Shown here in pieces: positions 1 to 64,000 of a stretch of 64,000 bases of DNA. Where the stretch lies: positions 372,001 to 436,000 of the forward strand of contig NZ_CP034035.1 in NCBI RefSeq assembly GCF_005484945.1. The letters run 5' to 3'. This DNA is from Brenneria rubrifaciens. GTDB taxonomy: Bacteria; Pseudomonadota; Gammaproteobacteria; Enterobacterales; Enterobacteriaceae. Both the position numbers and the translations under genes were made by a program. Positions within the stretch are counted from its first letter, which is position 1; every line of letters begins with the position of its first letter. Below the pieces are notes generated by a model, which did not search any database, was not told where the DNA came from, and worked only from the letters and a program-made list of their open reading frames with translations.

Positions 1-1164
1 ATCGCCCAGTTTAAATTCATCCTGGAGGAAAACGGCGCCCTGATTCACGTCGACCGTGCCGTCTGTCAGGTTCATACTGTGTTTTAACGAGGTCAGACGA
101 TATTCACCGCCGCCGGTCAGCAGGTGATCGCCGAGATAACCGGAAATCTGTCCGTCCACCGTGTGGTTATCCTGGGTAATATCGGCCGCTCCGCCGTTGA
201 GCTGAGAATTGTCCATCAGTTCAATATCTTCGTAGTAGTAGCGCAGTCGGGTATCAATGTTGTCCCAACTGCCGTTATGCGTTAAACCTAATCCAAGACG
301 TTCCAGTTCCTGGAGGTTGTGTGTGGCGCTGCCGTAGTTATTCCAGTAAACGTCGCGGTCATCTTTGGTATAAGTCGCATCGAAATCCAGACTCTGACGC
401 CCGTCGATAAGCCAGGTCAGGTTACCTAATACGTTGACGTAGTCGCGTTGTTCCAGCGCATCCGTATTCTGATTGAGGGATTGGTCGGTGCGCCAGGCGT
501 CGCGTTTTCCGCCATCGACAATCAGGCTGCCCAGTAACTTATTTTCCAGTAACGGGCCGCTGACATAACCGTTTAACCGGTTGTGATCGCCGCCTGAGCC
601 CTCTGTCGGGACTTCAAAGTTATAGCCAATCTCACCTTCGGCATCATTCCCCGGCTGGCGCAGGATGACATTCACCACGCCGCCCAGCGCATCGGCGCCG
701 TATAAAGATGACATCGGGCCACGGATAACTTCAATGCGATCGATGGCGGATACCGGGACCGAGCTGAGATCGAAATCGTTGCCCATATTGCTGGCCAGCG
801 TTTCCCGCGCATTGATGCGGCGGCCGTTAACCAGCAGCAGGGTATAGTCGGCCCTCATGCCGCGGATTTTGATCTCTTGACGGCCGTAGGTGGTTGACGG
901 ATTGAGATTAATCCCCGGCAGCTTTTTGACCGCATCGGAAATATTATTGACCGCCATTTTTTCCAGATCGGCGCGTGTCACCACGGACACGCTGGCTGGC
1001 GCGCTGAGCGCGGTATGTTTGGTCTGGGTAGCGGTGACCACAATGGTTTCATCATCCGTTGCGTTTTCCGCCGGCGCTACGGCGGGGAGCGCCAGAAGGC
1101 CCGTCAGCATCACTGAGCGATAAAGCTTATTGAGTGGCGCGTGTTTTTTTTGTTTTTGCTGCAT
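1..1164 (-). CDS. TonB-dependent siderophore receptor, N-terminal 388 residues (cut by window edge)
   Basis: An ATG at 1164-1162 opens a frame that reads without a stop to base 1, so the C-terminal part of the beta barrel lies outside the window. The N-terminus has a basic stretch followed by a hydrophobic segment ending LPAVAPAEN, a plausible Sec signal. It is followed by a TonB-box-like DETIVVTAT. Next comes a plug domain (about residues 45-165) with LPGINLNPS, IKIRGMRADYTLLLVNGRR and IDRIEVIRGPMSSLYG, all typical of FepA/IrgA/Cir-type receptors. The gene lies downstream of, and on the same strand as, an exporter gene, and both diverge from a catechol siderophore operon. It therefore probably imports the ferric form of that siderophore in the outer membrane. 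The family is clear; the ligand is inferred from context. Confidence 0.93.
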   Translation of the reverse strand, partial: MQQKQKKHAPLNKLYRSVMLTGLLALPAVAPAENATDDETIVVTATQTKHTALSAPASVSVVTRADLEKMAVNNISDAVKKLPGINLNPSTTYGRQEIKIRGMRADYTLLLVNGRRINARETLASNMGNDFDLSSVPVSAIDRIEVIRGPMSSLYGADALGGVVNVILRQPGNDAEGEIGYNFEVPTEGSGGDHNRLNGYVSGPLLENKLLGSLIVDGGKRDAWRTDQSLNQNTDALEQRDYVNVLGNLTWLIDGRQSLDFDATYTKDDRDVYWNNYGSATHNLQELERLGLGLTHNGSWDNIDTRLRYYYEDIELMDNSQLNGGAADITQDNHTVDGQISGYLGDHLLTGGGEYRLTSLKHSMNLTDGTVDVNQGAVFLQDEFKLGD

Positions 1165-1267
1165 ATCAAAAACTCCGTCAGAATAGTGGAAAAAGGAAAC
1201 AACCCCTAAATTTCTTACTGTGTTACCCGTCTGGCGGCTTCATCCGTTGAGACGAAACGTCATCGGT

Positions 1268-2536
1268 TCAGTTCTCTGCCGTCTGGCGGAGTCGCCATGA
1301 GGCAAGCAGACGGTTGCGAGCGGCCAACCGCGGTATCAGCCGCATTGTCAGCAGCATGGCGCACAGCGCGAAGGTGGTGCTGACGAGCGCCAGATGCTCA
1401 AATCCCAGAATTTTTCCCTGTGCCGATGTACTCAAATAACCCGCCGATGCAATGCTGGCGATCCCGGATGCCACGTTGGCTGCGGTTCCCTGATATGACA
1501 TAAATGCCGCCCGCTGATGGGGGAAGGGAATACCTGCGGTAATCGCCAGCGTGCTGCTGGAACGAGCCGCGCTCAACGCCATGAACAAGGTAAAAATCAA
1601 ATACAGCGAAAAGGAAAAAGGCAGCACAAAACCGCCGATAATCACCCCCGTCAGCAGCAGCGTGGTGGTAACAATCGTCTGATAGGCATAACCCCGGTCA
1701 ATCAGATGCCCGCATAACTGAATGGACGCCATGCTCCCCAACCCGCCGCATAGATAGAGCAGGGAAATGTCATCCCGTGGGAAAGCGAGGTTGAACTGGA
1801 AATAGTTGGAAAAGTGGGGAATGAGCAGGAAATGCCCGAACATTTGCAGTGATATAGCAGCCAGTCCCATCCAAAACAGTGGTGAAGGCAGGCGGGCTTT
1901 CAGTACGTTCGATTCTGGGCGCTGCTTCTGCGGAGCATCCCGGCCGCACACGATTGCCGGCATTGATGGGAATCGCCAGACAACCAGCAGTGCGGTCAAT
2001 AACCCGCTGATCCCCAGGATATAAAAAGGCGCCTGCCAGTTGATGTGGTGAGCCAGTTCCAACGACAGAGGCATGATGACAATCGCCGCCAGTGAAAAAC
2101 TCATGCCGACATAAGCCAGCCGTTTGCCGCGTTCCTTGACGGGCACAATATCGACCACGGCCGCCATGAGAACGCCGGCGGCCGGTCCCGCGATGCAGCC
2201 GGCCAGAATGAATATCAGCAGCAACTGCGTTTGATTGGTCGCCAGCACGCAAGCAATTGTCAGACCGAAGCGTAATGTCAGCAGCAGCGCCAGCGCATAT
2301 TTACGGTTGAATTGGTCCAGATAAGGGGCGGCGAGAAAGCCGACGATGGCGGACGCAAAGGTTGCGCCGCCGCTGATGTAGCCGATATTTTTGGCATCCA
2401 TCCCCAGTTCCCGAACGAAGTCAGGTCCCAGAGGCATAACCATCATCAGGCTGCCGATGGAGAGCATATTGATTAGCAGCGCCAGATGCACAACGAGATT
2501 GAGGTGCCGGCGGGAGGCGCCCATGCTTTCTTCCAT
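1268..2536 (-). CDS. MFS transporter, probable siderophore exporter (EntS-like role)
   Basis: This is a 422-residue hydrophobic protein with about twelve membrane segments, for example near residues 15-35, 50-75 and 80-105. It carries an MFS-type basic loop after the second helix pair (YLDQFNRKYA). The length fits the drug and siderophore exporter branch of the MFS. It lies between a TonB-dependent receptor and a divergent DHB-siderophore operon, with a Fur-box-like palindrome upstream, so export of the finished siderophore is the likely role. Two starts are possible: the ATG at 2536, or an ATG at 2524 that has a better GGAAGA ribosome site 5 nt upstream. The transported substrate is inferred from neighbours only. 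Confidence 0.85.
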   Translation of the reverse strand: MEESMGASRRHLNLVVHLALLINMLSIGSLMMVMPLGPDFVRELGMDAKNIGYISGGATFASAIVGFLAAPYLDQFNRKYALALLLTLRFGLTIACVLATNQTQLLLIFILAGCIAGPAAGVLMAAVVDIVPVKERGKRLAYVGMSFSLAAIVIMPLSLELAHHINWQAPFYILGISGLLTALLVVWRFPSMPAIVCGRDAPQKQRPESNVLKARLPSPLFWMGLAAISLQMFGHFLLIPHFSNYFQFNLAFPRDDISLLYLCGGLGSMASIQLCGHLIDRGYAYQTIVTTTLLLTGVIIGGFVLPFSFSLYLIFTLFMALSAARSSSTLAITAGIPFPHQRAAFMSYQGTAANVASGIASIASAGYLSTSAQGKILGFEHLALVSTTFALCAMLLTMRLIPRLAARNRLLASWRLRQTAEN

Positions 2537-2605
2537 AGCAAGCTCACATTCAGAAATGGTTGGAAAAATATTCGCGCAGTTTAGTGCGGCTTAAAAACAT
2601 TGACA

Positions 2606-2636
2606 ACAAATGATAAGCATTTTTATTATCATTTGT
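2606..2636. promoter_or_regulatory. Fur-box-like palindrome upstream of the exporter gene
   Basis: Perfect 11-bp inverted arms (ACAAATGATAA and its complement) are separated by 9 bp. The arms resemble the GATAAT-type repeats of Fur boxes. The site lies 70 bp upstream of the exporter start, in the 333-bp divergent promoter region. Iron repression of the exporter/receptor pair is inferred. Confidence 0.65.
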
Positions 2637-2766
2637 AATGTCTATTTTATGTTCAATACATTCCTGATGTTAATTGTTTTTCCGTATGGAAAAGAGAGGT
2701 TAAATTTGATTTAAATCAATTTATCTACCTCTTTAATCAGGATTAATTGGTATGCATGGATAAAGA

Positions 2767-2847
2767 TTGACCGCGAGAAAAAGTTCATTATAATTTAACT
2801 CTAAAATGTGCGAATAACAATTATTATGATAATAATTATTATTCAAC
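2767..2847 (+). promoter_or_regulatory. Promoter and Fur-box-like site of the siderophore operon
   Basis: TTGACC (2767-2772) and TATAAT (2789-2794) are separated by 16 bp, an almost ideal sigma-70 promoter. Just downstream, about 2815-2843, is an AT-rich palindrome of ATTATTAT/ATAATAAT type that matches the repetitive character of Fur boxes and would cover the transcription start. Strong iron repression of the biosynthetic operon is inferred from this arrangement. Confidence 0.7.
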
Positions 2848-2869
2848 ATATAAGCGAAGGAGTTGTTTT

Positions 2870-4066
2870 GTGGACACATTGATCATAGAAACAGACACGT
2901 TTAGCGGCCTTTCCTATGCAGAACAGTCCACATTTTTGTATGCGTCGGAGCATCGAAGTTTGTTGGCTTCCGGTTTCTTTGAGCGCCTCTCTTCTCCCGT
3001 CAGCGGAGAGGAGGATCAGGAAAAGCGATTGCATTCGACGTTGGCACAGGCTTTTGAACGGGCGCGCAGCGCAGGACAGACATTACCTGTTGTAGTGGGG
3101 GCGATCCCCTTTGATACCCGCCGGCCTTCCTGCCTCTATATCCCTGAGCATTACCGGGTCACCACGAAGTCGAACTTGATGAGTCAAGCGCGGCGACAGG
3201 AGAATGCGCCATCACGCGTCGTGGGGATCAAAAGCGTGCCCGATGAAGCGCAGTTCAAGGCTGCGGTGGCGGAAGCGGTCGCGCACTTTCAGGCCGGCAA
3301 GTTGAGCAAAGCGGTACTGTCCCGCATTCTGGATATCGAACTGGCTGAGCCGATAAACGCCCATAAAATTATGAATAATCTTATGGTGCAGAATCCCGGC
3401 GGTTACCATTTTTCTCTGCCGCTGCCTGATGGTTCGATATTGCTGGGCGCCAGCCCGGAACTGCTGCTGCGCAAACAGGGCAAGATGATATATTCCAACC
3501 CGCTGGCGGGTTCGGCCTGTCGGATGAATGATCCGCATCTGGATCACCTGAACAGCCAGCAATTGCTGCGTTCGAGCAAAGACCGGCATGAGCATCGACT
3601 GGTGGTTGATGATATCCGCCAGCGCCTGATGCCGCTGTGCTTGGCCTTGACCATTCCCGACGCACCCTCGCTGATGAGTACGGCATCAATGTGGCATCTT
3701 TCGACCGCCATCAACGGCGAACTGGCCCGGCCGGATATGACGGCGCTCCAGGTTGCCTGTCAGCTTCATCCCACGCCGGCGCTGTGCGGTTTCCCCACCG
3801 AAGAGGCGCGGCGGCTTATCGCCGATCTTGAACCGCATGAACGCGGTGTGTTCAGCGGTATTGTCGGCTGGTGCGACGCCAATGGCGATGGCGAATGGGC
3901 GATCGTTATCCGTTGTGGAACGATTCGCCGGCAGCATGTTCGCTTGTTTGCGGGGGCGGGCATTGTTGCCGCGTCGGTGCCTGAAGAAGAGTGGGGAGAA
4001 ACGGCGGCGAAGTTAAATACCATGTTGAATGCCTTTGGGCTGAATTCAGGCGTGAACGCGTTATGA
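2870..4066 (+). CDS. entC: isochorismate synthase, siderophore type
   Basis: This enzyme converts chorismate to isochorismate, the first step towards 2,3-dihydroxybenzoate (DHB). The 398-residue protein matches the length of EntC/DhbC. It shows the chorismate-binding fold motifs: [38 protein letters not shown] and the C-terminal [10 protein letters not shown] region. The start is a GTG at 2870, with AAGGAG ending 7 nt upstream. It is the first gene of the operon, behind a Fur-regulated-looking promoter, and its stop overlaps the next start (ATGA at 4063-4066). The order C-E-B follows the ent/dhb pattern. The assignment is firm. Confidence 0.95.
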
Positions 4067-5688
4067 GCATAGAATTTACCCGTTGGCCAGACGATCTGGC
4101 GCAGCGCTATCGGAAAAAGGGCTATTGGATTGGGCTACCGTTGACCGATGTACTGCAAAGACACGCCATGACGCGGCCTGACGCCATTGCGCTTATATGC
4201 GGCGAGCGTCATTGGAGCTATCGGCAACTGGACGAGCAATCGTCAGCGTTAGCCGCGCATCTGACGCAGGCGGGCATCCGACGCGGCGATACCGCGCTGG
4301 TGCAGTTGCCCAATGTGGCGGAGTTCTATCTGTCGTTTTTCGCCCTGCTGAAAATGGGTGTGGTGCCGGTAAATGCGCTGTTCAGCCACAGTAAACTGGA
4401 ACTGCTTTCCTATGCGGCGCAAATCTCGCCGCGTCTGCTGATTGCCTCGGCCCAGCATCCCTTGTTCGGTTCGGCGGCGTTTCTCGATCAGCTACAAACG
4501 CAGACACCCGGCCTGACCACCGTCGTGATGGAGGGGGAGAGTCAGCTTGGAAACGCCCTGGGGTTGTGGTTGCAGCCACCCGACAAGCCGCAGCAATTTC
4601 AACCTTCGGCGGCCGACGAGGTGGCGTTTTTCCAGCTTTCCGGCGGCAGCACCGGTACGCCTAAACTGATCCCCCGTACCCATGATGATTACTACTACAG
4701 CGTACGTCTTAGTGCTGAAATTTGTCAGCTGACGCCGCGGACCCGCTATTTGTGCGCACTCCCCGCGCCGCACAATTTCCCGCTGAGCTCACCGGGCGCG
4801 CTGGGCGTGTTTTATGCCGGCGGTCGCGTTGTAATGGCCACCGATCCCGGCGCGATGACTTGCTTCCCGTTGATCGAACGTCATCAAATTGATATCACGT
4901 CGCTGGTGCCGCCCGCCGCGGCACTGTGGCTACAGGCGGCCGGGCAGTTTGGCGAGGCGCTGCGCAGTCTGAAAGTGCTTCAGGTCGGCGGCGCCAAGCT
5001 GAGCGAGAGCATCGCAAGGCGTATTCCTCTGGCGCTGGGCTGCCGTTTGCAACAGGTGCTGGGCATGGCGGAAGGGTTGCTCAATTACACCCGTCTGGAT
5101 GACGACGACGAGCACATTTTTACCACTCAGGGCCGGCCAATGAGCCCGGACGATGAAGTTCGGATCGTCGATAAGCAGGGAAATGCGGTGGCGCCGGGAG
5201 AAGCCGGCCTGATGCTGACCCGCGGCCCTTATACCATCCGCGGCTATTATCGTAGCCCGGAACACAACGCCAGCGCCTTTGATCGCGACGGTTTTTACCA
5301 TTCGGGCGATGTGGTGCGGATGACGCATGACGGCTACCTGAAAGTGGTCGGGCGTGAAAAAGATCAGATTAATCGCGGTGGCGAGAAAATTGCCGCCGAG
5401 GAGATCGAAAACCTGCTGCTCAAACATGAGGGCATTATCCATGCCGCGTTGGTTTCCATGCCCGATCCGGTCATGGGCGAAAAAAGCTGTGCTTTTCTGG
5501 TCGTCAGCGATCCCTCTCTGAAAGCCGTGGGTTTGAGAAAATATCTGCGCAGTCAGGGTATTGCTGAATTCAAACTCCCGGATCGCTTCGAGATGATCGA
5601 CCTCCTGCCCGTTACCCCCGTCGGCAAAATCGATAAAAAACATCTCCGTTTGCGCATCCAGAATCAACTTAGCATCCACGACGAATAA
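4063..5688 (+). CDS. entE: 2,3-dihydroxybenzoate-AMP ligase
   Basis: This 541-residue stand-alone adenylating enzyme activates DHB and loads it on the aryl carrier domain of the next protein. The phosphate-binding loop is [16 protein letters not shown]. The aryl-acid hallmark region includes [14 protein letters not shown], then [13 protein letters not shown] and the C-terminal hinge [18 protein letters not shown], ending with the catalytic-lysine region [11 protein letters not shown] chose the ATG at 4063 because it overlaps the entC stop and starts the conserved [10 protein letters not shown] sequence; a longer upstream extension in the same frame has no family support. EntE/DhbE identity is clear. 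Confidence 0.95.
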
Positions 5689-5698
5689 GGACTTTGTT

Positions 5699-6577
5699 AT
5701 GGCAATCCCTCCAATCGTTTCTTATCCCATGCCCCAGACGCACGATTTTCCCGCCGGTAAGGTCGCCTGGGCTTTTGACCCGTCACGTGCCGTGCTGCTG
5801 ATTCATGATATGCAGGATTACTTTGTGAATTTTTATGGCGCTGACAGTCCGCTTGTTCGTCAGTTGATTGAGAACATCGCCGCGCTGCGGACGTATTGTC
5901 AACGGCATGAGATTCCGGTGGTCTATAGCGTCCAGCCGAAAAAACAAAGTCCGGCCGATCGCGCGCTGCTGAACGACATATGGGGTGCCGGACTAAATGC
6001 CTGCCCGGAGCAACAGGGGGTCGTCAGCGCCCTGGCGCCGGATGAACATGACACCGTACTGGTGAAATGGCGCTACAGTGCGTTCCATCGCTCGCCGCTG
6101 GAGTCGATGATGAAAGAAATGGATAAAGATCAGCTTGTTATCTGCGGGGTGTATGGTCATATCGGCTGCATGATCACGGCGACGGACGCCTTCATGCGTG
6201 ACATCAAGGCTTTTGTGGTGGGCGATGCCATTGCCGATTTCTCCGCGCAGGATCATCTCATGGCGTTGAAGTACGTGGCGACGCGCGCCGGACGCGTGGT
6301 GAGTACCGCAGACCTGATCGGCGCGGCAGAAAAATCGGCGCCGTTAACCAGGGCCGCGCTGAAAGCGCATCTGCTGACGCTGATTGATGAAGACGCCGAT
6401 CGGTTCGACGACAATGAAAACCTGATCGACTATGGGTTGGATTCGGTGCGGATGATGGCGTTGCTCACTGAATGGCGTCACCAGGGGATCGCGCTGAGTT
6501 TCGTCGACCTGGCCCGCAATCCGACTCTGAATGGCTGGTGGGCGCAAATTGAAAAACAGCAGGGGAGCCACGCATGA
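5699..6577 (+). CDS. entB: isochorismatase with C-terminal aryl carrier protein domain
   Basis: This bifunctional 292-residue protein hydrolyses isochorismate to 2,3-dihydro-2,3-DHB and carries activated DHB on phosphopantetheine. The isochorismatase domain (about 1-205) has the catalytic Asp in LLIHDMQDYF, the Lys in VLVKWRYSAF and the Cys in GVYGHIGC. The carrier domain (about 215-285) carries the pantetheine-attachment serine in IDYGLDSVRMM. Length and two-domain layout match EntB/DhbB/VibB. The stop overlaps the following NRPS start (ATGA at 6574-6577), indicating translational coupling. Confidence 0.95.
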   Translation: MAIPPIVSYPMPQTHDFPAGKVAWAFDPSRAVLLIHDMQDYFVNFYGADSPLVRQLIENIAALRTYCQRHEIPVVYSVQPKKQSPADRALLNDIWGAGLNACPEQQGVVSALAPDEHDTVLVKWRYSAFHRSPLESMMKEMDKDQLVICGVYGHIGCMITATDAFMRDIKAFVVGDAIADFSAQDHLMALKYVATRAGRVVSTADLIGAAEKSAPLTRAALKAHLLTLIDEDADRFDDNENLIDYGLDSVRMMALLTEWRHQGIALSFVDLARNPTLNGWWAQIEKQQGSHA

Positions 6578-9500
6578 TGAAACCGTTAAGTGTCACTCAG
6601 CGGGGATTGTGGCTGGGCCATGTCCTGAATGATGACAAATCGACCTTCAATACGGCGGAGTGCATCGCATTCAGCGGTAAAGTGGACCTGGCGTCGATGC
6701 TGACGGCCATTCGCCAGGCGGTCATGGAATGCGAATGCCTGTATTGCCAGTTTGTGGAGAAGCCGGGCCAGCGTTCGGGGCCACCCGAGGTCGGATTCAT
6801 TGCATCGCGGCTTCCCGTGCCGATAAGCGTCTTACCGATTAAGGAACTGTTGCCGGCCGCATATGAGGATGAAGAGCGCACCCTGCGGCAGTGGGCGCGT
6901 GAGGAAATCGCGCAGCCGCTGGATCTGATCAAGGGTCTGCCCTGCCGTTTCGCGTTGCTGCGCGGGGAAAAAAACGATTTTCTGTATAGCTGCGTCCATC
7001 ACATCGCGCTGGATGGTTTCGGCACCACCCTGCTGTTTCAGCGTATCGCGCAGATCTACACGGATCTGACGGCAGGCGCGCCCGTGGCCGAGGCGGAATT
7101 CGGGGCGTTCAGCGAGGTGTTGGCTGAAGAACAATGGCGTGAACAAACGGGTCAGAACCAACAGGCGCGGGATTACTGGCTGGAAACGCTGAGTTCCCGG
7201 CCCGAACCGGTCAGCTTTAGCGATAAAAAAGCGCCAATCACCGCCCGTTTTTTGCGGCAGAGCGGCGATATGCCAACCGATATCTGGCAGCGGCTCAATA
7301 CGCTGTGCGAAGGCAACAAAATCAACTGGCCGGACTTATTTCTGGCTGCGCTGGCGACGCATCTGAAGCTGGTTTCCGCCTGCGACAGCCTGACGTTCGG
7401 CATGATGGTGATGAACCGCATCGGTTCGGCTTCGCTGACGGTGCCCTCCATGCAAATGAATATTGTCCCGCTCTGCATCCAGGTGGCGGATCGGGATGAT
7501 CTTATCTCCGTCGCACGGCAGGTGGCGCGAACCAAACGCACGTTGCGCCGCCATCAGCACTATCGTTACGAACATTTGCGCCGCGATTTGAACCGCGTGG
7601 GCGGTGAACAGCGTCTGTTTGGGCCGCTGATTAATATTATGCCGTTCGACCATCCGCTGAATTATGGGGCGCTCTCCTCCCGTACGCTAAACCTCAGCGC
7701 GGGGCCGGTCGAAGATTTGACCATTGAGATCCATTTCAAGCCGGACGGCACGCCGGTATTGGATTTTGACGCCAACCCTGGCTGTTACAGCGCGGAACAA
7801 CTGGCCGAACTGCAACAAACGCTGTTTGCGCTGCTGCGCCGCTGGCTGGCTGAGCCCTGGCAAACCAGCGCACAACTTTTACAGCAGTGGCTGAGTGAAC
7901 AGCGTGAACAGGCGTTGATCGCCGGTTATGAACCTGAATGTGCGATCACATCCGTATTGACGGCGATTGACGCACAGGCGCGGCACTCCCCGGACAACAT
8001 CGCCCTGTCGCAACGCAATCGGCACTACAGCTATCAGCAGGTGGTTGAACAGAGCGTTCAGATGGCGGCGGCGCTGCGCAAACTGGGGGTGCGGCCTGGC
8101 GAGCCGGTCGGGGTGATGATGAACCGTTGCCCGCAAACGCTTTTCTGCCTGTTGGCGGTGATGCGCTGCGGGGCGGTTTATGTGCCGCTTGATCCCGAAC
8201 AGCCGCATGCGCGTCAGCAACACATTATTCAGATTGCCGAACTGCATCACATCATTACCCAAGCGGATTATCAGCATCGGCTGGCGGCGCTCTTTTCCGG
8301 CAACATCATACTGGCGGGCCACCTTCAGTCGATGGAAACGGCCCCGGCGGACCGGCAAGCCATTGATGAGCAAACCCTTCCTGAACAGACCGCTTACGTG
8401 ATGTTTACCTCCGGCTCTACCGGAGCGCCGAAGGGCGTGGCGATCGGTCGTCGGGCGCTGGATCATTTTGTGGCGGCGGCCCGGCAGCGTTACGGCGTGA
8501 CGGAGAACGATCGCGTTTTGCAGTTTGCGCCGTTCAACTTCGACGCCAGCATTGAGGAGATCTTTGTCACGCTGACCAGCGGCGCGACGTTGATCTTGCG
8601 CACCGACGACATGCTGGCGTCGATCCCGACCTTTGTGGAGCAGATCGAAAATAGCCGTATCACGCTGCTCGATCTGCCAACGGCGTTTTGGAACGAGTGG
8701 GTCGTGGGGATGAAATCCGGCGCGCTGATCATGCCGTCCGCACTGCGCGCCGTCATCATCGGCGGCGAGGCGATTTATCCCGAACAACTGGCGCAGTGGC
8801 AGCGCCACGCGCCGGACACGCTGCGTTTAATCAACACCTATGGCCCTACCGAAACCACGGTTGTCGCCACCAGTTGCGATTTGCAAATGCAGCCGGGCAA
8901 TGTGGCGCAGCTTCCCATTGGCCTGCCGCTGGCCGGCGTTGGGGCGCTGGTTTTGACGGCGGGCGATCGTCCGGCGCAGGAGGGAGAGCTGGTGCTGCTG
9001 GGGCCGACGCTGGCTGACGGTTACATCGGCCTTGAGCATGGCGCCTTCAGCATGCTGGATGTGGGAGCCCGGCGCTTACCGGTTTATCGCACCGGCGATC
9101 GCGTTTGTCTGAAGCAGGGACAGTTGGTCTATCTGGGACGCATGGACAACGAGTTCAAGGTCAGCGGTTACCGGATTCAGCCGGGCGAGGTGGAAGCCCA
9201 TCTGCTGACCATGGCGAAGGTGGATGAAGCCTGCGTTCAGGGGGTGGTTTATCCCCATGGCGTGCGCCGTCTGGTGGCGTTTGTCGCTACCGCTGATGGA
9301 ACGATTGAACCGCGCGAAGTGAAGCAATATCTGGGCAAGGTCTTGCCCGCGGCGATGATCCCAACCGATTACCGCGCTTTTCCGCAACTGCCGAAGACCA
9401 GCGCCAACAAAGTGGATCGCAAACGTCTGCTGGCGGAATATCAGGATGCCGCGTCCACGCAGGCATTAGCCAGCGAAACCGAAAACCGCGTCAGCGCCAT

Positions 9501-9726
9501 CTGGCGACAGATCCTCGGCGTGTCGGTTATCCAGTCAGAGGATAACTTTTTTGAACTGGGCGGGCAGTCGTTGCAGACCATTCAGATCGTTAACCGTCTG
9601 ACGGTGGAGTTCGACATCAGCATCAAGGTATCCGATGTGTTCGATCATCCGAGGCTCAGTGATTTCTGTCGTTATCTGGACAACAGGCTGTTGCAGGATG
9701 AAAGCAGCGTCGAAATGGTGTGGTAG
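6574..9726 (+). CDS. non-ribosomal peptide synthetase, one module C-A-T
   Basis: This 1050-residue, single-module synthetase begins directly with a condensation domain (about 1-430; active site HHIALDG near residue 142; FGPLINIMPF as in EntF/VibF-type aryl-accepting C domains). The adenylation domain (about 455-950) has YVMFTSGSTGAPKG, YGPTETTV and YRTGD. The carrier domain (about 960-1030) has FFELGGQSLQ. There is no epimerase or thioesterase. By hand alignment to GrsA, the substrate-pocket residues read D-A-E-A-I-G-T-V-V-K. This resembles the published lysine code of bacitracin synthetase (DAESIGSVCK), so lysine or a similar basic residue is my inference. It probably joins DHB from the EntB-like carrier to this residue. 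Confidence 0.9.
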   Translation: MMKPLSVTQRGLWLGHVLNDDKSTFNTAECIAFSGKVDLASMLTAIRQAVMECECLYCQFVEKPGQRSGPPEVGFIASRLPVPISVLPIKELLPAAYEDEERTLRQWAREEIAQPLDLIKGLPCRFALLRGEKNDFLYSCVHHIALDGFGTTLLFQRIAQIYTDLTAGAPVAEAEFGAFSEVLAEEQWREQTGQNQQARDYWLETLSSRPEPVSFSDKKAPITARFLRQSGDMPTDIWQRLNTLCEGNKINWPDLFLAALATHLKLVSACDSLTFGMMVMNRIGSASLTVPSMQMNIVPLCIQVADRDDLISVARQVARTKRTLRRHQHYRYEHLRRDLNRVGGEQRLFGPLINIMPFDHPLNYGALSSRTLNLSAGPVEDLTIEIHFKPDGTPVLDFDANPGCYSAEQLAELQQTLFALLRRWLAEPWQTSAQLLQQWLSEQREQALIAGYEPECAITSVLTAIDAQARHSPDNIALSQRNRHYSYQQVVEQSVQMAAALRKLGVRPGEPVGVMMNRCPQTLFCLLAVMRCGAVYVPLDPEQPHARQQHIIQIAELHHIITQADYQHRLAALFSGNIILAGHLQSMETAPADRQAIDEQTLPEQTAYVMFTSGSTGAPKGVAIGRRALDHFVAAARQRYGVTENDRVLQFAPFNFDASIEEIFVTLTSGATLILRTDDMLASIPTFVEQIENSRITLLDLPTAFWNEWVVGMKSGALIMPSALRAVIIGGEAIYPEQLAQWQRHAPDTLRLINTYGPTETTVVATSCDLQMQPGNVAQLPIGLPLAGVGALVLTAGDRPAQEGELVLLGPTLADGYIGLEHGAFSMLDVGARRLPVYRTGDRVCLKQGQLVYLGRMDNEFKVSGYRIQPGEVEAHLLTMAKVDEACVQGVVYPHGVRRLVAFVATADGTIEPREVKQYLGKVLPAAMIPTDYRAFPQLPKTSANKVDRKRLLAEYQDAASTQALASETENRVSAIWRQILGVSVIQSEDNFFELGGQSLQTIQIVNRLTVEFDISIKVSDVFDHPRLSDFCRYLDNRLLQDESSVEMVW

Positions 9727-9737
9727 GGCGAGCGGAC

Positions 9738-10508
9738 ATGATGAGTTCCCCGCAGTTGCAGCTTGATTTCAGCGGTCAATGCGTCTGGGTGACCGGCGCC
9801 GCCCGCGGCATTGGCGAACAGATTGCCCGTCATTTTGTCGTGCTTGGCGCTCAGGTTATCGGTTTCGACCGTGAATTCCACCGTCAGGATTATCCCTTTG
9901 CCTGCGTCACGCTGGATATCAGCCAGCCCGAGCGGGTTGCGGCGGTTTGCCGACAGCAACTGGCGCAGTCGGCGGCGCTTGATGTTCTGGTCAATGCGGC
10001 GGGGATTTTGCGGCTGGGAGAGATTGACGCGCTAAGCGTGGAGGACTGGCATCAATGTATCAACGTCAATGCGTCCGGCGCGTTTTACCTGCTGCACGCG
10101 CTGCTTCCGCATTTCAAACGGCAGCGCCGCGGCGCGATTGTCTGCGTAGGATCGAATGCGGCCCATGTTCCCCGGATGCAAATGGCGGCGTATTGCGCAT
10201 CGAAGGCGGCGTTGACCAGCCTGACGTACTGTGCCGGGCTGGAACTGGCGCCGTTCGGCGTGCGCTGTAATCTGGTTTCGCCGGGGTCGACGGACACGCC
10301 CATGCAGCGCGGCATGTGGCAAAGCGAGGACGCGGAACAGCGCACCATCGAAGGCTTTCCCCGCCAGTACAAACTGGGTATCCCGTTGGGCAAGATTGCC
10401 CGGCCGGAAGAGGTTGCCAATACCGTGGTTTTTCTGGCTTCCGATTTGGCCAGCCATATCACCATGCAGGATCTGGTGGTGGATGGCGGCGCGACCCTAA
10501 CGGCCTGA
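9738..10508 (+). CDS. entA: 2,3-dihydro-2,3-dihydroxybenzoate dehydrogenase
   Basis: This 256-residue short-chain dehydrogenase oxidises 2,3-dihydro-2,3-DHB to DHB with NAD. The cofactor loop is VTGAARGIGEQIA, the NNAG-equivalent is VNAAGILRLG, and the catalytic residues are Ser in VCVGSNAAH and Tyr/Lys in YCASKAAL. The C-terminal substrate loop starts STDTPMQRGMW, as in EntA. I chose the ATG at 9738; a GTG in frame at 9720 would overlap the preceding gene and lacks family support. It is unusual only in being inserted between two NRPS genes instead of directly after entB. Confidence 0.94.
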   Translation: MMSSPQLQLDFSGQCVWVTGAARGIGEQIARHFVVLGAQVIGFDREFHRQDYPFACVTLDISQPERVAAVCRQQLAQSAALDVLVNAAGILRLGEIDALSVEDWHQCINVNASGAFYLLHALLPHFKRQRRGAIVCVGSNAAHVPRMQMAAYCASKAALTSLTYCAGLELAPFGVRCNLVSPGSTDTPMQRGMWQSEDAEQRTIEGFPRQYKLGIPLGKIARPEEVANTVVFLASDLASHITMQDLVVDGGATLTA

Positions 10509-10528
10509 TTTGCTTAAGGGAGTGACAA

Positions 10529-13500
10529 ATGATGAAAGATATCGTAACGCTGTTGAAGCAGTTGGAACGGCAAGGGATCAGGCTGGCGCTGAATGCGCAG
10601 GGGCAACTGGTTTCACAATCCAGCAAAGAGGCTGTCACGGCGGAAATCGGCCGGCTTATCAAAGAAAACAAGAAGGCGATTGTCCGTTGTTTAACCGCTC
10701 AGCAGGCGTTTGAACGCCCGATTGCGCCGCTGGGAAAAACGCGGGGACCGCTCTCTTCATCGCAAAGCGGCCTGTGGTTTATCGAACAATACCAAGCGCG
10801 TTCTCATCTCTACAATATGCCGGTCTATTTTCGGCTGACCGGTCAACTCGATGTGGCGGCGTTGGCGTTTGCCTTTGATGCGCTGGCGCAAAAACATGCC
10901 AGCCTGCGCACCCGTTTTATCGTCAACGAACAGGGCAAAGGCGAGCAGTGTATTGCCGCGCACCGCCCGTTTGTCATCGAACATGAGGATCTCTCCGCGC
11001 TGCCGGAAAGTCAGCGCGAGGCACAGTTGAAACAGCGGTTACGCGATGACATCGGCCGCCCGTTCGACCTCGCCGAGGGGGATTTGACCCGCGTGAAACT
11101 GATACGGATGAGCGAACAGGTGCATGTGCTGATGATTACGCAGCACCATATTATTTCCGACGGCTGGTCGGTGAAAAACCTGTTCGCGGACTTAAGACAG
11201 GCTTTTCTGGCCTATCAGAATCGCCAACCCTATCAGGCGACGCGGCCCCGGTTGAACTACATCGATTATGCCAGTTGGTTCAACTCTCCGGCATTTCTTG
11301 ATTACCACAATGAGTTCAAGCCGTTTTGGGCAGCGCGGCTGGCGGGTATTCCCGAAGTGCACAGCCTGCCGCTGGACAAGCCCCGCCCCGCGCATCAAAA
11401 CAGCGATGGCGAGGTGATTTCCTCCGCCATCAACAATGCGCTGTGGGATAAATTCAAACGCCTGTGTCAGCGTTATAACACCTCCAGCTTTATCGGGCTG
11501 CATGCGGTGTTTTCCCTGCTGCTGGCGCGGATCAGCGGCGAGAAGGACATTGTTATCGGTTCGCCGCTGGCCTACCGGGAACGGCCGGAAATTGAAGATG
11601 TGGTCGGGTTTTTTGTTAACACCATTGTGTTGCGCACCCAGCTACAGGATCAACAGACCTTTGTCGATTACCTGCAATATTGTCGCGAGCAGGATCTCTC
11701 GGCGTTTGATCATCAACTCTATCGTTTTGAAGCGTTGAGCGAGGCGATCGGTTCCGATCGCAGCACGGCGATCAACCCGATCTTCCAGATAATGCTGGTG
11801 TATCAGGCGAAAGTCGATTTTAACGACCTGATCCCAGGTTGCGGCGCCGTTGAGGAAACCTCTTCGGTACTGCCTGCAATCACGGATTTTTCGGTCAAAG
11901 CGACAGAGCTTATCGGCGAAGTTCGGCTTGATTGGCTGTTTGCCACCGCCTTGTTCGAGCGAGCGACCATTCAGGACTACGCCGATCGCTTTATTCGCCT
12001 GATTGAAGCGGTGGTGGAAAAACCTGACGCCGATATCTGGCATCTGCCGCTGATGGACGCGGACAGTTTTGCCGCCACGCTTGCCGAGACTCTGGCGCTG
12101 CCAGGCCGTTATCCCCAATCACTGACCTGCACCGATCTGATCGAACGGATGGCGCAACGCTATCCGCAGCACCAGGCGATTGCCTTTGACGGCGAACGGC
12201 AGTCGGTGTCTTTAACCTATGCCGAGTTGGATCGGCAGGCGAACCAGTTGGCCCACTGGCTGCATCGGCAGGGTATTGGCGAGCAGTCGCTGGCTGGCGT
12301 GCTGGCGAAGCGTGATCGGTATTTTGTCATTGCGCTGCTGGCGGTGTGGAAAGCCGGCGCCGCCTATGTTCCGCTGGACCCTGACTATCCGCCGGAGCGG
12401 TTGCGACACATTATGACGGATGCCGGTCTGTCGGTTATCCTCGGCGGCGATGCTAAACAACTGGCCGCCTGGCCTGCCGCGCGTCTCGTTGATATCTCAG
12501 CCCCGGCGTTGACCGAATCACTGCATTCTCTGCCGGGTGAGACGCCACCGGCGATACCCCGCCACGCTCAGCAACTGGCGCAGGTAATTTATACCTCAGG
12601 TTCGACCGGTCAACCGAAGGGCGTGATGATTGAGCAGGGTTCGCTGGTGAATCTGTTGGACGACCATCGCAAGCGCATCGGATTCAGTGCGAAAAGCACC
12701 ATGTTTAACTGTATGTCGCTTTCGTTCGATGCCGGGAACATGACTGCGCTGCTGCCGTTAAGCAGCGGCGGCACGCTGGTGTTCGGCGATCCTAACGATC
12801 GGGCGATAATGCAGGCGGAGCAGGCGTCGGCAACGCATCTGATTCTGCCGACGGCGCTGATGTCGATTCTTGATCCGCGGCAGGTCGAGGGGATCAGGGT
12901 GATAGGCATAGGCGGCGAGGCTTGTCCGGACGGAGTGGTTGAAAACTGGGCCGACATCGTTGAATTGCACAACTTGTATGGCCCGACCGAATGCACGGTG
13001 GTCGCGCTCAGTACCCGCTTGCGTAAAGGACAGCCGGTGACGATTGGTCGGCCGATTGCCAATATGCAGGCATTGATTCTCGACGAAGCCGGTCAACTCT
13101 GTCCGGTCGGCGTGCCGGGCGAACTGTGTCTGGCCGGTCTTGGGCTGGCGCGTGGCTATCTCAACCAGCCGGAGGTGACCGCCGATCGCTTTGTGGAGAT
13201 CGTACTCAATCAGCCTGTCTCGGGGATGCGCCAGGATGATCAACGGCTGAAAACGCCGCTCTCCCTGCGGGTTTACCGTACCGGCGACAAAGCCAGACGC
13301 TTGCATAATGGTAACTATGAATATTGCGGTCGTATCGATGAGCAAATCAAACTGCGCGGTTACCGTATTGAACCGGGCGAAATCGAATCCCAGTTGGCGC
13401 GGGTTTACCCTGGATTCAAGCAGGTGAAAGCGGTGGTCGCCAACATCGGCGGCAGCCAGGCGCTGACCGCCTATGCCACGCTGAAACCGGGGGCTGAGCG

Positions 13501-16500
13501 CCCGGACCCGGCGGCGGTCCTGATTGATGTGGCGAAACATTTGCCGGAATACATGGTGCCTTTCCGGCTGATAGTACTGGATGAGATGCCGTTGACGCCG
13601 AATGGCAAACTGGATAGCAAAAAACTGCCGACGGTGATTGAACATCAGACCGGCAGCGGCGAAGCCGAAAATCCGCGGGAAGCGGAGGTGCTGGCGATCT
13701 GGCGCAGCGTACTGAATAGGCCGCTGGGCGTCGAAGATGATTTCTTCCGGCTGGGGGGCGATTCCATCCTCAGTATTCAATTGACGACCCGCCTGCGCGA
13801 TGCGGGTTATGCCTGTGCGGTGAAGGATGTCTTTGAGGCGAAAAGCGTGCGCCGTCTGTGTCGGGTATGGGATCAGCAGAAAACGGCGCCGACGCTTATC
13901 GCTGAACAGGGCGTACTGGAAGGCCGTTTTCCCTTGCTGCCCATTCAGCAGTGGTTCTTTGAGCAGCAACTGGCGCGGCAGGAATACTGGAATCAGGCTG
14001 CGGTCATTCAACTGCCTGCGCTGGATATCGCGCAACTGCCTCCGTTGCTACAGGCGCTGGCCGAACACCATGACGCGCTGCGCCTGCGCTGTGATGCTAA
14101 CGGACAGGCGTATCAATCCAGACTGATGCTGCCGGTATTGCGCCAGTTGGATTACCGTGCGTTGGGCGATGAGGGGTTGCAACAGGCTTTCAGCGAATTG
14201 CAAAGCGGCATGGAGCCTGCCGCCGGGAAAACAATGGCTTATGCGCTGGTGCGTCATCATCCCCAGGCCGATTACGCGCTGTTTCTGGCCTTCCATCATC
14301 TGGTGATCGATGCGGTTTCCTGGCGGGTGATCGCTGACGATCTGGCTCGTCTGTTTCGTGGCGAAACGCTGCCTCGGAAAACGTCCAGCTACCGCCAATG
14401 GGGGGCGGCGCTACAAGCTTACGCCGCCGCGCATCACGATCAACTGGGTTACTGGCTGAAACAGAACCACGGGGATAACGGCGCGCTGCTGGCGGCGCGA
14501 GATCCCCAGGGGCGCGCCAGCGCGGTCGCTATGACGCTGGATGAAGACACCACCCGCCAACTGGTGAGCGAAGTGAACGGGGCATTCAACACCGAAGTCA
14601 ACGATTTGCTGCTGTCGGCGTTGACCCGCACCCTGAGCGAGCTCGGCTGGGGGCGACAGTCGCGTATCATGCTGGAAGGACACGGCCGCGAAGCGATTGA
14701 TCCACGCCTGGATGTCAGCCGTACGGTCGGCTGGTTCACCAGCGCCTATCCGGTCTGTCTGGCGGATCAGGCTGACTGGGCGGCACTGATCAAACATTGT
14801 AAGGAGCAATTGCGGCGGGTGCCGGACAAGGGCGTGGGGTTCAATCCGCTGCGCTATTATCATGCACAGGGTTCCCGCCTTACGCTGTCGCCCATCGTCT
14901 TCAATTATCTGGGATCGTCATCCGGCGGCGGCGCTGGGGAGTGGCATCCGCTGGATATCGCGCCCGGTTGTTGTGTCGCGCCGGACAACCAGCCTGCCGA
15001 ACTCATCAGTATTCACGGCGGCGTCTCTGGCGGCCGGCTTACCTTGCGTCAGGTCGGCTGCCTGAACCCCCAGGATAGCGAACGGCTAATGGTCAGGTTG
15101 GCCGATAACCTGAAAATGCTTATCCTCGCCTGCCAGCGGCAGTTACGGCAGGGAACGGCCTTTACGCCCAGTGATTTCCCGGCGGTAACCCTCAATCAGC
15201 AACAGCTCGATCGGCTGGCGCAGCGCTATCAGATAGAGACACTGTTACCGCTTTCGTCGCTGCAACAATCGATGCTGTATCACCGTCTGCGCTGCCCGCA
15301 GGATGATGCCTATCATTTGCAAACGTCTGCCCGTTATATGCATGCGATGGATATCAACGCTTATCAGCGGGCCTGGCAGCGACAGGTACAGCGCTTCCCG
15401 GCGCTTCGCGCCGCGTTGGATGATTCGGTCGCGGGCGTGCAGGTCATTCAACAGCATGCTGAATTACCGTTCACCTACCGCGATCTGAGGCAGGAAACGC
15501 GTCCGCAAACGGTTATCGATCAGTATCGACAACATGATTTGAGCCACGGTTTTGATTTATCTTGTGCGCCTTTGTTGCGAATCGCTTGTTTCAGGATTGA
15601 TGAACAAGAATATCAGGTGGTGTTTAGCTGTCATCATAGTGTGATTGATGGCTGGAGCGGCCCGCAACTGCTGGGAGCGGTGCATCGGGATTATGCGGCG
15701 TTGGTGAGTGGAGAACAGCCCGTCGTGCAGGTGGACCGCGCCTATGTGGATTATGCTTTGCATGCGGTACGGCATCAGCAGGATGTCGAGGCGTTCTGGC
15801 GGCAGCGGCAGCCGCTGCTCGGCAAACCCAACGATCTGGCCGTGCTGTTCGCCACGGCCGACACGCGCCCTGATTTCAGCCGGTCTGTGACGCAGACGCA
15901 GCCGCAGGTGAGCAGCATCAGTTTGGATGAAGTTCAGCAGGCGCGGCTTACGGCGTTTGCCCGTGAAATCGGCGTCACCAGCAGCATCATTGCGCAGTAT
16001 GCCTGGCACCGGCTGGTGATCCGCGCCACGCGAGAGACGGTCAGCATTGTGGGTAATGTGTTGTCCGGGCGGGAAAGCCCGATCGCCGAGGTGGACAACA
16101 GCGTCGGTTTGTATATCAACAGCCTGCCGCTGGCGCTTAGCTGGCAAGAGCCTGTTTCACTGCGACAGCATCTGTTGCAGTTGCAGGGGGAACTGATGGC
16201 GATGAATCAGCATGCAACGCAGTCGTTGAGCACCCTGACCGCCGGACGTTCGCGTTTGTTTGACAGCCTGTTTGTCTATGAAAATTATCCGGGCGCGAAA
16301 GAGGGCGCGGCAGCGGGCAACCCGCAGTCGTTGCAGCCGCAGTTCGGACCAACCTATGAGAAAGTCGAACTGCCGCTGAATCTGGTGGTGCGAGAACAGG
16401 CGGGATGCATGTTGCTGCGTTTCGAGTTTGATGCCGATGTGCTGGACAGCGCTCAGGTTCGTCACGTACTGCAACGCTGGCATGACGAGGTGGTGAGCAT

Positions 16501-16861
16501 TGTCAACAGCGAACCGCACCAGCCTGCGGAACTGACGGGGCGGCAGGCTGTCTTGCCTGAACAGCCGGTCGTTGAACGTGCGGCGGCCGCTCGCCACAGC
16601 CCGCCGGATAGCGCCTTTGACCGCCAGTTGGTTAAGGTATGGACGCAGACGCTGGGCGTTGCGGAAACGGGCGTCTGGGGGCAGACGCTGAGTGACGCGG
16701 GGGTGGACTCATTACGAAGGATGGCGCTGGCACGCGCATTGACCCAGCAATTGCAACAGCCGGTAACATTGGCGCAACTGCTGCAATATCCCTCTCCCTG
16801 TTTACTGAGCCAGCATCTGGCGCAGCACGCTGTGGTGGTCGATGAGGAAACCCCCACATGA
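10529..16861 (+). CDS. non-ribosomal peptide synthetase, dock-C-A-T-E-C-T, last module lacking its A domain
   Basis: The protein has 2110 residues. Residues 1-60 resemble a TubC-type N-terminal docking domain (KDIVTLLKQLERQGIRL), suggesting it receives an intermediate from another synthetase. C1 carries HHIISDGWS near residue 205. The A domain (about 530-1040) has VIYTSGSTGQPKG and YRTGDKARR; T1 has FFRLGGDSILS near 1070. An epimerisation domain follows (HHLVIDAVSW near 1255; EGHGRE, SRTVGWFT, FNYLG). A second C domain (HHSVIDGWSG near 1702) leads to a terminal T domain (DAGVDSLRRM near 2058) with no A domain in between. There is no thioesterase. The hand-read A pocket is D-A-M-A-G-G-L-V-V-K, which I cannot assign. 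The epimerase implies a D-residue. The stop overlaps the next gene (ATGA). Confidence 0.9.
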   Translation: MMKDIVTLLKQLERQGIRLALNAQGQLVSQSSKEAVTAEIGRLIKENKKAIVRCLTAQQAFERPIAPLGKTRGPLSSSQSGLWFIEQYQARSHLYNMPVYFRLTGQLDVAALAFAFDALAQKHASLRTRFIVNEQGKGEQCIAAHRPFVIEHEDLSALPESQREAQLKQRLRDDIGRPFDLAEGDLTRVKLIRMSEQVHVLMITQHHIISDGWSVKNLFADLRQAFLAYQNRQPYQATRPRLNYIDYASWFNSPAFLDYHNEFKPFWAARLAGIPEVHSLPLDKPRPAHQNSDGEVISSAINNALWDKFKRLCQRYNTSSFIGLHAVFSLLLARISGEKDIVIGSPLAYRERPEIEDVVGFFVNTIVLRTQLQDQQTFVDYLQYCREQDLSAFDHQLYRFEALSEAIGSDRSTAINPIFQIMLVYQAKVDFNDLIPGCGAVEETSSVLPAITDFSVKATELIGEVRLDWLFATALFERATIQDYADRFIRLIEAVVEKPDADIWHLPLMDADSFAATLAETLALPGRYPQSLTCTDLIERMAQRYPQHQAIAFDGERQSVSLTYAELDRQANQLAHWLHRQGIGEQSLAGVLAKRDRYFVIALLAVWKAGAAYVPLDPDYPPERLRHIMTDAGLSVILGGDAKQLAAWPAARLVDISAPALTESLHSLPGETPPAIPRHAQQLAQVIYTSGSTGQPKGVMIEQGSLVNLLDDHRKRIGFSAKSTMFNCMSLSFDAGNMTALLPLSSGGTLVFGDPNDRAIMQAEQASATHLILPTALMSILDPRQVEGIRVIGIGGEACPDGVVENWADIVELHNLYGPTECTVVALSTRLRKGQPVTIGRPIANMQALILDEAGQLCPVGVPGELCLAGLGLARGYLNQPEVTADRFVEIVLNQPVSGMRQDDQRLKTPLSLRVYRTGDKARRLHNGNYEYCGRIDEQIKLRGYRIEPGEIESQLARVYPGFKQVKAVVANIGGSQALTAYATLKPGAERPDPAAVLIDVAKHLPEYMVPFRLIVLDEMPLTPNGKLDSKKLPTVIEHQTGSGEAENPREAEVLAIWRSVLNRPLGVEDDFFRLGGDSILSIQLTTRLRDAGYACAVKDVFEAKSVRRLCRVWDQQKTAPTLIAEQGVLEGRFPLLPIQQWFFEQQLARQEYWNQAAVIQLPALDIAQLPPLLQALAEHHDALRLRCDANGQAYQSRLMLPVLRQLDYRALGDEGLQQAFSELQSGMEPAAGKTMAYALVRHHPQADYALFLAFHHLVIDAVSWRVIADDLARLFRGETLPRKTSSYRQWGAALQAYAAAHHDQLGYWLKQNHGDNGALLAARDPQGRASAVAMTLDEDTTRQLVSEVNGAFNTEVNDLLLSALTRTLSELGWGRQSRIMLEGHGREAIDPRLDVSRTVGWFTSAYPVCLADQADWAALIKHCKEQLRRVPDKGVGFNPLRYYHAQGSRLTLSPIVFNYLGSSSGGGAGEWHPLDIAPGCCVAPDNQPAELISIHGGVSGGRLTLRQVGCLNPQDSERLMVRLADNLKMLILACQRQLRQGTAFTPSDFPAVTLNQQQLDRLAQRYQIETLLPLSSLQQSMLYHRLRCPQDDAYHLQTSARYMHAMDINAYQRAWQRQVQRFPALRAALDDSVAGVQVIQQHAELPFTYRDLRQETRPQTVIDQYRQHDLSHGFDLSCAPLLRIACFRIDEQEYQVVFSCHHSVIDGWSGPQLLGAVHRDYAALVSGEQPVVQVDRAYVDYALHAVRHQQDVEAFWRQRQPLLGKPNDLAVLFATADTRPDFSRSVTQTQPQVSSISLDEVQQARLTAFAREIGVTSSIIAQYAWHRLVIRATRETVSIVGNVLSGRESPIAEVDNSVGLYINSLPLALSWQEPVSLRQHLLQLQGELMAMNQHATQSLSTLTAGRSRLFDSLFVYENYPGAKEGAAAGNPQSLQPQFGPTYEKVELPLNLVVREQAGCMLLRFEFDADVLDSAQVRHVLQRWHDEVVSIVNSEPHQPAELTGRQAVLPEQPVVERAAAARHSPPDSAFDRQLVKVWTQTLGVAETGVWGQTLSDAGVDSLRRMALARALTQQLQQPVTLAQLLQYPSPCLLSQHLAQHAVVVDEETPT

Positions 16862-18930
16862 CGATGTGCGCCGATGAATTCAACCGGCAACGGGAGGATA
16901 TCCAACAACCAACGGCGTTTGGACAGCGGACGGGCGCGGCCGATGGGACGCAGCGCTACGCCTGCGGGTTGTATCGGGCTTATCCGGTGTCGTTGCTGGC
17001 CGCTGCATGGAGTTGGCTGCTGTACAAATACAGTGGGGAAGAGCAGGTTGGCGCCATCTTACAGACGCGGGATGCGCCGCGGGAGATATCGCCGTTAATC
17101 GTAGATTTCCGGCAGCGTGAAATACCGGTCAGCCAATGGCTGTCGTCGGTTGGCAACGCCGCCGGGCGGCCTGTGTCGCAACGCGTTGACCCGGATTTGT
17201 TCAGTAGTCTGCTGACAGTGGGAAAAGTGCGGCCGCTGCCCGAAGTAACGCAGAAAATGGCGCTGGTGTTGGACGTGCAGGACGATCGGCTAACGCTGAC
17301 GGCCACGAATGGGCAACTGGATATCCACCAGCTTTGGCGGATCGCACGCGATCTCGCTTCGCTGCTGGAAGGATTGACGACCGGGCGTTGGGAACGGTTA
17401 AAACAGATTAGGCTTAGCGCGCCAGTGGAGCCGTTGCCGGATGAGATATTCACCGCCCCGTTCAATGATGAACTGTTAAATCAACTGATGCGCCCATCCC
17501 GGCAGGAACAGATAGCCGTCCGATTTCAACGGCAAACGTTACGCTATCGGGAGTTGATGCAGCGTGTAGCCGGTATTCAGCGTTTTATGGATGAGAACGG
17601 AATTGAGGCGGGGCAGCGTGTGGGTCTGCATCTGAGCCGCCATCCCGATACCCTTGCCGCTATTCTCGCCTGTCTGTTTTCACAAGTGGCCTTCGTTCCG
17701 CTGGAGCCCGATTTCCCGGCCGAGCGTTTACAAGCCATCCAGCAGGAAGCGCAACTCGCCGCCGTGTTACAGGATGAAAAAACCGTTGATACGCTGACAT
17801 TTTCCTGTCCGGGCTTGTTGCTTTCGGCCCTGCCGACGGGCAGAAACATTCGGCTGGTGCGCGAGCGCGGCCCTGAGACACCGGCGTACATGATGTTTAC
17901 GTCGGGATCGACCGGCAAACCTAAAGGCGTGGTGATCGGCCAGCGGGCGCTGCAAACGTTTTTGCATGCCAGCGTATCAAGACTGGCGCTGAGCTCGAAG
18001 GTTCACTGGCTACTGGTCACCACGCTGGCGTTTGATATCTCCATGCTGGAGTTGCTTGCGCCGCTGTGGGTTGGCGGCGTTCTGCATCTGACGACGCATC
18101 AAGAGTATAAAGATCCGCAGGCGGTGTTGAGCTACCTGCAACAGCACCCGGAAATCAATCACATGCAGGCGACGCCTGCATTCTGGCGTATGTTGTTCAA
18201 GGCCGGTTGGCAAGGCAAACGGGATCTGGTGGCGCTGTGCGGCGGCGAAGCGCTGGATTTCAGTCTGGCGCAGCGCTTAAGCCAGCACAGTCAATCGCTG
18301 TGGAACTGTTATGGGCCTACAGAAGCGACCGTGTGGTCGCAAATGGCCCGGATAGACGAATTGGCGCTGGAAAACCAACATATTGTGCCGCTTGGACATA
18401 CGCTGTTTGGTTATCGGCATCTGGTCGTCGATGCAGATTTGCACCCGCTCGGCGAAGGCATGGTCGGCGAACTGTGTATTCTGGGCGGCGCGCTGAGCAG
18501 CGGGTACTGGCTGCGTGACGACCTGACCGCCGATCGCTTTATTGTGCAGGCGGAATCGGGCCAGCGCATGTATCGCACCGGGGATAAGGTTCGTCTGCTT
18601 TCCGGCGATCGCTACCAGTATCTGGGACGATTCGACGATCAGGTAAAATTGCGAGGCTTTCGTATTGAACTGGGGGAAATCGAGGCGCAGCTAAAACGGG
18701 TTGAGCAGGTGCAGGATGCGGCGGTAAAACTGCAAGGGGAGGGCGATGAGGCGGTGCTGGTGGGTTATATCGAACTGAAACCGGGAACGGATGTTTCCAA
18801 GTTGATCCTGCGTAAACAACTGCATCGGTTCTTGCCCGCTTATATGGTGCCCGGTCGTCTGGTGATGCTGGATCGGTTGCCGAAAACCGGCAGCGGCAAA
18901 GTGGATCGTAAGCGGCTGGCCGACGTTTGA
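16858..18930 (+). CDS. stand-alone NRPS adenylation protein with degenerate condensation-like N-terminus
   Basis: The protein has 690 residues. About 190-690 is a full A domain: YMMFTSGSTGKPKG, YGPTEATVW, YRTGDKVRLL, the hinge LGRFDDQVKLRGFRIE and the final lysine motif SGKVDRKRL. Residues about 35-185 (YPVSLLAAAWSWLLYKYSGEE and onwards) resemble the C-terminal half of a condensation domain, but no HHxxxDG motif is present. There is no carrier or thioesterase domain. Because the upstream synthetase ends in a carrier lacking its own A domain, this protein probably charges that carrier in trans. The hand-read pocket D-I-L-A-L-G-C-V-W-K resembles glycine-type codes (DILQLG...W), a tentative reading. 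It is the last gene of the operon. Confidence 0.88.
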   Translation: MTMCADEFNRQREDIQQPTAFGQRTGAADGTQRYACGLYRAYPVSLLAAAWSWLLYKYSGEEQVGAILQTRDAPREISPLIVDFRQREIPVSQWLSSVGNAAGRPVSQRVDPDLFSSLLTVGKVRPLPEVTQKMALVLDVQDDRLTLTATNGQLDIHQLWRIARDLASLLEGLTTGRWERLKQIRLSAPVEPLPDEIFTAPFNDELLNQLMRPSRQEQIAVRFQRQTLRYRELMQRVAGIQRFMDENGIEAGQRVGLHLSRHPDTLAAILACLFSQVAFVPLEPDFPAERLQAIQQEAQLAAVLQDEKTVDTLTFSCPGLLLSALPTGRNIRLVRERGPETPAYMMFTSGSTGKPKGVVIGQRALQTFLHASVSRLALSSKVHWLLVTTLAFDISMLELLAPLWVGGVLHLTTHQEYKDPQAVLSYLQQHPEINHMQATPAFWRMLFKAGWQGKRDLVALCGGEALDFSLAQRLSQHSQSLWNCYGPTEATVWSQMARIDELALENQHIVPLGHTLFGYRHLVVDADLHPLGEGMVGELCILGGALSSGYWLRDDLTADRFIVQAESGQRMYRTGDKVRLLSGDRYQYLGRFDDQVKLRGFRIELGEIEAQLKRVEQVQDAAVKLQGEGDEAVLVGYIELKPGTDVSKLILRKQLHRFLPAYMVPGRLVMLDRLPKTGSGKVDRKRLADV

Positions 18931-19377
18931 TCGGCTGAGGGAACCCCCTGCGCAGAGGGATAATCCGCCTCTATCCCCGTCATACTTCAAGTTGCGTGTG
19001 CGTTGGCTTCCTTGCCCACCCCAATCATTTACTGATGTAAACGGCCTGGATCCGCTGTGTCGCTGCTTTGCTGCAATACAGAGGAATTAGGTTATATCTA
19101 TTATTTTCTAAATATTTTGCTGTTTATAAAATAATTCGGTTTATAAAATATTCTTACGTCAATATTATCCCCTGAAAATTAATACCCGCAGTATAAAATA
19201 AGCAAACTTTCTTTTATAAAATGTCTTATTCATGCCAAAAGTTGCCATCTTATTAATTTTTATATTCATTTAATCTTCTTGCCTGCTGGAATTTGTTGGA
19301 TTTATTTGCATGGTCTACGCTTTATTCAACAATAAAACGGATAATTATTTCTATAATTTAATTTTAGGTGAATAGCA
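18931..19377. other. intergenic stretch between siderophore operon and katE
   Basis: No gene is supported in these 447 bases. The first third holds an ERIC-like repeat. The rest (19100-19377) is strongly AT-rich and presumably carries the catalase promoter. I could not single out a convincing promoter or a strong terminator for the NRPS operon. Confidence 0.6.
18979..19099. repeat. ERIC-like intergenic repeat
   Basis: The central part (CCACCCCAATCATTTACTGA followed by TGTAAACGGCCTGGATCCGC) matches the imperfect palindrome core of the enterobacterial repetitive intergenic consensus. The outer parts (CATACTTCAAGTTGCGTG on the left, GCAATACAGAGGAATTAGG on the right) resemble the usual ends. Its size of about 120 bp fits the 127-bp family. 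It supports an enterobacterial host. Confidence 0.75.
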
Positions 19378-21663
19378 ATGTCGATAAAAAAAACCACGTC
19401 TGAAAAAAAAAGTAAAAAATCGCCCTATAAACAGTCTGATGCTGTGAAAGGCAACATAAATGACTCACTTCATTTGGGCGATACCGCACCGGAGGATGGG
19501 TCCCATCTGGCGGAGCGTAAGCCCTCTCCGCCGGGAGCCTATCCCACTGTGCCCGGCAGCGATAAAGATACCGGCGCGCCAACCGCAAAAAGCAAGGATC
19601 TGGATACCAATCGCAAGCGTGTATCCGCTGAACAGCCATTAACCACCAATCAGGGAACCCGGATTGCCGACGATCAGAATTCTCTGCGAGCCAGCAGCCG
19701 TGGGCCGACGCTGTTGGAAGATTTCATTATGCGTGAAAAGATTACGCATTTTGATCATGAGCGCATACCGGAAAGAATCGTTCATGCCAGGGGATCGGCA
19801 GCTCACGGTTATTTTGAGGCGTATAAAAGTTTATCCCAGGTGACGAAAGCGGATTTTTTACAGCATCCTGGTGAGAAAATACCGGTTTTCGTACGCTTTT
19901 CCACGGTGCAGGGCGCGAAGGGATCGGCAGATACCGTGCGCGATATTCGCGGTTTCGCCACTAAATTCTATACCAACGAAGGTATTTTCGATCTGGTTGG
20001 TAATAATACGCCCGTTTTCTTTATTCAGGATGCACATAAGTTCCCTGATTTCGTCCATGCCGTTAAACCCGAACCCCACAATGAAATACCACAGGGCGCG
20101 TCCGCGCATGATACATTTTGGGATTTCGTGTCTTTACAGCCGGAAACGCTGCATAACGTGATATGGGCGATGTCCGATCGGGGCATCCCGCGTAGTTTCC
20201 GCACGATGGAAGGGTTTGGCATTCATACTTTTCGCTTTATTAATGCGGAAGGTAAATCGACTTTTGTTCGTTTCCACTGGAAGCCTGTCGCGGGAAAAGC
20301 GTCGTTATTGTGGGATGAGGCACAAAAACTGGCGGGTAAAGAGGCTGACTTCCATCGCCGTGATCTGTGGGAGTCCATTGAAGCGGGCGACTATCCTGAA
20401 TTCGAGCTAGGGATTCAACGGGTGGCGGAAGAGGACGAATTCGCCTTTGATTTTGATCTGCTGGACGCCACGAAACTGATCCCCGAAGAGTTGGTGCCGG
20501 TTGAGCGAATAGGCAAAATGGTACTCAACCGCAACCCGGATAATTTTTTTGCTGAAACGGAGCAGGTGGCTTTTCATCCGGGTCACCTTGTTCCTGGTAT
20601 TGATTTCAGTAACGACCCTTTATTGCAAGGCCGTCTGTTTTCTTATACCGATACGCAAATCAGTCGCCTCGGCGGGCCTAATTTTCATGAGATCCCGATT
20701 AATCGTCCGACATGCCCTTACCACAATTTTCAACGAGATGGTATGCACCGGCAGGAAATCGATAGTAATCCGGCCAGTTACGGGCCCAATTCCATCAGTA
20801 ATAACTGGCCGCGAGAAACGCCCCCGTCACCCTCTGGCGGCGGTTTTGAAAGTTATGCCGAACGGATTGACGGCCATAAAATCCGCGAGCGTAGTGAATC
20901 TTTTGCCGATTACTATTCTCAACCACGTCTGTTCTGGCTGAGTCAGACAGCCACAGAGCAGCAGCATATCGTTGATGCTTTCAGCTTTGAGCTGGCGAAA
21001 GTCGCCCGGCCTTATATCCGTGAACGAGTGGTCGACAAGCTCGCCAGTATTGATGTTTCCCTGGCGACAAAGGTGGCGGAGAATCTTGGCATCGAACTGT
21101 CCGCTGACGTACGTAATACGCCGCCGCCCCATGCGGTGAACGGCTTATCGTCTGCGCCCAGCCTGAGTTTATATGCGGACTCTGAGGGCGTGGTAAAAGG
21201 ACGTATTGTCGCCATTCTGCTAAGCGACGGCGCGAAGGCGGATGATGTGTTGTTGATGATGAAAGCGCTACGCAAAAGGGGCATTCATACCAAATTATTG
21301 GCGCAAAAAATGGGCATGATTCAAGCAGATGACGGTTCGAAAGTTAAAATTGACGCCACCTTTGCCGGTGCGCCTTCCATTACGGTCGATGCGGTTATTG
21401 TTCCGGCGGGGACTTACACGGCATTGTCTGGCTGCGGTGAAGCAAAACACTATTTGCTGGAAGCCTATAAGCATTTGAAAGTGATTGGATTAAGCGGGGA
21501 TGCCAGACAGTGGCAGACGCTTTGGCAACAGGAAGACTCGGCGCAGGCAGGCATCGTGAGCGGAGATGTCGTCAGTAAAAAAATGCTGGAGGACTTTATT
21601 CAACAGCTTGGCAAACATCGTGTGTGGTCACGGAGCCAGTATGCCGGGAAGATTCCCGCTTGA
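19378..21663 (+). CDS. katE: catalase HPII, large-subunit clade 2
   Basis: This 761-residue haem catalase degrades hydrogen peroxide in the cytoplasm; E. coli KatE is 753 residues. The core shows [19 protein letters not shown] with the distal His, [18 protein letters not shown], the Asn in VGNNTPVFF, and the proximal-Tyr region RLFSYTDTQ. After about residue 600 comes the extra flavodoxin/class-I-amidotransferase-like domain typical of the large clade ([32 protein letters not shown]). A lysine-rich N-terminal arm precedes the core. A hairpin that could act as terminator starts at its stop codon. In E. coli the gene is RpoS-dependent; this sequence does not settle that. Confidence 0.96.
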
Positions 21664-21702
21664 CAAAACATAACAACGGTACGCCGTTGTGTGTTTTGTC
21701 AC
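21661..21702 (+). terminator. hairpin at the end of katE
   Basis: A long imperfect inverted repeat begins at the stop codon: TGACAAAACA..AACAACGG, then TAC, then CCGTTGT..TGTTTTGTCA. It lacks a clean T tract, so termination is likely but not certain. Confidence 0.55.
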
Positions 21703-21741
21703 GTTCTTTATCCTGCCATGCGGATCTGGCATACGTATTAA

Positions 21742-21786
21742 TTAACCGGAATAAATCACCGCGAGATTTATTCCGGTTAAGTTTTT
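21742..21786. terminator. perfect 16-bp stem-loop between katE and the repressor gene
   Basis: TTAACCGGAATAAATC pairs perfectly with its complement at 21765-21780, with a 7-nt loop, and is followed by GTTTTT. It lies between convergent genes and could terminate transcription from the katE side. Confidence 0.7.
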
Positions 21787-21844
21787 AGGAAGGACATCCC
21801 AACGTCTAAATTAGCCAGGACCGATTAATACCGGCTTCCATGAC

Positions 21845-22543
21845 TTATACCAGCGCGGATACCCACCATACCCGCCCGATCACGGCCAGTTCACCATTGA
21901 TAATCTGCTCTTTGGTGACAATCTCATCGCCGTATGCCTGATTGTAGGAACGCACAATGATGCTGCCGTCAGGACGTCTGATGAGCGCTTTAACGCGCTG
22001 CAATTCTCCCATACGAATGGCGTACATTTTGCCGTCCCGGATTTGGCGATCCGCGAGATTGACGGCGACTTTATCGCCATCCGACAGTTTAGGTTCCATG
22101 CTATCGCCCATGACCGTCACCACCCGGGTATCTTCGACCCGTATTCCCAGCCGCCGCAAAGTATGCGCGCGAAAAGGCAGGGCGTAGACTTCATCCTCAT
22201 CAATATCATACGCGCCGCCGCCAGCGGAAAGTCGAACGCCCAGTAACGAGACTTCGACAAACTCGTCGTCATCGTTGTCTGTGGTTTCCCATTCAGTCAC
22301 ATGCAAGCGGGAAGCTTTGATATTACTGCTTTCCGGTTTCGGCTGACCGGTGCCGTTAAGCAGCCAGTCCAGTGAATAGCCGGTTTTTTCATTGATGGCC
22401 TGTGCGGATTCACGACTCAGCGCGCCGCGTTTTAGCCAGTTGTTCACCGTCTGCGGTGAGGTTCCGATCATTTCCGCCAAATCCTTTTGCTTCATCTTCT
22501 CTTCGCGCATCAGGTAGCGCAGGCGTTCGGTAAGCTCTGTCAT
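21845..22543 (-). CDS. phage repressor, XRE HTH plus S24 peptidase domain (CI/C2-like)
   Basis: The protein has 232 residues. Residues 15-60 form an HTH (MKQKDLAEMIGTSPQTVNNW). The C-terminal half is a LexA/CI-type S24 domain with the catalytic Ser in VMGDSMEPKL and a downstream Lys in the QRVKALIRR segment. An Ala-Gly pair in the linker (RLSAGGGAYD) is a candidate self-cleavage site, so SOS-induced autoproteolysis is plausible. The gene points away from the Q-like gene, and its upstream region carries repeated TGTTGATTT words that look like operators. This arrangement marks the immunity end of a lambdoid prophage remnant. Confidence 0.9.
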   Translation of the reverse strand: MTELTERLRYLMREEKMKQKDLAEMIGTSPQTVNNWLKRGALSRESAQAINEKTGYSLDWLLNGTGQPKPESSNIKASRLHVTEWETTDNDDDEFVEVSLLGVRLSAGGGAYDIDEDEVYALPFRAHTLRRLGIRVEDTRVVTVMGDSMEPKLSDGDKVAVNLADRQIRDGKMYAIRMGELQRVKALIRRPDGSIIVRSYNQAYGDEIVTKEQIINGELAVIGRVWWVSALV

Positions 22544-22570
22544 TTTATATCAACCTAAAAATAAACATGA

Positions 22571-22639
22571 TGTTGATTTATTCATTGCAGTGTTGATTTT
22601 CCTTGTCTATAGTCGACTTTAAAGAGAATAAAATCAACA
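22571..22639. promoter_or_regulatory. repeated operator-like words in front of the repressor gene
   Basis: TGTTGATTT occurs at 22571-22579 and 22591-22599 and, in the opposite orientation, at 22631-22639 (AAATCAACA). A further ATCAACC lies near the repressor start. Spaced, oriented repeats between a CI-like gene and a rightward gene set suggest an immunity operator region. This is inference; the protected sites are not known. Confidence 0.5.
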
Positions 22640-22680
22640 AAAATTACCTGTTCTCTGACTGTGACAGTAAAGATACATAA

Positions 22681-22710
22681 GCGGAATCGCCCCCCTGTGA
22701 GCGATTCCGC
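22681..22710. promoter_or_regulatory. perfect 10-bp inverted repeat upstream of the Q region
   Basis: GCGGAATCGC and its exact complement are separated by 10 bases and not followed by a T tract. It could be an operator or an RNA hairpin in the leader of the rightward transcript. Confidence 0.4.
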
Positions 22711-22744
22711 ATGATTCAACCGCAAGACATAAAGGAATGATGCT

Positions 22745-22939
22745 ATGGAATGTCAATCAACAACACTTCCGTTGCCACTCCAAACCGGCATAACGTGCCC
22801 GGCAGGAACGGCGTCGCGCCTGTTCCGGCGGTACGGAACCGAAGGGACGGCAATGCGGTCGGCCTATTCGCGGCGTTCGGGCCGCTTATCGGAGATGGCA
22901 GTATCGGTTATTACAGGAGGTTCGCACAATGGACATTGA
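22745..22939 (+). CDS. small ORF upstream of the antiterminator gene, uncertain
   Basis: This 64-residue frame has an ATG preceded by AAGGAATG at good spacing. It overlaps the following antiterminator start by 11 bases, which could couple their translation. The sequence is rich in Arg and Ser and I recognise no family. A second, overlapping frame (22750-23118, 122 residues) is also open. Only one can be the main product, and it is possible that neither is translated. Confidence 0.3.
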   Translation: MECQSTTLPLPLQTGITCPAGTASRLFRRYGTEGTAMRSAYSRRSGRLSEMAVSVITGGSHNGH

Positions 22940-23627
22940 ATATGCGCTTAGCTTGTGCGGCCCTAAATCGGCATCGGCAGCGTTCACCTGCCGGGAAGCG
23001 GTACCAACTTATGGATACCGGCAGAGCGATGACCGAAAACCTGTCAGCCAGGCTCGAAGAGAAGGTGCGCCAACGGCTGCGGCGAAGAACCGCCACAGCG
23101 ATATTCTGTTGGCGCTAGGAGTGGTGCAATCGCGCGAGGGGTTAGGTCTGAGCCTGATTCTGGCCCGTTACGACAAAGATCCTAAAGAGCGTAAAAAGGC
23201 GATAGAAGGCATCGCCCGGTTTGCGCTAAAACAGGCGCCGGCGTTGGTGGGGAAAGCGGCGGGCCGCCAGAAGGCGCATTGCATGGTTTTGCTGGCTAAA
23301 ATGGCGGTGGAACAATATTGCAGAACCGCAGATGATCCGCAGTATCGTTGCCGCTGTGGTGGCAGAGGAGAGGTCACCGACCTAGCGGCGTCAAAAGCCC
23401 GCGGGGAGACCGTAAAAAAAATTTGCCCCCGCTGCGGGGGCTCAGGGTTAAAGCCACCGACATCGTCGACGGTATATAAAGTAATAAAAACGCTGATACC
23501 TGAATTAACCCAGCGTACCTGGTCGCGGAATTGGAAAGTGTTTTATGACGCGCTGGTTTCGCGCTGTCATCAGGAAGCTGGCGAGGCGGAACAGTTATTT
23601 TCAGCGATCACTTCATCGTCACGATAA
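22929..23627 (+). CDS. phage antitermination protein Q (phage 82 / lambdoid type)
   Basis: This 232-residue protein has a zinc-ribbon-like pair of motifs (YRCRCGGRGE and CPRCGGSG) followed by a conserved C-terminal block (VYKVIKTLIPELTQRTW, FYDALVSRC). That layout is typical of the Q82/QuuQ family, which binds DNA at the phage late promoter and makes RNA polymerase resistant to terminators. The ATG at 22929 has a GGAGG site 8 nt upstream. Directly downstream are a promoter-like sequence and two terminators, the usual late control region. It appears intact, so the regulatory circuit may still work. Confidence 0.88.
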   Translation: MDIEYALSLCGPKSASAAFTCREAVPTYGYRQSDDRKPVSQARREGAPTAAAKNRHSDILLALGVVQSREGLGLSLILARYDKDPKERKKAIEGIARFALKQAPALVGKAAGRQKAHCMVLLAKMAVEQYCRTADDPQYRCRCGGRGEVTDLAASKARGETVKKICPRCGGSGLKPPTSSTVYKVIKTLIPELTQRTWSRNWKVFYDALVSRCHQEAGEAEQLFSAITSSSR

Positions 23628-23664
23628 CGTATAAAAATAAGATCAATTTTTTTTAAATTAAGTC

Positions 23665-23693
23665 TTGCATTCGTGTCTGAAAATGGTTAGATT
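23665..23693 (+). promoter_or_regulatory. late-promoter-like site (pR'-type) after Q
   Basis: TTGCAT (23665-23670) and TAGATT (23688-23693) are spaced by 17 bp. The predicted start near 23700 would give a short leader running into the terminator at 23742. This is the position of pR' in lambdoid phages. The Q-binding element itself could not be recognised. Confidence 0.6.
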
Positions 23694-23741
23694 AATTTCC
23701 ATGCTGGAGATTTACTGATTTGTTTCTCTCCGGCAGAGAGT

Positions 23742-23770
23742 AAAAAAACCTGCCATTGGCAGGTTTTTTT
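23742..23770 (+). terminator. strong intrinsic terminator (tR'-like)
   Basis: A fully symmetric 13-bp stem (A-tract, ACCTGCC / GGCAGGT, T-tract) with a 3-nt loop, about 45 nt after the predicted late start. It would stop transcription unless polymerase is modified by Q. Confidence 0.9.
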
Positions 23771-23777
23771 ATTTGGG

Positions 23778-23808
23778 GCCCCGAAATTTTTTTTCGGGGC
23801 TTTTTTTT
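23778..23808 (+). terminator. second intrinsic terminator in tandem
   Basis: GCCCCGAAA pairs with TTTCGGGGC across a 5-nt T loop, followed by eight T. It is placed 7 bp after the first terminator. Two terminators in series make read-through without antitermination very unlikely. Confidence 0.88.
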
Positions 23809-23871
23809 GGCTTAAATAACACTCTTAGTAAAAATTGTCTTATTACATTACTCGCTTTTCGGAAGGTAAGC

Positions 23872-24210
23872 ATGCAAATCAATATCTTCAGCTGGGCAGA
23901 CGCTTATGAGGTAATATTGTCCTGGTGGCGTGGAGATGTGCCCACTGGCGGCGTGTTGTTGGCTATTTTAATCGCGATACTACGTGTAGCCTACACGGGT
24001 GGAAGTTGGCGGAGAATGTTGCTGGAATCCGCGCTGTGTGGGGCATTGACGCTGACTTCGATTGCGTCGTTTGAATATTATTCCTTGCCAAAAACGCTGA
24101 CGCCCGCGCTGGGAGGAATAATTGGCTTTATCGGCGTTAAGCAAATTCGTTACGGTATATTGAGATTTATTAATGGCCGTAGTGATAATGATAAGAAAAT
24201 AAACAAATAA
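23872..24210 (+). CDS. phage holin-like membrane protein
   Basis: This 112-residue protein has three hydrophobic segments (about residues 21-40 GGVLLAILIAILRVAYTGG, 46-68 and 74-95) and a charged C-terminal tail (RSDNDKKINK). The WRRMLLESALCGALTL block and the GGIIGFIGVKQIRYG block resemble lambdoid holins, which permeabilise the inner membrane late in infection. I chose the ATG at 23872, which has a GGAAGG site; extending upstream would run into a terminator. No endolysin or Rz gene follows: the next gene is levansucrase. It may have been kept as an export aid, but that is speculation. Confidence 0.75.
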   Translation: MQINIFSWADAYEVILSWWRGDVPTGGVLLAILIAILRVAYTGGSWRRMLLESALCGALTLTSIASFEYYSLPKTLTPALGGIIGFIGVKQIRYGILRFINGRSDNDKKINK

Positions 24211-24410
24211 TTTTAAACGTTTGACGCGTTTTTTCTTATAGGTTTATATCATCTTTAACCTGTTTTTAAAGGAGGGCATGTAGTAGTTAGAAAAGTAAGT
24301 TGTTTTTAATTGTTGTTTTCTGTTGTTCATTATTATGGCGATAGCATCTTTTTTACTAAAAAATAAGATGTTGCGTCTGTGTTTTATAAACGTAATTCTA
24401 CCATCCAAAT

Positions 24411-24460
24411 AACCCGAAACCGAGTAAATATTCTTATTTGCTCGGGCGGGTTTTATTTTT
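24411..24460 (+). terminator. terminator/attenuator hairpin in the levansucrase leader
   Basis: AACCCG, CCGAG and AAAT on the left pair with ATTTG, CTCGG and CGGGTT on the right, followed by TTTATTTTTTTT. The hairpin ends about 20 nt before the lsc ATG, with the ribosome site AAGAGAG between them. It would separate lsc from upstream transcription unless antiterminated, or it acts as an attenuator. Confidence 0.7.
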
Positions 24461-24480
24461 TTTATAAAGAGAGACATATT

Positions 24481-25791
24481 ATGAGTACTATCAATCAAAG
24501 TAACAAACCTTCCATTAAATCTTCCCTTAAAGCTTCTCTGCCGCATAAACCCACTATTTGGACGCGAGCTGATGCGCTGAAGGTTAACGAAAATGATCCA
24601 ACCACCACGCAGCCGTTGGTTCGTAGTGATTTCCCGATCATGAGCGATGAATATTTTATCTGGGATACCATGCCATTACGTGACATGGACGGTAATATCG
24701 CCTCCGTTAACGGCTGGTCGGTGATTTTCACATTAACGGCTAAACGTAATAAAACCGATCCTGCATTCCAGGACGAAAATGGTAACTACGACTTGACCCG
24801 CGACTGGGAAGAACGTCATAGACGGGCAAAAATATACTACTGGTTTTCCCGTACCGGCAAAGACTGGATTTTGGGCGGACGCGTAATGGAACCGAGCGTC
24901 TCGCCCACAGTGCGTGAATGGGCGGGAACGGCGATCCTGTTGAACGAACGCGGTGAAGTGGATCTTTATTACACGGCAGTGGCGTACGAATCGATGACGC
25001 CGAATGCGACCATTGCAAAAGTGCGAGGACGCGTGGAAACCACCGAAGATGGGGTGGAACTCGTGGGATTCAAGAAAGTCAAAATGCTATTCGATGCGGA
25101 TGGGAAAATGTATCAGACCCAAAAGCAGAATTCGTTCTGGGCCTTCCGCGATCCCTGCCCGTTCCGCGATCCGAAAAGCGGCCAGTTGTATATGCTGTTT
25201 GAAGGCAATGTCGGCGGCGAGCGCGGTTCTCATGCCGTCGGCAAGGAAGAAATCGGCGATGTTCCTCCTGGTTATGAGGATGTCGGCGGCTCACGCTTCC
25301 AGGCAGGGTGTGTCGGGATCGCCATCTGTCGCGATGAGGATGGCGATGACTGGGAGATGTTGCCACCGCTGCTGACGGCGGTAGGGGTGAACGATCAGAC
25401 TGAGCGGCCGCATTTTGTTTTTCAGGATGAAAAGTATTATCTGTTCACCATCAGTCACAAATATACCTATGGCGATGGGCTGACCGGGCCTGATGGCGTG
25501 TATGGCTTTGTAAGCGACGATCTGTTCGGGCCGTACGTGCCGCTAAATGGCTCCGGCCTGGTGCTGGGCAACCCGCCTTCCCAGCCTTACCAGACTTATT
25601 CGCACTTCGTTATGCCTAACGGTCTGGTGACGTCGTTCATTGACTCGGTTCCCATGGGGGATGAGGCCTTTCGTATCGGTGGTACGGAAGCCCCGACGGT
25701 AGAGATCAAACTGAAAGGGGCGCAGACATTTGTGGTCGGAGAGTATGACTACGGCTATATTCCTCCTATGATTGATGTGACGGTGGAATAA
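24481..25791 (+). CDS. lsc: levansucrase, glycoside hydrolase family 68
   Basis: This 436-residue sucrose 6-fructosyltransferase splits sucrose and polymerises fructose to levan; E. amylovora Lsc is about 415 residues. Visible GH68 landmarks are the nucleophile Asp in [10 protein letters not shown], the transition-state-stabiliser region [10 protein letters not shown], and the acid/base Glu in [11 protein letters not shown]. There is no cleavable signal peptide, as in other Gram-negative GH68 enzymes that leave the cell by unconventional routes. The ATG at 24481 is chosen for its AAGAGAG ribosome site and the usual N-terminus; an upstream extension in frame would read through the leader hairpin. 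It is placed directly behind a Q/late-promoter/holin set, which implies phage-type control. Confidence 0.96.
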
Positions 25792-25800
25792 TCATCATAT

Positions 25801-25820
25801 GGGGCGGCTAATGCCGCCCC
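25801..25820. terminator. GC-rich hairpin after lsc
   Basis: GGGGCGGC and its exact complement with a 4-nt loop start 10 nt after the lsc stop. There is no long T tract, only scattered T. Confidence 0.65.
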
Positions 25821-26539
25821 TCGATGTATCTTCCTGTGGTTAACCCTCTCGTTATTCCCGGAGTCGGGTCGACCTATAACGCTTAAAGCTCCACCTATAG
25901 CAGGTGTTAAGGTTTCCGTTCCTTCCCCATCAATAAGATCGAGATAGAACGCCCATTCTATGCCGGCAACGGCGTGTTACCTTGCATGTTGAACATCTTT
26001 TAAACGTAAATTTGATAGGTTGGATTGATGGGCTTTGAGATAACAAAACATCATGGCTCAATTTAATTACTTTGAACCAGAGCTTATGAATTCAAGCGTT
26101 GACTCCCTTTTTGCTGAGCGGCATCCGCCTTATACTGATCGTGTTTTTTCCAGTTGTAGAGCGTGTTCTCTTAGATATGAAGCTCCTGCGGCATACGGAT
26201 AATGGATTTGCCGCTTCAGGCAGCAACGCCACGGCTCTGCGCTTGAACTCTGGAGTATATTGTTGTCTTGCCATAGTGACCTCATTTTCCTAACGCGCGT
26301 TTGCCGATTTTTATCTTTCCTATAAGAATTAACCCTAGCGAGTAGGCGCACTGTTTTGGCGTATATTTTCCAGCGGTTTCATCCGTTCGATTCATTGACG
26401 TTGCTGATTAATCCCTCTTTGCCAACCAGAGTCATTGCGTCTTGGCATTGGCGAAATGGTGGTTGTAATCTAAGTGTCATGTTAAATTAATATCCTGTTG
26501 GATCAGGAATTTCCCTCTCTTCACCCTCGGGCAAAAACC
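25821..26539. other. intergenic stretch with a transposase remnant
   Basis: Apart from the decayed IS3-type fragment at 26092-26274, I see no supported gene here. It may mark the old right end of the prophage remnant. No attachment repeat was recognised. Confidence 0.5.
26092..26274 (-). pseudogene. IS3-family OrfA remnant
   Basis: The first 27 residues (MARQQYTPEFKRRAVALLPE...) match the N-terminus of IS3-family OrfA proteins. After that the frame loses similarity (SVCRRSFISKRTRS resembles the usual ELGISKxTL in a shifted state) and ends after 60 residues. No OrfB or inverted repeats are nearby, so this is a dead fragment. Confidence 0.6.
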
Positions 26540-27901
26540 ATGAAAATAAAATCACTTTCGCTATTGTTTGCTTCGCTGTCCCCCGTCTTTTCTCTTGCCG
26601 CAGATGTTGAGGTGGCGCGCTATGTCGTCAGCTTCCCCGACGGTGAGCGCGTCGCCTATCAGGGCAAGTTCGCCAACAACTTCCCGCAGGGGTTGCCGAT
26701 GGGGATCGGCTCCGGCCTGACCTTCAACGGTAAACAGGGTGATGAACTGCTGTTTACCACGCTGACCGATCGCGGACCTAATGCCGACGCGCCCAGTGTG
26801 GGCGAGCAAGAGGCCAAAATTTTCGCCAATCCGCGGTTCGTCCCTCAGTTGATGGATATTCGCATCGGCGGCGGTAAGGCTGTCGCCGGTAATCCGCGGC
26901 CGCTGCATGACGAACAAGGGCCGATCAGCGGTCTACCGTTGCCAGGCGACTTGATTGGCTCCACTAACGAAGTGGCGTTGAATGACGCGTTGCAGCCCCT
27001 GTCCGGCGATCGTCGCGGATTGGATACCGAAGGCATTACCAGCGATGGCAACGGCGGCTATTGGCTATGCGACGAATACGGACCGTTCCTGATCCATATC
27101 GACGCCAAAGGCAAGATCCTCGCCAAATACGGCCCGACGCCGCAGGCGGGCGAACAGGCGGTGGCCAGCGGTCTGCCGAACATCATTAAATGGCGTCAGC
27201 CCAACCGCGGTTTCGAGGGGGTGACCCGGATGCCGGATGGTCGGCTACTGGCGGCGGTGCAGAGTACGCTGGACGTGGACGGCAAAAGCAAGAATAAGGC
27301 GCAGTTCACCCGGCTGGTGAGCTTTGATCCGAGCAACGGCAGAACCGTCATGTACGGCTACCCGATCGATGTCGACAGCTATAAAAAAGCCAAGGACGCC
27401 AAGGTCGGCGATATCGTGGCGCTGGATAACCAGCGCATCCTGCTGGTCGAGCAGGGTGGCGATAAAGACAAACGGATGATCAACAAGATCTACCTTGTGG
27501 ATCTCGCGCAGGCCAGCGATCTGAGCGCGTTTGACGTTCAGGGCAAGGCGTTGGAGTTCTACGATGAGAAAGATCTCGCCAAACGCGGCGTGAAGCTGGC
27601 GCAGAAACGGGAAGTGGCGAATCTGCGTCAACTGGGCTGGCGTCAGGAAAAAGTCGAGGGACTTGCGTTGATCGACGATCGCACACTGGTGGTGATCAAT
27701 GATAATGATTTCGGCTTGCAGGCCAAGCTGGTCGACGCGTCATCGAAGAGTAAGAAAATCAGCGACTACCGGTTGGAGAAGCAGGGCTGGTTGAGTTTGG
27801 ACGGTGACAAGACCGATGCCCGCATCGAACTACAGCCGCTGCAACAGCCGGAGTCGCTGAGTGAGCTTTGGGTGCTGAGGTTGCCGCAGCCGTTAAAATG
27901 A
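26540..27901 (+). CDS. secreted esterase-like/phytase-like protein
   Basis: This 453-residue protein starts with a clear Sec signal (MKIKSLSLLFASLSPVFSLAA). The mature part belongs to the phytase-like domain family often annotated as esterase-like activity of phytase: LTDRGPNADAP, GLDTEGITSDGNGGYWLCDEYGPF, NRGFEGVTRMPDGRLLAAVQS, EKVEGLALIDDRTLVVINDNDFG. These repeated acidic Asp/Glu-Gly loops fit a metal-binding beta propeller. The reaction of the family is poorly defined; phosphoester hydrolysis is a guess from the name. The ATG at 26540 is chosen because the signal peptide starts there. It is a single gene with intergenic DNA on both sides. Confidence 0.82.
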   Translation: MKIKSLSLLFASLSPVFSLAADVEVARYVVSFPDGERVAYQGKFANNFPQGLPMGIGSGLTFNGKQGDELLFTTLTDRGPNADAPSVGEQEAKIFANPRFVPQLMDIRIGGGKAVAGNPRPLHDEQGPISGLPLPGDLIGSTNEVALNDALQPLSGDRRGLDTEGITSDGNGGYWLCDEYGPFLIHIDAKGKILAKYGPTPQAGEQAVASGLPNIIKWRQPNRGFEGVTRMPDGRLLAAVQSTLDVDGKSKNKAQFTRLVSFDPSNGRTVMYGYPIDVDSYKKAKDAKVGDIVALDNQRILLVEQGGDKDKRMINKIYLVDLAQASDLSAFDVQGKALEFYDEKDLAKRGVKLAQKREVANLRQLGWRQEKVEGLALIDDRTLVVINDNDFGLQAKLVDASSKSKKISDYRLEKQGWLSLDGDKTDARIELQPLQQPESLSELWVLRLPQPLK

Positions 27902-28021
27902 CCGCCCGACGGGACGGGATCTCCCCCGTCTCTATTTTCGCCAGGTCCAGGCTTCTACATGTTGTCAACGTTCCCTGTTATGCATGTACCTATCTGAAAC
28001 TGTTCAAGCCGCCAGCGAATG

Positions 28022-28175
28022 ATTTAGCAACACGCTGGCTACCGAGTTGATGAGGGCGACAGAACATAATCTTTAACTGGTCAAGGATTTGCTTGGGCAT
28101 TGCAGTGTGAGCACGAGGATGAAATACATTGATCTGAATGTGAAGATAGTGGGAGGGACGTTGAAAAAAACTGGC
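28022..28175 (+). pseudogene. tyrosine recombinase C-terminal remnant
   Basis: Read in the frame FSNTLATELMRATEHNL-stop-LVKDLLGHCSVSTRMKYIDL, this is the C-terminal end of a phage-type integrase/XerC-like recombinase (HxLR region lost, LGHxSVSTxxxY region present) with an in-frame TAA. The rest of the gene is absent. It lies just left of an IS3-family element. Confidence 0.65.
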
Positions 28176-28239
28176 GTTACATACAGATATATATCCAATC
28201 GGTTTACATGACTTGAATGAAATGTAGTGGATCACAAAA

Positions 28240-29061
28240 TCAAGACACCGGAATAACCTGTTTCCATTTTTCTTCATGTAAGCAAGGCGATAAACCACCA
28301 TTGTTCGTATGAGGGCGGTATGCGTTGTAATAACCATTTACCCACTGGTTTATATCGCGTACCGCATGGCTAAAATCACCATACCCGCCTTTTGGAAGCC
28401 ATTCACTTTTAAGGCTACGAAAGACTCTTTCCATCGGCGAGTTATCCAGGCAATTCCCCCGGCGACTCATACTTTGCATTACCCCATAACGCCAGAGTAA
28501 CTTTCTGTATTTATTGCTTTTATATTGAACCCCTTGATCTGAATGAAACAGCAGACGACCATCACGCGGTCGTGTTTCCAAAGCATTACACAACGCCCTG
28601 CACACCCAATCAGCATCAGCGGTTGATGAGAGGGCTGAACCGATAATCCGGCGTGAATATAAATCAACGACAAGCGCGAGATAGCACCATTTATCCTGCA
28701 GACGAATAAAACTGATGTCGCCGCACCAGACGCGATTTGGTGCGGCAGGGTTAAACTGCCGATTCAACAAGTTTGGCAATGGCGGACTGTTGTCTTCGTT
28801 TACCTGGTAGCGATGTTTAACCGGCTGGCGACTTGTCAGTCCGCATTCCTGCATCAGTCGTCGCGCCAGCCACCGGCCTGCATCAACGCCACTCTGGCGC
28901 AGCATCTGGCTGATTGCCCGACTACCCGCAGCGCCACGACTGAGAGGATGAAATGCTCTCACCCGACTTCGTAATTCAATTCTTTGCACATTAACAGGGC
29001 GCCTCACCTGCGCGTAATAAACGCTGCGGTGAACACCGAATAAATGACAAAGAACCAACAC
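28240..29061 (-). CDS. IS3-family transposase OrfB
   Basis: This 273-residue DDE integrase-core protein has [10 protein letters not shown] (first Asp), [11 protein letters not shown] (second Asp) and [15 protein letters not shown] (Glu). An N-terminal HTH_21-like part ([19 protein letters not shown]) precedes the core. In this family OrfB is normally made as a fusion with OrfA by ribosomal frameshifting. The reading frame itself is intact, but the OrfA part is broken in this copy. Confidence 0.9.
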
Positions 29062-29167
29062 AGGCCACTTTGCTTTCAGCCGTGTGATTAGCGCGATAGT
29101 TTTCCGGGGACTTCGCTCATCAGCACGGCAGCCTGCTTTAGTATTTCTTTTTCCATCTCAAGACGCT

Positions 29168-29404
29168 TTATCTGCGCTTTAAGCTGCTGAATTTCACGTT
29201 GTTCAGGTGTAATAGCATTGCCAGTGGGCTCAATACCCTGAAGTTCCTGTTTATAAACCGTATCCATTTGCGCAAATGGTCAGGATTGAGCTCGAGCGCC
29301 TGGGCGACTTCCCGAACATCTCGCTGATACTTAACAACCTGTTCGATAGCTTCGAGTTTGAACTCTGGAGAAAATGTGCGTTTAGTCCGACGAGTTTTGA
29401 TCAT
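29168..29404 (-). pseudogene. IS3-family OrfA with frameshift
   Basis: The first 48 residues (RRTKRTFSPEFKLEAIEQVV... to HLRKWIR) are a normal OrfA HTH. Near 29255 the frame shifts. The expected continuation (VYKQELQGIEPTGNAITPEQ and the leucine-zipper part [14 protein letters not shown]) is found in the next frame down to about 29100. A one-base loss in the run around CGGTTTATAAAC would explain it. Transposition by this copy is unlikely. Confidence 0.75.
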
Positions 29405-29736
29405 GCATCACCTCATATTCACTGATTTAACATTAACAGGATTTCGAGGTGTCCTGAATTACCGATCCACTACAGTAACTACTTCAGCCTGGCGTGTACT
29501 GGATATGATGGCAGGGCAGAGCATTAGTCGTCGGCAGAGTCTGGAAGGGATGCAGGGAATTACGCTTTGTGCGGGAAGGTAGTTCAGCATATGCGGTTAT
29601 TGACTACTCTGCTCCAGGAAACTTCCTCAGGTCGGGCCATGCGTCGATGACAGAATGGGATTTAAGGAGGCGCTGTGGCGGTTGGTGATCAAGTCGCGGT
29701 TGACTTGACCGTTTTACGTTACGGTAGGGGGATATA

Positions 29737-30123
29737 TCAGTGATTTGTATCCAGGTTAAGTCTGCAACCACTGTCGGCCTCGACATCCTTTAAAAAGCTG
29801 GTGACTATCCTTCTGCTCTCACTCAGGTCGCGCAGCTTTTCGTCCAGCTTCCCGACTTCCTGCCGCAATGCGGCCCGCACTTCCTGACAGGGTTCAAAGC
29901 GTGGCTGATTGTCCAGAATGCAGGGCAGCAGGATACGGATGGTCTCGATCTTCAGTCCGGCCGCACTCAGCATGCGTATGCGTTGTGCAACCTGCATTTC
30001 TGCATTGCCATAGTCTCGGTAGCCCGCATCCGTGCGCGCTGGTTGCAGCAGGCCTTCCTGCTCGTAGTACCTCAGCATCCGCTCGCTGACGCCGGTGCGG
30101 CGCGCCAATTCTCCAATCAACAT
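29737..30123 (-). CDS. MerR-family transcriptional regulator
   Basis: The protein has 128 residues. The N-terminal winged HTH (LIGELARRTGVSERMLRYYEQEGLL) is followed by a coiled-coil-forming helix (about residues 85-115). Two Cys (PCILDNQ, FEPCQEV) could have a sensing role, but they do not match a known metal motif. The ATG at 30123 starts the conserved HTH; a longer in-frame start at 30165 lies in the promoter. It diverges from a hydrolase gene, with a MerR-type spaced promoter between them. Confidence 0.88.
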   Translation of the reverse strand: MLIGELARRTGVSERMLRYYEQEGLLQPARTDAGYRDYGNAEMQVAQRIRMLSAAGLKIETIRILLPCILDNQPRFEPCQEVRAALRQEVGKLDEKLRDLSESRRIVTSFLKDVEADSGCRLNLDTNH

Positions 30124-30143
30124 GACAAACCTCGCATTTCCGC

Positions 30144-30175
30144 TTGACCTTAACAGCACTGTCAAAGTTTAGCCT
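30144..30175 (+). promoter_or_regulatory. MerR-type promoter/operator between regulator and hydrolase
   Basis: TTGACC (30144-30149) and a weak TTAGCC/TAGCCT (-10 at 30169-30175) are separated by 19-20 bp, the long spacer typical of MerR-activated promoters. The spacer holds an imperfect dyad, CTTAACAG / CTGTCAAAG. The divergent MerR-family gene probably acts here. Confidence 0.6.
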
Positions 30176-30209
30176 AAAGCCTTCTTTGATGAAAGTGAGG
30201 TTTGAAATC

Positions 30210-31007
30210 ATGGCAGTGGTTGAAGTAGATGGGGCGAAAGTCGCTTATCGGGTCGATGGAGATGGCCCTGGTCTGGTGTTGGTGCATGGTACGGGCGGCG
30301 ACGGGGAAAGCAACTGGGGGCATCTGGTCGAACGCTTCACACCATACTGGAAAGTGGTACGACCCGACTACTCTGGGTCTGGAAAAACAGAGGATGCTGG
30401 GAAGCCGTTGCTCATCCAGGAGTTGGCCGCACAAGTGATCGCGGCTGCGCGGGACGCGAATGCAACACCATTCGACCTTGTCGGTTTCTCGCTGGGGGCG
30501 AGTCTGGCTGCATATATCGCAGCCGAATATCCAGGGGATGTGCGCGCCGTCGTCCTATTGGCTGGATTCGCGTCCGGTGAAGACGGTCGCATGCAACTGG
30601 AATTCGGCCTATGGCGAGATTTGATCCACAGTGATCGTCGAGCAATGGCCCGTCTCGTGCTGTTGACCGGCTTCCGTCCTGATTTCCTGGCCAGTCTTAG
30701 CCATCAACAGATCGAGGAAAACATCGAAGCGATCATCGCTGGTAACCAATGGGAAGGCATGGGGCGCCAGGTAGAGCTTGATCTCGCCTTGGATGTAGGC
30801 GAGCAAATCAAGAGCATCGCGAAGCCTACGCTGGTAATCGGCTGCACCCATGACCACATGGTGCCACCGGCCCATGCGCGTGCACTGGCGGCGGCGATCC
30901 CCGGTGCACGCTATGCGGAACTCGACAGCGGACATTTGGCCCCGCTGGAGCGCCCTGATGAGTTCGCTCAACTGGTGATAGATTTTCTGAGCACCGGAGA
31001 ACGGTGA
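30210..31007 (+). CDS. alpha/beta hydrolase
   Basis: This 265-residue protein has the classic fold markers: oxyanion region LVHGTGGDG, nucleophile elbow GFSLGAS, acid Asp in GCTHDHMVPP and His in LDSGHLAPLE. The substrate is unknown. It sits downstream of a MerR-type promoter and is followed after 0 bp by an MFS gene (now broken), suggesting a former inducible hydrolase/efflux detoxification pair. The start at 30210 is chosen for the GTGAGG upstream and the conserved AVVEVDGAKVAYR; an in-frame ATG at 30189 is possible. Confidence 0.88.
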   Translation: MAVVEVDGAKVAYRVDGDGPGLVLVHGTGGDGESNWGHLVERFTPYWKVVRPDYSGSGKTEDAGKPLLIQELAAQVIAAARDANATPFDLVGFSLGASLAAYIAAEYPGDVRAVVLLAGFASGEDGRMQLEFGLWRDLIHSDRRAMARLVLLTGFRPDFLASLSHQQIEENIEAIIAGNQWEGMGRQVELDLALDVGEQIKSIAKPTLVIGCTHDHMVPPAHARALAAAIPGARYAELDSGHLAPLERPDEFAQLVIDFLSTGER

Positions 31008-31976
31008 ATGCACCGGCTTCTGGTATTGATGCTGGGAACTTTTGTTGCCCAGACCACAGAATATCTACCCATTGGGTTACTTCCACAAATTGCCGCGGAC
31101 TTGGTGGTCTCCGAGGCCAGAGCTGGAGCACTGGTAACGGGATACGTCTGGATCGCGGCACTTACGGCAATACCGTTTACTATCGCCACGCAAAGAGTGC
31201 CCCGGCGAACCCTGTTTCTCGGGTTGCTTGGGATCATAAGTACAGCCAATACGCTGGCCGCATTCGCCACAACGTTTCCGATGCTGGTATTCCTGCGTCT
31301 GGTAACTGCCTCAACGCACGGCATGTCCTGGTCGATGATTGCCGCCTATGCAGTTCGTTTATGCCCCGACATGTCAACAAGTCGGGCGACTGCCTGGGCG
31401 CTGGGAGGTATTTCTCTGGCCCTTGTTGTCGGCGTCCCCATAGCAACAGCGATCGGTCAATGGTTTGGTTGGCACTTTGCGTTCTCCACCTACTTCTTAT
31501 TGGGTGGTGCGACGTTGTGCTTCGGATATAGATTTTTGCCGAAATTGGAGAGCGATTTTTCACCTCGCCTGATGCAAGGATCAATGCAAGGTACGGCCAT
31601 ACTCTATATGGCCGCTCTTGTTTCCGTGGCGGCGGTGACAGCGCATTTCGTAGGGTACACCTATGTCGTGCCTGTCTTGAATGGGGTCTCCCATCTTCCA
31701 GAAGCGCATCATGCACTTGTATTGATGGTTTTTGGAGTTGCCGGGGCAATGGGAACATGGTTGGCTTTCATTGACGCCGTTCGTCATGGCCTTGCTTGCA
31801 ACTGTAGGAGTTGCTTCTAGCCAGGCCGCCATACACAGCTTCTAAATTCAGCGGAGATTTGGACATGGCTGGAAATGGCCTTGTGGGGCATGTCCGTTGC
31901 TGTCTTGATAGTAGGTTTGCAGAGTTGGGTGATCGAAATAGCTCCCGACCGAGATGATGTGATCCTACCCACGTAG
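31008..31976 (+). pseudogene. MFS efflux transporter, frameshifted and truncated
   Basis: The first 250 residues form an intact MFS N-terminal half (TEYLPIGLLPQIAADL, VPRRTLFLGLLG). Near 31768 the frame shifts; the next frame gives PFVMALLATVGVASSQAAIHS. A second shift leads to WLEMALWGMSVAVLIVGLQS up to DRDD. After about 31965 the sequence joins the C-terminal end of a decayed integrase. The last helices are missing. It was probably co-transcribed with the hydrolase and is related to sugar/drug efflux members. Confidence 0.8.
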
Positions 31977-33111
31977 GCAGCCCGCACGCCGTTGCGCTCT
32001 TTGTGGCTCATCTGTCGCTCAATGGCATCCTTTTTGACCAGCGCCCGGACTCGTTCAGGGCGCTACAGGCCATGGTTCTGAAGCCATGGCCGCACACCTC
32101 GCTTTTGGTGTCATAGCCAATCACGCGCAGCGCTTTGTTGATGGTGTTTTCACTCATCGGCTTGTTCAGGGTATGTGCACCCGGAAAAACAAAGACCGAC
32201 TCGCCGGAAATCGCCTGAATCTGTTTCAGCAGGGCGACTGCCTGCCGTGACAGCGGAACCAGATGTTCATCCTTCATCTTGGCACCGCGTTCTGAGAACC
32301 GCACGCCGTTTACGGCTTCGCGCTGGGCGGGCACACTCCAGATATGCGCTTTCAGGTTGAATTCATCCCAGCGGGCAAAACGTATCTCACTGGAGCGCAG
32401 GAAAACATGCAGGCTTAATTCCAGCGCCAGACGGGTCAGCGTCCGGCCTTTATAGCTATCCATCTTCTCCAGTAGTTCAGGCAGGCGTTTCAGCGGCAGG
32501 GCGGGGTGATGTTGGGTCACCACGGGGGTCACGACGCCATCCAAATCGTAAGCCGGATTATATTTAATCACGCCCTGCTGTACGGCGTGGCGCATGATTT
32601 TGGTCAGATGCTGACGCACCCGCCCGGCGACGTCATGCACGCCTTTGTCATCAATGGCCTTAACCAACTGCGCCAGATGCCGGGTCTCAATCAGAGCGAT
32701 ATCCATCGCACCAATAGTAGGGAAAACGTAGCGTTTCAGGCAGGTGAGGATTTTATCGGCGTGCGCGTCTGACCAGAGCTTAAGGCTACTGGTGTGCCAC
32801 GACATCGCGACATACTGAAAAGTGCGGGATTCATCAACGGTGGGGTTGTTCGCCTTGCGAAGCTGAGAAGGGCTGATACCGGATGCCAGTAGCTTACGTG
32901 CCGCATCGCGCTTTTCACGGGTTTCCGCCAGCGTAGTCTGAGGTTAGGGGCCAAAGGCCAGACGGCTTTCTTTACCGCCGAGGCGATAGCGGAAATACCA
33001 TAGCTTAGCGCCGCTGGCGGATACCGTCAGGTACAGACCTTGCGAATCGGAAAGTTTGTAGGATTTTGTGCGGGATTTGGCTGCGCGGATTTTGCTGTCA
33101 TTCAGGACCAT
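31966..33111 (-). pseudogene. P4-type integrase, decayed (in-frame stop, frameshift, 3' truncation)
   Basis: It reads MVLNDSKIRAAKSRTKSYKL at the N-terminus, then FGP-stop-PQTTLAETREKR at 32944-32946, then continues in the same frame to GRWSK near 32030. There a run CCTTTTTGACC shifts the frame (the intact relative at 49354-50613 has CTTTTGACC). The C-terminal MSHKERNGVRAAYVG follows in the other frame and the gene stops abruptly at the junction with the broken MFS gene. Three independent lesions show it is dead. It is a paralogue of the intact integrase at the right end of the next island. Confidence 0.85.
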
Positions 33112-33484
33112 GTAAGGGTCTCCTTCGTTCATCGAACTGAATGACCCGCAATCTGACCCCAAATTTCCCGGATACGAAGGGATAAAGCAAAACGTATCTG
33201 GAAATATTTTCACGCCAACTTATTGAATTACAACAACATAGGGATTCATAGGGAGGCATAAAAAAAGAATGAGTGGTGCCGGACTCGGAATCGATAGTAA
33301 TCGTAATGCGCTGTTTAATAATATAATTTAATGGTTAAGTGCGATATTAAGCCCCTCTTAAAGCCCCCAGGCCAGATGACTTCATTTTTGAGATATATCG
33401 CATAAATATCAGAATTTTTCATTACTCTTTCCAGAAGGTGGCTATTCATCAGAGCCACAGGTTGAATAATAAACGCTCTATTGA
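33112..33484. other. attachment-region DNA upstream of the dead integrase
   Basis: No gene is visible. It holds the tRNA-Phe-like core at 33274-33294 and AT-rich sequence. A stretch around 33344-33371 with AAGCCCCTCTTAAAGCCCCC resembles the sequence just upstream of the intact integrase (50647-50663), consistent with related attachment regions. Confidence 0.5.
33274..33294 (-). repeat. tRNA-Phe 3'-end-like attachment core, copy 1
   Basis: Read on the minus strand, the sequence is TCGATTCCGAGTCCGGCACCA. This is the 3' end of enterobacterial tRNA-Phe (TTCGATTCCGAGTCCGGGCACCA) with one G missing. No tRNA body is attached. It lies 163 bp upstream of the dead integrase start, where P4-type elements keep their att site. 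Confidence 0.72.
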
Positions 33485-33715
33485 CTCCGACAGAAATTAT
33501 CCGAAGTCAGCAACTGGCTGCCGCCAGTATTGCACGCTGTAGGTCCTGCTGACAGGCATTATAACCCAGCGCGCACTCCACGTAGCTTTTGCCGCAACCA
33601 CTCGGACCCGTTATCAGCCGGTCTTTGTTGCCCCCACTTGTTTTGACTCAGTTGGGCTATCTGGGAACGCTCCAGGTTTCCCGGCGTCTGGTAGTCGATA
33701 GAGCTCATTTATCAA
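33485..33715 (-). pseudogene. IstB-like (IS21 helper ATPase) remnant
   Basis: The minus strand reads MSSIDYQTPGNLERSQIAQL, then in a shifted frame DRLITGPSGCGKSYVECALG, a Walker A region as in IS21-family IstB proteins. Frames are broken and no IstA is present. The flanking part 33716-33884 has a short unassigned frame (VAETIEGVRYAELDCARLAL) without a start. Confidence 0.55.
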
Positions 33716-33884
33716 TGAATTAATTTGGGGCAGGTAAGCTAACGGGCAGGAACTCCGTCGCTAATTGCACGAACAGATAGGAGCATTCCAGTAGAGCCAA
33801 GCGCGCACAGTCCAATTCGGCATAGCGCACACCTTCAATTGTCTCAGCCACCGTGGAATTAATCGCCACTATCTTGGGGGATTA

Positions 33885-35108
33885 TTAGCTGCCGTTGAGT
33901 CTTGGCTGATTGATTCTCATGCAATAAATTAATAAAAAACTAAAAAAGATAGCCATGCCTAAGAAGCCAAATGCAATAATCGAGTCCGTTGTGCTAAGAA
34001 TATAACCCATAACGAATGGGCTCACGGCCGCACCCGCTGCTCCAAGGTTTTGTACCGAAAAATAGCTTCCACGAGCGTATGCTGGCGCTATCAGATCGGT
34101 TATTAAAAATAACGCAGGAACAAAAATAACCTCGCCCAGTGCAAAGAGGAACATGCCAGCGATCCAGGCTGGACGATACTCGTTAGCATGAAAAAAAATA
34201 ATAAGGCCAACTACAAAGCAACCTGTTGCAATCATAAGAAACTTAAGCATATTGCTCTGAGTTATCTTACTGATAATATAATGCTGAAACAGCAACACGA
34301 CTGCAGCATTAGTGAACATCATCAGTGCGACTATGCTGGATGCTGTCTGTGCACTGTAGTGCTGCACCAGATGTTGCGAAAGATAGGCAACGGGATTTCC
34401 GTATACGAATGCTCCAAAAAATGAAGCTAGGGTTAACAGAAACAGATTTCCTGAAGAGAGATCCTCCGGGCGGGGTATAGTTTTGCTATCAGTCGATAAC
34501 GCATCATTATTTTCTGCTTGCTGGATACTAAACCCTCTGAGAACATCAGTCCGTATAATTAGCCAGACAAGCGGGAAAAGTGACGCAAATGCACCTGCGT
34601 AAAAAATCGCATTTAGTTGCCAACTCTGGACCAGAGCGCCAAGCAACGGCCCAAGAGCCCATCCCATATTAACTGCAAAATAATTGGCCGAAAAAATCTT
34701 CTTTTTATCGACGATATCCTTCTGACCGGAGATGTAAGTTCGAAGTAGGATTTCGATGCAGGAATAAGCGAAATTCATCACGATAAGTAAAATTGTAAGC
34801 GTGACAAACTCACCTGACAAAGCGCCCAAAAACACCGAGAGAAGAAACAATAGCAGCAGAACGAATACTGTCAGCCATGCGTTTTCAGCGCGGGCAAGCC
34901 TGCCCGCGTAAAGGCTTAAAACAATGCCAGCAATGGAGCTCAACGATAGTGCAAAACCGGCAGAAGTGATGCTTTCACCGAAGGCAGCAGTCATGTACAC
35001 CGCCAAAAACGGGATGACCGCACCGCGAGCGATAGTAAGAAGAAACGAGGAAAAAAGGAAAAACGAAACAACCGGATTACCTCTTGTCACTGTTACGCTT
35101 AATTTCAT
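33885..35108 (-). CDS. MFS transporter, probable product exporter of the island cluster
   Basis: This 407-residue membrane protein has about twelve helices. It starts with a short basic arm and SFFLFSSFLLTIARGAVIPFLAVYM, and carries the MFS loop signature LYAGRLARAENAW after helix 2. It is more AT-rich than the siderophore region. It diverges from the dioxygenase/radical SAM operon across about 0.8 kb and is the only transporter near it, so export of (and resistance to) the cluster product is the likely role. The substrate is not known. A small upstream frame overlaps its start by 32 bases, and it has no good ribosome site of its own, which suggests translational coupling. Confidence 0.82.
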   Translation of the reverse strand: MKLSVTVTRGNPVVSFFLFSSFLLTIARGAVIPFLAVYMTAAFGESITSAGFALSLSSIAGIVLSLYAGRLARAENAWLTVFVLLLLFLLSVFLGALSGEFVTLTILLIVMNFAYSCIEILLRTYISGQKDIVDKKKIFSANYFAVNMGWALGPLLGALVQSWQLNAIFYAGAFASLFPLVWLIIRTDVLRGFSIQQAENNDALSTDSKTIPRPEDLSSGNLFLLTLASFFGAFVYGNPVAYLSQHLVQHYSAQTASSIVALMMFTNAAVVLLFQHYIISKITQSNMLKFLMIATGCFVVGLIIFFHANEYRPAWIAGMFLFALGEVIFVPALFLITDLIAPAYARGSYFSVQNLGAAGAAVSPFVMGYILSTTDSIIAFGFLGMAIFFSFLLIYCMRINQPRLNGS

Positions 35109-35307
35109 CGATACCCACTTTATTGACTGTCAATTTATCGTTATCGCTCGATCTATTTTCGGGATAAAGATTAATGTTAATTCCGTCATGAAAACCGTAG
35201 ATAATCCCGATGGAGTGAAGGAGTATTATTATGATTTCTTTAAAATAACTTTCATTATCTTTATTGGCAAGATCTGCGATTTTTTTCTTATTATCAGGAT
35301 TATGCAT
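35077..35307 (-). CDS. small 76-residue ORF overlapping the transporter start, unknown
   Basis: The ATG at 35307 has GAGG six nt upstream. The frame encodes a charged peptide with a hydrophobic middle (EIIIILLHSIGIIYGF) and ends 32 bases inside the transporter gene. I recognise no family. It could be a leader that couples translation to the transporter, or a short precursor or immunity peptide. Base use is as AT-rich as its neighbour. Real translation is plausible but unproven. Confidence 0.4.
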   Translation of the reverse strand: MHNPDNKKKIADLANKDNESYFKEIIIILLHSIGIIYGFHDGININLYPENRSSDNDKLTVNKVGIDEIKRNSDKR

Positions 35308-35648
35308 AAAAAACCTCATCAATAGATACATTCGTTCTGAGAGATACTGTTTTTATAATGTAAATAAACAGGCCGGTACGAGAAGGCCAGGAGACATAAT
35401 AATGAGTAGCGTGATCCTTAGGATTTCGCAATTTACTCTTTCCTTTGTTCGTAATTGCTTAAAAATAAAAGGTTTTTTATTAAATCTCATTTTATCAGTA
35501 AGATAAAATAAATAGCACAAATTGCTAAAGCCCATTTTCCTAACACAACAATTGGAGAGTAATCAATAAATCAAAATGTTACTGGTTCCATAATAAGAAA
35601 ATTCTTAACATCAAAATTACAAATAAACAACAAAAATAAGAAATAGTG

Positions 35649-35677
35649 TTGACTTGAAACCTTTGTATGAGGTTAAT
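35649..35677 (+). promoter_or_regulatory. possible promoter of the dioxygenase/radical SAM operon
   Basis: TTGACT (35649-35654) and GTTAAT (35672-35677) are spaced by 17 bp. The -35 box is good and the -10 is weak. It would give a leader of about 220 nt before the first gene. Confidence 0.35.
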
Positions 35678-35774
35678 TATTTGTGAACGAAGCAGGTCTA
35701 ATACTAAGCAGACAGAATATTTTCCTATTCTGCCAGGGCATTATTTGTCTTGAAATAATCATCAAGGTAATACT

Positions 35775-35801
35775 GTAATAATAACTAATGGTTATTATTA
35801 C
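35775..35801. promoter_or_regulatory. perfect 11-bp dyad in the operon leader
   Basis: GTAATAATAAC and its exact complement flank a 5-nt loop about 100 bp before the first gene of the operon. It could be an operator for an unlinked regulator or an RNA hairpin. No T tract follows. Confidence 0.45.
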
Positions 35802-35904
35802 TGTCAGCCATTTTATTTTATCTGCTTCGGTCCCACGATCTACGTCAGCAGTTCGTTATCCGAAAACATTATTTCCTAAGTGAACATACGTTCAGGAGAA
35901 GATT

Positions 35905-36546
35905 ATGCAAAACGTTACCGGTCAATCAGCCATCTCCACACGCGTTCTCAATGCCGCCATTGTCAGCAAGAATGAGCTCAGCCGAATTTCTGAAAATGCA
36001 GATGCAATCCGAGCGAAAGCAATGGAACTCACTGATTCCTGGGAGGGAGTCATGTTTGCGCTTCCATCCGAAGATCTGGAGCGCATCGCGCTCGCTTTGG
36101 GGTTCACCCCCGAAGTGGCTGAGAACATCCATAATGAAATTCGCTCACTGGGTTATGCTAAAACCCAATCAATGGCAGGCCCCGCTTCAATTGCGACCTA
36201 TCATGCATCGGATGTCAGCCTGCTGGCTCTGCGTGGCGTGACGGATTTCGATAATGCTCTTTCGCACGTCAATGACAGTAATCTCCAGCAACTGCTGAAT
36301 GATAACCAAGATACCTTCCAGCGCATCCGCAACGCCCTGCCGGAGCATGCTGCGCGCATGAATTTCAAACCTGAAACCGCCGCCGCTGTATTGAAATCTC
36401 TCGGAGCAAATATCTCCCCCGATCTTCTCTATGAAATTTGCCCGAAATACGGTACTAGCTCCGTTATTGATCTTGAAGGGCGCCGCGGTGTGACCACTGA
36501 ATTTATTCGCTGCGTGACACTGACTCTGGGCACCACCGTTTCCTGA
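35905..36546 (+). CDS. 213-residue protein of unknown family, first gene of the island operon
   Basis: The ATG at 35905 has AGGAG 7 nt upstream (TTCAGGAGAAGATT). The protein is soluble and mainly helical in appearance. It has two blocks that look alike: LPSEDLERIALALGFTPEVAENI (about 52-75) and LPEHAARMNFKPETAAAVLKSLGANI (about 148-175), suggesting an internal duplication of a small helical unit. The C-terminus (GRRGVTTEFIRCVTLTLGTTVS) is rich in Thr/Val with one Cys. I recognise no enzyme motif. It precedes two dioxygenases, a radical SAM enzyme and a methyltransferase, so it may be a carrier or scaffold, a ribosomal precursor, or a partner protein; I cannot choose. The gap to the next gene is 72 bp. 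Confidence 0.75.
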   Translation: MQNVTGQSAISTRVLNAAIVSKNELSRISENADAIRAKAMELTDSWEGVMFALPSEDLERIALALGFTPEVAENIHNEIRSLGYAKTQSMAGPASIATYHASDVSLLALRGVTDFDNALSHVNDSNLQQLLNDNQDTFQRIRNALPEHAARMNFKPETAAAVLKSLGANISPDLLYEICPKYGTSSVIDLEGRRGVTTEFIRCVTLTLGTTVS

Positions 36547-36618
36547 TCCTCATCCATGACAGCGTACTGGTAACGACAGTGATCGGTATGCTGTCTCTTT
36601 TTTATCAGGAGACTCGTT

Positions 36619-37503
36619 ATGAACGATCCTGCATTTCTCCATGTCAATGATATCCGGAAACAACAGTACCTCCGGGATGGTTACCTGCTTGTAGAATCAC
36701 TGCTGGACCCGACCTGGGTTAAGGACCTCAACAGTGTAATTCACCAGTTAACCGAGGATTCGCTGCGCTCCGGCAAGTATGAGCATGTACTTGAATTCGA
36801 AAAAGGTACGGTGGATGGCCATCAAGTCCCTCGTCGTATTTTCAATCCGTATGAGCAACATGAGTCTTTTCGTCTGGCGGCGGTTGATGACCGTATAATG
36901 GCATATGTGCAGGCGCTGATAGGCCCGGATATCGCCCTACAACACAGTAAGTTGAATATGAAACCGCGCAAAGTCGGCTCTGTTGTTGAATGGCATCAGG
37001 ATTATACCTACTTCCCGCACACAAATGACAGCCTGACGGGTGTACTCATCTACCTGGATGACGCTACCGCTGAAAACGGTTGCCTCGAAGTGCTTCCGGG
37101 GTTGCATACCCGAACCTTTGATCATGCGCTTGCGGATGGCAGTTTTGCCGGCATGATAACTGAAGATATGAACGAGCGCATTTATGGCAGACCCGTGAGC
37201 CTGGCCGCTCCCGCAGGTAGTGTGATTTTTCTGCATCCGTTCACACCTCATCGCTCAGCACCAAATACGTCAGATGCTCCCCGGAGCACATTGATATTTG
37301 AATATCGTGCAACGGACGCTTTTCCGCTTTACACCGGGACTCAACTGATTTCTATGGAAGCCTGTGCCCATCATTTACGAGGTGAGCGAAAGAAAACAGC
37401 CCGCTTCGGCGGGCCAGCACCAGATATTTACACCCCGAAAGACATTCCCAAATCACTTTATGAACTCCAGGATGCATCCCGTGATGCACTGAGCCAGAGC
37501 TGA
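36619..37503 (+). CDS. phytanoyl-CoA dioxygenase (PhyH) family Fe(II)/2-oxoglutarate oxygenase, first copy
   Basis: This 294-residue protein has the HxD iron ligands in EWHQDYTYFPHTN, the distal His in FTPHRSAPNTS and the 2-oxoglutarate-binding Arg in RSTLIFEYR. These fit the PhyH/EctD superfamily, which hydroxylates or otherwise oxidises small molecules using O2 and 2-oxoglutarate. The GCLEVLPGLH block is a family hallmark. The ATG at 36619 has AGGAG upstream. It shares the operon with a second PhyH protein of clearly different sequence, so two oxidation steps on the same scaffold are likely. The substrate is unknown. Confidence 0.9.
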   Translation: MNDPAFLHVNDIRKQQYLRDGYLLVESLLDPTWVKDLNSVIHQLTEDSLRSGKYEHVLEFEKGTVDGHQVPRRIFNPYEQHESFRLAAVDDRIMAYVQALIGPDIALQHSKLNMKPRKVGSVVEWHQDYTYFPHTNDSLTGVLIYLDDATAENGCLEVLPGLHTRTFDHALADGSFAGMITEDMNERIYGRPVSLAAPAGSVIFLHPFTPHRSAPNTSDAPRSTLIFEYRATDAFPLYTGTQLISMEACAHHLRGERKKTARFGGPAPDIYTPKDIPKSLYELQDASRDALSQS

Positions 37504-37529
37504 ACCACACTAACCGACGGAGCTGATTT

Positions 37530-38513
37530 ATGTCACAGACTGGTATTAACCGTATCGCTGCCGACTATCACGAAAACGGCTATGCGGTTCTAAAAAATGT
37601 CTTTTCGCCGGACGAGGTCTTAAACCCAGTCATGATTGCCTATGATGCATACTGCGACAGCCTGGCGGAAAAATGGCTGGCGGATGGCACCATCGGTACT
37701 TATGAACCGCATGATACAACTGAAAATAAGATGCTTTCACTGATGCGCCAGACGGATGGTAATTGCTTTCAGAGTCTCGATATTACACTGCCTGTTGAAG
37801 ACACTATCCGTAAGGACTCACCACTTTATCTGGATGAAACCATTTTCCGATTGCTTCGCCATCCCCGGCTTTTGGATGCCATAGAGCAAATCATCGGGCC
37901 TGAGATTTATTCCGTCCCGGTGCAGCACATGCGAATCAAGCCACCCCAGAAAAATATCACCCAGGAAACGCGCAGCCATACACTCACACTAACCGGAAAA
38001 ACATTTTGGCATCAGGACCTGGCAGTCGTAACCCCGGATGCAGACAGAACGTCCATGTTGGGTGTCTGGTTGCCTATCAACGAGGCGACCGAAGAGAACG
38101 GCTGCCTTATTGTGGTACCAGGCAGTCACAAAGGCGGATTGGTACATCACTGCGATAAACCACACCTCCAGGGGATACCTGACGAACTCGTCGGTGAAGA
38201 TTTTGTCGCTCTTCCTGTCAGGCCGGGTGATGCGATTTTTCTTCACCCCTTGACCATGCATGCGTCTCTGGCCAATGCAAGTCGAGGAGGACGGTGGAGT
38301 TTCGACCTACGATATTGCCCGACTGGCCAACCAACGGGCAGAGAATGGTTCCCCGGGTTTGTGGCAAGAAGCCGAAATAATCCAGTGTCTGAGCTCAAAG
38401 ATCATGCATCCTGGGTACAAGCTTGGCATAACGCCCGCTTCGCGCTGGCCGGTCAGCCACATCCCAAGTTTGATCGCTGGGATAAACATGATCGCAGCCC
38501 GCTTTGCGCCTAG
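37530..38513 (+). CDS. PhyH-family Fe(II)/2-oxoglutarate oxygenase, second copy
   Basis: This 327-residue protein has the HxD motif in FWHQDLAVVTPDAD, GCLIVVPGSHKGG, the distal His in LTMHASLANAS, and Arg in GRWSFDLRY. It is longer than the first oxygenase and only distantly similar, so it is not a recent duplicate. An insert around QNITQETRSHTLTLTGKTF precedes the iron motif. It is spaced 26 bp from the preceding gene and 9 bp from the next. It probably acts on the product of, or in sequence with, the neighbouring enzymes; the reaction is unknown. Confidence 0.88.
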   Translation: MSQTGINRIAADYHENGYAVLKNVFSPDEVLNPVMIAYDAYCDSLAEKWLADGTIGTYEPHDTTENKMLSLMRQTDGNCFQSLDITLPVEDTIRKDSPLYLDETIFRLLRHPRLLDAIEQIIGPEIYSVPVQHMRIKPPQKNITQETRSHTLTLTGKTFWHQDLAVVTPDADRTSMLGVWLPINEATEENGCLIVVPGSHKGGLVHHCDKPHLQGIPDELVGEDFVALPVRPGDAIFLHPLTMHASLANASRGGRWSFDLRYCPTGQPTGREWFPGFVARSRNNPVSELKDHASWVQAWHNARFALAGQPHPKFDRWDKHDRSPLCA

Positions 38514-38522
38514 GAGGTAAAG

Positions 38523-40169
38523 ATGTTTGATATCTCTATGCTCGAAAAATCAGGTACTTTTTCTGTCTCAGAGGGTCCACCGAGGCTGGCACTGGTGCAT
38601 CATGGATTTCGGACTACCCAACTAGGTGCGGCGGATAAACGTCAGGATAAATTTGCCGCTCGTTATGCCTCCCTGGGCCTGCTAAATCTAGCCCGCTCTG
38701 CCCAAGTGGACGCTGAGCACGGGCTAATCCCTTTCAAACCTTACATAAAATATTTTGATGAGGATAATTACAGCGGAGATGCGGAGCTGGCCACCGCTAT
38801 TTCCGAGTGGCTGAGACCCGCCTGTGCTCGCTTTGTGCTTATTAGCCTCTATTCACTTGCGTTTGAACGTACTCGAGCCATGGTTTCCCTCATGGACCCC
38901 GAAGAATTTTGTATCATGGTTGGCGGCGCACATCCTACGGTTGCACCAGAAATAGATTTTGCCCATTTAGTGGTGAGAGGTGAAGGGGGCGGTGCTCTCA
39001 GGCATACACTCTCCACGTTTCTTAAGCCCGACTTTGGCGAAGGAGAAGAGGCCCGGGGCATTTGTTTTGTGCGTGATGGGAAAGTCACCATGGGCGCCAC
39101 CGTTTTTGATAAATCGTTGGCTAGTATTCCCTCGCCAGCATTTGCCTATGAGCTTATCCAGGATGACACCACTCTGGCCGGCGAGTCTCGCGAGCGATGG
39201 TGGAAGGCCGTTGGTGAGTCCCAGCAGATTTATATCTGTACCCAAAGCTGTAGAGCTCGATGCACCTTTTGCTCAACCTATCTCATTCATGGCAAGCTTG
39301 TTTCACGACCGGTTGAATTAATCGAAGGTGACATCAGGTATCTCTTGCAATTCGGGAACGACTCTATTCAGTTTCATGATGATGATCTTCTTCAGCACGA
39401 GAGCCTGGATGAGCTGCTCGAAATGCTATCAAATTACAATATATTATGGACATGCAATGCCCGCTCGGAAGTGATGAATGCCAATCTCGCCGCGCGCATG
39501 TACCGCGCTGGTTGCCGCAAGGTCTTTCTGGGCCTGGAATCTATGGACCAGCGAAGCCTCGACTATTACAACAAGGCCACCACGGTGGAGATGAACATTA
39601 ATGCGGTCACTGTCTTGGATGCCGCCGGCATAGGTGTTGTCTGCGGCTATATCATCGGTGCGCCTCATGACACTATAACCAGTATTTTGGATGACTTGGA
39701 TCGGGTGCTGAAACTGCCTATTTTCTTCTTGGCAACAGCAATACTGACGCCGGATATCGGAACAACAGAGTACAAACGTGCATTGAGGCGAATCCCATTA
39801 CTGCAGGAACTGGGTGACGGGGGAACAAAAATGAACATTCGGCCCCGGCCTGATCTCTTTGGCGCGTCTGCTCCCTACGGGCTTCCAACTGTTGCGGAGG
39901 CCGTAACCAAAGATCAGCTTAATGAACTGTATGCGATGGTCAATTGTGAGTTCATACTCCGGCCAGAACTGCTGGAAAGAGTCCACCGCTATGTTTATCC
40001 CACCCGCCTTAACGAAGCATTATCCTGGTGTTCCCTGCAGCGACAAAGAGTCAGGGAGCTTGCCAGTGGCGCTACTATTCCAGAGGTCAGGCAGCGAGCA
40101 AAGCGGCTTTCTCAATTTATCGAGAATAGAGGATTGTTATCTGAATATGAAATGAGGGATTCCGCATGA
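38523..40169 (+). CDS. radical SAM enzyme with N-terminal cobalamin-binding-type domain
   Basis: The protein has 548 residues. About residues 20-190 form the Rossmann-like part of B12-binding radical SAM proteins (LVLISLYSLAFERTRAMV-type strand, MVGGAHPTVAPE, VVRGEGGGALRHTL). The 4Fe-4S/SAM motif CRARCTFC (CxxxCxxC) is at about 243-250, followed by the radical SAM barrel (IQFHDDDLLQ, RMYRAGCRKVFLGLES, GYIIGAPHDT). Members of this class methylate unactivated carbons or rearrange rings. The cobalamin His of the DxHxxG motif is not obvious, so B12 dependence is probable rather than certain. It overlaps the following methyltransferase gene by 4 bp. Confidence 0.9.
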   Translation: MFDISMLEKSGTFSVSEGPPRLALVHHGFRTTQLGAADKRQDKFAARYASLGLLNLARSAQVDAEHGLIPFKPYIKYFDEDNYSGDAELATAISEWLRPACARFVLISLYSLAFERTRAMVSLMDPEEFCIMVGGAHPTVAPEIDFAHLVVRGEGGGALRHTLSTFLKPDFGEGEEARGICFVRDGKVTMGATVFDKSLASIPSPAFAYELIQDDTTLAGESRERWWKAVGESQQIYICTQSCRARCTFCSTYLIHGKLVSRPVELIEGDIRYLLQFGNDSIQFHDDDLLQHESLDELLEMLSNYNILWTCNARSEVMNANLAARMYRAGCRKVFLGLESMDQRSLDYYNKATTVEMNINAVTVLDAAGIGVVCGYIIGAPHDTITSILDDLDRVLKLPIFFLATAILTPDIGTTEYKRALRRIPLLQELGDGGTKMNIRPRPDLFGASAPYGLPTVAEAVTKDQLNELYAMVNCEFILRPELLERVHRYVYPTRLNEALSWCSLQRQRVRELASGATIPEVRQRAKRLSQFIENRGLLSEYEMRDSA

Positions 40170-40957
40170 ACACCAAGTCGTTCGCAAGTAGCTATGTTCC
40201 CTGCTTTCCTGAGCAGATACAGGCGATGCTGCGTGAAGGAAAAGATCCCCACAAGGATTTGGTTGAACTGTTTATGACAAATACCGCAATACATGCCACC
40301 AGTGAACAGCGACGCGCTATTGTGGAAAGTCACTATCATATCTCTAATGAACTCATCAGCCCACATAGTACGCAAGATATTCTTTCGTTCTGCACCGAAA
40401 TTCTCTCGCTTACGCAAAGCCGTCCAGGATGTGTGGTTGAGGCGGGGTGTTTCAAAGGTTCAAGCACCGCCAAGTTCAGCTTGGCCGCCGCTATTGCTGG
40501 GAGACCGTTAGTGGTTTTTGATTCATTTATGGGATTGCCCGCCCATAACGAGGAACACGGTATGAGTATTGAAGGCCGTGAGGTTGTTTTTCGTGAAGGT
40601 GAGTTCTGCGGCTCGCTGGAAGAAGTGAAGGCAAACGTTGAAAAGTATGGTGACATAACAATATGCGAGTTTGTACCTGGATGGTTTTCAGAGACCATGC
40701 ATCACTGGTCCAGGCCTGTTGCCACGGCATTTCTGGATGTGGACCTGCTGCTTTCAACCCGCGAATGCCTGCGATGCCTCTATCCCTGTCTCGCGCCAGG
40801 AGGGAATATTTACTCACAGGATGGGCATCTTCCACTTATTCTGGAACTGCTGGAGGATGAACAGTTTTGGCGGGAGGAACTGAAAACTGAGCCTCCCATT
40901 CTTGAAGGTATAAGGAAAGGCAAGCTGATAAAAATCACCCGGCCTTTTACGGAATAG
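40166..40957 (+). CDS. TylF/MycF-family SAM-dependent methyltransferase
   Basis: This 263-residue protein has a SAM-binding loop VVEAGCFKGSSTAKF, VVFDSFMGLP, an acidic metal-type motif AFLDVDLL and the TylF-type ending APGGNIYSQDGHL. Relatives O-methylate sugars or other hydroxyl groups in natural-product pathways. In this operon it could methylate a hydroxyl made by one of the oxygenases. It starts at the ATG overlapping the radical SAM stop (ATGA, 40166-40169) and ends 10 bp from the convergent TyrRS gene. The family assignment is good; the acceptor is unknown. Confidence 0.85.
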   Translation: MNTKSFASSYVPCFPEQIQAMLREGKDPHKDLVELFMTNTAIHATSEQRRAIVESHYHISNELISPHSTQDILSFCTEILSLTQSRPGCVVEAGCFKGSSTAKFSLAAAIAGRPLVVFDSFMGLPAHNEEHGMSIEGREVVFREGEFCGSLEEVKANVEKYGDITICEFVPGWFSETMHHWSRPVATAFLDVDLLLSTRECLRCLYPCLAPGGNIYSQDGHLPLILELLEDEQFWREELKTEPPILEGIRKGKLIKITRPFTE

Positions 40958-40967
40958 ATGTCTGCGC

Positions 40968-42176
40968 CTACCTGACGATAAAACGGTGACGTTTACCCAT
41001 CCAAAGGAGCATGCCTGGCTCCGGATAAATCGTTGCCAGTTCATCGGTCTCTTTGTGGGCATTGATCCTTACTGCCCCCGAACGGATAAGCCGCCGGATC
41101 TCAGAGCGGCTCATTTCGGCAAGGGCCTGGCTGCAGAGATCAATCAGTGACAGGTGCGCATGTCCTTCAAGATTGAGGGGAAGATGGTCTTCTTCGGTGG
41201 GATTGTGTTGTTGAAATACCCGCTCAAAGTGATTGCCAGCAGTGTCAGCCGCTTCGCCACCATGGTAGATTGCAACTATCTTGTGTGCCAGATCCTTTTT
41301 TAAAAGAATGGGATTCATTCCCCGTTCCACCTGCTCTCTGGCCTCAATGATGTGTTCTGCAGGCACATTCGTGGCCAGGCTGAGATAACTGAAAATGAGA
41401 TGATCGGGCAGCGACATGACTTTCCCGTACATATCCTCAGGGTTGTCTGTTAACGCAATATAGTTCCCTTTCGATTTACTCATTTTATCCTTGCCGTCCA
41501 GCCCCTCGAGCAAAGGCATAGTGATGACCGACTGTCCCTCACTTCCGAAGGACTCCTGTAGCATACGCCCTACCATGTTATTGAAGAGCTGATCCGTACC
41601 ACCAAGCTCAATGTCCGCGTTAATCATCACAGAGTCATATCCCTGAAGCACTGGATACAGGAGCTCGTGTAGATGAATAGGGGAGGATGCGGCATATCGG
41701 TTTTTGAAATCATCACGCTGCATCATTTGTGCCAGCGTGACGCGGGAAACAAGCCCAATGATTTCAGAAAAAGGCATTTTTCTGAACCAGTCGGAGTTGC
41801 GGCGTACTTCTATACGGGAAATATCTATAATTCGGCCGAGCTGGTCGATATAGGTCTGACTATTAATAGCTATTTGTTCTTCACTTAATGGTGGACGAAG
41901 CTTGTTGCGACCCGTCGGATCACCAATAGAGGCAGTAAAGTCACCAATAATAATGACAATACTGTGACCAGCGTCCTGAAACTGCCTCAATTTACGTAAT
42001 ACAACAGCATGCCCGAGATGAAGATCAGGTGCAGTAGGGTCGAATCCAAGCTTAATGACCAGTCTACGATTTTCTTTTGCGGCTAGTGCAAGCTTCTTTT
42101 CAAGCCCATCAGAGGGTTCCATTATGGCAATATTTGAAGCCAATACTGCAATATCATTATCAGTGTTCATTGACAT
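40968..42176 (-). CDS. tyrosyl-tRNA synthetase, second (TyrZ-like) type
   Basis: This complete 402-residue class-I synthetase has the HIGH motif as DLHLGHAV, KMSKS as KDKMSKSKG, tyrosine-pocket region GFDPTAPD and IGDFTASIGDPTGRNKLRPP, and a C-terminal S4-type RNA-binding domain (RRLIRSGAVRINAHKETDE). E. coli-type housekeeping TyrRS reads SLHLGHLVPLL with a different GDP loop, so this is the other bacterial TyrRS clade and most likely an additional copy. It is convergent with the oxygenase/radical SAM operon inside the island. Resistant duplicate synthetases are a known self-immunity device for producers of synthetase inhibitors; I infer that here. An alternative is supply of Tyr-tRNA to a tRNA-dependent enzyme, but none is visible. 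Confidence 0.93.
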   Translation of the reverse strand: MSMNTDNDIAVLASNIAIMEPSDGLEKKLALAAKENRRLVIKLGFDPTAPDLHLGHAVVLRKLRQFQDAGHSIVIIIGDFTASIGDPTGRNKLRPPLSEEQIAINSQTYIDQLGRIIDISRIEVRRNSDWFRKMPFSEIIGLVSRVTLAQMMQRDDFKNRYAASSPIHLHELLYPVLQGYDSVMINADIELGGTDQLFNNMVGRMLQESFGSEGQSVITMPLLEGLDGKDKMSKSKGNYIALTDNPEDMYGKVMSLPDHLIFSYLSLATNVPAEHIIEAREQVERGMNPILLKKDLAHKIVAIYHGGEAADTAGNHFERVFQQHNPTEEDHLPLNLEGHAHLSLIDLCSQALAEMSRSEIRRLIRSGAVRINAHKETDELATIYPEPGMLLWMGKRHRFIVR

Positions 42177-42738
42177 TCTCAGGAGAGTTAACAGGCAGTT
42201 AACGTTATTTTCTTAAGTACGTTCCTGTCGAGCCAGAGTACAATTTAAAAATAGCTTCTGCGCGGCATCGGTTGAGCTTGATACAGTACAGATTCAAGAA
42301 CCTCGCGACATCATAAAGCAATCCCCCATGTTCCCCCAAAATAATACCGTCCCACATCCTCCCTCATTACGTCTGTCCAGGAATGGTCATCTTATTGATT
42401 TTAAAATATTTTTTCATTCCCCCACTTACTCTGTGCCTAGACAACCGTAAAGTGGGGAGATTAGCCATTTTTTTTGGTTTTCCCCCGGAGTCCCCCACCT
42501 CATACTCTGGCTACTCGCGACGGAAAAGGCTTCATTTCCGCAAAGCGTGTTCCTGGGATGGTAATGCGCACCAGCGCATGGCAGGCGGCAAAGAACGTTG
42601 CAGAGGGTGGCAAGGCTGCTGGCCGCCGGGACCCGGCGAAGCCGGTTGAGGATTAGCAAAATCCACGGAACCCCGCACGCCCTGCAAAGCCATGCGGCCT
42701 GACCGGCAATGTCCTGGGCCGAGGTACGTCTCGCCCCG
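42177..42738. other. intergenic stretch upstream of the island TyrRS
   Basis: No gene is supported. The left part (42177-42420) is AT-rich and should carry the TyrRS promoter; I see no T-box-like leader. The right part is GC-rich like the ATPase remnant that follows, marking a compositional break near 42480. Confidence 0.5.
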
Positions 42739-43616
42739 TTAGCGCGGCAACGCCGCGATGTATCGGGGCTCCGAGGGCCGGTCCGGGCGGTGGCCTTCAT
42801 CGTTCAGCACCAGGGACACAATCTCCTCTCCGTCATCATCCGCGTACAGCGGCACCCGGTTTAACGCATAGGCCTGGCGCGGCGGCTCCTCCGCATCCTT
42901 CATCTTGGTGCAGCTCAGCACCAGCCCCGGCCCTGACTCTTCGCGCCGGACGTTAAATTCCGCATCCAATGCCGCCCGGAAGGCGCTGGAGCCGCGTGTT
43001 CCTTTGTCCTCATCTTTGCCGGAATGATGGATAATCAGCACCGTGGCGCGGGTTTTTGCCTTGATATAATCACAGCCCTGAATAATCACAGCCCTGAATA
43101 AATGCGCCCATATCGCGGGCGGCGTTCTCATCCGAGCCGCCAAAACAACGCGCCAGCGTATCGAGTACAATCAGCCGGACCGCCATCCCGGTCTGGCTTT
43201 GCACATCCTGTGCGGCCATCACGACCAGCTCCGCGCTTTCCGGACTGGCCGGGAAAACCGGGCAGTCAATGCGCCACAGGCTGCTGACCGGGCTGTCGCC
43301 ATTAAAGGTGTTTTCCCAGGCCTTAATGCGCCGCGGTACGCCGATACCGCCTTCTCCGACAATATACAGCACCGAGCCCTGCGTGACCCGCCGTCCCGCC
43401 CAGGGCATGCCGGTGGCGATATGGCAGGCCCAGGACACCGCCAGGAAGGACTTGTACGAGCCGCTGGGGCCGTAAACTGGGTAAATGCCCCTTGATAAGG
43501 TAATCCTGGCGGGTGTCGTAGCCCTGCGAACCAGGATGCAAAGGCAGGGTGGTGGTGAAGGGGGACTTCTGCTGGTCAACCAGCAAGGGTGGCTTCATAC
43601 GGACCTCCACGGTCAT
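42739..43616 (-). pseudogene. RepA/RecA-like AAA ATPase, two frameshifts
   Basis: Joined across frames, this is a plasmid/phage RepA-type hexameric helicase domain: Walker A GPSGSYKSF, GSVLYIVGEGG, Walker B RLIVLDTLARC, then TVLIIHHSGKDEDKGTRGSSA. One shift lies near 43490 (a GGGG run between DYLIKG and IYPVYG). The other is caused by a 16-bp tandem duplication at 43066-43097. The start codon at 43616 or further upstream is uncertain. The high GC content contrasts with the neighbouring biosynthetic genes. It is a replication or primase-accessory relic of a mobile element. Confidence 0.75.
43066..43097. repeat. 16-bp tandem duplication that breaks the ATPase frame
   Basis: ATAATCACAGCCCTGA occurs twice in direct succession. 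Removing one copy restores the reading frame (GCDYIKAK), so this is a recent slip-type mutation. Confidence 0.9.
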
Positions 43617-43711
43617 CTAACAGCGTTTGGCAGAAAAATGTCAGCGCCGCCCGGACGGCAATACCTCCCCGTCCGGGCGGGCGTCTCTGTGGGCCTTTCC
43701 CCTGGCTGGCC

Positions 43712-44602
43712 TCATGTTTTTCCTCCTGCGGGCTGTTGGGCATACACCCGTTTCACAAACTCCCCGCGCCCGTCACCGTGCCCCAGGTCCATCGCCACCC
43801 GCGCCAACGCGTCTTTATGGCCGGCACCCTGCTGGCGGTGCCAACTGAGGCTGTCCACCGCCCAGGCATAGCGCAGGCTTTGGGAGGCCTGTCGCCCGGT
43901 CAGTCCCAGTTGGCGAAGATGATAGTGGTAGTAGTCCATGGCATTTTTGAGTGCCGGGCGGTCAATCAGCCGACCGTGGCGCTGCGCGGCAATCTGCCGG
44001 GCGGTGTCGATGGCCGCGTTGACCTGCTGCGGGTAAATGACGCTGGTTTCCCGCAAGCGTCCCCCCTTGGTGCCGAAGGTGATTGTCAGCCGGGATTTCC
44101 CGGCGTCCAGCTCATGTCGCCAGGTGTCCAGCGACAGCACGGCCTGGACCGCTTCCTGGGCCCGTAGCCCCAGCAGGCGCTGAAGTTGCAGCGTGGCCGC
44201 CAGTCCGGCGTCGCGCGCCAGCGCGTTCTGATAAACGCGGTCAAACACGGTGTCCGGCAGCGGGTCTTTGGTCCCCGCCCGGCTGGCCCCGCTGATACCC
44301 AGGGTTGCGTTGCTCAGACGGTGGTCTTCCACCAGCCGGTCGCGTCCGGCCGTATGGAGCACCGTCCTGATGGCGGCCATTTCATTTTGCAGGCTGCGCG
44401 CACCGATGCCCTCGGCCTTACGGGCCTCGATATAGCTTTCAATGTGTCTGGCTTTAATCTGCTCCACGCTGCGGGACTGGATGTTGAGGGCGCGCAGGTG
44501 TTGCACAAACCGCCGGGCCATGCCGGTGCGGTCATGCACCGTCTTGTAACTGCCACCCGCCTGGCGAGCCAGCCGGGTTAATTCCCGTTGTAGCGTCGAC
44601 AT
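43712..44602 (-). CDS. integrase-domain protein (tyrosine recombinase-like)
   Basis: This 296-residue protein has an N-terminal SAM-like core-binding part (RHIESYIEARKAEG, NEMAAIRTVLHTAG) and a C-terminal recombinase part: Arg in LLGLRAQEAVQ, Lys in FGTKGGRLRE, Arg in SQSLRYAWA, His in LGHGDGRG and a terminal Tyr in FVKRVYA. The ATG at 44602 has GGGAGA upstream and aligns with the start of the related gene at 63475. Proteins of this type are common beside plasmid-like genes in enterobacterial islands. The role (resolution or integration) is not established. GC-rich like the ATPase remnant. Confidence 0.8.
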   Translation of the reverse strand: MSTLQRELTRLARQAGGSYKTVHDRTGMARRFVQHLRALNIQSRSVEQIKARHIESYIEARKAEGIGARSLQNEMAAIRTVLHTAGRDRLVEDHRLSNATLGISGASRAGTKDPLPDTVFDRVYQNALARDAGLAATLQLQRLLGLRAQEAVQAVLSLDTWRHELDAGKSRLTITFGTKGGRLRETSVIYPQQVNAAIDTARQIAAQRHGRLIDRPALKNAMDYYHYHLRQLGLTGRQASQSLRYAWAVDSLSWHRQQGAGHKDALARVAMDLGHGDGRGEFVKRVYAQQPAGGKT

Positions 44603-46232
44603 AAAAATGTCTCCCATACCTTGTCCGTCTGTTTCAGGTACTCATACACGCCATTACCCAATGGCAATGGGTAGTGGTACTGACCTTTCCCCGGTGACGC
44701 GGTCCTGAAGACGAATACCTGCACCGGGGCGGGGTGTCAGGTGAGGTATTGCGGGGTACGGTGACGCACTCGGTGCGGCCGCCTGACGCGTGTCAGGATA
44801 TTTCCCCAGGCCTTCCGGCCTGCCTCGGTATTCGGTCTTTTTCCTCCTTAGTAGTCGATGGTTGACGGGGATAATCGCAGGCCTGAGAGGCCTGTCAGAT
44901 GGTGACGGTTGCGGCAGACGCCGCGCGGACAAGGGCGGGCTGCGGCAGTGCGGAGACGGTCACTTTGCGCTGTCGCTTTAAAGTGACCGTCCCGCCCGCG
45001 GGCCGGTGAAAAGGCGTATTGCCGCAGTGGGCCGGGAGCAGTGATTGCCGCATAAGGATAAGGCGCCGCCAGGCAGAGGCCACGGTGGCAAGGTGCAGTG
45101 AGCAGATAAAAAAGTGGGCAAGCGGAGTCGATTGCCCTGAAAAAAGCCAGATGAGCACCTGAGGTGAAATCAAGGGGGGCAGTAAGCCCGGCTAACAACA
45201 TCACACCCATGCGGCAACGCATGCGCCTGCGTTAACGGTGTGTGGGCAGGCCGGGGAGAGGTCACAGCCGGGGGGACCGGTCTGCGCAGCCTTAAAGACC
45301 TGGGCTGCCTGGGGTGCTGTCAACAAACAGCGTTTCGCATGAATTTTATACAACCATTTGGCGGCGGGCGCAAGCATTGCCCACAATTGACACGACGCTA
45401 ACGCGCTTCGCTTGTTATCCGGGTAGGGCTTGAGTAAACCAGTGACACACGCCCTACCCGGAGCTATTTAAAGGCAAACGAGGACGAATTGTCCTTCAGT
45501 CTTGAACAGGAGTGATTTAGCCCAGGCGATTTGCATTCTGTTTACGCATAGCAGCATCAGGTCTTGTCTGTGTGACGGCATTCAGGTAAAAATGTGTTCG
45601 GGCATTTCCGGTGGCGTACCGGGTGGTTTGTACTCCGTTTAGCCTGTCGCCTGCGCGTCGCCGGAAATGTCTGTTTTGCCCGCCATCAGTTAGCCCCTCG
45701 ACTGAAACAACACCTCTTCCACCGGTCAGTAAATTCCAGGATAGGGATCTCTTGCATAAATTAAGTCGGCGAACCCGCATCTCCCCACGCTAAATCAGCC
45801 AGCTGTCCTTCCATAAAAGCGGTGAGATCACGCACCTTATTGTCAGGTGATTGCCGACAAATCGTCAGGCAGCATGGTGCCGTTGACGCTGATGTTATCA
45901 GCCCACCCAGGCAGCCAGGATCTTCAGGGCTGCGGCGTGCTTTCACACGCAGATCCGGTCCGCTCCGCATCACATGGCGGACAACGTGCCCCGGCACGGA
46001 TGCAGCATATTCACAGCGACACCATCGTTTTCCATCGTGATACACTTCATCGTACCTGCTATTTTAACAGGAGGACTTGTTTTACAAGATCATCGTCATC
46101 CTTGCACTGATTGCATGCGGCTACGACATGCTGAAATCAGTTATCCATGCTTTCTGCGAAAGTCTGTATGGTATACTTCGACATACGATGTTGTTCTGTT
46201 CGTATTTTTTCAGTTAACTCACAGGAGGCTCC
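44603..46232. other. long non-coding or decayed stretch
   Basis: These 1.6 kb hold only short frames with no family signal. The left half (44640-45400) is very GC-rich with many short inverted words; the right half is mixed and ends in the DUF29 promoter region. I find no RNA gene or clear origin. It may be the decayed remainder of plasmid-like backbone genes. Confidence 0.45.
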
Positions 46233-46670
46233 ATGGGAACTCATTATGATACCGACGTGGTGGCCTGGGCTAATGAACAGGCTGCGCTACTCCGTGCCGG
46301 TAAACTCAGTCAGCTTGATATCGAAAACATTGCCGAGGAGATAGAAGACGTGGGCAAAAGTGAAAAACGCGAACTGGCTAGCCGGATGGCGGTTTTACTG
46401 GCTCATCTTCTGAAATGGCAATTCCAGTCAACTCATCGTGGTGTGAGTTGGGAACTGACGATTCAGGGGCAACGTGGCCTGATTGAACGCCGCCTTAAGA
46501 AAACTCCCAGTCTGAAAGCGACTTTGGTTGATCCGGAGTGGCTGGAAGATACCTGGTTTGATGCATTGGCGTTAGCATCAAAAGAAACGGGCATCGGTCT
46601 GGAAAAATTTCCGGCTTCCTGTCTCTGGACCGCAGAACAAATTATGAGCCCGGATTTTTACCCGGAGTGA
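46233..46670 (+). CDS. DUF29-family protein
   Basis: This 145-residue protein matches the DUF29 layout: YDTDVVAWANEQAALLRAG, LDIENIAEEIEDVGKSEKREL, LLAHLLKWQFQ, and the C-terminal PASCLWTAEQIMSPDFYPE. The family is widespread in cyanobacteria and in islands of proteobacteria, and its function is unknown. The ATG has AGGAGG upstream and the gene is closed by a strong terminator, so it is probably a stand-alone transcription unit. Confidence 0.88.
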   Translation: MGTHYDTDVVAWANEQAALLRAGKLSQLDIENIAEEIEDVGKSEKRELASRMAVLLAHLLKWQFQSTHRGVSWELTIQGQRGLIERRLKKTPSLKATLVDPEWLEDTWFDALALASKETGIGLEKFPASCLWTAEQIMSPDFYPE

Positions 46671-46701
46671 TAAGCCGCGCTCGTTTGTATTTCATCAATA
46701 G

Positions 46702-46726
46702 TACCGGCCTTCGGGCCGGTATTTTT
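46702..46726 (+). terminator. intrinsic terminator of the DUF29 gene
   Basis: ACCGGCC, TTCG loop, GGCCGGT and then ATTTTTC. A UUCG-type tetraloop on a GC stem is a strong terminator. Confidence 0.9.
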
Positions 46727-47269
46727 CTGATCAACCGTAATGCGTTGTTAATTAGGTTAAAGGAGAGCATCCGCAATGGGGGGCGGACGATTTTGACGCT
46801 CATATTGCCGCCAGAAAAAGGGTGGATGGCGTGAAAGCATTACAAGCACTCAGTGAGGATGAGCATCGTTTCGTGGATCTATCACGCTCTCAGATGTGGT
46901 ATGGCGAGGAGCACAGCATTCTATAGCGACTCCGATACACTATCGACGCGTGAATTGATTAACCCAGTTTGCATCACTTGATGTTGTTGCATAACATCAA
47001 TCAAGGTCAGCGCGCCAGTTACTATCGACGATAGTGAAGCGACAAGCGTGTTTTAAATCATGTTGCCTCCTTTGTCTGCATCTCGCCCCACAGCATCGCC
47101 CCATCAATTCGCCCCACAGTGTTGGGCGAAAAGGCGGGGCGAAAGCATGGGGCTCGTGAGGTAGCCGCGTTGCGGGCATGCGCCGGGAAGTCTACCTCCC
47201 GGCCCGAACGGCGTGCGCCAGTTCACGCGGGCTGGACGCCCTTATGGACTGTCGCATGGGGGTAATGTC

Positions 47270-47500
47270 GCGGCTGGACGCCGCGCCAAAACCCCCAACG
47301 TCAACGGCGGCACACCGTCGCCCGCTACGCGCGACCAACCCCTTTAAGACGCGCGTTTTAGCCTGTTATTTCTCTTTCTCGCAAGCTCGGTGCGAAATAA
47401 CGGGAAACGCGGCTTTAAATGGGTTGGTCGCGCCACGCTACCGGCTTGTGGCCGGAGACTTAGCGGCGACGGTATGCGGGGCAAGCCCCCCAAATAAACC
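47270..47500. repeat. long imperfect palindrome, possible structured RNA or origin-type element
   Basis: CGCGACCAACCC.CTTTAAG (about 47329-47348) pairs with CTTTAAATGGGTTGGTCGCG (about 47412-47431). Inside it, CGCGTTTTAGCCTGTTATTTC pairs with GAAATAACGGGAAACGCG around a loop near 47375-47390. Outside it, CACCGTCGCC pairs roughly with GGCGACGGTATG. Nested pairing over more than 150 bp is far beyond chance, but I do not recognise the element. Confidence 0.55.
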
Positions 47501-47654
47501 GACGCGTGGGCGCGTCTTTTTGCTCGCTGGGGCGGCAAAATTTATTCGGCTCCCCCCGGCCTGCTCGGTTCCCCTGGGGGCGAACGCTCGCGGGTGGGTT
47601 CGGGCGACGCAAATTAGCCATTTCTGCGAAATGGCATTTACTCGCCTCACGCCA

Positions 47655-47689
47655 CTTTTCAATTCCTGAATGGCACAGGAATTGAAAAG
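47655..47689. repeat. perfect 14-bp hairpin
   Basis: CTTTTCAATTCCTG and its exact complement enclose a 7-nt loop. It lies 130 bp before the IS left end. Without a T tract it is not an obvious terminator. Confidence 0.7.
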
Positions 47690-47892
47690 CCATAAAAACA
47701 CGCCCAGTACGTTAGTATGGTTTCTGCCATGTCGAAAGAAACGTTCTGTAATACTTGAATTATTCAGATCTTCATCTATATACAGTATGAGTCATTTGTT
47801 GTGTTAATGGCCCATTAATTGTGACCTGCTCCCCGTTGATTAATACACACCGATGTTAGTAATGTCTTCATAAGTCACATGAGGACGTCACC

Positions 47893-48156
47893 ATGAAGAA
47901 GCGTTTTTCCGACGAACAGATCATCAGTATCCTCCGCGAGGCCGAAGCCGGGGTTTCTGCCCGGGAACTCTGCCGCAAGCATGCTATTTCAGACGCCACC
48001 TTTTACACATGGCGCAAGAAGTTTGGCGGCATGGAAGTCCCCGAAGTAAAGCGACTCAAGTCCCTTGAAGAGGAGAACGCCCGTCTCAAGAAGCTACTCG
48101 CTGAAGCCATGCTGGATAAGGAGGCGCTTCAGGTGGCTCTGGGCCGAAAGTTCTGA
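47893..48156 (+). CDS. IS3-family transposase OrfA
   Basis: An 87-residue HTH protein ([44 protein letters not shown]) with a C-terminal leucine-rich coiled-coil part ([22 protein letters not shown]). It binds the inverted repeats and is made both alone and fused to OrfB. GAGGACGTC precedes the ATG. The frame is intact. Confidence 0.92.
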
Positions 48157-48179
48157 CGACAGACCAGAAGCGGGAAGCC

Positions 48180-49013
48180 GTGGAAGTCATGTGTGAGACA
48201 ACGGGTCTGTCGCAACGTCGTGCCTGCAGGCTGGCAGGCCTGTCCCTGTCAACCTGCCGTTATTCGGCCCAGCGTCCGGCTGCTGACGCGCAGCTATCCC
48301 TGCGCATCACTGAGATTGCATTTGAACGCCGCCGCTTTGGTTACCGGCGTATATGGCAGCTTCTGCGGCGTGAAGGTCTTTGCGTTAATCACAAGCGGGT
48401 TTACCGCATCTATCACCTTAATGGCCTGAGCGTAAAACGCAGACGGCGTCGTAAAGGGCTGGCGACTGAGCGGCTTCCGCTCCTGCGCCCGGATGCACCG
48501 AACCTGACCTGGTCAATGGATTTTGTCATGGATGCACTCTGCAGCGGTCGCCGGATTAAGTGCCTTACCTGTGTGGATGATTTCACGAAGGAGTGCCTGA
48601 CGATCACCACAGCATTCGGGATTACAGGCGTGCAAGTGACACGCATTCTGGACAGCATTGCGCTGTTTCGTGGCTACCCTGCGACGATAAGAACCGATCA
48701 GGGCCCGGAGTTTACCTGCCGCGCTCTCGATCAATGGGCCTTTGAGCATGGTGTTGAGTTGCGATTAATCCAGCCAGGTAAGCCAACTCAGAACGGATTT
48801 ATTGAGAGCTTTAACGGTCGCTTTCGGGATGAGTGCCTGAATGAGCACTGGTTCAGCGATATTCTTCATGCCCGGAAAATTATCAATGACTGGCGGCAGG
48901 ACTATAACGAGTGCAGACCTCATTCCTCGCTGAACTACCAGACACCGTCTGAATTTGCAGCAGGCTGGAGAAATGGAAAATTAGAAGGTAAACAAACCGA
49001 TATTACTAACTGA
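48180..49013 (+). CDS. IS3-family transposase OrfB
   Basis: This 277-residue DDE transposase has an HTH_21 part ([20 protein letters not shown]) and the catalytic triad in [22 protein letters not shown] and [20 protein letters not shown]. The coding frame is open upstream to about 48130 ([12 protein letters not shown]), consistent with production by frameshifting from OrfA. The C-terminus has the usual [18 protein letters not shown]. Intact. Confidence 0.93.
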
Positions 49014-49084
49014 TCGTTGTATCTAACACTGGGGGCAGGTCAATTGATTACTCTGACATTATTAATATTTTAAAAGGAGAAAGA

Positions 49085-49273
49085 ATGTCTAAATCAGACT
49101 GGGACTTTGTAAACAAAGATCAAGACTATGAATTAAATGATCTTTTAAGCAAGCATGGCTATCGCGAGACAGCAGCAAACAGAACATTGTTAAAAAACAA
49201 TCTTCCTTCAAATACAAAACATGGCGATGTTAAAAACATCATTCATAAAATTAAAGGGTTAGAGAAAAAATAA
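49085..49273 (+). CDS. small 62-residue protein, unknown
   Basis: The ATG at 49085 follows AAAAGGAGAAAGA, an excellent ribosome site. The encoded peptide (SKSDWDFVNKDQDYELNDLLSKHGYRETAANR...) is hydrophilic and lysine-rich. It lies directly downstream of the IS insertion, which may have separated it from its promoter. AT-rich like phage-derived small genes. I recognise no family. Confidence 0.55.
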   Translation: MSKSDWDFVNKDQDYELNDLLSKHGYRETAANRTLLKNNLPSNTKHGDVKNIIHKIKGLEKK

Positions 49274-49353
49274 TTTTTAAAAAATTATATAAGCCGTTAC
49301 AAAGTAATATTTTGCCGCGGCTTATTCTATTTCCATTGGTGCATCAGTCTGGC

Positions 49354-50613
49354 TCAGGCAACCTTAATCGACTTCTCAAAGCGATAAGCCGGGATGAACT
49401 GATGCAGGCAGGCGTCGAGATAGTCCGACCACCATTGCATCATCTGCGTGCGTTCGTCGAGGTGCTCCGCCTTGTGGATATAGGCGGCGCGAACGTGGTT
49501 ACGCTCTTGATGGCTCATCTGCCGCTCCACGGCATCTTTTGACCAGCGACCTGATTCAATCAACGCGCTACAGGCCATTGTGCGGAAGCCATGTCCGCAA
49601 ATGTCCACCTGTGTATCATAGCCCATCGTGCGCAGCGCCTTGTTGATGGTGTTCTCACTCATTGGCTTACGTGGATCGTGATCGCCGGGAAAGAGTAAAT
49701 CCCCGTTGCCGGACAACAGTTTTAGCTGCTTCAGTACCGTTACCGCCTGTTTTGACAGCGGCACCAGATGCGGCGTTTTCATTTTTGCGCCCCGCTCTGA
49801 GTGACGCACGCCAGCTATAGGCTCACGCTGTGCGGGAAGTGTCCACATGGCGTTATCCAGATCGATCTCCGTCCAACGGGCAAAACGCAATTCACTGGAG
49901 CGGATAAAGATCAGCAAATTAAGCTGTACCGCCAACCTTGTTAGCAGCCTGCCGGAATAGCCTTCGATTCGTTCCAGCAGTTCCGGCAATTTTTCCAGCG
50001 GCAGGGCAGGGTAATGGTTTTTCGGTGGTGGGGTGATAGCGCCGCAGAGGTCATTGGCCGGATTGCTGGCAATCAGTCCTTCCTGTACGGCGTAACGCAT
50101 GATGACTGTCGTGCGTTGCTGTATCCGTGCAGCCGTTTCCAGACAGCCCTTTTTCTCCGCTACCCGTAGCGGGATCAGGAGATCTGCGGTTTTCAGGTCG
50201 GTGATAAGGGTATTGCCGATGAGCGGGAAAACGTGCAATTCCAGTGAGCGCAAGACTTTGGCGGTGTGTGCCTCAGTCCAGCGAATATTCGCGGCCACCC
50301 ACTGACGGGCAATGGCTTCAAAGGTATTGCCGTTTTTCTTCGCCTGTTTGTCGTGCTGTTTTTTTAAGCCGGGATCGTCCCCCGCGCTGAGAATAGTCCG
50401 GGATTCTTCACGCAGTTTACGGGCATTTGCCAGCGAGACAGTCGGGTAAGCGCCAAACGCCAGCTTCTTCTCCTTGCCGCCGAAGCGGTACTTAAGATGC
50501 CAGAGCTTGGAACCGTTAGGTTTGATCAGCAGGTATAAGCCCTGCGCGTCGCTGAGTTTGTAAGGTTTATCGAGCGGCTTGGCGTTGCGGATGGCGGTAT
50601 CAGTCAGAGGCAT
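49354..50613 (-). CDS. P4-type (CP4-57 family) site-specific integrase, intact
   Basis: This 419-residue tyrosine recombinase has the N-terminal DUF4102-type domain (DTAIRNAKPLDKPYKLSDAQGLYL), then the core-binding region and catalytic part: Arg in FIRSSELRFARW, HxxR in CGHGFRTMACS, the SHQERNHVRAAY block with the nucleophile Tyr. It catalyses integration and excision at tRNA 3' ends. Its start lies 164 bp from a tRNA-Phe-like core, so tRNA-Phe is the likely target. A decayed paralogue sits at the other end of the island. The ATG at 50613 starts the conserved domain. Confidence 0.95.
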   Translation of the reverse strand: MPLTDTAIRNAKPLDKPYKLSDAQGLYLLIKPNGSKLWHLKYRFGGKEKKLAFGAYPTVSLANARKLREESRTILSAGDDPGLKKQHDKQAKKNGNTFEAIARQWVAANIRWTEAHTAKVLRSLELHVFPLIGNTLITDLKTADLLIPLRVAEKKGCLETAARIQQRTTVIMRYAVQEGLIASNPANDLCGAITPPPKNHYPALPLEKLPELLERIEGYSGRLLTRLAVQLNLLIFIRSSELRFARWTEIDLDNAMWTLPAQREPIAGVRHSERGAKMKTPHLVPLSKQAVTVLKQLKLLSGNGDLLFPGDHDPRKPMSENTINKALRTMGYDTQVDICGHGFRTMACSALIESGRWSKDAVERQMSHQERNHVRAAYIHKAEHLDERTQMMQWWSDYLDACLHQFIPAYRFEKSIKVA

Positions 50614-50683
50614 GGCGGGGGCTCCGTAGTTTATCGAACCGACAGGCCCCCAATTAAGCCCCCAAAAACTACGGATGTCAAAA

Positions 50684-50714
50684 AATCTGGTAGTACCTTG
50701 AGGTACTCCAGATT
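50684..50714. repeat. inverted repeat near the att core
   Basis: AATCTGG.AGTACC pairs with GGTACT.CCAGATT around a 4-nt TTGA loop, with one unpaired base in the left arm, followed by TTTTC. It could be a terminator or part of the recombination region. Confidence 0.55.
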
Positions 50715-50776
50715 TTCATCAACTTACTGATTTTTCTATGTTCCCGGACGCATAGGAACGTCCCAAAACAAAAATA

Positions 50777-50796
50777 TGGTGCCCGGACTCGGGATC
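50777..50796 (-). repeat. tRNA-Phe 3'-end-like attachment core, copy 2
   Basis: On the minus strand it reads GATCCCGAGTCCGGGCACCA, differing at one position from the tRNA-Phe 3' end. The same core with one further change lies at 33274-33294 in the same orientation. The neighbouring bases do not continue as a tRNA, so this is an att copy, not the gene. Confidence 0.78.
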
Positions 50797-51031
50797 ATTC
50801 AGCTTTCTATTAAGTTGAAATACAGCATAAATTTTAACCGCATCTATTGTCAAGACCCGTGGATTGACCCGTATTTTAATAGATAGATCAGAATGATGGG
50901 TCACATGCGATAAAGAAATGCCCGGTTCGTTTCTTTGGTTCGATTCCCTATGATACCGATAAATCGTAATGACATTAGCGTTACGGTTGCTGTATGATTA
51001 ATATCCAGAGAGTAGGCCGGAGGATAACATC

Positions 51032-52352
<1,321 letters not shown>

Positions 52353-52392
52353 TACCTGGCACCGTGGGTGTTGGATCTAAAGGGGAGAATTA

Positions 52393-53400
52393 ATGGAAAT
52401 TGGTGAGTCGGTTGTCAAAGCAGTCATACTCCATCAGGTTGGAAACCGCTTGAGAGAGGAATCTTTGGTTTTGGCGGATAAATGCTTCGCCATTACAGAT
52501 AGCATTTCTAACGTCATACTTGGCGGTTACTTACGTGGAATAGTCAGCGACAAGAATCAATATGTGCTGAGCCACGAGAGTGATATGGCGCTAAACGATG
52601 TGGCACATCATGCCTCGGGATTTTTTAGCAAAAAAATATCTTTTGAAGATCTGTCGAAAAATCTGGCCACTCACTTATATTCCTCTGCCCATCACCCCAA
52701 CATTGCGTCTGGCGATCTTTTTGTGATTCTGTTTGATAAGCTTAAAGTGGGTGATGTATATCGTTCTGCAATTGGAATCTACAAGTCAGAATCAAAGCAG
52801 CAGTATTTGTCAGCCCGCATAGACGGAAAAATACAGCAACTCGAAGTCTCCAGCGGCATAAATCCCGATTTGATTGACAAGGGGGCTCTGATTGTTGATG
52901 GTACCGATATTATCTATGCCATTGATAGGCTCAGTAGTCGAACAAAATACTGGGTTGATGACTTTTTGAAGGCAAAGCAGATTCCCAATGAAAGCACTAA
53001 GTCAGCCGTCGCTACCGGATTGATAGAGAAGGTTCGTGAAAATATTGAAAGCCCTGTAGCGCGACAAGAGTTTTGTCGGGAAGTCATTGCCTTGTGCTCA
53101 GACAAAGACAATGTGCTGGGTGAAGAAATCAGGGAAGTGTCTGAAAAATATGTATCTCCTGATGTATGGGACAAGGAATTAGACCGACTGGTTGAACGCA
53201 AAGGATTGGTTGATACAAAAGACATGAGTGTATCTGCAAAAAGCCTTCAGACCAAGTTGAATAGAATATTCAATCGCATCAACTTAGGTAACGATATTAG
53301 CTTGATAATCCCTGGCGACCTTTCATTTAGTGACGTGGAGTTCAAGCTCGATGGCAAATCCATAAAAATAAATGTAACTTTGGAGAGAAAAAATGGGTGA
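52393..53400 (+). CDS. NdpA/NA37-like nucleoid-associated-type protein, first gene of a three-gene operon
   Basis: This 335-residue protein starts with VKAVILHQVGNRLREESLVL and has GDLFVILFDKLKVGDVYRSAIGIYKSESKQQYL. This is the pattern of the NA37/YejK family, whose members bind the nucleoid and are also found in defence islands. About 220-300 is charged and helical. AAAGGGGAG precedes the ATG. It overlaps the next gene by 8 bp, and that gene overlaps the third by 4 bp, so the three are almost certainly translated together. Its role in this operon is unknown; DNA recognition is my inference. Confidence 0.65.
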   Translation: MEIGESVVKAVILHQVGNRLREESLVLADKCFAITDSISNVILGGYLRGIVSDKNQYVLSHESDMALNDVAHHASGFFSKKISFEDLSKNLATHLYSSAHHPNIASGDLFVILFDKLKVGDVYRSAIGIYKSESKQQYLSARIDGKIQQLEVSSGINPDLIDKGALIVDGTDIIYAIDRLSSRTKYWVDDFLKAKQIPNESTKSAVATGLIEKVRENIESPVARQEFCREVIALCSDKDNVLGEEIREVSEKYVSPDVWDKELDRLVERKGLVDTKDMSVSAKSLQTKLNRIFNRINLGNDISLIIPGDLSFSDVEFKLDGKSIKINVTLERKNG

Positions 53401-54319
53401 GCCGTCGAAAACCTCTGGTGAGAATGGAGAAAAAATCACAGAAGAACTCTTGAGGTTGATTGGATGGAACAATCTGTTGAAAGGTGTCAGCGTACCTTGC
53501 ATAAATAAATCTCATAACCGAGAGAAAACTCACGGAAATGACTTTATTTTTATCTATGACAATCCACTTCATGATAGTCGGACTGATGTTGTATATATCT
53601 CATCTAAAAATGCAAAAAAAGGCTACCCTAAAGGGGATCAAGGTGTCAGGACGGCATTCAAAAAACACTTGTCCGAGCTTGATGAGATTGTCTCCTGCTC
53701 AAAAATAAGCGCTGAGATCTCACAGAAACTACAAACCTTCCAAGGCCGCAGGCAGAAAAAACATGTGGGCCTTCTTGTTTGGCTGCATGGGGACAGCGAA
53801 AATTTAGAAAAAGACATCAAACCGGCCTTAAGCAACGTACAGCTTGACTTATCCTCAAATTGCCCACTCTATCTATTAGATATGTCACGCGCCTCGTTCA
53901 TTAAAGAAGCAATTAGCCATTTCAGGGCCATCAAGCAGGGGAAAGAGTATAGTTTTTATTATCCAAAACTTGGGAATGTGATTGCCTCTCCAGATGAACG
54001 ATATGGTGATGTACTACCAATAGAACTCATAGCTTCCGATCTCATTCCCATTAGATTCACTCTGGGAGAAAGGCCTTCTCTGTGTCTATATGTCAAACAA
54101 GCTTTCTCGGAAGAATCCCTCAAGAAAATTTGCAGTCTGGCTTTCGACTTCGCTGACGGATGGGTTGAAGACATATTTATTGGCCTAGAAAGCTACCACC
54201 CTGCGGATGACAAGCAAGCAAAAGATGCTGTTCTGATGGCTTACCAAGAGAGGAAAGCACGTATTAAAGTGTTTTGCTATAAAAAATCTCTCCTTGATCT
54301 TCTGGAGTACGGATTATGA
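53393..54319 (+). CDS. predicted restriction-endonuclease-like (PD-(D/E)XK-type) protein
   Basis: This 308-residue protein begins GENGEKITEELLRLIGWNNLL, then KTHGNDFIFIYDN and TDVVYISSKNAKKGY. A helix carrying Glu, followed by D...(S)SK on a strand, is the usual PD-(D/E)XK pattern. The rest (HVGLLVWLHGDSENL, CPLYLLDMSRASFIKEA) has no motif I know. Position in a tight operon with an NA37-like protein and an unknown, inside accessory DNA rich in toxin-antitoxin modules, suggests anti-phage or anti-plasmid activity. The nuclease call is from motif reading alone. Confidence 0.6.
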   Translation: MGEPSKTSGENGEKITEELLRLIGWNNLLKGVSVPCINKSHNREKTHGNDFIFIYDNPLHDSRTDVVYISSKNAKKGYPKGDQGVRTAFKKHLSELDEIVSCSKISAEISQKLQTFQGRRQKKHVGLLVWLHGDSENLEKDIKPALSNVQLDLSSNCPLYLLDMSRASFIKEAISHFRAIKQGKEYSFYYPKLGNVIASPDERYGDVLPIELIASDLIPIRFTLGERPSLCLYVKQAFSEESLKKICSLAFDFADGWVEDIFIGLESYHPADDKQAKDAVLMAYQERKARIKVFCYKKSLLDLLEYGL

Positions 54320-55452
54320 ACACACCGAGCAGACAAGCCCCTGCCAAACAATTTGATTATGAGCGAGCCATGCTATGGGGGGATCGCTTGAGAGTACTGC
54401 TCAATAGCGAGCACATTAGTAATGGTGAAATCACAGAGACACTCAAGGAGAAAGGGATATTTATAGGCAGCACCAACAAATCGGATACTGTACCACTTTT
54501 GAGTGCTTCTTTGTTAACTCCGGCCGAATTCAAGATGCTTGTTGAAAAGTCCTTTACTCGAGAATCAGGAAAAAAGTATTCGTCTTGCAATTTTAAACTG
54601 ACATCTCCAAGTGCCGACTGGAAGTCGGAAATTCTTAATAACTTCGATTCAGCTATTGGGGGCATTAAAATTGAAGATGATCGTGAATTTGCTTCCGAAC
54701 CCTCTATTTCGGTTGACCCTGATGGAAATGTCCTGATTTCATATTCCTTACGAGTGCTAGATTTCAGCAAAGACTGGATAGAGCAGGAGGTTGTTTATCC
54801 GGGGGAAATACTGCTTAAACAATCTGGTAGCGGTTTGGAAATTGAGGTCAACAGATTCAGAACATCCAAGGACACCAATAAGCTTAACGATGCCATTACT
54901 GGGGCCATCGGTAAATTCTACAAATCAAAAGGTGTAACATCGAACGAACAACCTGAATCTATTTTTTTTAATGACTTCACGAACAGTGAACGTATCCGTT
55001 TCTTTCTGCAATTGACATCTGTTAATACTCCTGATTTCTCTTTCAAGGAGATCGGTAACTTCGAGATCATTCGAGATCAGGAGGCCGGGGCACTGCCGAA
55101 AGAACAACGAATTGAGTGGATGGAAGGTCATGTCAACAAAATACAGATAAAAGGTAGTGATCTTGGGAAAATATTCCTTCTCCATGAACCAAGCTACTAC
55201 CAATATTACTATTTGATAAAAATGACAGCTACATATGCTTTCAAATTTGGCGCAAATACTGGCGACTGTGGTGTTGAATTTTCATTTTCAGGAAAAACTT
55301 CAAGAGATGACGATTACTCTGGAACCACATTCGATTTCAGTATCGAACGACTATCGCGACTAGAGGAAGGAAGTAAAAATCAGGTAAGAAAAGCGATCAT
55401 TCAAAAAATTCAGGAAGCAAGGGATACTGCTTTCAAGCATGTAAAGCCGTAG
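54316..55452 (+). CDS. 378-residue protein of unknown family, third gene of the operon
   Basis: The ATG overlaps the upstream stop (ATGA at 54316-54319). The protein is soluble. It starts with a short helical part (YERAMLWGDRLRVLLNSEHISNGEITETLKEKGIFIG), which might be a small DNA- or partner-binding domain, and continues as a largely beta-type sequence (ISVDPDGNVLISYSLRVLD, IQIKGSDLGKIFLLHEPSYYQYYYLIKMTA). No catalytic motif is visible. It may be a sensor or partner of the nuclease-like protein before it. It is followed by IS66 remnants, so the operon ends here. Confidence 0.7.
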   Translation: MNTPSRQAPAKQFDYERAMLWGDRLRVLLNSEHISNGEITETLKEKGIFIGSTNKSDTVPLLSASLLTPAEFKMLVEKSFTRESGKKYSSCNFKLTSPSADWKSEILNNFDSAIGGIKIEDDREFASEPSISVDPDGNVLISYSLRVLDFSKDWIEQEVVYPGEILLKQSGSGLEIEVNRFRTSKDTNKLNDAITGAIGKFYKSKGVTSNEQPESIFFNDFTNSERIRFFLQLTSVNTPDFSFKEIGNFEIIRDQEAGALPKEQRIEWMEGHVNKIQIKGSDLGKIFLLHEPSYYQYYYLIKMTATYAFKFGANTGDCGVEFSFSGKTSRDDDYSGTTFDFSIERLSRLEEGSKNQVRKAIIQKIQEARDTAFKHVKP

Positions 55453-55492
55453 TCGTCGATGTGCCAGAAGCTTCATTCGGTGGAACTGTATA

Positions 55493-55638
55493 CGAAGCGT
55501 CCGGTGAACTCATATTGCTAACAAAACTCTGCTGCCACACGCTGCCCTCATTCAATAAAACGAACCTGAGGTAATATATGGCAAAACGGTATTCTCACCG
55601 TGAACGGCAGCAGCATCTCGATGCCTGGCAACAGAGCG
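55493..55638 (+). mobile_element. IS66-type left end, outer copy (interrupted)
   Basis: AAGCGTCCGGTGAACTCAT at the left resembles an IS66-family terminal repeat. A transposase-accessory start follows (ATG at 55578, AKRYSHRERQQHLDAWQQS). At 55639 it is cut exactly by the terminal repeat of a second, closely related copy. Confidence 0.75.
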
Positions 55639-55965
55639 GTAAGCGTCTGGCGAACTCATATTGTTAACAAAACTCAGCTGCCACATGCTTCCCTCACTCA
55701 ATAAAATGAACCTGAGGTCAAATATGGCAAAACGGTATTCTCACAGTGAACGGCAACAGCATCTCGACGCCTGGCAACAGAGCGGGTTAACTAAACAACA
55801 CTATTGCCGGCAACACGATTTGAACCCGGCCACCTTTTATTACTGGCTCAAACATCATCACGATGACGCTACCGTCCCCATTCCCGCAGTATTTATTCCT
55901 GCTCGCCAGGTTATGCCGGGGAATAACGACGCCGACACGGTTACGTTTGAAGGGGACGAGCGAGG
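55639..55965 (+). pseudogene. IS66-type accessory transposase gene, inner copy, truncated
   Basis: The copy starts with GTAAGCGTCTGGCGAACTCA. The ATG at 55724 opens AKRYSHSERQQHLDAWQQSG, then NPATFYYWLKHHH as in IS66 OrfA/TnpA proteins. Similarity ends near residue 75 (DADTVTF). The frame then runs into unrelated DNA, where another frame ends IKHFLVGADTIKVIETDLKD at 56075. TnpB and TnpC are missing, so it cannot move on its own. Confidence 0.75.
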
Positions 55966-56095
55966 TATGCATGCTCACCCGAATAAAACATTTTCTTGTT
56001 GGTGCGGATACGATAAAGGTTATCGAGACGGACCTGAAGGATATGGATATTTTTCAGGGCTTCAAAGTCGATGACTGACTTTATTCAAAAATATA

Positions 56096-57892
56096 TCAAT
56101 CTTCACAATAAATTAAAGGGATAGCATTTGTCTCCTTTACTGCATGTGAAAAAGATGAAAGTATCCATAAAAGCTGCGTGATATGACCATTCACTTTCTC
56201 TCCTTTCTGTATCTTTTTAAATTCTGTAGTTATTGCACTTTTCGAAATAAAAGAACAACTCAAAATGCATTTCCTGTGTAGCTTATAGTCTTTAAGCATT
56301 TCCGTCATATATGCATCAAAGACAACAATATTTCCTTTCCGGGCTCTTTTTATCTGCGTAGGACCCTTGGTAGAGTTGTAATTTAACGATAGCTTGTCAT
56401 GTATCTTTTTAGTCAAATCCGCTTGGCTAAAGTTAAGATAACCTAAGTTTTTAACCGCCTGACCTATAACATCATGAAGATTGCTCGCTGATGTGCTCTT
56501 CGGACCATGTTTAGAATGAATGAAATTAATACAAGAATCTTTTTTATTAAAGGTTATATGATCTGCCCACTCAGTGCCCAAATCATCACAGAAAACATAA
56601 TCATCATGTTTATGTTTATTTTCAACTAAATAAAACATTGAATCTCTTGAAAAATTAGCACTATTTCTTCTGAAACTACCTTTTTCGGTCTTCACTAGGC
56701 TCATGTTTTTCACTGGGGTTAACATATCAAGTATGCTATTTATCTCAGAAATTCCTGAATCATCTTGAAAACAGTTACCTATGAAATACATGTATCGAGG
56801 ATCATTAAAAGTAATGCTGTAAAAACCATTCTTTATTATATAGCTTTGTAATGTTACGTCACTGCCTGAGATATTGACTTTGAGTGATCTCAAAAAGGAT
56901 GAGTCAAACGTCAATGTTTTATTATTAACTCTGATGAATGCTTTCCCTAAAACTTTCGAGATTCTTTTGTCTGAATTTATAGTGTAAACTCGCTCAAGAT
57001 GCTTAAATAACATATTCATCTGGCTAGCATTAAGAACTGTATCTTTCCCTTTCTTATTAACATATTTAATTTGAATGCTATCTTCGATAAGCTGATCATA
57101 TAAGGATGCGCTCTCGATTAAAATTGCATTGGGTGATGTGACCTCCAAAACATCCTGAAGATTCTTTTGTTTTGCAAAAGCATCAAGAAAATCTTTTTCA
57201 CCGCTGCCATCTTTTATTAGCAATAGTTGATTGTAAACCCACAAAGCTAAATCATCAAAATTCACTCTATGAGAAGATTCAACTAGCCTTCCTGTTCCAG
57301 ATATAGTCCTTACAATAGAACCTTGACGATACTTTAAAAATAAGGGTATAGATCTACCAGCAGCATGAGTTGAAAAAGTGCCCTTAAGATCTGCTGCTTC
57401 GTAAGAACGGTTTCTAATAGCTTTTTCTGATACAGTCATGTTTCTCATAGATATTCTTTGGAAAGATACATCAGAGTCGTTGAAAGTATCAGCGATCATT
57501 GCACTCGTAATTAGATCAAAGTTCATTTCAATTTTATCAGTGATATTTGCACAGCTTTTTTTAATTATGCAAATGTGGTCATCAAACTCGAAAATAATTA
57601 TGAAAGCATAGATCCGATCATATAACCCTTCTTCTTCTATCTCTTTTCTTATGAAGTAAACTGGTCTTATAGTAGGGAATATCTTAATGGAATATCGATA
57701 CTGAATATCGTTGTCAATAAATGTACGAATATCTCTAAATTTATTTAAAATGTAGCCGTGTTCTGGCTCTATATTATCGTCAGCTACGTTGAAAATATCT
57801 AAAATAACATTTTCATTCGCGGATCGTAGAGGATCATCATTCTTAATTTTATAAAATTGAACATTTTTGGTTAATTCTAATTTTTCAAGCAT
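56096..57892 (-). CDS. 598-residue AT-rich protein of unknown function, defence candidate
   Basis: A single long intact frame, clearly lower in GC than its neighbours, which suggests recent transfer. The N-terminal 400 residues carry no motif I know (YGYILNKFRDIRTFID, RYMYFIGNCFQDDSG). The C-terminal part has CDDLGTEWADHI, then CINFIHSKHGPKSTSASNLHDVIGQAVKNLGYL. The spacing of the acidic residues, HSK and the following helix resembles PD-(D/E)XK-type domains in large proteins of sporadic distribution. It stands alone between an IS66 remnant and an IS911-like element. A role in defence is my inference. Confidence 0.7.
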   Translation of the reverse strand: MLEKLELTKNVQFYKIKNDDPLRSANENVILDIFNVADDNIEPEHGYILNKFRDIRTFIDNDIQYRYSIKIFPTIRPVYFIRKEIEEEGLYDRIYAFIIIFEFDDHICIIKKSCANITDKIEMNFDLITSAMIADTFNDSDVSFQRISMRNMTVSEKAIRNRSYEAADLKGTFSTHAAGRSIPLFLKYRQGSIVRTISGTGRLVESSHRVNFDDLALWVYNQLLLIKDGSGEKDFLDAFAKQKNLQDVLEVTSPNAILIESASLYDQLIEDSIQIKYVNKKGKDTVLNASQMNMLFKHLERVYTINSDKRISKVLGKAFIRVNNKTLTFDSSFLRSLKVNISGSDVTLQSYIIKNGFYSITFNDPRYMYFIGNCFQDDSGISEINSILDMLTPVKNMSLVKTEKGSFRRNSANFSRDSMFYLVENKHKHDDYVFCDDLGTEWADHITFNKKDSCINFIHSKHGPKSTSASNLHDVIGQAVKNLGYLNFSQADLTKKIHDKLSLNYNSTKGPTQIKRARKGNIVVFDAYMTEMLKDYKLHRKCILSCSFISKSAITTEFKKIQKGEKVNGHITQLLWILSSFSHAVKETNAIPLIYCED

Positions 57893-58165
57893 TGCTGCAC
57901 CTTTACGAGCAAATATCGCTAAGTTAAGTCTAATTATGTGTTTGGTTCATTATTTAATCTAACTCATTAGCATCGCTTTATCAATTGTCAACCATTACTA
58001 ATGATGGTACTGCCATGTCAGATGGACTTACGATAGATTTTCAAAGTCTTGTTTCTTCATTGCACTGCTTCGTGCTACACACAGCCTTGGTGTATGTATC
58101 TCGGTAAACCAGCCCATTAATTTTTAGAAATTTTTTGGCATGCTAATGTTCCCTAGTTGAAGTGG

Positions 58166-59334
<1,169 letters not shown>

Positions 59335-59462
59335 TGGAGCACCTGTGTTGTTCTGAGGTGAGCATATCACCTCTGTTCAGGTGGCCAAATTCAGTGTGCC
59401 ACTTCAAGTCGGGGGCGAGCAGCGCTATGTTTAGGGTTCTATACGAATACACTTGATGCCTT

Positions 59463-59768
59463 TCAAATCCCCCAAAACATAAGATTAATAGCATCCTTAA
59501 TCTCATCGGCATACTCGCCAAGATCCGCGATAGTTTCACCCATGACTTCAACGGAAACGCTTGATAGTTCAGTGGTCATCAGCCGATAATTTTCGCCGTT
59601 GATGCGGAGTCGAGGGAACAGTGTCTTATTCACTTTCTCAGACATGTGATGCGATTCGATAAGCGGAATGACCATGCGCCGTTTTGGTGTATCGACAATA
59701 TCACTTTGCACATCAACAAACATTTTGTAATGACTGACGCGTTTGTATTGGTAAACAATGAATTGCAT
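59463..59768 (-). CDS. ccdB: CcdB-type gyrase toxin
   Basis: This 101-residue protein is exactly the length of F-plasmid CcdB. It starts [10 protein letters not shown] and contains [19 protein letters not shown] and the C-terminal AINLMFWGI, where the last Trp-Gly-Ile contacts gyrase. It poisons DNA gyrase and is neutralised by the antitoxin encoded just upstream. The ATG at 59768 lies 2 bp after the antitoxin stop; an alternative GTG at 59774 would overlap it. Confidence 0.95.
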
Positions 59769-59770
59769 GA

Positions 59771-59989
59771 TCACCAGTTCCTGTTTTCATCCGAAAAGGA
59801 ACCATTCTGTGCGATAAATCTGGCGACTTCTTCCATCCCTTCGCGGTTTTCCTTCTTCCATTCCTCAGCCTTTATACGGCGGGCTTCCTTGCCAATGACG
59901 TCATTTACCAGACCAGAAATGTTGACTCCGGCAGCACTCAGAACCTGATAATTGTCTTTGTCCACGGTAACGCTAACGCGGTGTTTCAT
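59771..59989 (-). CDS. ccdA: CcdA-type antitoxin
   Basis: This 72-residue protein has the N-terminal ribbon-helix-helix ([31 protein letters not shown]) and the C-terminal unfolded, Glu/Lys-rich toxin-binding tail ending DENRNW. The length equals that of plasmid CcdA. It should repress its own promoter together with CcdB. Chromosomal copies are common in enterobacterial islands. Confidence 0.95.
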
Positions 59990-60229
59990 GATAGAGATCC
60001 TCTTTTGTGTATACTTTGAGTATATACTCCAGGTGAGTATTCAGCAATTAACCAAGAGGTAGCGTTGTATTCCGGGGTACGTGACTAGTCAGTAATCTGG
60101 CAGGTTTGATATCTGTTGGCTCGTTAGAAATATCGAGCCAACGATAGCAATACTAACTGGATGGCTGAATCGATCAGAAATCGAAACTGGTTTTTCCCTG
60201 TTGTTGGCACTTGAACTCAGTAGTAATTG

Positions 60230-60511
60230 TTAGTCATCTAATTGTTTTTTCGTCCGAATTTCTCGAGGGATTAACCGTCCTTGCGTATCGAAATAACGAT
60301 TCGGCCAGATTTCACTGGCTGGGATCCCCAGCGCTTCTGCGATGAGCAGTTCACCTTTCGGCCATGGTCGGGTAAGCGCATTTGCCAGTGTTGATGAGCT
60401 AAGCCCAGCTGCGCGTGATACGGCTGCCAGCGTAGTATTACGTTTGCGAAGAGCTGCAATGATGTCGGCAGGATGCCAGTCCATTCGCTGATCTTGTTGT
60501 GCAATGTTCAT
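60230..60511 (-). CDS. Ner/SfsB-like HTH regulator
   Basis: This 93-residue protein, MDWHPADIIAALRKRNTTLAAVSRAAGLSSSTLANALTRPWPKGE and GIPASEIWPNRY, is typical of the Ner/Nlp family from Mu-like phages and enterobacteria. These bind DNA and repress early transcription. It diverges from a duplicated pair of XRE regulators, so cross-regulation across the AT-rich gap (60512-60659) is likely. The ATG at 60511 is used; an in-frame ATG nine residues later is possible. Confidence 0.9.
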   Translation of the reverse strand: MNIAQQDQRMDWHPADIIAALRKRNTTLAAVSRAAGLSSSTLANALTRPWPKGELLIAEALGIPASEIWPNRYFDTQGRLIPREIRTKKQLDD

Positions 60512-60659
60512 ACTTCTTCCCCTCTTAGATTTAAACTTTACTTCCTCTAGTAAATGATAACTTTATTTTAGATGAAAAAACAACCAAAAATAAAGTTAAA
60601 ATTTACTAAGGAAAGAAATCATTCAAGAGAGCCTTATCAAGAGCGGCGATAATCGTTCT

Positions 60660-60974
60660 ATGTCGATCAGTAATGTGGATAACGCTGTGATTGGTAAGCG
60701 ATTAAGATTGACCCGAGTGGACAAGGGATTAAAACAGGCGGAGCTTGGTTGCCTCGCTGGTCTGGATGAAGAAACGGCGAGTTCTCGCGTGAGTCAATAC
60801 GAGAGGGAAGTCAGTTCGCCGGATTTTGGTCTGGTCTGCCGGTTCGCGGCGGTGCTGGACGTGCCGGAAGCTTATTTCTATGCCGTCGATGACGATCTTG
60901 CTACATTGATTTTGCAATATCACCGTTTCAGAAAAGCCAACCCTAACTCCACTCTACTAATCACACCTCTGTGA
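60660..60974 (+). CDS. XRE-family regulator, first of a tandem duplicate pair
   Basis: This 104-residue protein has a single HTH of the XRE type (IGKRLRLTRVDKGLKQAELG... SSRVSQYEREVSSPDFGLVC) and a C-terminal tail (AYFYAVDDDLATLILQYHRF). It is related to small phage/plasmid regulators in enterobacteria. It is nearly identical to the next gene, 501 bp downstream. AAGAGCGGCGATAATCG precedes the ATG, without a strong ribosome site. Confidence 0.88.
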   Translation: MSISNVDNAVIGKRLRLTRVDKGLKQAELGCLAGLDEETASSRVSQYEREVSSPDFGLVCRFAAVLDVPEAYFYAVDDDLATLILQYHRFRKANPNSTLLITPL

Positions 60975-61160
60975 GGTTGATATCCCAACTGGTTCTCGGC
61001 GTTCAATCTTTATGCGTTTTCTCTCTTTAATTTAATTATTACTTCTCCGAATAAATTATTTCTCTATTTTTGTGTAAAAAACAACCCAAATTAAATTTAA
61101 AGTTCATTCAGAAAAGAAATGCTTCATGAAGCAAGTATAGGGAGCGGCGATAATCGGCTT

Positions 61161-61475
61161 ATGTTAGTCAGCGAAGCAGGTAACATCGTGATTGGTAAGC
61201 GATTAAGGTTAGCCCGAGTAAATAAGGGATTAAAACAGGCGGAGCTCGGTTGCCTCGCTGGACTGGATGAGGAAACGGCAAGTTCTCGCGTGAGTCAATA
61301 CGAGAGAGAAGTCAGTTCGCCGGATTTTGGTCTGGTCTGCCGGTTCGCAGAGGTGCTGGACGTACCGGAAGCCTATTTCTATGCTGTGGACGATGATCTG
61401 GCGACGTTAATTTTGCAGTACCATCGTTATAAGAAAACTAATCCTAATTCAACGCTTTTGATTACTCCGCAATAG
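61161..61475 (+). CDS. XRE-family regulator, second copy
   Basis: This 104-residue protein differs from the upstream copy at about a dozen positions, mostly at both ends; the HTH recognition region is the same. The ATG at 61161 corresponds exactly to the start of the first copy; a 14-residue upstream extension (from 61119) exists only here. Both copies are intact, which suggests recent duplication or functional divergence in DNA binding or in the effector tail. Confidence 0.88.
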   Translation: MLVSEAGNIVIGKRLRLARVNKGLKQAELGCLAGLDEETASSRVSQYEREVSSPDFGLVCRFAEVLDVPEAYFYAVDDDLATLILQYHRYKKTNPNSTLLITPQ

Positions 61476-62075
61476 TTGATTTATAAGATATTGGTATGGA
61501 TAGATGTTTTATTCTTTGGCATAAAGATCAACAAGATACTGTTTAATATAAATCATTCATTCAGCGTTGCGTTTTTCAAAAAACCGGGCTTTGTCCTACG
61601 GCAATGTGGCTTTCCCGTTGCGATTCTCCCGATAATCCATACAACATCTTGTTTCTGCGGCATGGTTTCTCACTCACAGGAAGAGGATTAGTCAACAAAC
61701 ATTCTCCCCGCCTCATTTTTAGTTTTTTGTTTCTGTGCCCGAGCTGTTGGCGTAATGTCCCTCCCGCAACACACTGTCTGTGGACAGCCCGTGCTTCATG
61801 ACCTGCAAGAAGCGCCTGATATATCATGATGGTCGCCTTTTACCGGCAATGCCGCCTTTGAAAACTGCCGGGTCTGTCGCTGGATGGATTAAGGCTTCCT
61901 CATACTTCATTACTTTGTAATCAACCCCGCATTTAAACCCACTCTTCAACCAACAGGTGCATTCCGCTGATGCTTCGTTATTCGTGACGTTAAGGAGATT
62001 ATGATGAATCTGATTGATAATTGTACATCGCCAGTTAGTGGTGTTATATTAAAATATAATATCCGGAGGTGTTCT
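61476..62075. other. intergenic stretch before the second toxin-antitoxin module
   Basis: No gene is supported. The left part is AT-rich. The right part holds one copy of a repeat (61775-61870) and, just before 62076, the promoter region of the module with a TATAATAT word near 62055. Confidence 0.5.
61775..61870. repeat. direct repeat flanking the ChpS/ChpB-type module, left copy
   Basis: TGTCTGTGGACA.., GCTTCATGACCTGCAAGAAG, ..GGTCGCC.., ACCGGCAATGCC.. and TGAAAACTGCCG recur in the same order at 62821-62914. The best-conserved block is the 20 bases around CATGACCTGCAAGAAGC. Confidence 0.8.
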
Positions 62076-62333
62076 ATGTATACCACTCGTCTGAAAAAAG
62101 TCGGAGGATCTGTCATGCTGGCAGTGCCTCCCGCCGTGCTGAAAACGCTGGATTTGTCGCCGGATAGTGAGGTCGGTGTGACCGTTGATAATGGCTGCCT
62201 GATTATTGAGCCTCAAAAACGGCCTCACTATTCGCTTGCCGAACTATTGGCGCAGTGCGATCCACATGCCGAAATAAGTGATGAAGAGCGGGAATGGATT
62301 GACGCGCCTGCCACAGGGAAGGAGATCCTGTAA
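62076..62333 (+). CDS. MazE/ChpS-type antitoxin
   Basis: This 85-residue AbrB-fold protein (TTRLKKVGGSVMLAVPPAVLKTLDLSPDSEVGVTVDNGCLIIEP) has an acidic C-terminal tail (DPHAEISDEEREW) that should occlude the toxin. The ATG at 62076 has CCGGAGGTG upstream. The stop codon directly abuts the toxin ATG. Confidence 0.92.
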   Translation: MYTTRLKKVGGSVMLAVPPAVLKTLDLSPDSEVGVTVDNGCLIIEPQKRPHYSLAELLAQCDPHAEISDEEREWIDAPATGKEIL

Positions 62334-62666
62334 ATGGACAGAGGGGAAATCTGGCTCGTGTCGCTTGATCCCACTGCCGGGCATGAGCAAAGCGGAAAAC
62401 GCCCGGTGCTTATCGTTTCACCGGCACCGTTTAACAAGATCACCCGGTTGCCTGTGGTTGTTCCTGTCACCAGTGGTGGAAACTTTGCCCGAACGGCTGG
62501 TTTTGCCGTTTCACTGGATGGCGCGGGAACGAAAACGACAGGTGTTGTTCGCTGTGACCAGCCCAGAACCATTGATATGGCAGCCAGAAACGGCAGAAGG
62601 CTGGAGCGTATCCCGGACAGTATCGTAAACGAGGTACTGGCCCGACTGGGGACAATCCTTAGCTGA
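62334..62666 (+). CDS. PemK/MazF/ChpB-family mRNA interferase toxin
   Basis: This 110-residue protein, DRGEIWLVSLDPTAGHEQSG, RPVLIVSPAPFNK, PVVVPVTSGGNFAR and GVVRCDQPRTIDM, matches the PemK/ChpB branch of MazF-like ribosome-independent endoribonucleases. The Arg in VRCDQPR and the Thr in VPVTSGG are at active-site positions. It is co-translated with the antitoxin (stop and start adjacent). Confidence 0.93.
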   Translation: MDRGEIWLVSLDPTAGHEQSGKRPVLIVSPAPFNKITRLPVVVPVTSGGNFARTAGFAVSLDGAGTKTTGVVRCDQPRTIDMAARNGRRLERIPDSIVNEVLARLGTILS

Positions 62667-62690
62667 TGGCGTTTTATGTTAACTGAACGG

Positions 62691-62709
62691 GGGCGCTGCA
62701 ATAGCGCCC
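62691..62709 (+). terminator. hairpin after the ChpB-type toxin gene
   Basis: GGGCGCT, GCAAT loop, AGCGCCC, followed by TTGCTTATTTG. A moderate terminator candidate 24 bp after the stop. Confidence 0.6.
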
Positions 62710-62820
62710 TTGCTTATTTGGGCGGAATGATGTCCCGGCAGCGAATAACCTTTTCTTCCTCAAGATAGTTTTTACTTTCAGCAATCGTGGCGACGATATA
62801 GGCTCTGCCATGCAATAGGT

Positions 62821-62914
62821 TGTCTGCGGACAACACCTACGCTTCATGACCTGCAAGAAGCGGCCTGACATGCAGGCTGGTCGCCGGATACGGCAATGCC
62901 CCTGAAAACTGCCG
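62821..62914. repeat. direct repeat flanking the ChpS/ChpB-type module, right copy
   Basis: Same order of conserved words as at 61775-61870, with the block GCTTCATGACCTGCAAGAAG identical. The two copies flank the toxin-antitoxin genes. Confidence 0.8.
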
Positions 62915-63474
62915 AACCGCATCGCGGTCGGGGTCATACGTTACACACGACAATTTATTGCCACTGCTTAACGCTGCCGGACATTTCCGGACCTGCTGAT
63001 TATCAGCACCTCTAACCTTTATGAACTGCGACCTGCCAAGACAGCGGCTTTGCTGTCGCGTGGCCGCAATCCTGCACCAGAATTTCAATTTTTAATCACT
63101 GCGCCAGTCCAGTGCGTCACTTTAACCGCGCCGAGCGGGAAAGTGACGCACCAACGCCCTTTCACTGCACCAGACAATTCAGCTGCGCCAACGCACGGCG
63201 GGATTCTGACACCGTGATTTCACCCACTTTCACTCACAGGAGAACTTGAACCGATACCGGAGGGGGATCAGGACGATCCGGGGGATAACCCGCGCAGGCG
63301 GGCGGCTGCTCAGAGAGCACAACCGAAGCCTCGCAACACCTCAACGGCTGCCGCCCCGGCGCTCAGGTATCGTTCGCAGCCCCGACCCATCATTCAGGGC
63401 TATCGGCCTACGCGCCGGGGAAGGTTGTATCTGTTTTGGATTTTGCGGCAATCATGAAAGGTGGACATGCAAAA

Positions 63475-64000
63475 ATGAGTCTTCTGGAGCAGGAAATGAA
63501 AACGCTGGCGCGACAGGCGGGCGGCAGTCATAAAACCGTTCATGACCGTATGGCGCTGGCTCAGCGATTTTGTGAGCGCTTACTGGGGCAGAATGTACAG
63601 ATCCGGCGGGTGGAGCAACTGAAAGCCCGACATATTGAGAGTTACGTTCGTGAACGGTTGGAACAGGGCATAACGAAACGCAGCCTGCAAAACGAAATGG
63701 CGGCGATCCGCTGTCTGCTGAAGCAGGCCGGACGCAGCAGGCTTGCAGCCAGTGAGCGGCTAAGTAACCGCTCACTGGGGCTGTCCGGCGCATCCCGCAA
63801 CGGCACCCGGCAGGCTATCACGGCAGAGCATTATCGGCAGGTGCTGGAAACCGTTCGTGCAAAAGACGCGGGAATGGCGGCGGCGCTGGAGCTTTCAAGG
63901 TTGATGGGATTGCGCTCTCAGGAAGCGGTGCAGTGTGCGCAATCGCTCAGAACATGGAAACAGGCGCTGGAGCGTGGTGAAATCCGGCTCACCGTGGTTT
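63475..64000 (+). CDS. integrase-domain protein, N-terminal 175 residues (cut by window edge)
   Basis: The ATG at 63475 opens SLLEQEMKTLARQAGGSHKT, then RHIESYVRERLEQG, NEMAAIRCLLKQAG and LMGLRSQEAVQCAQS. It aligns residue by residue with the protein encoded at 43712-44602, which gives the start, and is roughly 50 percent identical to it by eye. The frame is open to base 64000, so the catalytic C-terminus lies outside the window. It marks another mobile-element backbone of the same kind. Confidence 0.85.
   Translation, partial: MSLLEQEMKTLARQAGGSHKTVHDRMALAQRFCERLLGQNVQIRRVEQLKARHIESYVRERLEQGITKRSLQNEMAAIRCLLKQAGRSRLAASERLSNRSLGLSGASRNGTRQAITAEHYRQVLETVRAKDAGMAAALELSRLMGLRSQEAVQCAQSLRTWKQALERGEIRLTVV

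Follow-up and report, generated by a model that had tools for sequence, protein, structure and literature searches.

A mobile gene cassette of Brenneria rubrifaciens with a second tyrosyl-tRNA synthetase, most likely for synthesis of a tyrosyl-tRNA synthetase inhibitor

A seven-gene region of Brenneria rubrifaciens is best read, with somewhat better than even confidence, as a moving biosynthetic cassette that makes an inhibitor of tyrosyl-tRNA synthetase (TyrRS) and carries a TyrRS of its own as the immunity enzyme. The region lies within a stretch of 64,000 nucleotides (contig NZ_CP034035.1, positions 372,001 to 436,000; the window). The combination of a spare TyrRS with a gene set apparently built for synthesis and export suggests a compound that attacks TyrRS and a spare copy that protects the producer.

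Organization of the cassette

Pfam, NCBIfam and the ORF listing placed all seven open reading frames where they had been predicted, with the predicted families and motifs. Positions are those of the window.

32008..32805, minus strand: phage-type integrase ORF of 265 aa (PF22022 and PF00589), beside the cassette
33885..35108, minus strand: MFS exporter of 407 aa (PF07690, 97 bits), divergent from the operon
35109..35904, no strand: AT-rich intergenic region of 796 bp, presumed divergent promoters
35905..36546, plus strand: U213, orphan-family protein of 213 aa, opening the operon
36619..37503, plus strand: PhyH1, Fe(II)/2-oxoglutarate oxygenase (PF05721, 116.1 bits, cut-off 22; HQD at 126, PHR at 210)
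37530..38513, plus strand: PhyH2, Fe(II)/2-oxoglutarate oxygenase (PF05721, 102.8 bits, cut-off 22; HQD at 161, MHA at 243)
38523..40169, plus strand: B12-type radical SAM enzyme, probable methyltransferase (PF04055, 56.6 bits; CRARCTFC at 243)
40166..40957, plus strand: TylF/MycF-like O-methyltransferase (PF05711, 57.6 bits, cut-off 23; DVD at 191, DGH at 219)
40968..42176, minus strand: TyrRS of what we take to be the TyrZ type, presumed immunity enzyme (TIGR00234, 345.1 bits, cut-off 113.8)
43712..44617, minus strand: integrase (Integrase_1; PF12835, 179.1 bits), on the other side of the cassette

The MFS gene indeed diverges from the enzyme operon, and the TyrRS gene, intact as proposed, is convergent with it, 10 bp past the TylF-like gene. 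The preceding spaces, from U213 through PhyH1, PhyH2 and the radical SAM gene to the TylF-like gene, are 72, 26, 9 and -4 bp, and 796 bp separate the MFS gene from U213. All seven genes are open frames, and the five proteins checked for stops contain no internal stop. The GC content is 0.344 at 35000-35999, which covers the MFS-U213 intergenic region. A riboswitch or leader RNA in the cassette was rejected, since Rfam gave no match at E up to 1 in 33000-43000. Alignment of the sequences preceding 11 U213 genes (350 bp at most) showed a single conserved block, the presumed ribosome-binding site.

Mobile genes flank the cassette on both sides. The integrase at 32008..32805 has no match to Arm-DNA-bind, which the one at 49354-50613 does have.

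Distribution in other genomes

The enzymes and TyrRS co-occur across genera, as the immunity proposal requires: a megaplasmid of Pantoea dispersa carries them, and so do 3/12 Photorhabdus genomes. All five enzyme-bearing loci examined (the window, L014 on the P. dispersa plasmid, and L015, L017 and L018 in Photorhabdus) have the order U213, PhyH1, PhyH2, radical SAM, TylF, with a convergent TyrRS gene 6-10 bp away. Because this order recurs in the four other loci, the arrangement is not a product of chance; because the loci are relatives, they do not represent five independent events. Protein identities among the relatives are 57-85%, apart from the MFS protein (35-45%), which is the least conserved member; between the window and Pantoea they are 83, 66, 73, 85, 65 and 69%, in order from U213 to TyrRS. 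An MFS gene occupies the same position in L014 (45% identity) and in L015 and L018 (35-36%), and no match was found at 1e-5 in the 10 kb upstream of the L017 cassette. The cassette genes are evidently under purifying selection in these relatives, to judge from dN/dS values of 0.09-0.25 in Photorhabdus pairs for U213, PhyH1 (one pair), PhyH2, the radical SAM enzyme, the TylF-like enzyme and TyrRS.

Xenorhabdus retains U213 without the enzymes and under purifying selection, so U213 is not only a part of the cassette. The possibility that Xenorhabdus carries the enzymes elsewhere was rejected by a genome-wide search for the radical SAM enzyme only, which gave no match at 1e-20 in 5/5 Xenorhabdus genomes or in Legionella moravica and a match in one Photorhabdus control. 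Three PF00579 genes are present in each of the 3/3 Photorhabdus carriers, a housekeeping-type TyrRS among them, and two in each of the 6/6 Xenorhabdus rows with U213 but without the enzymes (five assemblies, as G020 and G424 are the same). A second aspartate-semialdehyde dehydrogenase gene (asd) as the Xenorhabdus resistance gene was discarded, asd being single-copy in 5/5 genomes. One of two Photorhabdus genomes has two asd copies.

The L. moravica locus, found in one genome only, has U213 together with an oxygenase, an MFS pump and a TrpRS that is the second of its genome. Legionellaceae also have lone, mobile-looking TrpRS copies, and transposase-like genes interrupt two of these.

The cassette TyrRS

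The cassette TyrRS is an intact second copy, foreign to the host's family. Its catalytic motifs are intact (HLGH at 53, KMSKS at 231). As the immunity proposal anticipated, the genome holds another TyrRS (G000:C1:1699739), which rules out the cassette enzyme as the housekeeping copy; the three PF00579 genes of the genome are the cassette TyrRS, a TyrRS that clusters with its Photorhabdus and Xenorhabdus counterparts, and a gene that BLAST shows to be TrpRS-like. The assignment of the cassette enzyme to a clade other than that of E. coli was also upheld, in that the host's other TyrRS is the one grouping with Photorhabdus and Xenorhabdus and has the motif LYCG, which we take to be that of E. 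coli TyrRS. The cassette enzyme reads IKLGFDPT where the host enzyme reads LYCGFDPT, a motif that presumably adjoins the tyrosine site, and the tyrosine pockets of the two enzymes may differ.

With scoring limited to the top few candidates of each genome, a window-like TyrRS was found at 1e-70 in 2/392 genomes of the host's GTDB family, so the gene was rejected as an ordinary one of the family. Both genomes carry the cassette: one is that of the window, the other is G768 (64%), with a cassette locus identical to that in L017. The matches in the GTDB order at 1e-60 (262/394) include the window's own; among the matches listed, those besides the window are 43-51% identical, and we regard them as the housekeeping enzymes of other families.

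A quick tree places the cassette TyrRSs away from the 28 correctly read TyrZ-type housekeeping rows of the order, without making them an exclusive clade; of the 53 rows in the branch that holds them, 34 have no known context, and these include Jannaschia proteins. The tree took in P0056-P0105 of the 74 collected homologues (P0056-P0129). TrpRS rows L002, L046 and L050 were removed beforehand, and L063 and L075, which lie on a very long branch and are probably wrong ORFs, stayed in the tree and were dropped from the residue comparison. The cassette TyrRSs have group-specific residues, for example N200, which is L in 28/28 TyrZ-type housekeeping rows.

Tree rows were labelled as sharing a contig with U213 on equal longest-contig sizes for P0056, P0075, P0081, P0084 and P0099, and on species or strain only, hence unproven, for P0064 and P0065. 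In A. vitis and in three environmental sets, a U213 and a TyrRS of the cassette clade have longest contigs of equal length (620734, 31101, 27661 and 15386), which suggests that both genes may lie on one contig. Only four of the eight non-enterobacterial U213 records on contigs >10 kb match in size a TyrRS among the 120 matches listed. Pectobacterium has TyrRSs that are 85-87% identical (P0057, P0059, P0060, P0061), and no Pectobacterium U213 was listed in two U213 searches; the TyrRS gene is thus not strictly tied to U213, and these copies may represent immunity without production. A viral contig (L087) carries a TyrRS at 53%, and none of the seven cassette proteins has another match there at 1e-5.

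Enzymes and exporter

PhyH1 and PhyH2 both exceed the PF05721 cut-off and have the HxD...H motif. The original prediction of a B12-type radical SAM enzyme held for the CxxxCxxC motif (CRARCTFC, its first two cysteines 4 apart) and less well for the B12-binding domain, as PF02310 scored only 23.3 bits against a cut-off of 32.1; many NCBIfam models of B12-type radical SAM enzymes match, all below their cut-offs. The sequence contains GGxH and lacks DxHxxG. In NCBIfam the radical SAM enzyme comes closest to a PhpK-type P-methyltransferase and PhyH1 to methylphosphonate hydroxylase. In contrast to phosphonate pathways, however, the scores are far below the cut-offs (80/600 and 67.4/500 bits), so that the radical SAM enzyme was rejected as a PhpK P-methyltransferase, and no phosphonate-forming gene is present among the seven. 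The MFS protein matches NCBIfam YdeE at 192.5 bits, below the cut-off of 582. No obvious scaffold-building enzyme (NRPS, ligase or PEP mutase) was found among the cassette genes.

U213

U213 has no Pfam family. Its model has a confidence of at least 50 everywhere except residues 1-11, and conservation peaks at 38-51, 98-111 and 189-208. A RiPP precursor was rejected, since the C-terminal stretch 198-208 ranks with the most conserved parts, leaving no variable core, and the model reaches that confidence throughout except for residues 1-11. Searches of the PDB by sequence gave nothing convincing (best E 0.43), and by structure neither U213 nor its C-terminal half had a Foldseek match there at E 0.001; a BFVD fold search gave no E below 0.001. 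An internal duplication was discarded because the half-versus-half profiles were unconvincing (probability 2% and 25%, E 0.023 and 0.0008, 27 and 17 columns). Viral or plasmid spread was likewise rejected: two peptide patterns found no U213 in viral contigs, phage records contained none, and it occurs in 1/72,556 plasmid records.

Function of the cassette

The operon would make a small molecule, with the two PhyH enzymes hydroxylating or oxidizing it and the radical SAM and TylF-like enzymes methylating it; a methylated, hydroxylated amino acid or peptide would fit these enzyme classes. U213 may handle or recognize the substrate or control the operon, and the MFS protein would export the product. 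We infer TyrRS to be the target: as a mimic of tyrosine or tyrosyl-adenylate, the product would most likely block the TyrRS that is usual in enterobacteria, while the producer's protein synthesis would continue through a TyrRS of another bacterial clade. The earlier idea of TyrRS as immunity is partly supported, by an alien second TyrRS accompanied by conserved enzymes and an exporter, by another TyrRS elsewhere in the genome and by co-occurrence across genera, and is complicated by the Pectobacterium relatives and by the albomycin enzyme AbmK (SerRS2).

AbmK is cluster-encoded, takes part in formation of SB-217452 and also gives resistance, according to PMC9032320. This precedent favours a biosynthetic role for the cassette TyrRS, as do its intact catalytic motifs, its constant place in 5/5 enzyme-bearing loci and residues peculiar to the cassette group such as N200. 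Alone or in addition to immunity, the enzyme would supply Tyr-tRNA or tyrosyl-adenylate for the product, like AbmK or VlmL, the SerRS of valanimycin. However, the gene lies on the strand opposite the operon, close relatives in Pectobacterium lack a detected U213, and no transferase that uses aminoacyl-tRNA was recognized by Pfam or NCBIfam among the other genes, U213 having no assigned family. We give this role about one chance in five.

The same Pectobacterium relatives, together with the lone TrpRS copies of Legionellaceae, would suit a mobile accessory TyrRS that counters environmental TyrRS inhibitors or D-tyrosine stress and is linked to an unrelated metabolic operon. Against this, the gene keeps its place and its 6-10 bp distance in diverged cassettes from several neighbourhoods, and its type is unmatched in 390/392 family genomes (best few candidates scored); we regard this reading as rather improbable. 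Still less probable is a signal, pigment or nutrient-scavenging compound that does not inhibit TyrRS, with U213 as a tandem winged-HTH regulator akin to MerR/BldC/Xis proteins: MerR-type proteins read DNA with their second helix, yet the second helix of each half of U213 is not its most conserved part, all Z values are below 8, and the TyrRS would be left unexplained.

Beyond the proposed production of a TyrRS inhibitor by this cassette, U213 might tentatively mark an unnamed class of clusters in which each product hits a class Ic aminoacyl-tRNA synthetase and a matching resistant synthetase is carried along. Enterobacteria, and perhaps rhizobia, would carry TyrRS as the partner, L. moravica TrpRS, and the Streptomyces branch perhaps others, with U213 as the shared core protein, substrate-recruiting or catalytic.

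Comparison with known systems

Spare synthetases accompany albomycin, mupirocin, borrelidin and agrocin 84 (PMC9032320). As with albomycin and AbmK, a divergent second synthetase lies in the cluster and the housekeeping copy elsewhere (PMC9032320); the synthetase, however, is another one, the present cassette has no nucleoside or siderophore genes, and its role in resistance is a putative one. Agrocin 84 likewise pairs an inhibitor cluster with a spare synthetase (PMC9032320), a resistant LeuRS. In contrast, no adenylate-coupling gene was recognized in the cassette, which has two PhyH enzymes, a radical SAM enzyme and a TylF-like enzyme instead. The agrocin 84 cluster is located on a plasmid.

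Indolmycin, a tryptophan mimic that inhibits TrpRS, makes a small aromatic amino-acid mimic directed at a class Ic synthetase a plausible type of product, and SB-219383 is a tyrosine analogue that targets TyrRS (PMC7916415). Indolmycin differs in that the putative target here is TyrRS. SB-219383 is of microbial origin, and we know of no described gene cluster for it; few natural TyrRS inhibitors are known to us, and to our knowledge there is no described biosynthetic route to any of them. Consistent with the earlier claim that the gene set belongs to no described pathway, no description of it was found in the open-access literature.

The cassette, a compact operon with its probable target alongside, lends itself to cloning in one piece and to direct testing. 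U213, which is modelled confidently and has no clear match in the PDB, connects the enterobacterial cassette to other loci, one of them with a second TrpRS. If the U213 class is real, it would provide a genome-mining handle for new synthetase inhibitors.

Cassette organization and genomic setting

All seven open reading frames assigned to the cassette (33885–42176) by the original prediction are present at their predicted positions. Five of them form a forward-strand operon that starts with U213, a 213-residue orphan protein (35905–36546), followed by PhyH1, PhyH2, a B12-type radical SAM enzyme and a TylF-like methyltransferase (end 40957), with successive gaps of 72, 26, 9 and −4 bp. The MFS gene is divergent from the operon, 796 bp upstream, and tyrS is convergent with it, 10 bp past its end. 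The HxD motifs of PhyH1 (position 126) and PhyH2 (161), the CxxxCxxC motif of the radical SAM enzyme (243), and HLGH (53) and KMSKS (231) of the cassette TyrRS are intact. The B12-type assignment stood in part: the B12-binding domain falls below the Pfam cut-off, so the label is based on matches to many related radical SAM models, all of which score below their own cut-offs. The GC content of the cassette is 0.473, versus 0.537 and 0.609 in the measured flanks. In excerpts of the open-access literature this gene set is not described; a description in subscription papers or preprints is possible.

The cassette is surrounded by integrases and transposase-like genes, forming a mosaic (28240–50613). 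The window also contains possible phage-defence genes (51726–57892), where three further ORFs tested gave no match, and an NRPS cluster (1268–18930) with an AMP ligase, isochorismatase-like, SDR-like and further NRPS-type proteins and an MFS protein (isochorismatase and SDR named by eye), which from its gene content looks like a catecholate siderophore cluster.

Features flanking the cassette
28240–29061, transposase-like gene, mosaic around the cassette
32008–32805, integrase, mosaic around the cassette
43712–44617, integrase, mosaic around the cassette
49354–50613, integrase, mosaic around the cassette
53393–54319, ORF with a weak Hp1 match
56096–57892, ORF with a PADLOC PDC-S71 match (1.6e-129)

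Conservation of the cassette

The proposed co-occurrence of the enzymes with TyrRS was borne out by the same gene order in Pantoea and Photorhabdus. Among 72,556 plasmid records searched at the DNA level, four matched. Only one, a Pantoea dispersa megaplasmid, matched along most of the query (81% covered at 70.3%), and it carries all seven genes in unchanged order. Protein identity between the Pantoea copy and that of the window is highest for the radical SAM enzyme (85%) and U213 (83%) and lowest for MFS (45%). Two peptide patterns derived from a U213 alignment, scanned against genome contigs, identified nine loci: three in Photorhabdus, five in Xenorhabdus and one in Legionella moravica. Three Photorhabdus loci contain U213, both PhyH genes, radical SAM, TylF and TyrRS in order, and two of them the MFS gene; L015 and L018 have common neighbours, and the third adjoins prophage-like genes and a recombinase. 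Five Xenorhabdus loci carry U213 without other cassette genes. In four, asd lies on one side of U213, with a gyrB-like gene (named by eye) opposite asd in the three with an available left flank; in the fifth, the neighbours of U213 are an MFS gene on one side and a siderophore-like operon (also named by eye) on the other.

Counting the window, the enzymes are present at 5 of the 11 U213 loci retrieved, and at all five TyrRS is convergent with TylF, 6–10 bp apart. At 1e-5, the stretches examined around the six enzyme-free loci contain no match to TyrRS (on the left side of L020, a Xenorhabdus locus, the stretch is only 274 bases). U213 itself is sparse, occurring in 3/12 Photorhabdus genomes, 1/143 Legionellaceae, 2/394 sampled genomes of the GTDB order and 2/398 of the phylum, the last two samples sharing the same two genomes. 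A 157-residue protein of Pantoea sp. PGP6 (P0035) fuses a central part of U213 to the C-terminal part of TylF, which suggests deletion of the intervening genes; a cassette-type TyrRS (P0065) is also recorded for this strain, possibly on another contig.

Between Photorhabdus species, dN/dS is 0.09–0.25 for the six genes compared (U213, PhyH1 in one pair only, PhyH2, radical SAM, TylF and TyrRS). The lone Xenorhabdus U213 genes (L016, L019, L020, L021 and L022) are also under purifying selection, with dN/dS of 0.10–0.14 between species (four pairs), and are therefore retained there for a function of their own. None of the five Xenorhabdus carriers has the cassette's radical SAM gene elsewhere in its genome at 1e-20.

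Distribution and phylogeny of the cassette TyrRS

The host genome, a single contig of 4.03 Mb, contains three PF00579 genes; its GTDB family is the one that holds the enterobacteria and includes the Xenorhabdus carriers. The gene at 1699739, presumably the E. coli-type TyrRS, groups with Photorhabdus and Xenorhabdus TyrRSs, and the product of the gene at 117140 is 32–41% identical to two TrpRSs versus at most 26% to either TyrRS. The window TyrRS is therefore the second of the genome, and the possibility, weighed in the original prediction, that the genome has no other TyrRS is excluded by the separate gene at 1699739. An extra PF00579 gene is present in all three Photorhabdus enzyme carriers and absent from all enzyme-free Xenorhabdus carriers (6/6 rows, 5 assemblies).

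With the best few candidates per genome scored, window-like TyrRSs occur in 2/392 genomes of the family. One is the host genome itself; the other is G768, where all 29 of 29 hundred-base words show the locus to be identical to the cassette of P. noenieputensis (Photorhabdus). The nearest named TyrRS among the matches listed is from Rahnella sp. CG8 (97%), and its record and that of U213 P0002 (100% BLASTP identity) both give a longest contig of 51429. In the wider order, many genomes contain TyrZ-type enzymes, 43–51% identical among the matches listed.

In a quick tree, supported by SH-aLRT only, the cassette enzymes are apart from the TyrZ-type enzymes of the order, but do not form an exclusive clade. 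Their 53-row branch contains all 15 labelled rows (near-identical pairs included; the labels of P0064 and P0065 rest on species or strain only), 4 Pectobacterium rows and 34 rows of no known context, including Jannaschia proteins; P0099 of A. vitis falls outside the group of Jannaschia proteins. The Pectobacterium TyrRSs (P0057, P0059, P0060 and P0061) are 85–87% identical to the window's, and no Pectobacterium protein is among the matches listed in either U213 search. They are evidence against a strict U213–TyrRS linkage, and possibly represent immunity without production. Of eight non-enterobacterial U213 records (contigs >10 kb), four, one from A. vitis and the rest from three environmental sets, agree with a TyrRS record in longest-contig size; the other four have no such partner among the 120 TyrRSs listed. 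A viral contig (L087) encodes a 286-residue TyrRS-like ORF (9983–10843), 53% identical to the cassette-type TyrRS.

A variant in Legionella

At the L. moravica locus, a TrpRS convergent with U213 lies 63 bp from it, and next come a PF03171 2-oxoglutarate oxygenase, which belongs to a different Pfam family from the PhyH proteins of the cassette, and an MFS gene. A second TrpRS in this genome is 35% identical. The locus mirrors the plan of an oxygenase, an exporter and a spare class Ic synthetase; the U213–TrpRS association comes from a single genome and may be a coincidence. A match at 1e-60 is found in 21/140 Legionellaceae searched, and four besides L. moravica have a close TrpRS (65–93%), none with U213, the oxygenase or the MFS gene in the stretches examined (one a 3.8-kb contig). 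Transposase-like genes interrupt two of these accessory TrpRS copies (L095–L098), and another comes after a resolvase-like gene (genes named by eye).

Proposed function

We favour a model in which the operon product would inhibit TyrRS and the cassette TyrRS would provide immunity. The cassette TyrRS and the other TyrRS of the host belong to different clades and differ at a motif (IKLG and LYCG, respectively) that we take to lie beside the tyrosine site; an inhibitor shaped to the host enzyme could thus spare the cassette enzyme. The main alternative, that the TyrRS has a biosynthetic or double role, has a precedent in AbmK (PMC9032320). The enzyme classes suggest that a small precursor would be hydroxylated and methylated, and U213 may be the missing scaffold enzyme, bind the substrate or act as a regulator.
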